Below are positions 1 to 36,132 of a stretch of 36,132 nucleotides of DNA, piece by piece. The translations under genes and the position numbers were made by a program. Each line of letters begins with the position of its first letter. The stretch's first letter is position 1. This stretch comes from Rhodoplanes serenus (GTDB taxonomy: Bacteria > Pseudomonadota > Alphaproteobacteria > Rhizobiales > Xanthobacteraceae): positions 1 through 36,132 of the forward strand of contig CAMDEB010000003.1 of assembly GCA_945893085.1 (NCBI GenBank). Direction: 5' to 3'. The notes under the pieces were generated by a model, which had not been told where the DNA came from, did not search any database, and saw only the letters and a list, made by a program, of their open reading frames with translations.

Positions 1-276
1 GGAGAGGCCGACCAGCAGCGCGTCGGGCTTGTGCTTATCGAGGATGTGCTGCGCCGCACTCCGCAGTTTCTCCACGCCCGGGGCGTCATGCGTCTCGATC
101 GAACCGCCGGTGAATTTCCGCGGCAATAGTCCGCGCGCGATGAGATGAGAGAATGCCGGCTCGTCGGCGACCAGTACCAGATCGATATCGGTGGCGGCCT
201 TCAGCGACGGCACGATCTCGGCCAGATGGGCCGCCGCGCCGGTGTCGCGCGCGGACACGAGAAGACGCAAACGCAA
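1..276 (-). CDS. Partial CDS (C-terminus beyond window start), uncharacterised glycan-biosynthesis protein with a possible GT-B/Rossmann-like N-terminus
   Basis: Minus strand is open from a TTG at ~276 to position 1: LRLRLLVSARDTGAAAHLAEIVPSLKAATDIDLVLVADEPAFSHLIARGLLPRKFTGGSIETHDAPGVEKLRSAAQHILDKHKPDALLVGLS. Absent from the ORF track because it has no stop in the window and no ATG start. It follows the SDR stop directly. Confidence 0.6.
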   Translation of the reverse strand, partial: MRLRLLVSARDTGAAAHLAEIVPSLKAATDIDLVLVADEPAFSHLIARGLLPRKFTGGSIETHDAPGVEKLRSAAQHILDKHKPDALLVGLS

Positions 277-281
277 ACCCG

Positions 282-1110
282 CTACCAGGCCGAGAGCCCG
301 CCGTCGACGACGATGCACTGGCCGGTGACGTAGGACGACGCATCTGAGGCGAGATAGAGAACGGTTGAGGTCATTTCGTCGAGACGAGCCATCCGGCCCA
401 TCGGAACGCGGGTGCCGTATTTCGACGTGAAGGTCTCGTTCTGCCCACTTTCGACGCCGCCCGGCGCGATGGCGTTCACGCGGATGCCCTTGCCGGCCCA
501 ATGAGCAGCAAGCCAGCGCGTGAGGCCGATCACCGCGGCCTTGCTCGCCGAATAGACCGCCGGGTTGTTGATCGGGCTGCCGAGGTATTCCGATCCTTCG
601 TAGATTCTCGCATCAGAGGAGACCACGCCGTAAATCGACGAGGTCTGCACCATAGCGCCGCGGCCCTGCTCGAGCATCTGCTTGCCGACCGCTTGGGCCA
701 CCAGGAACATGCCGTCGATGTTCACCGCCATCACCTTGCGCCACTGATCGAGGTCGTAGTCCTCGAAGCGGGTGAAGAAGCGGGCGAAGTCGTCGGGGAA
801 ATACGCCGCATTGTTGACCAGAATGTCGATCGCGCCGAAGCGGCCGACAGTGCGGCTCACCATGTCCTTTACCGAAGCCGGATCGGCAACGTCGCTGACG
901 AGGCCCAGCACGCTGCCTGGATGCGAGGCTTCGAGTTCGGCCGCGACGCGACGGGTCGCGTCGGCGTTGATGTCGGCGATAGCGACCTTGGCACCGTGCT
1001 GGAGAAACCCCTTGGCGAATTCCGGACCGAGCGTTCCGGCGCCGGCGGTGATCAGCACGGATTTGCCGGTGAAGTCGAACGCCTTGCTGTAGTCGCCCGG
1101 GTGGTTCACG
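282..1110 (-). CDS. SDR-family oxidoreductase, resembling the flagellin-modification protein PtmA
   Basis: FDFTGKSVLITAGAGTLGPEFAKG (Rossmann glycine motif), NNAAYFPDD, YSASKAAVIGLTRWLA (YxxxK), C-terminal SDASSYVTGQCIVVDGG. Start set at GTG ~1110, overlapping the upstream gene's stop. Confidence 0.85.
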
Positions 1111-2047
1111 CGGCGTCTCCCATAAGGTCGTTCCGCACCCACGCTGCGCCGATAATCGCCTGTTCGACGGCGGCCATCAAGGTGACGACGGCGAGACCTT
1201 GCTGGTGGTCGCAAAGGTCCGCGGTCTCCGCGTTCAAGATGGCGCGGTGCTGTGCGAGATAGGTTTCGTCGAGAATAAAGGGCGCGATCGCCAAGGGGCC
1301 TTTGACGGCCGAGCGCAGCGTGCCGACCTCGAGATCGAGCGTGAATGTGTCGTCGCCGGTGTTGACGATGATGCCGCGCCGGGACGCGCGCTCAAAGGTG
1401 TTGAGGCTGATCGACAGGGCGGGACAGTTGGTCATTTCGGCAAGAATCATCGCAACATCATCGGTTTCGATTTCCAGCGCGGAGAGATGCCCGCCGAGCG
1501 CCGTCACGCGCCGCCACGGGCCGAACAGCCAATTGGCATAGTCGAGTTCGTGGCTGAGATCGTGCAGCGCGCCGCCAGCGCTGGCGCGGAGCGACGACGA
1601 GGTCTTGCGGTAGTCGCGGCCGGGTCGCCAGTCGGGCAGCCAGCTTCCGCAGTGGATTTCCGCCGACAGCACCCGCCGCCCAGCCAACGCTCTGCGCAAT
1701 TCCTGAAGGCCCGGATGAAAGCGCAGATTGTAGCCCACGTAGAGCCGGTCGAGCGGCTTTGCGAGCGGCCGCTCCGACGACGACCACAGCGGCTTTTCGA
1801 CCAGAACCGGCTTCGAGAATCCAATCTCCTGAAGATCAAGCAGCGAAGCGCGGTGCGACGAGGTTTCGTTGGCGACAATCGCATAGTCCGGTGCAAACGT
1901 CTTGAGCGCGTCCTCGATCGTGCCAAAGGTGCGGGCATGGACCGCCGGGCGGCGGCTGAGTACGCCGACCTCGGCACCAAGCTGCGCAAGAAGACGCGCG
2001 TGGCGCTGACCGGCACTGCCGAAACCGATGACCAGAGCCCGCGTCAT
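1106..2047 (-). CDS. Gfo/Idh/MocA-family oxidoreductase
   Basis: MTRALVIGFGSAGQRHARLLAQLG, EKPLW motif, GGALHDLSHELDYANWLFG typical of the family. Confidence 0.85.
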   Translation of the reverse strand: MTRALVIGFGSAGQRHARLLAQLGAEVGVLSRRPAVHARTFGTIEDALKTFAPDYAIVANETSSHRASLLDLQEIGFSKPVLVEKPLWSSSERPLAKPLDRLYVGYNLRFHPGLQELRRALAGRRVLSAEIHCGSWLPDWRPGRDYRKTSSSLRASAGGALHDLSHELDYANWLFGPWRRVTALGGHLSALEIETDDVAMILAEMTNCPALSISLNTFERASRRGIIVNTGDDTFTLDLEVGTLRSAVKGPLAIAPFILDETYLAQHRAILNAETADLCDHQQGLAVVTLMAAVEQAIIGAAWVRNDLMGDAA

Positions 2048-3351
2048 TGCCGCCAGAGGAGCCCCGATAGCGACGGTGACTTGGGCCAGAACAGATGCCC
2101 GCGCTCGGGCTTCGGCAGTGTGCCGGGCGCAATGAGCGCAGTCCGGAACGCGCTTTCAAGTTCCTCGTCGGTAGTGCAGCCGAGCCGCCCGCGATTGGGA
2201 AACAGGCTTCCTTCGGCACTGCGGATTTCCGGCAGGTAACGCGCCGAGTCGATCAGGGTAAGGCCCGTCACATACATGTCGTCGATCACGCTGGTGCCGT
2301 TGGGCACGGTGCACACGACCGAGTGGCGGGCCAGCGCCAGCGGATGCGCAAAGGTGAGTCGGATGTCGAGGTCGTCGAACGCTTCCAGCTCTTTCTTCAG
2401 GTCGGCGATGTCGCAGATGACATGCGGCTTGATCAGCACGCGGGCCTGCGGCGCGGCGCGCCGGATCGCCCCGAGCGTGCGGACCATCTGATCGCGGCAC
2501 GCGGTCGGCCCGTCGAGGTCGGGCAGCGGAAGATTGCCGGGATAGAACATCAGGATGTTCGGCTTTTCGGACGGATCGATCGGCCGTCCGTCGATGTCGC
2601 GGAGCCCCTGTTCGCCGAGAAACCTGCTCAGGAATTCCTGCCATCGCGGGAACCAGCGCGTCGTGCCGATCACCGTCATCGGCGAACAGGTGACGCGGCG
2701 CTGCTCGTTTCGTTGCAGCGGGTGAAACAGCAGATGCCGGTCGGCCTGGAACTTGTGATGGATCGTCGACGGCTCCTGGTTGAGCAGCGAACGCAACAGA
2801 GCCGACGACATGGGGTAGGCAATGCTCGGAAAGCCGATCAGGGCGCCTTTGCCCGCCCGCACCGCAAGCGCGATCAGCGCAACCGGCCAGCCGGAAAAGT
2901 CCTTGCGATAGAACAGCAGCGTGCGGCGGCGGCGGGAATCGCCGATTTCCTTCGCGACCCGGAAAAGATTGAGCGCCTTTTGCAGTACATTGCTGTGCGA
3001 CAGCCCGCCGTAGGACAGGAACCGGATGGTGCCGACTGCTTCCATCCCAGCCCACAGGATGTAGTTCTCTTGGACCTTGGCCATGTGGTCGCGGCGCAGG
3101 AACAGAAACTCGATCTCAAGCCCCGGCCGCTCGCCTTTCAGTTCGAAGGCCAGCGGCAGGATCATGTCGAGCGAGATCAGCTTGTTCTCGCACAGGATGA
3201 CGATGCGATCGGGGGCCGCGGCAAGCGGCGGCTCGAACCGCTCGGGCCATTCCGGCGTTCCGAACAGGCTGGTGCGAAAATGTGTAAGCGTGGATTCCGA
3301 GACCGGCTCGGAATGCGTCGCATGTTCGTGTGGGGGCGGGGGGGCGTTCAT
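2044..3351 (-). CDS. Uncharacterised polysaccharide biosynthesis protein (possible GT-B-like transferase)
   Basis: MNAPPPPHEHATHSEP... then RIVILCENKLISLDMILPLAFELKGERPGLEIEFLFLRRDHMAKVQENYILW; C-terminal IKPHVICDIADL...VPNGTSVIDDMYVTGLTLID. Start ATG at 3351 overlaps the HisH stop (ATGA). Confidence 0.6.
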   Translation of the reverse strand: MNAPPPPHEHATHSEPVSESTLTHFRTSLFGTPEWPERFEPPLAAAPDRIVILCENKLISLDMILPLAFELKGERPGLEIEFLFLRRDHMAKVQENYILWAGMEAVGTIRFLSYGGLSHSNVLQKALNLFRVAKEIGDSRRRRTLLFYRKDFSGWPVALIALAVRAGKGALIGFPSIAYPMSSALLRSLLNQEPSTIHHKFQADRHLLFHPLQRNEQRRVTCSPMTVIGTTRWFPRWQEFLSRFLGEQGLRDIDGRPIDPSEKPNILMFYPGNLPLPDLDGPTACRDQMVRTLGAIRRAAPQARVLIKPHVICDIADLKKELEAFDDLDIRLTFAHPLALARHSVVCTVPNGTSVIDDMYVTGLTLIDSARYLPEIRSAEGSLFPNRGRLGCTTDEELESAFRTALIAPGTLPKPERGHLFWPKSPSLSGLLWRQ

Positions 3352-3986
3352 AGCGCGACAAAGCTTTGCAGGATGCGGAGGCCCACCGGGCCGCTCTTTT
3401 CCGGATGAAACTGACATCCATAGAGATGATCGCGCCGGATCACGGCGCTGACCCGCCGCCCGTTGTAGTCGCAGTCGGCGAGCCGGTGCGCCGGGTCGGT
3501 GGGATCGGCCATGAAGGAGTGCACGAAGTAGGTGTCGCGGTCGTCCGACAGGCCTTCGAGAATGGTGCTGTTCCAGCTGTCGCCTGCAGGCGTTAGGCGG
3601 TTCCAGCCGATATGCGGAATCTTGTGCGGCTTGTTGTCAGATGTCGTCGTCGGAACCGGAACCACGGTCCCTGCAATCAATCCGAGGCCGGCGTGGCTGC
3701 CGAATTCCATGCTGGTATCGAGCATCATCTGCATGCCGAGGCAGATGCCGAGAAACGGCCTGCCGCGGTCCGCATAGCGCTTCACGGTGTCGGTGAGGCC
3801 CGCGGCTGCAAGGCCCGCCATGCCGTCCCCAAACGCTCCGACGCCCGGAAGGATCACGCGGTCGGCGGCGCCCACTTCGTTCGGCGAATTGCTCAGCGCC
3901 GCGTCGGCGCCGACCCGCGCCAGAGCGCGCGTGACGCTCAAGAGGTTGCCGATGCCATAGTCGACGACGACGACCTTGCGGCTCAT
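3348..3986 (-). CDS. hisH: Imidazole glycerol phosphate synthase glutaminase subunit paralogue (HisH-type amidotransferase for sugar amidination)
   Basis: VVVVDYGIGNLLSVTRAL, ILPGVGAFGDGM, FLGICLGMQMMLD (nucleophile Cys), GCQFHPEKSG (His-x-Glu). Confidence 0.92.
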   Translation of the reverse strand: MSRKVVVVDYGIGNLLSVTRALARVGADAALSNSPNEVGAADRVILPGVGAFGDGMAGLAAAGLTDTVKRYADRGRPFLGICLGMQMMLDTSMEFGSHAGLGLIAGTVVPVPTTTSDNKPHKIPHIGWNRLTPAGDSWNSTILEGLSDDRDTYFVHSFMADPTDPAHRLADCDYNGRRVSAVIRRDHLYGCQFHPEKSGPVGLRILQSFVAL

Positions 3987-4750
3987 GCGAGCGTCCTTAC
4001 CGGCAGCCCCGCTGCGCGCGCCGCCGCTCGGATCGCGGGCAGGTCGGACCGCTTGTAGTGAAGGATGTCCGCCATCGCCACGGCGTCCGCTCCTCCGTCG
4101 TGCGCGGCGGCGACGAGATGATCGACGCTGCCCATCCCGCCGCTTGCGATCACCGGGATCGTGACGACGGAATTCACGGCGCGGATCAGTTCGATGTCGA
4201 AGCCCTTGCGGGTGCCTTCCTGGTCGATCGAGGTCAGCAGGATCTCGCCCGCGCCGAGTTTCACGGCGCGCTCGGCCCATGCGACCACGTCGAGGCTGCT
4301 GTGCTCGCGTCCGTTGTCGGTCAGGCATTCCCAGCCATGGCCGCCGGGACGCCGCTTGGCCTCTATCGACACCACGACGCATTGTGAGCCGAACCGCCCG
4401 GCGATCTCCGATATCAATTCGGGTCGGCCGATGGCCGCGGTATTGAGGGCGATCTTGTCCGCGCCCGAACGGAGCAGAAGGCGTACGTCGTCGATGCTGC
4501 GGATGCCGCCACCGACGGTGAGCGGGATGAACACGTTTTCGGCGGTGTAGCGGACGATGTCGGTCAGGTTGTTGCGGCCGTACAGGCTCGCGACCACGTC
4601 CATGTAGATCAGTTCGTCCGCGCCGGCTTCGTAGTAGCGCCGCGCGTGCTCCTGCGGGTCTCCGATGACGCGGAGACCCTCAAGGTGCACGCCCTTGATC
4701 AGGTTCGGCCCCTTGATGTCGAGCCGGGCGATGAGCCGGAAAGTACCCAC
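3983..4750 (-). CDS. hisF: HisF-type synthase subunit paralogue (HisF2/WbpH-like) of the amidination module
   Basis: FRLIARLDIKGPNLIKGVHLEGLRVIGDP, ELIYMDVVASLYGRNNL, FIPLTVGGGIRSIDDVRLLLRSGADKIALNT, ILLTSIDQEGTRKGFD. Start uncertain (GTG ~4750). Confidence 0.9.
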   Translation of the reverse strand: MGTFRLIARLDIKGPNLIKGVHLEGLRVIGDPQEHARRYYEAGADELIYMDVVASLYGRNNLTDIVRYTAENVFIPLTVGGGIRSIDDVRLLLRSGADKIALNTAAIGRPELISEIAGRFGSQCVVVSIEAKRRPGGHGWECLTDNGREHSSLDVVAWAERAVKLGAGEILLTSIDQEGTRKGFDIELIRAVNSVVTIPVIASGGMGSVDHLVAAAHDGGADAVAMADILHYKRSDLPAIRAAARAAGLPVRTLA

Positions 4751-4764
4751 GGGGATCGAATTCT

Positions 4765-6084
4765 TCAGACGTTCTGGACGATGCCTTGCCGCAGCCGCCA
4801 CTTGCCGTCCTCCTGCACCCACAGGTGCGGCGAGCGGAACTTGTCGGCAAGCGACAGAAAATACTCCCGCGACATGCGCGGCTGCTCGAACATCTTCGAG
4901 GCGACTGGGAATTTGTCGACGGGAATCGAAAGGTAGTTCCACAGCTCCGGCTCGAAACGCGTCGGGAATTCCCCGTCGAAGCGATTGACCAGCGCGACGC
5001 CTTCCTCGCGCGTGATCTCGCCGGAGCGGATTTCCTGCGCCGAGTCGTATGTCGCACGGCCGATGCCGAATTTGACGAAGGTGCAGTAGTAGTGCAGATC
5101 GTCGATCTTATCGTCAATGCTGTTATACTTACTGTAGGTGCCGGGCGTGCGCTCCGGACTTGCCTGAAAGCCGCCGTGCTCGACCGCGTAGTAGTACGCG
5201 CCCTGCGGGTGCCACTTCATGTAATAGCCGAGGTAGTGAACGTCGACGCCGACGCGCGCGAGGTCGGCGGGGTCGGCCGGCATGTAGGGGTCGAGATCGA
5301 CCGGCTTCAGTCCGAAATAGGTATGCAGGTCGGCGACCGATGTGCCGCCGAGGTAGATCTGGTTCTTGTCGGCGACGGAAAAATAGTCCCAGCTCCGTTT
5401 GGCCGAGGAAGAATCGGCGATCGGATTGCCGTATTCGGCTTCGTTTTCGCCGTAAAACACCAGCGGAATGCCGAAGCGCACGGCCATCTTTGGCGCGAGA
5501 TTCTTCTGGCCGAGAATGAACGGTTGGAACGGATGGAACAGGTTCTCCACCGCAAGCCGGGTCAGCAGGCGGTGGATCAGGCCGTTCGGCGAGACGAGAA
5601 TATTGTCGAAGCCCGCCTCGATCCACGAGCGGTGATTGCGCCAGCCCCAGTCCGTGTACATGTGCGGCGCCCAGGTCACCGTGAGCGGGCTCATGCCGTA
5701 TTCGTATTTCAGCTTGTGCGCCGCATAGAAGCTGTCCTTGCCGCCGGAGCCGGGCACCAGGCAATCGTATTGCGCGCCCGTGCCCCTGAATTTGTCGCAC
5801 AGCGCACGCAGCTCACGGTCGCGTGCAGTCCAGTCGATGCCCGCGCGCTTGCGCTCGGCGACACGGCACGCGTCGCAAACGCCATGGCCGTCGAAATTAA
5901 TGGTTTCTTTCACGCTCTGCCGCGTGTGGGCGAATTCGACCGAGGAGTTCGGGCGTTGGTTCGAGATGACGCAGGACCGGCAATACTGAACCGACTTCGG
6001 CAACCCGTAATAGGCGTCGGGATCGTTGACGGTTGCCGAATAGCGGGGCGCATCGGCTTTGAAGTGCGACTCATACGGCTTCAT
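4765..6084 (-). CDS. N-acetyl sugar amidotransferase (WbpG/PseA/LegX-like)
   Basis: MKPYESHFKADAPRYS...; CRSCVISNQRP, HGVCDACR cysteine pairs, YDCLVPGSGGKDSFYAAHKLKYEYGM (PP-loop), VFYGENEAEYGN. Confidence 0.9.
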   Translation of the reverse strand: MKPYESHFKADAPRYSATVNDPDAYYGLPKSVQYCRSCVISNQRPNSSVEFAHTRQSVKETINFDGHGVCDACRVAERKRAGIDWTARDRELRALCDKFRGTGAQYDCLVPGSGGKDSFYAAHKLKYEYGMSPLTVTWAPHMYTDWGWRNHRSWIEAGFDNILVSPNGLIHRLLTRLAVENLFHPFQPFILGQKNLAPKMAVRFGIPLVFYGENEAEYGNPIADSSSAKRSWDYFSVADKNQIYLGGTSVADLHTYFGLKPVDLDPYMPADPADLARVGVDVHYLGYYMKWHPQGAYYYAVEHGGFQASPERTPGTYSKYNSIDDKIDDLHYYCTFVKFGIGRATYDSAQEIRSGEITREEGVALVNRFDGEFPTRFEPELWNYLSIPVDKFPVASKMFEQPRMSREYFLSLADKFRSPHLWVQEDGKWRLRQGIVQNV

Positions 6085-6778
6085 TGTTTCTCTCTGACAG
6101 CAGGGCCCGAACGATTGCGAAATCCAATTCGGTGTCGATGTCGATCGACCGTTCGCGCGGCATGACATGGCAGACGGTTTCCGGCGAAAGATAGCTTGCA
6201 CGGCCGGCAAGCCATTCGCGCCGCGCGGCATAGACCGCGCCGTTCAGCGCATAGGCTTGCGGCAGGTCCTGCCGGCGAAAGGCGGGGGCCGCCGCGGCGT
6301 CGATTACCGGCCGCATGTGTCCGTCGCGCTCGCGAAAGAACATCCAGGCCGGGTGCTTGTCGGCCGGGGAAACTGTCACGCAGGCGGGAGCGCGCGCTTT
6401 CAGGCAAGTCCCGAGCATGGCGTCAATGTCGCCGGCCTCGCGAAGCGGTGAAGTCGGTTGCAGCAGCAAGACCCAGCCGTGCCCTTCGCCGCATTGTCCG
6501 ACCGCGTGATGCACGACGTCGAGCATCGATGCAGTGTCGGTGGCAAGCTCCGCCGGGCGTATAAAAGGAACGTCGCAGCCCGCTTCGGTGGCCGCGGCGA
6601 TGATCTCCGGGTCGTCGCTCGAAAGGATCACGCGGTCGATGGACGTTGCGGCTTTCGCTGCCGTGATGGTCCAGGCGATCAGCGGACGTCCGCCGAGCGG
6701 CCGCAGGTTCTTGCGCGGCACACCCTTGGAGCCGCCCCGCGCCGGGACGATTGCGAGCACCCGTTCGCCGTAAAGCAT
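6071..6778 (-). CDS. Acylneuraminate/legionaminate cytidylyltransferase (copy A)
   Basis: VLAIVPARGGSKGVPRKNLRPLGGRPLIAWTI, LLLQPTSPLR, SIDIDTELDFAIVRALL. Confidence 0.9.
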   Translation of the reverse strand: MLYGERVLAIVPARGGSKGVPRKNLRPLGGRPLIAWTITAAKAATSIDRVILSSDDPEIIAAATEAGCDVPFIRPAELATDTASMLDVVHHAVGQCGEGHGWVLLLQPTSPLREAGDIDAMLGTCLKARAPACVTVSPADKHPAWMFFRERDGHMRPVIDAAAAPAFRRQDLPQAYALNGAVYAARREWLAGRASYLSPETVCHVMPRERSIDIDTELDFAIVRALLSERNNEAV

Positions 6779-7827
6779 TACTTGAAGATCTCGGTGAAGT
6801 CGGTCTTCGCCCGGTCGAAGTCTTCCGAGCGGCCGATGTCGAGCCAGTACTCGTGGATCGGATAGACGCAGGCGTGGCCGGTGCGCACGCGCGCACGCTC
6901 GAACAGATCGGTCATGTTGAGCTTCTCGTTCCGGTCGATCGTTGCGATGGTGGACGGGCTCAGCACATAGATGCCAGCGTTGACGAAGAAGCGTTGCAAC
7001 GGCTTTTCGGTGACGCCGACAAAGCTGTGACCGTCGGATTTCACGACGCCGTATGGAATCTGGAAGTCGTACTCGCGCACGCACATGGTGGCGTCGCTTT
7101 TCTCGTCCAGATGGAAATTCAGGAGCTTGGAGAAGTCGATGTTGGTGAGGATGTCGCCGTTCATCACCAGCACGGGCTTGTCCGGCAGCGGCGGCAGCAG
7201 CGAAAGCGAGCCCGCGGTGCCGAGCGGCTCGTTCTCCTGGACATAGTGGATGTCGGCACCGAACTGTGCGCCGTCGCCGAAATGCGTCCTGATCTGGTCG
7301 GCCTTGTAGTTCACCGAGAGATAGAACGAGCGGAAGCCCTGGGAGACGAAAGTGCGGATGATGGTTTCGAGGATCGGCTGGCCGCCGACGTGAAGCAGCG
7401 GCTTGGGAGTTTCGATTGTCATGGGATGTAGCCGCTGGCCGAGCCCGCCCGCCATCAGCACCACCGGGTTGTCGCGCCAGGTGGAGCCGACAAGGTCCGA
7501 CATGGCTTCAAGACCGACGATGCGGCCGTCTTTGTCGACCAGCGGGACGTGGCGCAGCGCATGCGTCCGCATCAGCGCGAGAGCTGCATCGTGACCCGCA
7601 TCGGCCGGCAGCGTCTTCGGACTGCGGTTCATTATCTCTGCAGCCGGGCTCTGCAGTGTGACGCCGCGGAGGAAGCCGCGCCGGATGTCGCCGTCGGTCA
7701 CCACGCCCATGAGTTGGAACTGTTCGTTGGTAACCAGAGCAAACTGCATGCCGCCGCGGTCAATCGCCTGAATCGCGTCCTGAACGGTCGCCGTGGATTT
7801 AACGACGATGGATTTCCAATCGATCAT
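6778..7827 (-). CDS. CBS-domain nucleotidyltransferase, PtmE-like (putative glucosamine-1-P guanylyltransferase)
   Basis: N-terminal CBS pair (VTDGDIRRGFLRG, LRHVPLVDKDGRIVG), then VVLMAGGLGQRLHPMTIETPKPLLHVGGQPILE nucleotidyltransferase signature, MNGDILTNIDF. Confidence 0.88.
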   Translation of the reverse strand: MIDWKSIVVKSTATVQDAIQAIDRGGMQFALVTNEQFQLMGVVTDGDIRRGFLRGVTLQSPAAEIMNRSPKTLPADAGHDAALALMRTHALRHVPLVDKDGRIVGLEAMSDLVGSTWRDNPVVLMAGGLGQRLHPMTIETPKPLLHVGGQPILETIIRTFVSQGFRSFYLSVNYKADQIRTHFGDGAQFGADIHYVQENEPLGTAGSLSLLPPLPDKPVLVMNGDILTNIDFSKLLNFHLDEKSDATMCVREYDFQIPYGVVKSDGHSFVGVTEKPLQRFFVNAGIYVLSPSTIATIDRNEKLNMTDLFERARVRTGHACVYPIHEYWLDIGRSEDFDRAKTDFTEIFK

Positions 7828-8933
7828 GGCTTGATTTGAATTCGGAGGTCGGTCTTGGAGCGGTCGCTGTGCGAGCGCACGGGATAGAGGATGCGGGCTT
7901 CGCTTGGCAACTGTTGACTGACGAGGGCGCTGCGGCGGTTGCCGAGGTTGTTGAACATCGGCGGCACGGCGAGCTTCATCTCGGGGTGGAGAAGGTAGGA
8001 AACGTAGTCCACCAGCAGCCCGAGCCGCTGCTTGCCTGGGAAATCCGGAATTTTCCAGGCAAGATCGGACGTGCCAGCATAGAGGCGGAGCAGGGCATCG
8101 GCCTCCGGCCCGGTCAGCAGCCCTTCGCTGCGGCCGAAGTCGATCAGCTCCACCGCGAAGTCGAGATAGAGGAACCGCACCGCGAGCACGAGCATCTTGA
8201 GGAGCTTCGCGCGTCCGAGATCGAGCCGTCCGGCGAGATGGGCGCGGTGGTAGGCATAGAAATCGCGCAGATAAAGCACGTAGGCGGAGTCGATCGGGCC
8301 CTTCTTGCCGCCGAAGCGGCGGTCAACGGTTCGCGACATGCGCGAGGTCTGGATGTCGAACAGCACGAAGCCGTTGTCCTGAACGAACTGGTCGAAGGCC
8401 GCGAAGGTGGTCGTGGTGTCGGCGAAGCGGATGAACTTGATCTCGGAGATGATCCCGAGCGTGTGCCCGGCCAACGCCTTGGTCCCGCCGCGAAGCACGT
8501 TGAGTTCGGTGCCCTCAGTGTCGAGCTTGATGAAATCGGGTTGGAGCTGCGCTTGCTCCCGGCAAATATCGTCGAGCCGCTCGCAGCGGACGGAAATTTC
8601 CTCGAACGGGGTCGCCCCGGATTCGGCGATCAGCGCATTGGGATTGAGGCTCGAACTCGTCGGCGCCGCCGGATAGACGCGGAACGTGGCGCGGCCCGCA
8701 ACGTCGGTCAATGCGGTTTCGTGCAGGCGGACGTTGCGGCTTCCGGCGTACATGGTCTTGAGTTTTTCGAAGCTCGCCGGCATCGGCTCGAAACCATGCG
8801 CAAACCAGAGGTCCTCGGTTCCTGGCGGGAACAGCGGATAGATGCCGCCGGCTGCGCCCGCGTCGTAAATCGCGAAGGGCGATGCACGGAAATCGGCTGA
8901 AAAGCTTGAGCCGAGAAACGGATCGAATTTCAT
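7824..8933 (-). CDS. FkbM-family methyltransferase
   Basis: IYDAGAAGGIYPLFPPG...FEPMPASFEKL, FIKLDTEGTELNVLRGG. Confidence 0.8.
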   Translation of the reverse strand: MKFDPFLGSSFSADFRASPFAIYDAGAAGGIYPLFPPGTEDLWFAHGFEPMPASFEKLKTMYAGSRNVRLHETALTDVAGRATFRVYPAAPTSSSLNPNALIAESGATPFEEISVRCERLDDICREQAQLQPDFIKLDTEGTELNVLRGGTKALAGHTLGIISEIKFIRFADTTTTFAAFDQFVQDNGFVLFDIQTSRMSRTVDRRFGGKKGPIDSAYVLYLRDFYAYHRAHLAGRLDLGRAKLLKMLVLAVRFLYLDFAVELIDFGRSEGLLTGPEADALLRLYAGTSDLAWKIPDFPGKQRLGLLVDYVSYLLHPEMKLAVPPMFNNLGNRRSALVSQQLPSEARILYPVRSHSDRSKTDLRIQIKP

Positions 8934-9655
8934 GGCCGCTTCGTTCCGCGCGCCGCGCCCGCTTGAGAGCGGCGCGACAGCAGGTATTCGGCGAAATCGA
9001 GATCGAGCTCGTCGTCGATGTCGAGACAGCGCTCGCGCGCCACGATCGCGCCCTTGACGCGCCCCTCGAACAGATCGTTGTGCGACAGAATAAACGCCGG
9101 CGTCGTGACGTAGGCCACAGTCGCCAGGTCATAGACCGGCGGGGCGTCCTGCCGGTTGGAAATGACGCGGCCGGCGTCGGAGGCAATGCCGAGCGTGCCG
9201 TCGTCGCGCCTGCGAACCATGTTGAAATAGGGATTGCGCGCCGACGGCGTCATCGTCACCACGGCGTCGCAGCCGCCGGATTTCAGGGTGTCGATGCAGG
9301 CCGTGAGGTCCTGCGGGTCGCGCATCGGCGATGTCGTCGGCACCGAAAGAAAAGCGTCGAAGCGGTCGCCCGCATCCTGCACGGCGCGGATCGCATGCTG
9401 CCAGGCGAGCCACTCCGGGCTGTCGTCACGGGCCAATTCGGCCGGGCGCATGAACGGCACCTCGGCCCCGTGGCGGCGCGCAGTGTCCGCTATCTCGGCG
9501 TCGTCGGTCGACACGATGATGCGCGCAACACGTCCGCAGGCTTTCGCCGCGTCGATCGACCAGGCGATCAGCGGTTTGCCCGCAAGCAGGCGGATGTTCT
9601 TTCGCGACACGCCCTTCGATCCACCGCGCGCAAAGATGAAGGCGAGGACGCGCAT
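8930..9655 (-). CDS. Acylneuraminate/legionaminate cytidylyltransferase (copy B)
   Basis: MRVLAFIFARGGSKGVSRKNIRLLAGKPLIAWSI, SVPTTSPMRDPQDL, CLDIDDELDLDFAEYLL. Confidence 0.9.
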   Translation of the reverse strand: MRVLAFIFARGGSKGVSRKNIRLLAGKPLIAWSIDAAKACGRVARIIVSTDDAEIADTARRHGAEVPFMRPAELARDDSPEWLAWQHAIRAVQDAGDRFDAFLSVPTTSPMRDPQDLTACIDTLKSGGCDAVVTMTPSARNPYFNMVRRRDDGTLGIASDAGRVISNRQDAPPVYDLATVAYVTTPAFILSHNDLFEGRVKGAIVARERCLDIDDELDLDFAEYLLSRRSQAGAARGTKRP

Positions 9656-9656
9656 C

Positions 9657-10283
9657 TCAGTAGCGCGCTCCGGCCGTGACGTGCGTGCCCGACGCGACTG
9701 CGCGGGAGACGACCGCGCCCGCGCCGACCAGGACGTCGTCGCCGATGGAAATGCCGTGAATGACGATCGCGCCGGTGCCGAGATGGCTGCGCGCTCCGAC
9801 AGAGACATTGCCGCTGAGAACCGCGCCCGGCGCCACATGGACATGGTCGCCGATGCGGCAATCGTGATCGATCGAGGCGGAGCTGTTCACGATGGTGTTG
9901 CGGCCGACATGGACGCCGCATTGCAGGACCGCGCCGGCCATGATCTGCGTGCCTTCCGCCAGATTGCATTGGTCGCCGACCGTGGCGGCCGGGTGGATCA
10001 GCGTGGCGAAGCGCCAGCCGTCGGCGGTCATGCGTTCGAACACGGTTCGACGGATCGTGACATCGCCGACGGAGCCGATGCCGTTGGCGAGCAGATGGCT
10101 GTGCTTGTCCATGCGCGCCAGCGCGTCGTCATTGCCGAGCACGGTCACCCCGAGCGGTCCGGGCTGGCCCGGCTTGAGCTCCGGCGCGCAGACACCGGCG
10201 ACGGAAAATCCGGCGCGCCGTAGGCCGTCGATCACGACCCTCGCATGGCCGCCGGCGCCGAGCACGATCACGTCAGCAGGCAT
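9657..10283 (-). CDS. NeuD/PglD-type (LegH-like) sugar O/N-acetyltransferase, left-handed beta-helix
   Basis: MPADVIVLGAGGHARVVIDGLRRAGFSVAG followed by hexapeptide repeats (IMAGAVLQCGVHVGRNTIVNSSASIDHDCRIGDHVHVAPGAVLSGNVSVG). Confidence 0.88.
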   Translation of the reverse strand: MPADVIVLGAGGHARVVIDGLRRAGFSVAGVCAPELKPGQPGPLGVTVLGNDDALARMDKHSHLLANGIGSVGDVTIRRTVFERMTADGWRFATLIHPAATVGDQCNLAEGTQIMAGAVLQCGVHVGRNTIVNSSASIDHDCRIGDHVHVAPGAVLSGNVSVGARSHLGTGAIVIHGISIGDDVLVGAGAVVSRAVASGTHVTAGARY

Positions 10284-11380
10284 GCGTCGATCGGCTGGTC
10301 TTTGGCATAGTTCCGGTCGGCGCGGCGGCCGATCAGGTCCCACAGCCGGACCGGGGGGATGCCGGTGCCGGGCCGCTTGACGCAAAGGTCTTCGGCCGAG
10401 ATCGTCGCGCCTTCCGCAATCGCGCGCGCTGCGACCACGCTCTTTAGCGCCACGTCGCGGTTTGCAAGCTCGGCCTGGCGCGGCGTCTTGTCGCCATCGC
10501 CGAGCGCGCGCTCGACCGCGCGGATGCCGTCGACGAGCTGTTTCAGTTCGCCCGGTTCGATCGAGGCCTTGTGATCGGGCCCCGGCAGCGTCCGGTCCAT
10601 CGTCAGGTGCTTTTCGATCACGCATGCGCCGCGCGCCACGGCGGCGAGCGTGATGGTGAGCCCCTCGGTGTGATCGGAGTAGCCGACCGGAAGCTTGAAT
10701 CGCTCGCGCAGCGTATCCATTGCGCGCAGGTTCACGTCACTTGGACTGGTCGGATAGTCGGTGGTGCAATGCAGAATGATGACACGGCCGGAGAGCAGCG
10801 ATGCCCCGGTCGCAAGCGCCGCGGCGAAACCTGCGGGACCGGCCGCCGCGCCGGCCTTGTCGGCATAGCCGAACGCCAGCGCGCCGAGCGCCATGGCGAC
10901 ATCGCCGATGGTGCGCATGCCGGTCGACAGGATCACGTTCAGCCCGCGGCGCGCGACATCGACCAGAAGCGGGGCGTTGGTCAGGTCGCCCGAGCCGATC
11001 TTGATCGTCTTCAGGCCCATGTCTTCGGCCAGGAACCGCAGGCTTTCGCCGTCGAACGGCGTCGACAGGAATTCGATGCCGCGCTTGGCGCAATGGGCAG
11101 CCAGCGTGTGGTGCGCCTCGTGGCCGAGCTCCAGCCGCCGCAGCATGGCGTGCTGGGTCTCGTCATGGCCGGTCTGCTTGATCTGGTACGCAGCCTTCGA
11201 CGCCGTGCCGGTGACCAGCGCATCGGCGCGAAAGGTCTGGAACTTGACCGCATTGGCCTTGGCATCTGCGGCCGCTTCGACCAGCGCGATGGCGCGCGCG
11301 AGATCGCCGTTGTGATTGACGCCGGCTTCGGCGATGACGAATACCCGGTCTTGCACCCGATATTGCCCCGGCACGGTCAC
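10268..11380 (-). CDS. neuB: N-acetylneuraminate/legionaminate synthase (NeuB/LegI) with C-terminal SAF domain
   Basis: VFVIAEAGVNHNGDLARAIALVEAAADAKANAVKFQTF, LKTIKIGSGDLTN, VILSTGM, HCTTDYPTSPSDVNLRAM, GYSDHTEG, EKHLTMDRTLPGPDHKAS. GTG start ~11380 overlapping the neuC stop. Confidence 0.95.
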   Translation of the reverse strand: MTVPGQYRVQDRVFVIAEAGVNHNGDLARAIALVEAAADAKANAVKFQTFRADALVTGTASKAAYQIKQTGHDETQHAMLRRLELGHEAHHTLAAHCAKRGIEFLSTPFDGESLRFLAEDMGLKTIKIGSGDLTNAPLLVDVARRGLNVILSTGMRTIGDVAMALGALAFGYADKAGAAAGPAGFAAALATGASLLSGRVIILHCTTDYPTSPSDVNLRAMDTLRERFKLPVGYSDHTEGLTITLAAVARGACVIEKHLTMDRTLPGPDHKASIEPGELKQLVDGIRAVERALGDGDKTPRQAELANRDVALKSVVAARAIAEGATISAEDLCVKRPGTGIPPVRLWDLIGRRADRNYAKDQPIDACLLT

Positions 11381-12546
11381 GCTCTCGCCATCGGCAGATC
11401 GACGAAGGCCTTGGTCAGGAGGCGCGACAGGTCGCTGCTCGTCAGCACCTGATGAATGCGCTCGGCTGCGCCGCCGCGGCCGTAGGGCGGATTGGCGTGT
11501 TGTGCCTGCGCGCGAAACTCGGGCGAGATTGCGCGGGCGATGGCGCTCTTGATCGCGTTCGCATCGGCCGGGCAGTCGATGATCGAGGCGGCGCGAAGCC
11601 GCCCGGTCTGCCGCGTGCCGATGTTGACGGCCGGCAGGCCGAGCGCCGGCGCCTCGATAATTCCGGATGAGGAATTGCCGACCATCGCCGCTGCGATCCG
11701 CAGCAGCGAGAGGTAGCGCCGCAGGCCGAGCGAGGGGACGACGCGCGCATTCGCGCGTCCGGCTGCCCAGCGCTCGATCGTCTGGTTGATCGCGGCTCCG
11801 CCCGGATCGGCGCCGGCCTTGGTCATGACGACAGTCGCCTGCGGAAAGGCTTCGAGTGCCTCCAGCATGGCGGCTGCAGGCGCTATCGGCGACGCCGATG
11901 CGGTTTCCGGATGGCATGTCACGGCGAGGACAGGATCGCGCAGCTTAAGGCCGATATCGCGCTCGAGTTGTTCACGCGTGAGCGGCGCATGTTCGGCGAT
12001 ATTGTCGAGGCCCGGCGCACCCGAAACGACCACGCGATCCGGCATCTCGCCCATTTGCAGGATCCGGTCGCGGTACGCGTCCGCGGCCGGAAAATGCAGA
12101 TGCGCCATCTTGGTGACGGCATGGCGGATGGCGTCGTCGATCGCGCCTTCGGTGACTTCGCCGCCATGAATGTGCGCGAGCGGGATGCCGAGAATCGTGC
12201 AGCAGGAGGCCACCGCGATCAGCTCGATGCGGTCGCCGAGCACCACGACCACATCCGGCGCGATCCGGTGAAGCGCTTTCGCTATCTCGCCGAGCCCGTG
12301 TCCCAGCGCCTCGGCGGCCGAAAGCCTGGTGCCGCCGTCGAGCGGCAGCGGCACTCTTGCGGCGATCGGCATGCCATCGGCCTCGATCTCGGCGACGGTC
12401 ATGCCGAATTCCGGCTGCAAATGCGCGGCCGTCACGACGAGGCTGAGATCGACTGTGGAATCCTGCCGCAGCCGAAACAGCAGGCCGCGGAGCAGGCCAT
12501 ACTCGGCCCGCGATCCCGTCACCACACAGATATGGCGGCGCTTCAC
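11377..12546 (-). CDS. neuC: UDP/GDP-N-acetyl-sugar 2-epimerase (hydrolysing), NeuC/LegG
   Basis: ICVVTGSRAEYGLLRGLL, VVVLGDRIELIAVA, IPLAHIHGGEVTEGAIDDAIRHAVTKMAHLHF, GNSSSGIIEAPALGLPAVNIGTRQTGR. Confidence 0.93.
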   Translation of the reverse strand: MKRRHICVVTGSRAEYGLLRGLLFRLRQDSTVDLSLVVTAAHLQPEFGMTVAEIEADGMPIAARVPLPLDGGTRLSAAEALGHGLGEIAKALHRIAPDVVVVLGDRIELIAVASCCTILGIPLAHIHGGEVTEGAIDDAIRHAVTKMAHLHFPAADAYRDRILQMGEMPDRVVVSGAPGLDNIAEHAPLTREQLERDIGLKLRDPVLAVTCHPETASASPIAPAAAMLEALEAFPQATVVMTKAGADPGGAAINQTIERWAAGRANARVVPSLGLRRYLSLLRIAAAMVGNSSSGIIEAPALGLPAVNIGTRQTGRLRAASIIDCPADANAIKSAIARAISPEFRAQAQHANPPYGRGGAAERIHQVLTSSDLSRLLTKAFVDLPMARA

Positions 12547-13718
12547 GGCGTGGCCAGCTTGGGGCTGCTCGGAAGGCAGAGGATGCGCGCCTGCAGGTCC
12601 TCCGCGACGGCCAGCGTGGCGCTGCGCGGCGCATCGGCAAACATCGGCAACCGGTGCATCAGCTCCCAGAGCGGGCGCGCATAGAGCCCTGCTTCGTGTA
12701 GAGCTTCGAGCATCCGGTCTCTTTGCTCGAGACGGCGAAGCAACACCGCGTTGAGCCAGTAATTGCTCTGCGTGCCGGCCGGCTCCGATACGAACGCGAG
12801 GCCCGGCAGCGCCTGACAGGCATCCTGATAGCCCGCGGCGAGGCGGCGCTTGCGCGCAACGAAGTCATTGAGCCGTGCAAGCTGGGCAAGACCGAGGGCG
12901 GCGTTGAGGTTGGGCATCCGGTAGTTGAAGCCGATCTCGTCGTGGACGAAGGCCCACTTGTGCGCCTGCTTGGCGGTGGTCGTGATGTGCCGAAGGCGCT
13001 CGGCAATGGCGTCGTCGTCGGTGAGGATCGCGCCGCCGCCGCCGGTGGTGACGATCTTGTTGCCGTTGAAGCTCAGCACCGACAGTTCGCCGAACGAGCC
13101 GGCGGGCTTTGCATCGCGCAGGCTGCCGAGCGATTCGGTCGCGTCGACGATCAGCGGAAGGTCATAGAGTTTGGCAATCTCGGCAAGCCGGACGTCGTCG
13201 GTCGGATGGCCCAGCACATGCACCGGCACGATCGCGGCGATCCGGCGGCCGGTGTTTTTGTTGCGGATATTCTTGCCGTCCTTCAGCACCATTGCGCGGA
13301 GCGTCTGCACGAGATTGTCGGGATCGAGGCCGAGGGTCTCCGGCGCGCTGTCGAGCAGGTGCGGGATCGCGCCGCAATACGCCACCGCGTTGGCGGTCGC
13401 GATGAATGTCAGCGCCGGGATCAGAACCTCGTCGCCGCGCTCGACGCCCGCGACCAGAAGCGCGGCGTGCAGCGCGGCCGTTCCCGAGACGGTGGCGATG
13501 CAGTGCTTACGCCCGCAGGTCCGGGCGAGCGCTGACTCGAACTCCCGGACCTGCGGCCCGGCATAGGAGACCCATCCGCTGTCGAGGCAGGCGGCCAGCA
13601 TTTCCTTGTCGCTGCCGGCGAACTCGGGCTCGTGCAGGGCTGCGGGCAGCGCGCCCGGCGCAATCACCGAGGCGAGCTTTTTGACTGCGGCGGCAATGTC
13701 GAGAACGTCAGATGACAT
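12543..13718 (-). CDS. LegC-type DegT/DnrJ/EryC1 aminotransferase
   Basis: GDEVLIPALTFIATANAVAYCGAIPHLLDS, LPLIVDATESLGS, SVLSFNGNKIVTTGGGGAILTDDD (PLP lysine context N-G-N-K retained). Confidence 0.9.
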   Translation of the reverse strand: MSSDVLDIAAAVKKLASVIAPGALPAALHEPEFAGSDKEMLAACLDSGWVSYAGPQVREFESALARTCGRKHCIATVSGTAALHAALLVAGVERGDEVLIPALTFIATANAVAYCGAIPHLLDSAPETLGLDPDNLVQTLRAMVLKDGKNIRNKNTGRRIAAIVPVHVLGHPTDDVRLAEIAKLYDLPLIVDATESLGSLRDAKPAGSFGELSVLSFNGNKIVTTGGGGAILTDDDAIAERLRHITTTAKQAHKWAFVHDEIGFNYRMPNLNAALGLAQLARLNDFVARKRRLAAGYQDACQALPGLAFVSEPAGTQSNYWLNAVLLRRLEQRDRMLEALHEAGLYARPLWELMHRLPMFADAPRSATLAVAEDLQARILCLPSSPKLATP

Positions 13719-14715
13719 ATTGCCCGACCCGATAGCGCGAGAGATTGGCCGGATCGGCGAACCACTTGGTCGTCAGTTCAAGACCGCGCCGCATTCCCTC
13801 GCGTCCGCCAAAATCCGGTTTCCATCCCAGCACTTTTTCGGCCTTGCGATTGTCGGCCCACAGCCGCTCGACTTCGCTGTTGGCCGGACGAAGCCGCACC
13901 TCGTCGGTCTCGATCTGGACGGTTACGCCCATCACCTCGGCGATCAGCTTTGCGGTGTCGCCAATCGAAATCTCGAAATTGCTGCCGATGTTGATGACCT
14001 CGCCCGCGGCCGAGTCGTCGGACTCCAGCACGGCGAGAAAACCGGAAACCGTGTCGGCCACGTAGTTGAAATCGCGGGTGGGGCTGGTGGCGCCAAGGCG
14101 GATGCGGCGCTGGCCCGCGGCAATCTGGGTGATGATGGTCGGGATGACCGCGCGCGCGGACTGCCGCGGCCCATAGGTGTTGAACGGCCGGATGACGGTG
14201 ACCGGCAGACCGAACGAGGAGTGGAACGACAGTGCGAGCTGGTCGGCCCCGATTTTCGTCGCGGAATAGGGCGACTGGCCTTGCAGCGGATGCGCCTCGG
14301 TGATCGGCACAAAGCGTGCCGTGCCATAAACCTCGCTGGTCGAGGTGTGCACAATCTTGCGCAGCGAAAGGTCGAGCGCCGCCTGCAGCACGTTCAGCGT
14401 GCCAGAAATGTTGGTTTCGACATACGCATGGGGTGCGCGATAAGAAAACGGAATGGCGATCAGCGCGGCCAGATGCAGCACGGCTTCGCAGCCGCGCATC
14501 GCCTCGCGAACCGCCAGCGGATCGCGGATATCGCCGGCCTGCACTTCGACCGCGCGCTTGACCTTTTCGTCGGCGGAGTCGAGCCAGCCCCAACTGTCGA
14601 AGGAGTTGTAGAACACGAAGGCGCGCACGTCGTAGCCGCGCGCCACCAGTGTCTCGACGAGATGCGATCCGATGAAGCCATCGGCGCCGGTCACGAGAAT
14701 TTTGCCTTTCCGCAT
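13708..14715 (-). CDS. NAD-dependent epimerase/4,6-dehydratase, LegB-type
   Basis: KILVTGADGFIGSHLVETLVARG, STSEVYGTARFVPITEAHPLQGQSPYSATKIGADQLA, RPFNTYGPRQSARAVIPTII. Confidence 0.9.
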   Translation of the reverse strand: MRKGKILVTGADGFIGSHLVETLVARGYDVRAFVFYNSFDSWGWLDSADEKVKRAVEVQAGDIRDPLAVREAMRGCEAVLHLAALIAIPFSYRAPHAYVETNISGTLNVLQAALDLSLRKIVHTSTSEVYGTARFVPITEAHPLQGQSPYSATKIGADQLALSFHSSFGLPVTVIRPFNTYGPRQSARAVIPTIITQIAAGQRRIRLGATSPTRDFNYVADTVSGFLAVLESDDSAAGEVINIGSNFEISIGDTAKLIAEVMGVTVQIETDEVRLRPANSEVERLWADNRKAEKVLGWKPDFGGREGMRRGLELTTKWFADPANLSRYRVGQYVI

Positions 14716-14724
14716 CTGTCTGTC

Positions 14725-16303
14725 TCAGGCCTGGAACAGATCGATGAAGGCCGTGTCGTGACGCATGTCGCTCGCGTCGGATATCGCGCCCGGCAATGCG
14801 GCCCAGTCGGTCTGCGCGCGGTTGCTCTCGTCGTACCAGCCTGGAACGAAGCGGATGCGGCGCGAAAGGGTCTCGCTCGCGGCAGTGTTGGGCGGGCAAT
14901 GGCCGAACTCGAAGGTCATCGCCGGTTTGCCGGACAGGAGCACGTCGCGCAGCACCGACGTGTGCAGATAATCGAGGATGACGGCATCGGCCGAGTTCAA
15001 AGCCTCGCCGAACGTGCCGCCGGCGAATGCGATGCCGAGCTTCTCGAACGATTTCGGCGGCGTCGAAACCGAGTCCGGATGCGGGCGCATCCGCACCTCG
15101 TAGCCGAGCGATCGCAATTGGGCGAACAGCCGCGCCTGCCAGTCGATCGCGGCAAGATCGAACTCGATCGGCGTGATCGTGGCCTTCTCGCCGCGATACT
15201 GGTTTGCCACGAACAGCAGGCTGCGCGGCTTGCCGGACGATGTCTGGATCGCGCGAAGCGGCGAGCCTTCGGCCGACGGCGCCGCCTCGATCCGCGGCCA
15301 CTGCCGGCGCATGCGAAACGCGTCCTTCTCCTGTGTGCGATATCCGGACGCCTGCCTGGCGCTGAACGTCACGAACACGTCGGGCGTCACGAACTCGGTC
15401 AGATTGGTGTCGATCAGGTCGAACAGGCCGAGTCCGGAGCCGTGATCGTGGCTGACCGCAACGCCGCCGGCTTTGCGCACAGCAACATGGAGGATGCGGC
15501 GGAAGATGTAGCCGCCTGAGCCGGTCCAGAGCTGGCCCGGAAGCTTTTTTGGCGCAGCGAGAAGCGCCCGCAGATACCAGCGGGTGATGGCGGTGGCGTC
15601 GCTGAGCCACGCCCGCAGATGCGCAAGCAGCGCGGGCGGCAATTCGTCGCCATTGAGCCGTGCGGCGCCGGTGAAGCCCGCCAGCACGGCGTCGGTGTTC
15701 TCGTCGCGCAGCCGCAGCGACGGCCGGTCGGCCGGCAGGCTGTCGCTCGGCGCCCCGAACCAGTGGCGCATCGAGACCAGCACCGGCGGCTCATCCAGGT
15801 TTTGCCCGTGCCGTTTGGTAAGCGGGCAGGGGTTGGTCGCGACGATGCGGCTGCGAAAGTCGGTGAGCTGCGGCCAGCGCCACGACAGTCCGTCGTCCTG
15901 GGTCAGTCCGTAGAGCGGCCGGAGCAGCCCGCGCCACGCCGACGATGGAAACCGGCTCTTGAGAAAACCGATGCGGTCGCGCTGCGGCTGCCAGAACGCG
16001 GGGTCGTCGACCGACGCGCCGCGCAGCCATGATGCGGAGATGTTCTCGCCGCGGCGGTGAAACCGCGCCATCAGCGAGGCAACGAACCAGCCGCGCAACG
16101 CCTCCTGCACGAACTCCATCGCCAGGATCGCGAGCAGGTCGCCGTCCTCGTCACCGCGATCCTGCAAATCGCGCGCGAGTGCAGCGTAGCTTCCGACGAA
16201 CGCGTCACGGAACTTACGCTGCTCGGTCCACGACAACGGCCAGCAGAAATCCTGCAGGCCATTGCCGTCGACCTCGGCGGCCGCGACATCGAGCGATCTG
16301 ATC

Positions 16304-16323
<20 letters not shown>
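14725..16323 (-). CDS. Uncharacterised 532-aa surface carbohydrate biosynthesis protein
   Basis: Long ORF between legB and the ABC exporter: MSVQLRKIRSLDVAAAEVDGNGLQDFCWPLSWTEQRKFRDAF...; second half IFRRILHVAVRKAGGVAVSHDHGSGLGLFDLID...LRSLGYEVRMRPHPDSVS...LNSADAVILDYLHTSVLRDVLLSGKPAMTF. Confidence 0.65.
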
Positions 16324-18073
<1,750 letters not shown>

Positions 18074-18078
18074 AATGG

Positions 18079-19179
18079 TCAGAAGTCGGCGTCGCTGGTG
18101 AGCATCCGCCGGCGAAGCGCAAACGCCCAGGGAATGACGCGACGCAGATAATCGACGACGATGCGCTTGCGGTTCTCGGTGATGAACTGCTCGACCGGCG
18201 TGTAGCGGGTGCAGGTCTTGCATACCTCGGGCAGGTTGCCCTTCAGCCATTCGGAGCGATATTGCTTGATCTTGGCGCCCTGCCAGATCTCCTGCAGCGG
18301 CTGCTCGTTGATGTTGCCGATTTTGATCTCGCTTTCGAGATCGACGCAGATGCAGGCGCCGACATTTCCGTCCGCCAGGACGTGAACGCGGCGGTAGAGC
18401 TCGAAGCACGGCGACTTTTTCTTCTCCTCGACCGGCAGGTTATCGGCGAGTTCGCAGCCGGCCGGTAAATCGCCGAGCTCGATGCGGCCCGACCAGGCAT
18501 CATAGCTTTCCAGGAACGAGATGTTCGCCGCGCCGACCAGCGTCTCGAAGCGCTTGTATTCGTCGGTACTCTTCCATTCGCCTTCTTCGGCCGACACGCG
18601 AAGATGCAAGGTGATCAGAATCGGCGAGCCGAGCTCGCGGTTGCGCTTGGCGATCGCCTCGATGTTGGCGAGCACGCGGTCGTACTTGTCCCTGCCGTAG
18701 TAGCGCTTGTAGCCCTCGCGGGTTCCGACATAGGTCGAGATCGCGAGCCTGGTGAGGCCGCAGGTGAGGACGTCGTCTGCCGGGAAACGATTGAGCAGGA
18801 TGGCGTTGGTGTAGAGCATCACCGAGGTGATCGAGGGATGCGAACGGGCGTGGCGGATTTTTTTGATGATGTGCTTGTCGACTAGCGGATCGCCGACCGT
18901 CGGCGTAAAATTGATCGAGCCGCCGCCGTTCTCGACGAACGAGGCAATCGCCTTCTCGTAGACCGGCCACTTCATCACCGTCTTCGGCCGTTCCATATGG
19001 CGGTAGGCGCAGAACGAGCAGTCGGCGTTGCAGATGTTGGTGGTCTCGACGCCGAAGTTGATGAAGCGGTGTTCCATTAGCCGGCGATAGAAGCCGTTCG
19101 GCAGCACGCTGAGCGCGCGCGCGACCATCCGTGTTCGCTGGCTGAACAACGGGGTGTGAACGATTTTCCGGCGACGCAT
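18079..19179 (-). CDS. Radical SAM protein with C-terminal SPASM-like cysteine region
   Basis: GVETTNICNADCSFCAYRHMERPK (CX3CX2C); C-terminal VGACICVDLESEIKIGNINEQPLQEIWQGAKIKQYRSEWLKGNLPEVCKTC. Confidence 0.9.
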   Translation of the reverse strand: MRRRKIVHTPLFSQRTRMVARALSVLPNGFYRRLMEHRFINFGVETTNICNADCSFCAYRHMERPKTVMKWPVYEKAIASFVENGGGSINFTPTVGDPLVDKHIIKKIRHARSHPSITSVMLYTNAILLNRFPADDVLTCGLTRLAISTYVGTREGYKRYYGRDKYDRVLANIEAIAKRNRELGSPILITLHLRVSAEEGEWKSTDEYKRFETLVGAANISFLESYDAWSGRIELGDLPAGCELADNLPVEEKKKSPCFELYRRVHVLADGNVGACICVDLESEIKIGNINEQPLQEIWQGAKIKQYRSEWLKGNLPEVCKTCTRYTPVEQFITENRKRIVVDYLRRVIPWAFALRRRMLTSDADF

Positions 19180-19235
19180 CGAGGGGTCTGATCTGCTCTC
19201 AGGAAGAGGGTGGCGCTTGTGTAAAGCTACCGCAG

Positions 19236-19254
19236 CCCAGGTGAAAACCCAGGT
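19236..19254. repeat. Short direct repeat CCCAGGT-GAAAA-CCCAGGT in the intergenic gap upstream of the radical SAM gene
   Basis: Read directly at 19236-19242 and 19248-19254; followed by the inverted repeat CGATC-AATCA-GATCG at 19255-19269. Confidence 0.45.
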
Positions 19255-19342
19255 CGATCAATCAGATCGGCGGAACAGTACCATGTTCGCGGCGTGAACG
19301 TAAAGAGCTGGCACAAGCAAAAGGACGGCGCGGTTACCGGCG

Positions 19343-20566
19343 TTATTTCGCGGATTTATCTTGTGAAATAAGCCGTAAATACAGTGCCTCGTAGCGCGAA
19401 ACCACGTCGTCCCAGGAGAACTCCTCCGCCCTTTGCCTCGATTTCCGCGCCAAATCGGCGGCAAGGCCGGGATCGGCCAGCACCCGGGCTACCGTGTCCG
19501 CGAGGGCAGCGGGGTCGCCCGGCGGGACCATCAGGCCATCTCGGCCGTTTCGGATGATGTCGCGGCAGCCAGGCGCATCGGTGGTGACGACCGGCAGTCC
19601 GGCCGCCATGGCTTCGACCAGGACGATGCCGAAGGTCTCGGTGATCGACGGCAGCACGAACAGGTCGGCCGTTTGATAGAGCGCCACGAGCTCGTCGGGG
19701 GGCAGCGCGAGCGGCGTGAGCTTGGAATCCGGGGCGCCGATCTGCTCGATCAGGATCGTCTCGGTCAGGACGCCGAGTTTTTCTGCATGCGCCCGCAGCG
19801 CATTGGTGCCCAGACCTGCAATCACCATGCGGAAGCCAGTCAGCCCTTGCGCTTTCATCACGGCTGTGGCTTCGAGCAATGTGATGAAGCTTTTCTTCGG
19901 GTGGTTGCGACCGACGGCGAGGACGACCTTTTCCTCTGGGCCGATGCCAAGCCGCCGGCGCGTCGCCAGCCGGTCGGTCGGCCGTTGCAGGCGCGCCACG
20001 TCGACGCCGTTCGGCACCATTGCAATCTTGTCTTCGGCGACGCCGATGGCGCGATACTCGGCTGCAACCGTGTCGGTCATCGCCACCAGACGATCCGCCT
20101 GCGGCAGCCATCGGCGGACCAGCGCGTCGATCCGTGGATTGAGGCGCGCGCCATAGCCGATCGCCGGTTCGCGCTGGATGTCCTCGCCGGCGCAGCGCAC
20201 AAGATGGGGAATCGCGCGACGGGTGCGCGCGTAATGCACGAGTGCGACGCCGGTCGGCCAGCCCATCGTGCAATGCCAAACATCGAAGCGATAGCGCCGA
20301 TACATCCACTCGAACCAAGCGTCGAGCACGGCGAAGCCGAGCGGAGGCGCATGCTGTAGCACGCCCCAGATTTTCGGCGGGAAGCCGATGACCTCGTAGG
20401 GCAACGACCAGCCGTGACGGAGCGCAGCACGATGGGGCGCCGTCACCATCACCACCGGCCGGTGACCGCGCTGCTGTAGGCGAAGCGCAATATTATGCAG
20501 GCCGACCTCGACGCCGCCGAGACCGGGCAAGAAGCTCGAAGTCGGAAGGGCGACAGTGAGCGTCAT
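19343..20566 (-). CDS. Glycosyltransferase family 4
   Basis: MTLTVALPTSSFLPGLGGVEVGLHNIALRLQQRGH; VVLAVGRNHPKKSF; LFVLPSITETFGIVLVEAMAAGLPVVTTDAPGCRDII (E-x7-E). Confidence 0.92.
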   Translation of the reverse strand: MTLTVALPTSSFLPGLGGVEVGLHNIALRLQQRGHRPVVMVTAPHRAALRHGWSLPYEVIGFPPKIWGVLQHAPPLGFAVLDAWFEWMYRRYRFDVWHCTMGWPTGVALVHYARTRRAIPHLVRCAGEDIQREPAIGYGARLNPRIDALVRRWLPQADRLVAMTDTVAAEYRAIGVAEDKIAMVPNGVDVARLQRPTDRLATRRRLGIGPEEKVVLAVGRNHPKKSFITLLEATAVMKAQGLTGFRMVIAGLGTNALRAHAEKLGVLTETILIEQIGAPDSKLTPLALPPDELVALYQTADLFVLPSITETFGIVLVEAMAAGLPVVTTDAPGCRDIIRNGRDGLMVPPGDPAALADTVARVLADPGLAADLARKSRQRAEEFSWDDVVSRYEALYLRLISQDKSAK

Positions 20567-21810
20567 GGCTGCGCCCGCAGTACCGCCACAACGTCGAGCT
20601 CCGCACCGGGCGGCAGGGCCGTAAGCGCCTCCACCAGGCCGATGAATTGCCTGTCGATCCTCTCGGCCGACGCCATTTTCGCAATCGCATGCGCCGCCGC
20701 CGCCGATCGCTCTCGCGGCAGTCGGACGGTGTCCTGGACGGCATCGGCCCAGGCTCCGGCATCGAGCGGGCACAAATATCCACCCCGTGTCGTATCGATC
20801 CATTGCCGGAAGGCGGCCTCGCCGGCATTGGCGACCACCGGAACGCCGCAGGCCAGGCTTTCCAGCATCGGGGTCGCCAGGCCCTCGTCGCGATTCGGCA
20901 GCATGTAGGCATCGGCCAGCTTGATATAGGCGTCCGCTGGAACGAACTCCGGCACGATGAGCACGCGCTGTTCCAGCCCCAATTCTACGGTGCGCCGGCG
21001 AATGGCAGCGACATAGGCATGATCGCGTTCGCGCAACGGGCCGTGCGTCACGACCGGGCCGGCGATGACGAGTTTGAAGCGATCGGGCAGCTTCGCCATG
21101 ACATCGAGCAGGAATATCTGATTCTTCTGCGGCATGAACTTGGCGACCATGGACAACACCAGATCGTCCTTGGCGAACGGCGTATATCGCGCCCGCAGTT
21201 CCGAACGCCGGTCGACGGATGGGAAAAAGCGTTCGCCATCGATCGGATTGGGCCGGCTCCAGACATTTTTCGTGAAGCCTTCCTTGGCGCAGCGCTCGGC
21301 CAGCGCTGTTGAAATGGCAACGATGAGACATTGTTGGTGCAATCGGCGCCGCAGCCAGAAGCCGAGGCGAAGCCCAGGCAGCGTCTGCAGCGGCGAGGCT
21401 TCGGTGGTCACAAGCTCGATGATGAGTGGCTGCCGTCGCGCTGCCGCCCAGGCGATGGCAGCGGCTGTAACCGATGAACTGCCGAATACGTGGATGACGT
21501 CGAAGCTGGACCGTCGCAGCCGGAACCAAAGCCGCGCCGCTTCCGACCAGCTACGAACGGCCTGCAAGATTCTGGCAAGCGGGGCGTTTGCGCCGCGCCA
21601 GTTTGGGAACAGCCGCGACGATACTCGTTCGACCGGAATCCCGTCGTGCACGTAGGAACTGTCGCCCAGGAATTCGGTCGATCCGGCGATGACACGCCAG
21701 GAAATCGAACCGGATTGCAGCGCCAGTCGCCGATAGGTGTTGTGGATGCGCAGGCCGGGGCCGGCATATTCAGGCAGAAACTTGCTGCCGACCAGCAGGA
21801 TTCTCAGCAT
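20563..21810 (-). CDS. Glycosyltransferase family 4
   Basis: MLRILLVGSKFLPEYAGPGLRIHNTYRRLA; AKFMPQKNQIFLLDVMAKLPDRFKLVIAGP; YMLPNRDEGLATPMLESLACGVPVVAN. Confidence 0.88.
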   Translation of the reverse strand: MLRILLVGSKFLPEYAGPGLRIHNTYRRLALQSGSISWRVIAGSTEFLGDSSYVHDGIPVERVSSRLFPNWRGANAPLARILQAVRSWSEAARLWFRLRRSSFDVIHVFGSSSVTAAAIAWAAARRQPLIIELVTTEASPLQTLPGLRLGFWLRRRLHQQCLIVAISTALAERCAKEGFTKNVWSRPNPIDGERFFPSVDRRSELRARYTPFAKDDLVLSMVAKFMPQKNQIFLLDVMAKLPDRFKLVIAGPVVTHGPLRERDHAYVAAIRRRTVELGLEQRVLIVPEFVPADAYIKLADAYMLPNRDEGLATPMLESLACGVPVVANAGEAAFRQWIDTTRGGYLCPLDAGAWADAVQDTVRLPRERSAAAAHAIAKMASAERIDRQFIGLVEALTALPPGAELDVVAVLRAQP

Positions 21811-21892
21811 GCGGCACGCGGCGAGCGAACAATCATGATTCGTCGGCCTGACGCGGGGATGCCGTCGCGATAGGGCCCGGGCGGCACCGGGA

Positions 21893-22840
21893 TCAGGCCC
21901 GCTTTTGCAAAAGGATCGTACGCGCACCGCCAATCTTGCAAATGAAGTCCACGGCATCGTCGTCGCGGATGTTCTCGTAGATCACCCGTTCGACATCATC
22001 CGTCAAAACGCGATCGGTGCCGGCATAGCCGCGCGCCTCCACCAGCGCCGTTCCGCGCTGCGACGACGAAGCCAGATAGCGAACGTGATAGCCGAGCGCG
22101 AACAGATTGCGCAGCGGCTTTTCCATGTCGTGGCTGGCGTCGTAGCGGGACAAATGCGTCTCGAAAATAATCATCGGCGCCAGTTCGCCGCGTTCGATGG
22201 CGCCGATCATGCCGTTGAAGACCTCGACCTCGTGGCCCTCCACGTCCATGCGAATGAGATCGGGCCGGCCGTGTTCCTTCGCCAATTCGGGAACGGTATA
22301 GGTGCGGACCTTTACGGTTTGTCCCGAAAGATGTGTTTTGCCGCTGCCGGTGGCATGGAACGTATTGAGGTTTGATTGATGGGCCAGAAAGAATTCGCGT
22401 TCGCCCGCGCTGTCGGATACCGCGCCGGCGATCACGGGGACGCCGCCATAGCCGTTCAGCGCCAGATTTTTCTTGAGTAGCTCGACATTCGTCGGCGACG
22501 GCTCGACGGCGATCATTCGCCCGGTTGGGCCGATCAGGCCGAGCTCCATCAGCACGTAATAGCCAAGGTTGGCGCCGATATCGAGAACTGCCATCCCGGG
22601 CTTCAGCACTTTCTCGAGAATGATTTTGTGGTCGATCTCGCGGGTGCCAAACAGGATGAGCGAGCGGCTGATACCCTTATCCTCAAGATCGAGCAGCATG
22701 CGGTAGTCATGGATGCGGCGTTCGATGAAACGCCGTCGCAGCACGTGCTTTTGCAGTCCACTGCTCAATGCGTTCACGACCGCCGAGGCAAGTGCGGCGG
22801 GTCCGCGGGTTCGCAGGGTGACCAGCGCGCCGTTCAGCAT
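21893..22840 (-). CDS. FkbM-family methyltransferase
   Basis: GMAVLDIGANLGYYVLMELGLIGPTGRMIAVEPSPTNVELLKKNLALNG; DLIRMDVEGHEVEVFNGM. Confidence 0.88.
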   Translation of the reverse strand: MLNGALVTLRTRGPAALASAVVNALSSGLQKHVLRRRFIERRIHDYRMLLDLEDKGISRSLILFGTREIDHKIILEKVLKPGMAVLDIGANLGYYVLMELGLIGPTGRMIAVEPSPTNVELLKKNLALNGYGGVPVIAGAVSDSAGEREFFLAHQSNLNTFHATGSGKTHLSGQTVKVRTYTVPELAKEHGRPDLIRMDVEGHEVEVFNGMIGAIERGELAPMIIFETHLSRYDASHDMEKPLRNLFALGYHVRYLASSSQRGTALVEARGYAGTDRVLTDDVERVIYENIRDDDAVDFICKIGGARTILLQKRA

Positions 22841-23676
22841 GCCGCGACCCTATCGCGCGGCAGCAGCAGATATTCGTCGAGGCGGAAGGATTGCACCGGC
22901 GAGCCGTCGATTTCCCGGCACAGGTATCCTTGGGCTTCGATCAGGGCGACAAGTGCGTCGGTGCTGCTGCCCAGGAGCTTGAGATGCGCGGGATGGATGC
23001 TCAGGTAGATGCGCGGCCGGCAACGGCGCATCGTTTCAGCGGCGCCCTGCAACACCTGATATTCGGCACCCTCGACATCAATCTTGATGACCTGCGGGCA
23101 GAGGTTGCTGCGTTCGCAGAAGCTGTCGAGCGAAATCTGGCTGTGGCTGGTTTTGGTGAAGCGGCTCCGATCGCCTTTGACTGCAAACCCATTGAGTCCG
23201 CTTGCGCCCGCCTCTTCGAAGAACGGCACCTGATCCTCCTCCGTTCGTCCGACCAGGGTATCGATGACCTCGACATTCCTGATGTCGTTATCGGCGATAT
23301 GGCGCCGCAGGCATTGCAAGTTCCCGCTTGCCGGTTCGAATGTGTACACCCGGCCCCCCGGCGCCACCGCGCGGCTCATCGGCAATGTCACCAGCCCGAT
23401 ATGGCCGCCGACGTCGAACACGCAGTCGGCGCCGCGGCAAGCCTCGATGCATTCCCTGAAGCCGCTATTGTGAGCGCCGCCCCAGTTTTCGAAATTGCTG
23501 AACGCAAATTCCGGCTGCAGCAGGAACGGCCCGTAGGGGCCGATGCGCTGGGAACTCGGCCGGCTCAGCCCCGCCTGGCAAGCCATCCGATAGGCACGAC
23601 CAAGCAGCAGCCATACGGGACCGAGCGCCTTCATGGGACCGTGACGCAATCGCCGCAGGATCGCAACAGCGCTCAT
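22834..23676 (-). CDS. FkbM-family methyltransferase
   Basis: CVFDVGGHIGLVTLPMSRAVAPGGRVYTFEPASGNLQCLRRHIADN; QVIKIDVEGAEYQVLQGA. Confidence 0.85.
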   Translation of the reverse strand: MSAVAILRRLRHGPMKALGPVWLLLGRAYRMACQAGLSRPSSQRIGPYGPFLLQPEFAFSNFENWGGAHNSGFRECIEACRGADCVFDVGGHIGLVTLPMSRAVAPGGRVYTFEPASGNLQCLRRHIADNDIRNVEVIDTLVGRTEEDQVPFFEEAGASGLNGFAVKGDRSRFTKTSHSQISLDSFCERSNLCPQVIKIDVEGAEYQVLQGAAETMRRCRPRIYLSIHPAHLKLLGSSTDALVALIEAQGYLCREIDGSPVQSFRLDEYLLLPRDRVAAC

Positions 23677-24338
23677 GGCCGGCGCTGCTCGGCATGCTCC
23701 GGATCCTCCGCGGTTGCGCGGGGGAAGCGGGACACGCGCAGCATCCTCGGTGTCAGTATGCGGTCGCCCCCGATTTCCGCGGCAAGCCGATCGTAGGCGG
23801 CCTGCGGATTCTTCAACACTGTGAGCATCACCGCATCCCTCGGCGGCAATTGATCGAGGCTTGTTACGGCCCGCAGATTGCCCAGCGAGCCGCCATGTGG
23901 ATCCGCGATGCCGACCACCTCGATGCCGTATTCGGACGAGCAAAGCTGCGCCACCTCCGCGAGTTCGCTCAGCCCGTACAATGCAATGCGCGTCCAGCCG
24001 CGCTGCTTGCAATCGTCCAGCGCCGTCTCGCATTGCTTGCGCGCCACCCGAAAGAAGCTGAAGGACGCTTGCAGGTATTCTCCGGTCAGTCGGCTCTTCT
24101 CGATGAAGCCGTCAGCGGTCAGGTAGTAGGCATAGCGGCGCGGCGGCACCGACTTGATCTTGATCAGGCCCTTGCGGATGCAGCGCTTGAGATAAGCGTT
24201 GGTCAGGCCCAGCGCGATGCCGAGCTCGCTCGCGAGCGACCGCTGGGTGATGAGATGGTTCTGCTCCACCGAGGTGAGGACGGCGAGCACGATCTCCGAG
24301 CCGTCTTTGCCCCCCGGCAGTTTCTCCTCGGCGTCCAT
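23673..24338 (-). CDS. Winged-helix transcriptional regulator with C-terminal Rossmann-like domain
   Basis: VLTSVEQNHLITQRSLASELGIALGLTNAYLKRCIRKGLIKIKSVPPRRYAYYLTADGF (wHTH), then RIALYGLSELAEVAQLCSSEYGIEVVGIADP (nucleotide-binding-like beta-alpha-beta). Confidence 0.8.
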   Translation of the reverse strand: MDAEEKLPGGKDGSEIVLAVLTSVEQNHLITQRSLASELGIALGLTNAYLKRCIRKGLIKIKSVPPRRYAYYLTADGFIEKSRLTGEYLQASFSFFRVARKQCETALDDCKQRGWTRIALYGLSELAEVAQLCSSEYGIEVVGIADPHGGSLGNLRAVTSLDQLPPRDAVMLTVLKNPQAAYDRLAAEIGGDRILTPRMLRVSRFPRATAEDPEHAEQRRP

Positions 24339-24359
24339 TGGGTCCCGTCGATCTGGCTG

Positions 24360-24371
24360 GCCAAATTTGGC
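24360..24371. promoter_or_regulatory. Perfect 12-bp palindrome GCCAAATTTGGC, candidate operator upstream of the winged-helix regulator
   Basis: Read directly: 5'-GCCAAATTTGGC-3' equals its own reverse complement; 22 bp upstream of the regulator ATG at 24338. Confidence 0.5.
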
Positions 24372-24377
24372 AAATAT

Positions 24378-24405
24378 GCTATACGGTTCACTGTATGAAC
24401 GTCAA
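24378..24405 (-). promoter_or_regulatory. Candidate sigma70-like promoter for the minus-strand operon, with an inverted repeat in the spacer
   Basis: Minus strand TTGACG (24405-24400), 16-nt spacer, TATAGC (24383-24378). The spacer region carries GTTCA-N5-TGAAC (24386-24390 / 24396-24400). Confidence 0.4.
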
Positions 24406-24619
24406 TCGGAAGCTAAATGCAAGCCCTTAATATCGCTAATGGTTTTTCGCGAAAGGGCGTTGCGGCCTGCCGCTCCCTGGGAATTTTCATGCTATACAGC
24501 CGGCGGACCGCAAACCTTCCCTTGATCATTCCGATGACGGCGACGTCATGGCAGGAGCGGGCTTTCGAAGCGCCACTCGTGCGCTTCCCAGGCCCGATGG
24601 CGAGCATCGCAAGCCAAAC

Positions 24620-26551
24620 ATGACATCAAAACCGAGTTTTCGATCGCTTGCCGACACAACTCCGCGCGTCATCGGAGTTGGAACGTTCAGCGCCTCGGCG
24701 CGCGCCAAGCAGCTTGTCATGGAGGCGCTCGACAACAATCGGCTCTCCTATGGGCCGATGATGCAGCAGTTCGAGGCCGACTTCGCCAAGCTGCATGGCT
24801 GCCGGTTCGGGATCATGAGCAATTCCGGCACCAGCGCATTGCAGCTTGCGCTCCAGGCGATGAAGGAACTTCACGATTGGCAGGATGGGGACGAGGTCAT
24901 CATCCCCGCGGTGACCTTCGTCGCAACAGCCAACATCGTCCTGCACAACAGAATGATGCCGGTGGTGGTTGATGTCGATCCGAAATACTACGAGCTAAAC
25001 CCGGAATTGATCGAGCGGGCCATCACGCCGCGCACGCGAGCGATCATCCCGGTGCACCTGTTCGGCCAGCCTGCCGAAATGGCCCCGATCGTTGAAATTG
25101 CGCGAAAGCACTCGCTCAAGATCATCGAAGATTCCGCGGAAACCATGTTCGCGAGCTACGACGGACGGCGCGTCGGTTGTCTGGGGGATGTTGGCTGCTT
25201 TTCGACCTATGCCGCGCATCTTCTTGTCACAGGGGTCGGCGGTCTCAACACCACAAACGAACCGGACTACGCGATCAAGATTCGCTCGCTGCTGAACCAT
25301 GGCCGCGACTCGATCTACATTTCGATCGATGACGACAAGAACAAGTCGCAGGAGGAGTTGCGCACGATCATCGAGCGCCGATTCCGGTTCATCTCGATCG
25401 GTCACAGCTTTCGCTCGACCGAGATGGAAGCAGCGCTCGGTCTTGCGCAACTGGAGGATTGGCGGCCGGGAATCGAGCAAAGACGACGCAATGCGGCGCA
25501 GCTCACCCGCGCACTCAAGAAGTTCGACAATCATCTGCAGACACCCGAGATCCGTCCGGGATGCGAGCATTCGTTCATGATGTATCCGCTTGTCCTGCGC
25601 AGCGAAGATAAGCGTCGATTGGTCAACTTCCTCGAGGAAAACGGCATCGAGACGCGCGATATGCTCCCCCTGACCAACCAGCCTGTCTATCACCGGCTGC
25701 TGGGCTGGCGGGAGGATGAATTCCCGGTCGCGCAATGGATCAACAACAACGGGTTCTATGTCGGCTGCCACCAGGATCTGACCGACATCGATCTCGAATA
25801 TATTGTCGAGTCGTTCGACCGCTTTTTCCGGGGCGCGCCGTCGCAGCTTGCCGAGGGCGCAACCCTGGTCCTGCTGGTGGGACGCGACACCAAGCCCGGC
25901 AAGCTCGACCTGAACAGCCTCTCGACCGAACTGTTCACGCAGATATTGGTGATCGACGACAATGCTCCGCCCGCGGTCCGCGCCGAATTCGTGCAGGGGG
26001 GCTTCGAGGTCATTGACGCAAAGGGCGATGATCCATTGGATCTGATCGCAGCGTCCGGCGATGTGTTCCGCTCCGACTCCGTCGTCATATTTCCGCTCAA
26101 TGGGCAGTGGAATCCAAAGGACATCCCGCGCCTCATGGTCGCGCTGAGCCGTGGTTACGACCTCGTCATTGCTTCGCGCTTCATCATCGGCGGCGAGCGT
26201 CAGGGCGAGCACGGACATGTCCGGAGCTTGGGAAACCGCGTTTTCAATCTCTTTGCCAGCGTGCTGTTCGGCGGCAATCTCAGCGACGGCTTCAGCTCGT
26301 TCAGGGCGGTCCGCCGCTCCAAGCTGATGGCGGCCCGTCCGCCGGGGCGCGGCATCGTGAAATCCTTCGCGCTGTCGCTTGAGGCGCTCAAGCGCGGTTG
26401 GCGCATCCACGAGATTCCGACCGTCGAGATCACCAGATCGACCGGCCAGGTGATTGGCGACAGCCTTACCAGCATCGTTCCCGCGTTTGTGATTTTGGCA
26501 AGGGAATGGTGGTCGCAGCGCCGGCAACAGACGCCAGGGTCAAATCGATAA
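24620..26551 (+). CDS. Fusion: DegT/DnrJ/EryC1-fold PLP-type domain (PLP Lys apparently replaced by His) plus C-terminal GT2-like domain
   Basis: N-terminus GIMSNSGTSALQLALQ, DEVIIPAVTFVATANI, IIEDSAETMF, CFSTYAAHLLVTGVGGLNTTN. C-terminus VVIFPLNGQWNPKDIPRLMVALSRGYDLVIASRFIIGG...SLGNRVFNLFASVLFGGNLSDGFSSFRAVRR (DPM1-like GT2). Start ATG at 24620. Confidence 0.85.
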   Translation: MTSKPSFRSLADTTPRVIGVGTFSASARAKQLVMEALDNNRLSYGPMMQQFEADFAKLHGCRFGIMSNSGTSALQLALQAMKELHDWQDGDEVIIPAVTFVATANIVLHNRMMPVVVDVDPKYYELNPELIERAITPRTRAIIPVHLFGQPAEMAPIVEIARKHSLKIIEDSAETMFASYDGRRVGCLGDVGCFSTYAAHLLVTGVGGLNTTNEPDYAIKIRSLLNHGRDSIYISIDDDKNKSQEELRTIIERRFRFISIGHSFRSTEMEAALGLAQLEDWRPGIEQRRRNAAQLTRALKKFDNHLQTPEIRPGCEHSFMMYPLVLRSEDKRRLVNFLEENGIETRDMLPLTNQPVYHRLLGWREDEFPVAQWINNNGFYVGCHQDLTDIDLEYIVESFDRFFRGAPSQLAEGATLVLLVGRDTKPGKLDLNSLSTELFTQILVIDDNAPPAVRAEFVQGGFEVIDAKGDDPLDLIAASGDVFRSDSVVIFPLNGQWNPKDIPRLMVALSRGYDLVIASRFIIGGERQGEHGHVRSLGNRVFNLFASVLFGGNLSDGFSSFRAVRRSKLMAARPPGRGIVKSFALSLEALKRGWRIHEIPTVEITRSTGQVIGDSLTSIVPAFVILAREWWSQRRQQTPGSNR

Positions 26552-26561
26552 GCGGGGCGCG

Positions 26562-27266
26562 GTGGATATTCTTCTGTGCATGCTGGTACGCAATGAGAGG
26601 CAATGCCTTGAGGTCATTTTGCCGACTCTTCCCAAGCCGGGTCCCGGCGCGGGGTTCGACCGCTTGATAGCGGTGGATGGCGGGTCGACCGACGGCACGC
26701 TCGATGTGTTGCGCCGGGCGGGCATCGAGGTGTTTGAACAGACCCGGCGCGGTCGCGGCGCCGCCTGTATCGAGGCGATGGAGAAATTCACCGCCGATGC
26801 CTATTTGTTTTTCTCGCCCGACGGAAATGAGGATGTGGCCGATCTGCCGAAGTTTCGCGGCTATCTCGATGACGGCGCCGACCTCGTCATCGCCTCGCGA
26901 ATGATGGCCGGCGCCGTCAACGAGGAGGACGCTGGCTTCTTCAAGCCGCGCAAGATCGCCAATCTCGGGTTCAATCTGGGGGCCAATTTGGTATTTCGCA
27001 GGAGTGGCCCGTTCATCACGGATTCCATAAACGGCTTCCGGGCGATCCGCCGCACGCTTGCGGAGCGGCTGCAACTCGATGCGGCCGACTACACGATCGA
27101 ATATCAGATGACGATTCGCGCATTGCGGGCCGGCGCGCGGGTGATCGAATTCCCGACCCACGAATATCCGCGGATCGCGGGACAGACCGGGGCGCCGAGC
27201 TTTGCCACGGGCGTCAGCTTCATCCGGCGTTTCTTCACCGAATTGCGCGTTCCTGCTCCGACATGA
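26562..27266 (+). CDS. Glycosyltransferase family 2 (DPM1-like)
   Basis: VDILLCMLVRNERQCLEVILPTL...LIAVDGGSTDGTLDVLRRAG...LFFSPDGNEDVADLPKF...DLVIASRMM; GTG start. Confidence 0.85.
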   Translation: MDILLCMLVRNERQCLEVILPTLPKPGPGAGFDRLIAVDGGSTDGTLDVLRRAGIEVFEQTRRGRGAACIEAMEKFTADAYLFFSPDGNEDVADLPKFRGYLDDGADLVIASRMMAGAVNEEDAGFFKPRKIANLGFNLGANLVFRRSGPFITDSINGFRAIRRTLAERLQLDAADYTIEYQMTIRALRAGARVIEFPTHEYPRIAGQTGAPSFATGVSFIRRFFTELRVPAPT

Positions 27267-27297
27267 TCGTCGCAGCTCGCCATGAAATAGACGACTG

Positions 27298-29217
27298 ATG
27301 TGCGGCATCGGCGGCATCTGGCACTTTGGCGGCACCGCGGAGGCTCAACTCAGCGCCGACGTTCGCGCGCTGACCGATGCCATCGCCTATCGCGGGCCGG
27401 ATGGCGACGGTCACTGGGTCGATGCGCAAATCGGCATTGCGCTCGGACATCGCAGGCTCGCCATCATCGATCTGTCGGCGGCCGGCTTTCAACCGATGTC
27501 GAGCGCCAACGAGCGCGTCGTCATCACTTACAATGGCGAACTCTATAACGCGGCCGAAATGGCCGCCGAACTGGCCATGCCGTTTCGCGGGCACTCCGAC
27601 ACCGAGATTTTGGTTGAGGCGATCGCTCGCTATGGCATCGACGCGGCGCTCCGCCGGACCAATGGCTTGTTCGCTTTCGCCGCCTTTGATCGCTCCACGC
27701 GCACCTTGCATCTCGCGCGAGACCGGCTCGGCATCAAGCCGTTGTACTACAGCAGACAGAATGGCCGCATCGGCTTTGCCTCCGAGTTGAAGGCGCTCCG
27801 TGCGATTCCGGGATTCCGCTTCACACTTGATCCTTCCGCCGTCGCGGCCTACCTGCGCCACGGCTGTGTTCCGGCGCCGCGAACGATCTATCGCGAGGTT
27901 GCAAAGCTGCTGCCTGGCGAACGTATCGAGGTGACGGCGCACGAGATGCGGAACGAACTCTACTGGGACCTCGCGTCGATCGCCAAGAGCCGCCAGGCGA
28001 CGATGACGCAGCACGATTTTGACGACGTCGTCGATGAGCTTGATCAACTTCTCGGCGATGCCGTCAAGCGGCAGATGATATCGGATGTGCCGTTGGGAGC
28101 GTTCTTGTCCGGCGGCATCGACTCCTCGGCGGTCGTCGCCCTGATGCGCGCCGCAGGCAATGGATCGGTCAAGACCTTCTCGATCGGCTTTCGGGAGAAG
28201 GCCTTCAATGAAGCCGATCATGCCCGCGCGGTGGCACGGCACCTGGGAACCGAGCACACGGAATTGATCTTGTCGGCGGCCGAGGCGCAAGCTGTGATCC
28301 CGAAACTGCCCGCGATCTACGACGAACCGTTCGCGGATTCATCGCAAATCCCGACCTACCTGGTTTCGCAACTGGCCCGTTCCAAGGTCACTGTTGCGCT
28401 GTCCGGCGACGGCGGTGACGAGGTGTTTGGGGGCTATGTTCGTTATCGTGGTATCGCAGGGCTTTGGAACACTCTCCGCCACGTCCCATCCGGTGCTCGG
28501 CACTTTGGTGCAAGCGCGATCCGATGGCTCTCGCCTGAGGGCTACGATGTTCTGGGCCGCGCGGTGCCGCGTGGCCTGCGGCCCACGCATTTCGGCGACA
28601 AGATCCACAAGGCGGCGGGCTTGCTCGACGCCGATGGACCTATCGAGATGTACCGGCGATTGATCTCGCAATGGGCAAGCTCGGACCGGTTGATGCCAGG
28701 AACCATCGAAGCGTCCGGTTGGCTCGATCGCCTGGCGCCCGGGACCGAAGGGTTGGAAACCTCCGCTCGCCTTCGCCTTCTCGACATGATGGGCTATCTG
28801 CCGGACGACATCCTGACCAAGGTCGATCGTGCGGCGATGGCGGTCAGTCTGGAAGTTCGGGTGCCGCTGCTCGACCATCGGGTCGTCGAATACGCCTGGG
28901 GCCTTCCCCCCGGTCAACTGATCGCCAACGGCAAGACTAAGCGGCCGCTGCGCGCGGTGTTGAGCCGTTACGTGCCGGACGCTCTGTTCGAGCGGCCGAA
29001 GATGGGTTTTGGTGTCCCGATCGGCGAATGGCTCCGAGGTCCGTTGCGCGGTTGGGCGGAGGACCTGATGGCACCTGATCTGCTGGCCCAGCAAGGCTTG
29101 TTCGATCCACTTGTGTTGCGGCAGCGGTGGGACGAGCACCTTTCCGGGCGGCGCAATTGGCAGCACGCGCTTTGGACGGTGCTGCAATTCCAGGCTTGGT
29201 GGCAAACCTATCGGTAG
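27298..29217 (+). CDS. asnB: Asparagine synthase (glutamine-hydrolysing)-like amidotransferase
   Basis: MCGIGGIWHFGG (Cys2 glutaminase), AIAYRGPDGDGHW, LAIIDLSAAGFQPM, GAFLSGGIDSSAVVALM (PP-loop), VALSGDGGDEVFGGY. Confidence 0.94.
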   Translation: MCGIGGIWHFGGTAEAQLSADVRALTDAIAYRGPDGDGHWVDAQIGIALGHRRLAIIDLSAAGFQPMSSANERVVITYNGELYNAAEMAAELAMPFRGHSDTEILVEAIARYGIDAALRRTNGLFAFAAFDRSTRTLHLARDRLGIKPLYYSRQNGRIGFASELKALRAIPGFRFTLDPSAVAAYLRHGCVPAPRTIYREVAKLLPGERIEVTAHEMRNELYWDLASIAKSRQATMTQHDFDDVVDELDQLLGDAVKRQMISDVPLGAFLSGGIDSSAVVALMRAAGNGSVKTFSIGFREKAFNEADHARAVARHLGTEHTELILSAAEAQAVIPKLPAIYDEPFADSSQIPTYLVSQLARSKVTVALSGDGGDEVFGGYVRYRGIAGLWNTLRHVPSGARHFGASAIRWLSPEGYDVLGRAVPRGLRPTHFGDKIHKAAGLLDADGPIEMYRRLISQWASSDRLMPGTIEASGWLDRLAPGTEGLETSARLRLLDMMGYLPDDILTKVDRAAMAVSLEVRVPLLDHRVVEYAWGLPPGQLIANGKTKRPLRAVLSRYVPDALFERPKMGFGVPIGEWLRGPLRGWAEDLMAPDLLAQQGLFDPLVLRQRWDEHLSGRRNWQHALWTVLQFQAWWQTYR

Positions 29218-29261
29218 CCACTCGGGCAAGGGCCCTTCATCGCATGACCCATGAATTGAAT

Positions 29262-29290
29262 TTGCAGATGCCCCGTGTTGCCACTATGAA
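29262..29290 (+). promoter_or_regulatory. Candidate promoter upstream of gmd
   Basis: TTGCAG (29262-29267), 17-nt spacer, TATGAA (29285-29290), in the 136-bp gap before gmd. Confidence 0.3.
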
Positions 29291-29353
29291 GCGGCGGCTG
29301 CCAGCAGGATTGCTGCGCGCGAATCGCCGGTGTTGACTGCCGGAGGAGGAATT

Positions 29354-30412
29354 ATGCCGGACAAAATTGCGCTGATTACCGGTGTGACGGGCCAGGATGG
29401 CGCGTATCTGGCCGAGCTTCTGCTCGCTAAAGGCTATGTCGTCCACGGCGTGAAACGGCGTTCGTCGTCGTTAAATACAGCGCGCGTCGACCACCTTTAT
29501 GCCGACCCGCATACCGAAGATACGCGGTTCTTCCTTCATTACGGTGACCTGACCGACGCCACCAATTTGATCCGTCTCATCCAGGAAACGCAGCCGACCG
29601 AAATCTATAATCTCGCCGCGCAAAGCCACGTGCAGGTGAGCTTCGAGACACCGGAATACACCGCAAACTCCGACGCGCTTGGCACGCTTCGGCTGTTGGA
29701 GGCCATTCGCATCCTGCGCCTGGAGCAACGCGTGAAATTCTATCAGGCGTCGACCTCTGAGTTGTACGGAAACGCGCGGGAGATGCCGCAGCGGGAGACG
29801 ACCCCGTTCGCGCCACGCAGTCCCTATGCGGCCGCCAAGCTCTATGCCTATTGGATCACGGTCAATTACCGCGAGGCCTATCGGATGCACGCGTCGAACG
29901 GCATCCTGTTCAACCACGAGAGTCCCGTGCGAGGCGAGACATTCGTCACCCGCAAGGTCACGCGCGCCGTCGCTGCGATCCACGGCGGACAGCGGCAGCC
30001 GCTGTTCATCGGCAATCTCGACGCCAAGCGCGACTGGGGCCACGCCCGCGACTACGTCGAAGGCATGTGGATGATGCTGCAGCAGGCGGAGCCCGATGAT
30101 TACGTGCTGGCGACCGGCGAGACGCATTCGGTGCGTGAGTTCATCGAAAAATCGTTTGCGGTGGCCGGCCGCACCATCGTGTGGCGCGGGCGAGACCTCG
30201 AGGAGATCGGCGTCGACAAGGCCGATGGCGAAGTTCTGGTCAAGGTCGACCCGCGCTATTTCCGGCCGACCGAGGTGGACGTCTTGCTCGGCGACGCCAG
30301 CAAGGCCCGCGCGAAATTGGGCTGGCGGCATCGCGTGTCTTTCGATGACCTGGTCGTCGAAATGGTGTCAAGCGACATCAAGGAGTACCGGGCCGCGGGG
30401 AGGCAGCAATGA
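29354..30412 (+). CDS. gmd: GDP-mannose 4,6-dehydratase
   Basis: [95 protein letters not shown] just upstream of ATG 29354. Confidence 0.97.
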
Positions 30413-31371
30413 CCGCGGGCCGGCCGGCGAACTACGATCTTGCCGGCAAGCGCGTCTGGGTTGCGGGGCATCGCGGGTTGGTCGGCAGCGCGCTGGTGCG
30501 CCGCCTCGCCAGCGAGAATTGCGAAATCCTGACCGTTGGGCGCGACACGGTCGACTTGCGCCGCCAGGCGGATGTCGAGCGCTGGATGGAGCAGGCCAAG
30601 CCCGACGCGATCTTCGAGGCCGCCGCCACGGTCGGAGGAATATTCACCAACGAAAACCGGCCGGCCGAGTTTCTTTACGACAACCTTGCGATCGAGACGA
30701 ACATCATCGAAGCGGCAAGACGCGTCGGCGTGGGCAAGCTTTTGTTCCTTGGCTCATCCTGCATCTATCCCCGTCTCGCGCCGCAGCCGATCCCCGAAAA
30801 TGCCCTGCTGACCGGTCCACTGGAGCCCACGAACCAGTGGTATGCGCTCGCGAAAATTGCCGGCAGCATGCTGTGCCAGGCCTACAGGCGGCAGTATGGC
30901 CTCGATTTCATTTCGACGATGCCGACGAATCTCTACGGGCCCGGCGATAATTTCGAACTGGCGACGAGCCACGTCATTCCCGCGTTGATGGCAAAGGCCC
31001 ATGCGGCGAAGGCCAAGGGCGGTGCGGAAATCGTCGTCTGGGGCACCGGCACGCCGAGGCGGGAGTTTCTCTATGTCGACGATCTGGCCGACGCGCTCGT
31101 TTTCCTCATGAAGAACTACTCGGACGAGGAGCACATCAACGTTGGCACCGGTTCCGAGATCACGATCAAGGAATTGGCGACGCTGATCGCTCGCGTTGTC
31201 GGGGCCGACGGAAAATTGCGGTTCGATTCGAAAATGTCCGATGGGACGCCACGCAAGCTCGTCGACTCGACGCGTCTCTTGTCGATGGGGTGGCGTCCGC
31301 GGACCGGCCTTGAGCAGGGATTGCGCCAGACATACGACTGGTATTTGAAGAGCGCCGCGGCGCGCAGTTGA
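30409..31371 (+). CDS. fcl: GDP-L-fucose synthase-family epimerase/reductase (Fcl/WcaG or ColC-like)
   Basis: [99 protein letters not shown]. Confidence 0.95.
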
Positions 31372-31383
31372 CCTTGCAATCGA

Positions 31384-32754
31384 TCAGGCAATTTCCTTGT
31401 TCGGGCGCCGGCGGGACAGCAACGACCATCCCGCTCCCGTCAGAACCGCTAGCACCGGCTCCATCGGCAGGCGGTATTTCGGCGAAGCGATCGGTCCGCT
31501 GATCCCCAGGATGAAGAGGCACCACCCGACGAGCAGCAATGTGGGCGCCCATTGCCGCTGCTGGATGAGTGCAACCAGGCCGCCGAGTTGCAGGAGGCGC
31601 ATGACCAGCACGCCGGCAACCCCGATCAGCAGTATCCAGCCGTACAGAACGCTGTCCGAATGGAAGAGGAAGTTTGCAATCTTGTCGAATATTGTCGGGC
31701 CTGAGGTTCCATAGAATCCGGTTCGCGGGATTTTCGACACCGGCGGCGAAAGAGTGAGCGCGGGAGATCCGAGATTGATCGCCGACCCGAATGCCCAGGA
31801 CTTTGCAATCCCGACCGGTCCGATGCGGATAAGCTCTTCGACGGCAACCTGCGTGTAGCGGCGCGATTCCTGGAACGAATTTTCGTTGGGCTCCTTGGGT
31901 ATCAGGGCCGCGCGCCGCTCCATCTCCTCGAATCCGCGCACCCAGGGTGTACCGTCGCGCACCTCCCAGGTCAGCGGGACGACCCAGCGTGCGAGATGAG
32001 TGCCGCCCTGCGGCGTGAACGCCCACGAATCGTGGATCATCTTGTTTTGCAGCGAGATCGGAAAGATCGATAGCGCGAAAAGCACGAACATGGCGCCAAG
32101 TTGCGTGGCATGCCGGCGATGGAAGCGGCCGGCCGCCATGACTGCAACAAGCAGAAAGATCGCAAGCGCAGGCGCGAACGGGACCACCATGATCCTCATC
32201 CATGCCGCGCCCGCGAGCCCGATGGTCATGATCGCGGTGCCGGACCAGCAAGGGGAGCGCAGCCAGCGCATGGCGCCGTAGAGAAACAAGGCGACAAAAA
32301 ATACAAACGGCGTGTCCGGATAGGCCAGGCCGGCCACCACGATCTGGGTTGGGTTGATGACAGCAGCGATCGCCGCGGGGCGCGCGAAACGCTCGTCGAT
32401 GGCGTTTGCAATTCCGTACACCAGCACGCAAGTGCCGGAATCGAACAATCCCTGCGTCAGGATATAGGCAAAGGCTGTGTGATCGGCTGTCACGAATGCA
32501 TTGATGGCCATTAGCCAACGAAACAGCGGCATCATGAAAGGATTGGGGCCGAACAAATACCAGCCGTGCAATGTGCCGGCTTGAATGCTGGATGCGATAA
32601 CTTGACCGGCCCTGACGTAGTCCGCGGAATCGACGCCGAGGAGTCCGGCTTCACCCATGAATGCAAACAGGACGGAAGCGTAGATCCAGCGGATCGCGAG
32701 CGCGGCGAGAAAGATCGTTACAAGCGTGCGGGCGATCGAGCGTGGGGCGGTCAT
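31384..32754 (-). CDS. Polytopic membrane protein, GT39/ArnT-like (GT-C fold) glycosyltransferase candidate
   Basis: Multiple hydrophobic segments; early acidic loop GVDSADYVRAG, conserved C-terminal GPIASPKYRLPMEPVLAVL. Confidence 0.75.
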   Translation of the reverse strand: MTAPRSIARTLVTIFLAALAIRWIYASVLFAFMGEAGLLGVDSADYVRAGQVIASSIQAGTLHGWYLFGPNPFMMPLFRWLMAINAFVTADHTAFAYILTQGLFDSGTCVLVYGIANAIDERFARPAAIAAVINPTQIVVAGLAYPDTPFVFFVALFLYGAMRWLRSPCWSGTAIMTIGLAGAAWMRIMVVPFAPALAIFLLVAVMAAGRFHRRHATQLGAMFVLFALSIFPISLQNKMIHDSWAFTPQGGTHLARWVVPLTWEVRDGTPWVRGFEEMERRAALIPKEPNENSFQESRRYTQVAVEELIRIGPVGIAKSWAFGSAINLGSPALTLSPPVSKIPRTGFYGTSGPTIFDKIANFLFHSDSVLYGWILLIGVAGVLVMRLLQLGGLVALIQQRQWAPTLLLVGWCLFILGISGPIASPKYRLPMEPVLAVLTGAGWSLLSRRRPNKEIA

Positions 32755-32785
32755 GTCGATTGGGCGGTTGCACGTTGCAGAGGCG

Positions 32786-34231
32786 TCACGATGGGATGCG
32801 CGCCGCGCTTCGGCAGCACCGAACGCACCGCAGCACGGTCGGATTTTGCGTCAGGCCGAGCGCGAACAACAAGATCAGCGCGGGCTCGATCGGGATTCGA
32901 TATTTCGGATCGGCAATCGGGCCGTTGATTGCGAGGAAATAGGCAATCGTTGCCAGCAGAAAGAGCGTCAGTCCGCGAAATTCGGCGCGCCGCAACCCGG
33001 TCACGGCCCCGAAGGCCTGCACCAGCCGCGAGAAGACCAGCGTCACTTGAGAGATCACCCACATCACCATGAACGGACTGTTCCAGTTGGTTTGCATGAA
33101 CTCATAAATACGGCCGGGCACGGTCGGGGCGCGCATGGTCGAAAAAAACGTCAGTGGCTGATTGAACTGCGACAACACCTGGTAGAATCCGGTCTGCATC
33201 AGGTTTTTGAACGCGCCCCACGACACGCCCCAGGCAATTTGCCACGGTGGCAGTTCTAGGATGCGCTCGAACGCGAGTTTTTGCATGAACGCGCCGACCG
33301 CGAACGTATTGGCGTTGTCGCCGCCGATAGTCTTGATGTATGCGGCGACCTCTGACATCAGCTTGAGGCGGACGGCGAGGCGATCGGCGCCAAACCATGG
33401 CGTCGCCAGCCAGCCGTACACGACGATCAGATGCTCGCCCTGCTGGCTGGTCAGTGCGGCATGGTCATAGACCAAGTAATTGTAGATCAGCAGCGGCGTC
33501 ATGGTCACGGCCATCGCGGCGGGTGTAACCAGTGCAAGGCCGGCGCAACGCAGCCAGGACAGTTTCTGGTCCAGTCTCAGCGCAATGAGGACAGCAGGGA
33601 TGAAAAAAAACGGATAGAAAGTCAGTGCGAGGCGTGTCCAAAGCGAAAGCCCGAAAAGCATCCCGGAAACCGCAAACAGTAGAACGGGGGATTTTCCGCG
33701 TATGGCCCACAGCAGCGCGCAGATCCCCCAGGCAAAGAAGAAAAGGAAAAGGGTTTCTGACAGAACATAGGAAGAATGAACGATGAAATTGGGAATGATC
33801 GCCGCGACGATGGCCGACGGAATAACGAGTTGTCGGCCAAACGCCCGGGCGCTCAGCGCAATCGCAAGCACCGACAGCGTATCCAGAAACGATTGGGCGG
33901 TCACAACCGCTCGAAAGCTTTCACTGCCGACGATTTTGAAAACCAGAAACAGAAAAAACATGTAGAATGGTGCGCGATCGGTCTCCACGACGCCACCGGT
34001 CAGCATGGCGTGCGCGACTTCGAGATATTTTCCGGAATCGCTGCCGTTGTGGTAGCTGCCGCCGAACCACGGCATGGCTGCCTGGTAGCCAAGTCTCAGC
34101 AACAACGCGAACAGAAGGACGTAGGCCAACTGCCGCGTCAGCGTGCGGTCATCCGGATTGGCGACGGGCAGCGCCGGATGCCGGTGCGGCGGCGACTTTG
34201 CCTGGTCGGACGTGGTGTCGAGAATTGTCAT
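32786..34231 (-). CDS. Polytopic membrane protein, GT39/ArnT-like (GT-C fold) glycosyltransferase candidate; paralogue of the neighbouring gene
   Basis: Multiple hydrophobic segments; NGSDSGKYLEVAHAML early loop, GPIADPKYRIPIEPALILL near the C-terminus. Start ATG at 34231. Confidence 0.75.
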   Translation of the reverse strand: MTILDTTSDQAKSPPHRHPALPVANPDDRTLTRQLAYVLLFALLLRLGYQAAMPWFGGSYHNGSDSGKYLEVAHAMLTGGVVETDRAPFYMFFLFLVFKIVGSESFRAVVTAQSFLDTLSVLAIALSARAFGRQLVIPSAIVAAIIPNFIVHSSYVLSETLFLFFFAWGICALLWAIRGKSPVLLFAVSGMLFGLSLWTRLALTFYPFFFIPAVLIALRLDQKLSWLRCAGLALVTPAAMAVTMTPLLIYNYLVYDHAALTSQQGEHLIVVYGWLATPWFGADRLAVRLKLMSEVAAYIKTIGGDNANTFAVGAFMQKLAFERILELPPWQIAWGVSWGAFKNLMQTGFYQVLSQFNQPLTFFSTMRAPTVPGRIYEFMQTNWNSPFMVMWVISQVTLVFSRLVQAFGAVTGLRRAEFRGLTLFLLATIAYFLAINGPIADPKYRIPIEPALILLFALGLTQNPTVLRCVRCCRSAARIPS

Positions 34232-35514
34232 CGCTCGGCGTTCGCGGCATTCATCGAGGGGCGGTCTGGCCGCATCCAGGCGGGCATTAGGCGAGGCGCG
34301 GCTTCGGATACGCCATTTAGCGCGTTCACTGTCAATATCATTGTCAGTCCGCCGAGCAATATCCAGTCGGTGATCTGATTGATATGCAGTGTTTTTTCCG
34401 GATGGAATTTCAGCCACATCGAGATGAGGCAGCTTGCAAACAAGACCCAGCCGATCCGGCGCGCGTCGCGTCCCGCCGTGCCGCGCATTTCGATCCAGTC
34501 AAGAATCTGGGGCAGACACAATAGCAGGAATATCAGCCGATAGGTGTAGTTGGTGCCCAGCAGGAACGATCCGCAGAAAATGCCGGCGCCGAAAAGAAAG
34601 GCCGTGCCGGTGGCGTCGTCCGGCAGACGGCCAGGCTGGCGGCCGCTGCGCCAGACGCCGACAGCCAAGGCCATCGCGCCTGAGATGAAAAGCGCGACGA
34701 CAACGATCGGGATCGGAGAGTTCGTCAAGCCGGCCAGGTTGAGGCCCACATACGGGGCGTAAAGGATTTCCAGCCGATCGAAGATGATCGGGTAGCCGTA
34801 GGAAATATAAGGGGTGTGCGGCGTGACGCCCCGGATGAGCGTCAGCACGTCCAGCATGCTGAGGAGGTAGCCGATCGTGAATATCACCAGCAGGCTTGAG
34901 GTCAGCATGGCAGCGGGGCGGAAGCGGATGAACAGGACGCAGCAGAACACCGCCAGGAACTTCAATGCGACTCCCGCTCCGAGCAGGGCAAGCGACAACG
35001 CGGCGCGCAGGCGGTGATGCTCCCGAAACAGCAGGGCCGCGGCGCACACCACAATCCACTCCGCGATGTCGGTGTTGCCGCGCTCGAACGCCAGAACAGC
35101 GGAGGGCGAGAACACCAGCAACAGCGACATCAGCCCGGCGCGAACCGGGCGACCCCGAAGGATTACGGCCAGCAGCACAAGCGCCGGCACTTCGATCAGC
35201 GCGGCCAGCAGAGCCGTGTGCGAGCCGGTGATGCCGATCTTGCCGAGTAACAGCCACACCGGAGGATAGTTGAACCGCAGCCACGGATTGCACGTAGCGC
35301 CGACATAGGGATAGACATTGCCCGGCGCCGCGCAGGCTCCGGCGCTGTCGGTGACGGCCCGCAGATCGTAGAAGGCCGGCTGCGCGCCTGGGAAGCCGAT
35401 GATCTTCCAGCTGGCAACCCAGCCGAGATCGAGCGCGAATCCGGCAAACAGAAGTACGGCGGCTATCAAACCAATGGCTATTGCAACGACCGTTCCCGAA
35501 TAGGGCGCCTCCAA
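34228..35514 (-). CDS. Polytopic membrane protein, GT87/DUF2029-like mannosyltransferase candidate
   Basis: Multiple TM segments; FNYPPVWLLLGKIG, LAFERGNTDIAEWIVV, GVALKFLAVFCCVLF typical of GT87-type proteins. Confidence 0.75.
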   Translation of the reverse strand: MEAPYSGTVVAIAIGLIAAVLLFAGFALDLGWVASWKIIGFPGAQPAFYDLRAVTDSAGACAAPGNVYPYVGATCNPWLRFNYPPVWLLLGKIGITGSHTALLAALIEVPALVLLAVILRGRPVRAGLMSLLLVFSPSAVLAFERGNTDIAEWIVVCAAALLFREHHRLRAALSLALLGAGVALKFLAVFCCVLFIRFRPAAMLTSSLLVIFTIGYLLSMLDVLTLIRGVTPHTPYISYGYPIIFDRLEILYAPYVGLNLAGLTNSPIPIVVVALFISGAMALAVGVWRSGRQPGRLPDDATGTAFLFGAGIFCGSFLLGTNYTYRLIFLLLCLPQILDWIEMRGTAGRDARRIGWVLFASCLISMWLKFHPEKTLHINQITDWILLGGLTMILTVNALNGVSEAAPRLMPAWMRPDRPSMNAANAER

Positions 35515-35607
35515 AAGTTCCCAAGCCTTTTTGCCGAATTTGCTAATATGCCGCTCCGATCAAAGCTGCCATATCAATGGCTCGCCACCCGTTCGAAGGC
35601 CGACAAT

Positions 35608-36036
35608 ATGCATGATCGCTCCGAAGGCAATCTCTCCGCGCAGGGCGCGGCCCGGCCGGTCGGCGCGGAGGTCGAGATTACGCTCGTGGTCCCGGTTTAT
35701 GACGAGGAAGAGAATATCGTTTCGTTTGTCGAGGAGGTAAAGGCGACGCTGGATATTCCATACCAGATTGTCGTCGTTTTTGACCGGGACGAAGACACCA
35801 CCTTGCGAAAGCGCGGCGCGGTTCAGGCGATCGACCCGACAGTGGCCTTCGTCAAGAATACCGGCGGCACCGGCGTCATCAATGCATTCCGGACCGGCTT
35901 CAATGTGGCGCAGACCCGCTATGTCGTGCCCATCATGGCGGATCTATCCGATACGCCGTCAACCATTGCGGACATGCATCGGAAGAGAGCCGGTCCCGGA
36001 AATCTGCACAGGACGATAAGTGGAGTTTCTGCCTGA
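35608..36036 (+). pseudogene. Glycosyltransferase family 2, 3'-truncated at an IS insertion
   Basis: EVEITLVVPVYDEEENIVSFVEEVKATLDIPYQIVVVFDRDEDTT...NTGGTGVINAFRTGFNVAQTRYVVPIMADLSDTPSTIADMHRK, then unrelated RAGPGNLHRTISGVSA and a stop; the rest of the GT2 domain is missing. ORF could start at 35548. Confidence 0.75.
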
Positions 36037-36132
36037 CGGCGGGCACGCTGTGGCCTGCGAATCAGGAGAGACCATGAACCGACGACCGCGCCGGAACCAC
36101 ACACCGGCCTTCAAGGCAAAGGTGGCGCTTGC
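35988..36132 (+). mobile_element. Left end of a probable IS3-family insertion sequence (runs off window)
   Basis: GT2 homology is lost at ~35988; downstream is a short non-coding leader and an IS3-type OrfA start (MNRRPRRNHTPAFKAKVALA). Confidence 0.65.
36074..36132 (+). CDS. IS3-family transposase OrfA, partial
   Basis: AGGAGAGACC-ATG; MNRRPRRNHTPAFKAKVALA matches the characteristic N-terminus of IS3-type OrfA proteins. Confidence 0.8.
   Translation, partial: MNRRPRRNHTPAFKAKVAL

Follow-up and report, generated by a model that had tools for sequence, protein, structure and literature searches.

A His in place of Lys is the hallmark of the 3-dehydratases (PMC8987622). In these His-type enzymes, bound PMP forms a Schiff base with a 4-keto-6-deoxy sugar and the His initiates loss of the C3 hydroxyl, after which ColD relies on hydrolysis and glutamate, and E1 and SpnQ on an Fe-S route (PMC8987622). 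A 2022 review lists these three, E1, ColD and SpnQ, as the well-characterised 3-dehydratases (PMC8987622). The same C3 chemistry takes place on GDP-heptose with glutamate in Campylobacter, where the epimerase and the C4-reductase are separate enzymes and the GDP-heptose C3-dehydratases are 62-67% identical to ColD (PMC10440746).

We found a gene for a further His-type protein, P0001, in Rhodoplanes serenus DNA (Table 1; the window is the whole stretch analysed, 36,132 nucleotides). P0001 matches DegT_DnrJ_EryC1 (PF01041) with 311 bits over residues 28-399, and its DegT domain contains the landmark stretches NSGTSALQLAL and IIEDSAETMF together with STYAAHLLVTGVGG, all of which had been pointed out in an earlier, sequence-only reading. 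That reading ended the feature at 25840; the gene extends to 26551, with a second, C-terminal domain that had been missed.

Table 1. Features of the P0001 locus (positions in the window).
Feature	Position	Strand	Basis or remark
HTH_24 regulator, divergent	23673..24338	-	Pfam
Fusion gene P0001	24620..26551	+	643 aa; His-type DegT domain and degenerate GT2 domain
DegT/DnrJ/EryC1-fold PLP/PMP domain, aa 1-405	24620..25834 (3' limit approximate)	+	Pfam PF01041 and model
His200 codon CAT	25217..25219	+	Schiff-base Lys position, by alignment
Val206 codon	25235..25237	+	Clade-invariant; ColD, E1 and almost all Lys-types have Glu
Degenerate GT2/DPM-like domain, aa 425-643 (~220 residues)	25892..26548	+	Alignment to intact paralogues; NCBIfam AglJ 4e-11; under Pfam GT2 cut-off
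Intact GT2 (DPM-like) glycosyltransferase	26562..27266	+	Pfam Glycos_transf_2, 43 bits; 10 bases downstream of P0001
AsnB-like amidotransferase	27298..29217	+	Pfam Asn_synthase, GATase_6/7
Gmd, GDP-mannose 4,6-dehydratase, proposed substrate supplier	29354..30412	+	TIGR01472, 609 bits (cut-off 415)
Fcl-type epimerase/reductase	30409..31371	+	NF047922, 495 bits (cut-off 500); 4-base overlap with gmd

The proposed replacement of the Schiff-base Lys by His was borne out: phmmer places His200 opposite Lys186 in GDP-perosamine synthase and His220 in E1, and a multiple alignment across 61 members of the DegT family pairs it with His188 of ColD. Hence, P0001 has a His where DegT sugar aminotransferases have their active-site Lys. 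The statement that no Lys lies nearby also held in the sense that none is conserved around the site: the sole family Lys conserved above 90% is K82, in a helix. His200 is not a sequencing error, since turning CAT into any Lys codon would take two or more substitutions and His is found in every relative that covers the site. The cofactor residues Thr71, Asp171 and Ser195 are retained, as are the counterparts of five ColD residues, namely Glu174 (Glu162), His227 (His215), Glu344 (Glu329), Arg346 (Arg331) and His384 (His372). None of the four Cys of the E1 [2Fe-2S] cluster is present; C193, C251, C253 and C261 correspond to A173, S231, Y233 and S243. The motif that had been attributed to ColD, SFYPAHHITMGEGG, is that of E1/RfbH; ColD has SFYSHHIATMEGG (PDB 2gms).

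A genome scan found eight relatives with best segments of 49-69% identity in uncultured Gemmatimonadota, Latescibacterota, Nitrospirales and Woesearchaeota and one further bacterium, and 31 more loci (L090-L120) came from scanning IMG/VR contigs. By profile search, members occur in 8/279 genomes of the phylum to which the archaeal G206 belongs, in 7/64 and 2/149 genomes of the phyla of G202 and G200, respectively, and in 1/385 Alphaproteobacteria, the window's own genome. That genome has a completeness of 81% and a contamination of 4.8%, and gene GC is 60%, versus 65-67% for the other contigs sampled; the low gene GC and the lack of a member in the 384 other Alphaproteobacteria suggest either recent transfer or a mis-binned contig. 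No close relative was found in plasmid and phage records (all below 60%), and the tested 3-kb flanks of the IMG/VR members held no hallmark virus genes (PHROGs, Pfam). Some of these IMG/VR members, on contigs only catalogued as viral, adjoin GT10 fucosyltransferase-like and ice-binding-like genes.

All site-covering relatives that we found, whether bacterial, archaeal or from IMG/VR contigs, have His at the Schiff-base Lys position and share the signature [TAG]GVGG, in which Val206 replaces the near-universal Glu of xEGG; this column is acidic, almost always Glu, across ColD, E1 and almost all Lys-types. His200, Val206, His227, Glu174, Arg346, His384, Asp171 and Ser195 are invariant in 43 aligned members, and Glu344 in the first 19. 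A second clade-wide change is Ser263 where ColD has Asn248. Our literature search found no description of this His-type clade, and to our knowledge there is no biochemistry for any member.

Two other His-type variants were seen. A 37% relative on Solidesulfovibrio magneticus plasmid pDMC1 (L036:7977-9182) keeps the Glu (SLYVAHIISTIEGG) and adjoins a 'GDP-L-fucose synthase' gene; its placement in the tree is weakly supported (77/17). An IMG/VR variant, SFYASHVITAGGMGG, has Met at the usual Glu position and adjoins a second His-type ColD-like gene (L159:980-2122, L160:980-2122, L178:980-2122).

The suggestion of a separate His-type family was upheld by maximum likelihood: the members form one clade with the invariant Val for Glu (support 100/99), apart from ColD (100/99) and E1 (100/100), and the Lys-types lie beyond a single 97/92 branch. 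The new clade is on the His-type (E1/ColD) side of this split whether or not the motif is masked; masking it and dropping long rows still left one branch between Lys- and His-types (95/92). Adding the IMG/VR members gave, in a quick tree, a single His/Lys change and a single Val/Glu change. As all trees are unrooted, one Lys-to-His switch is the simplest reading of them and a likely one, short of proof. Neither a conserved active-site Lys nor clustering with Lys-type aminotransferases, either of which the sequence-only reading had named as counting against it, was found.

Despite its His-side position, P0001 has its highest raw similarity to the Lys-type GDP-perosamine synthase, and is 24-35% identical to ColD and E1, whose branches are longer. 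Structural comparison gave the same best match: a model of the DegT domain built from 55 sequences (mean pLDDT 94.8) is closest in the PDB to GDP-perosamine synthase (rmsd 1.6-2.2 Å, 34% identity), with other sugar aminotransferases, E1 and ColD among them, ranking lower. The DegT-only model was used in place of a full-length model from nine sequences (pLDDT 59.9).

The C-terminal domain of P0001 is a paralogue of the GT2 encoded by the next gene, as determined by alignment. We found DegT-GT2 fusions in the window, L009, L010, L076 and L077, every time with an intact GT2 in the locus, and relatives of this intact GT2 (30-53% identical) adjoin other clade members. Little of the donor-site motifs VDGGSTDGT and SPDGNEDP survives in the fused domains of the window, L009 and L010, part of VDGGSTDGT is kept in L077, and 3/4 of the fused domains that were tested score under the Pfam GT2 cut-off. 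The fused domain may serve as a non-catalytic partner.

In the window, the fusion gene is followed after 10 bases by GT2, after another 31 by AsnB, then after 112-136 by Gmd, which overlaps Fcl. The earlier Gmd and Fcl calls proved correct. The window Fcl has the E. coli Fcl residues Ser107, Cys109, Tyr136, Lys140 and His179 and is close to ordinary GDP-fucose synthases in a tree. L076 and L077 likewise have HTH_24 genes beside their fusion genes.

Other genes were also seen in the window. A PMT_2-type (GT-C) transferase gene (31384..32754, minus strand) runs convergently to the operon, and its product could use a GT2-made polyprenyl-phosphate sugar. Two FkbM-type methyltransferases (Methyltransf_21) lie end to end at 21893..22840 and 22834..23631 (minus strand). 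A nonulosonic acid set (6778..14715, minus strand), comprising LegB 4,6-dehydratase, LegC-like Lys-type DegT, NeuB synthase, cytidylyltransferase and PtmE-like CBS-nucleotidyltransferase, probably makes legionaminic acid.

Across the clade, we found Gmd within 5 kb in 11/33 clusters (80% identity; flanks of IMG/VR loci span only 3 kb) and an Fcl/ColC-like gene in 12/33. Either neighbour occurs in 18/33 clusters versus 4/16 cellular Lys-type DegT loci (one-sided p = 0.049), a modest enrichment over controls of a kind in which some enzymes, e.g. perosamine synthases, use the same Gmd product; a search for viral Lys-type DegT loci as controls found none. A Gmd-family match is present in 18/19 searched genomes with cellular members, 12 of them over the cut-off, versus 6/14 controls.

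Several arrangements were seen. Gmd is directly upstream of the His-type gene in L015, Gmd then an SDR directly downstream in L078, and an Fcl-like SDR directly upstream in L011, L012, L013 and L016, while in G202, G203, G204 and G207 (one close lineage) the genome's only Fcl-like gene adjoins it. Plasmid ColD-type operons run in the order gmd, a 'GDP-L-fucose synthase' in the ColC position and ColD, and one archaeal operon has the same order; L098, L099 and L115 (Gmd, SDR, His-DegT) match the colitose-type operons L066-L069 in gene content. L091 and L117 place Gmd, a reductase and an RmlC-like epimerase beside the His-type gene, which resembles the Campylobacter GDP-3,6-dideoxy-heptose set (PMC10440746). 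Because Ser107, Cys109, Tyr136, Lys140 and His179 of Fcl are present in nearly all neighbouring SDRs, these could be both epimerase and reductase. The SDRs did not group with ColC rather than Fcl in an SDR tree; most form a branch of their own. In two archaeal genomes (L074:4618-7000, L075:7938-10350), the His-type gene is directly beside a Lys-type DegT gene (FSLNxxKxITTGEGG) with a Gmd-like gene near, and this pair could perform dehydration and then transamination to yield a 3-deoxy-perosamine-like sugar.

We consider it likely that the DegT domain of P0001 is a PMP- and glutamate-dependent C3-dehydratase of GDP-4-keto-6-deoxymannose that leads to a GDP-3,6-dideoxyhexose. Phylogeny, residue conservation, modelled fold and gene neighbours support the earlier proposal that a deoxygenated GDP-hexose is made by way of a His-type 3-dehydratase, and the clade probably works like ColD while standing outside the ColD and E1 clades. 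Gmd would supply GDP-4-keto-6-deoxymannose, which would form a Schiff base with PMP; His200 would take the C4' proton of the cofactor and the C3 hydroxyl would depart. Hydrolysis would then release GDP-4-keto-3,6-dideoxymannose, PLP and ammonia, with PMP restored by glutamate. An Fcl/ColC-type enzyme (in the window, the product of 30409..31371) would reduce and epimerise the product to a GDP-3,6-dideoxyhexose, e.g. GDP-L-colitose, and the neighbouring GT2, possibly together with the fused degenerate domain, would hand the sugar on. The predicted fold, the His at the Lys position, the place in the clade, the retained cofactor and ColD-type residues, the missing Fe-S ligands and the operon context come directly from the analysis, whereas we infer the substrate, the glutamate dependence, the product and what the fused domain does. 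The sugar could be a hexose or a heptose, since the Campylobacter chemistry runs on GDP-heptose (PMC10440746). Several points count against this reading: identity to ColD and E1 is low (24-35%), the enrichment of Gmd/Fcl neighbours is modest, the clade-wide Glu-to-Val and Asn-to-Ser (Ser263) changes could mean different chemistry, and the window Gmd and Fcl could simply make GDP-L-fucose.

We weighed these data against other explanations. P0001 might perform the same type of C3 dehydration with a different 4-keto nucleotide sugar as substrate, e.g. a GDP-heptose or a sugar linked to UDP or dTDP, with the window Gmd and Fcl making GDP-fucose independently. Several clusters without Gmd within 5 kb fit this, as do LegB and the nonulosonate genes in the window and the activity on GDP-heptose of Campylobacter enzymes so similar to ColD (PMC10440746). 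However, the 4,6-dehydratase that recurs next to the clade is Gmd, Gmd-family matches are more frequent in member genomes than in controls, and the closest fold is GDP-perosamine synthase, so we regard another substrate as unlikely. A more elaborate view is speculative, and we rate it somewhat improbable: the clade would be a third, ancient PMP-dependent 3-dehydratase lineage with altered active-site chemistry (Val for Glu, Ser for Asn), in some lineages tethered to a pseudo-glycosyltransferase that, paired with the active GT2, would transfer the 4-keto-3,6-dideoxy sugar, or what is made from it, straight to a glycosyl carrier.

The two remaining explanations concern catalysis itself. Loss of both the Lys and the conserved Glu, and the greatest raw similarity being to a Lys-type enzyme, would suit a former aminotransferase that is now a non-catalytic or regulatory protein; this is very unlikely given that the cofactor residues and His are invariant from bacteria to archaea to IMG/VR contigs, that the clade stays on the His side with the motif masked, and that sugar-pathway neighbours are kept. 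An E1/SpnQ-type dehydratase, dependent on an Fe-S cluster and an electron donor, would share the same side of the His/Lys split, and the top NCBIfam match is RfbH/E1, yet with 224 bits against a cut-off of 423. Since all four Fe-S Cys positions are replaced, the data favour a ColD-type route, and the clade is apart from E1 with 100% support; hence, the reductase-dependent route is extremely improbable.

As a separate His-type clade, these proteins would widen the expected range of 3,6-dideoxy sugars to uncultured bacteria, archaea and virus-catalogue contigs. Members match the general aminotransferase family model only. The natural Glu-to-Val variant offers a handle on what separates dehydration from amino transfer, and the fusion with a degenerate glycosyltransferase would allow the physical linkage of a sugar-making enzyme to a sugar-transferring partner to be put to the test.

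Compared with known systems, the clade is like ColD (E. coli GDP-4-keto-6-deoxy-D-mannose 3-dehydratase, PDB 2gms) in having His at the Lys position, no Fe-S Cys, the His215, Glu329, Arg331 and His372 columns and, judged by gene neighbourhood alone, Gmd and Fcl/ColC-like partners. Unlike ColD, it has Val for the xEGG Glu, Ser for Asn248 and sometimes a degenerate GT2 fusion, and it is a separate, well-supported clade with about 24-35% identity to ColD-type proteins. E1/RfbH (CDP-4-keto-6-deoxyglucose 3-dehydrase, PDB 3bcx) shares the His220 position, the fold and about 30% identity, but belongs to a different clade, has the four Fe-S Cys that the new clade lacks, and its RfbH model scores about half its cut-off. 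GDP-perosamine synthase (Caulobacter; PDB 3bn1, 3dr4) is the top sequence and fold match, and its substrate, GDP-4-keto-6-deoxymannose, is that proposed for P0001; in contrast, it has Lys186 for His200 and Glu for Val206 and is on the opposite side of the His/Lys split. The ArnB-ArnC pair (aminotransferase, then polyprenyl-phosphate glycosyltransferase) is comparable in that a DegT-fold sugar enzyme adjoins a DPM-like GT2 (L084), whereas ArnB has Lys, the genes are separate and the substrate is a UDP-sugar.
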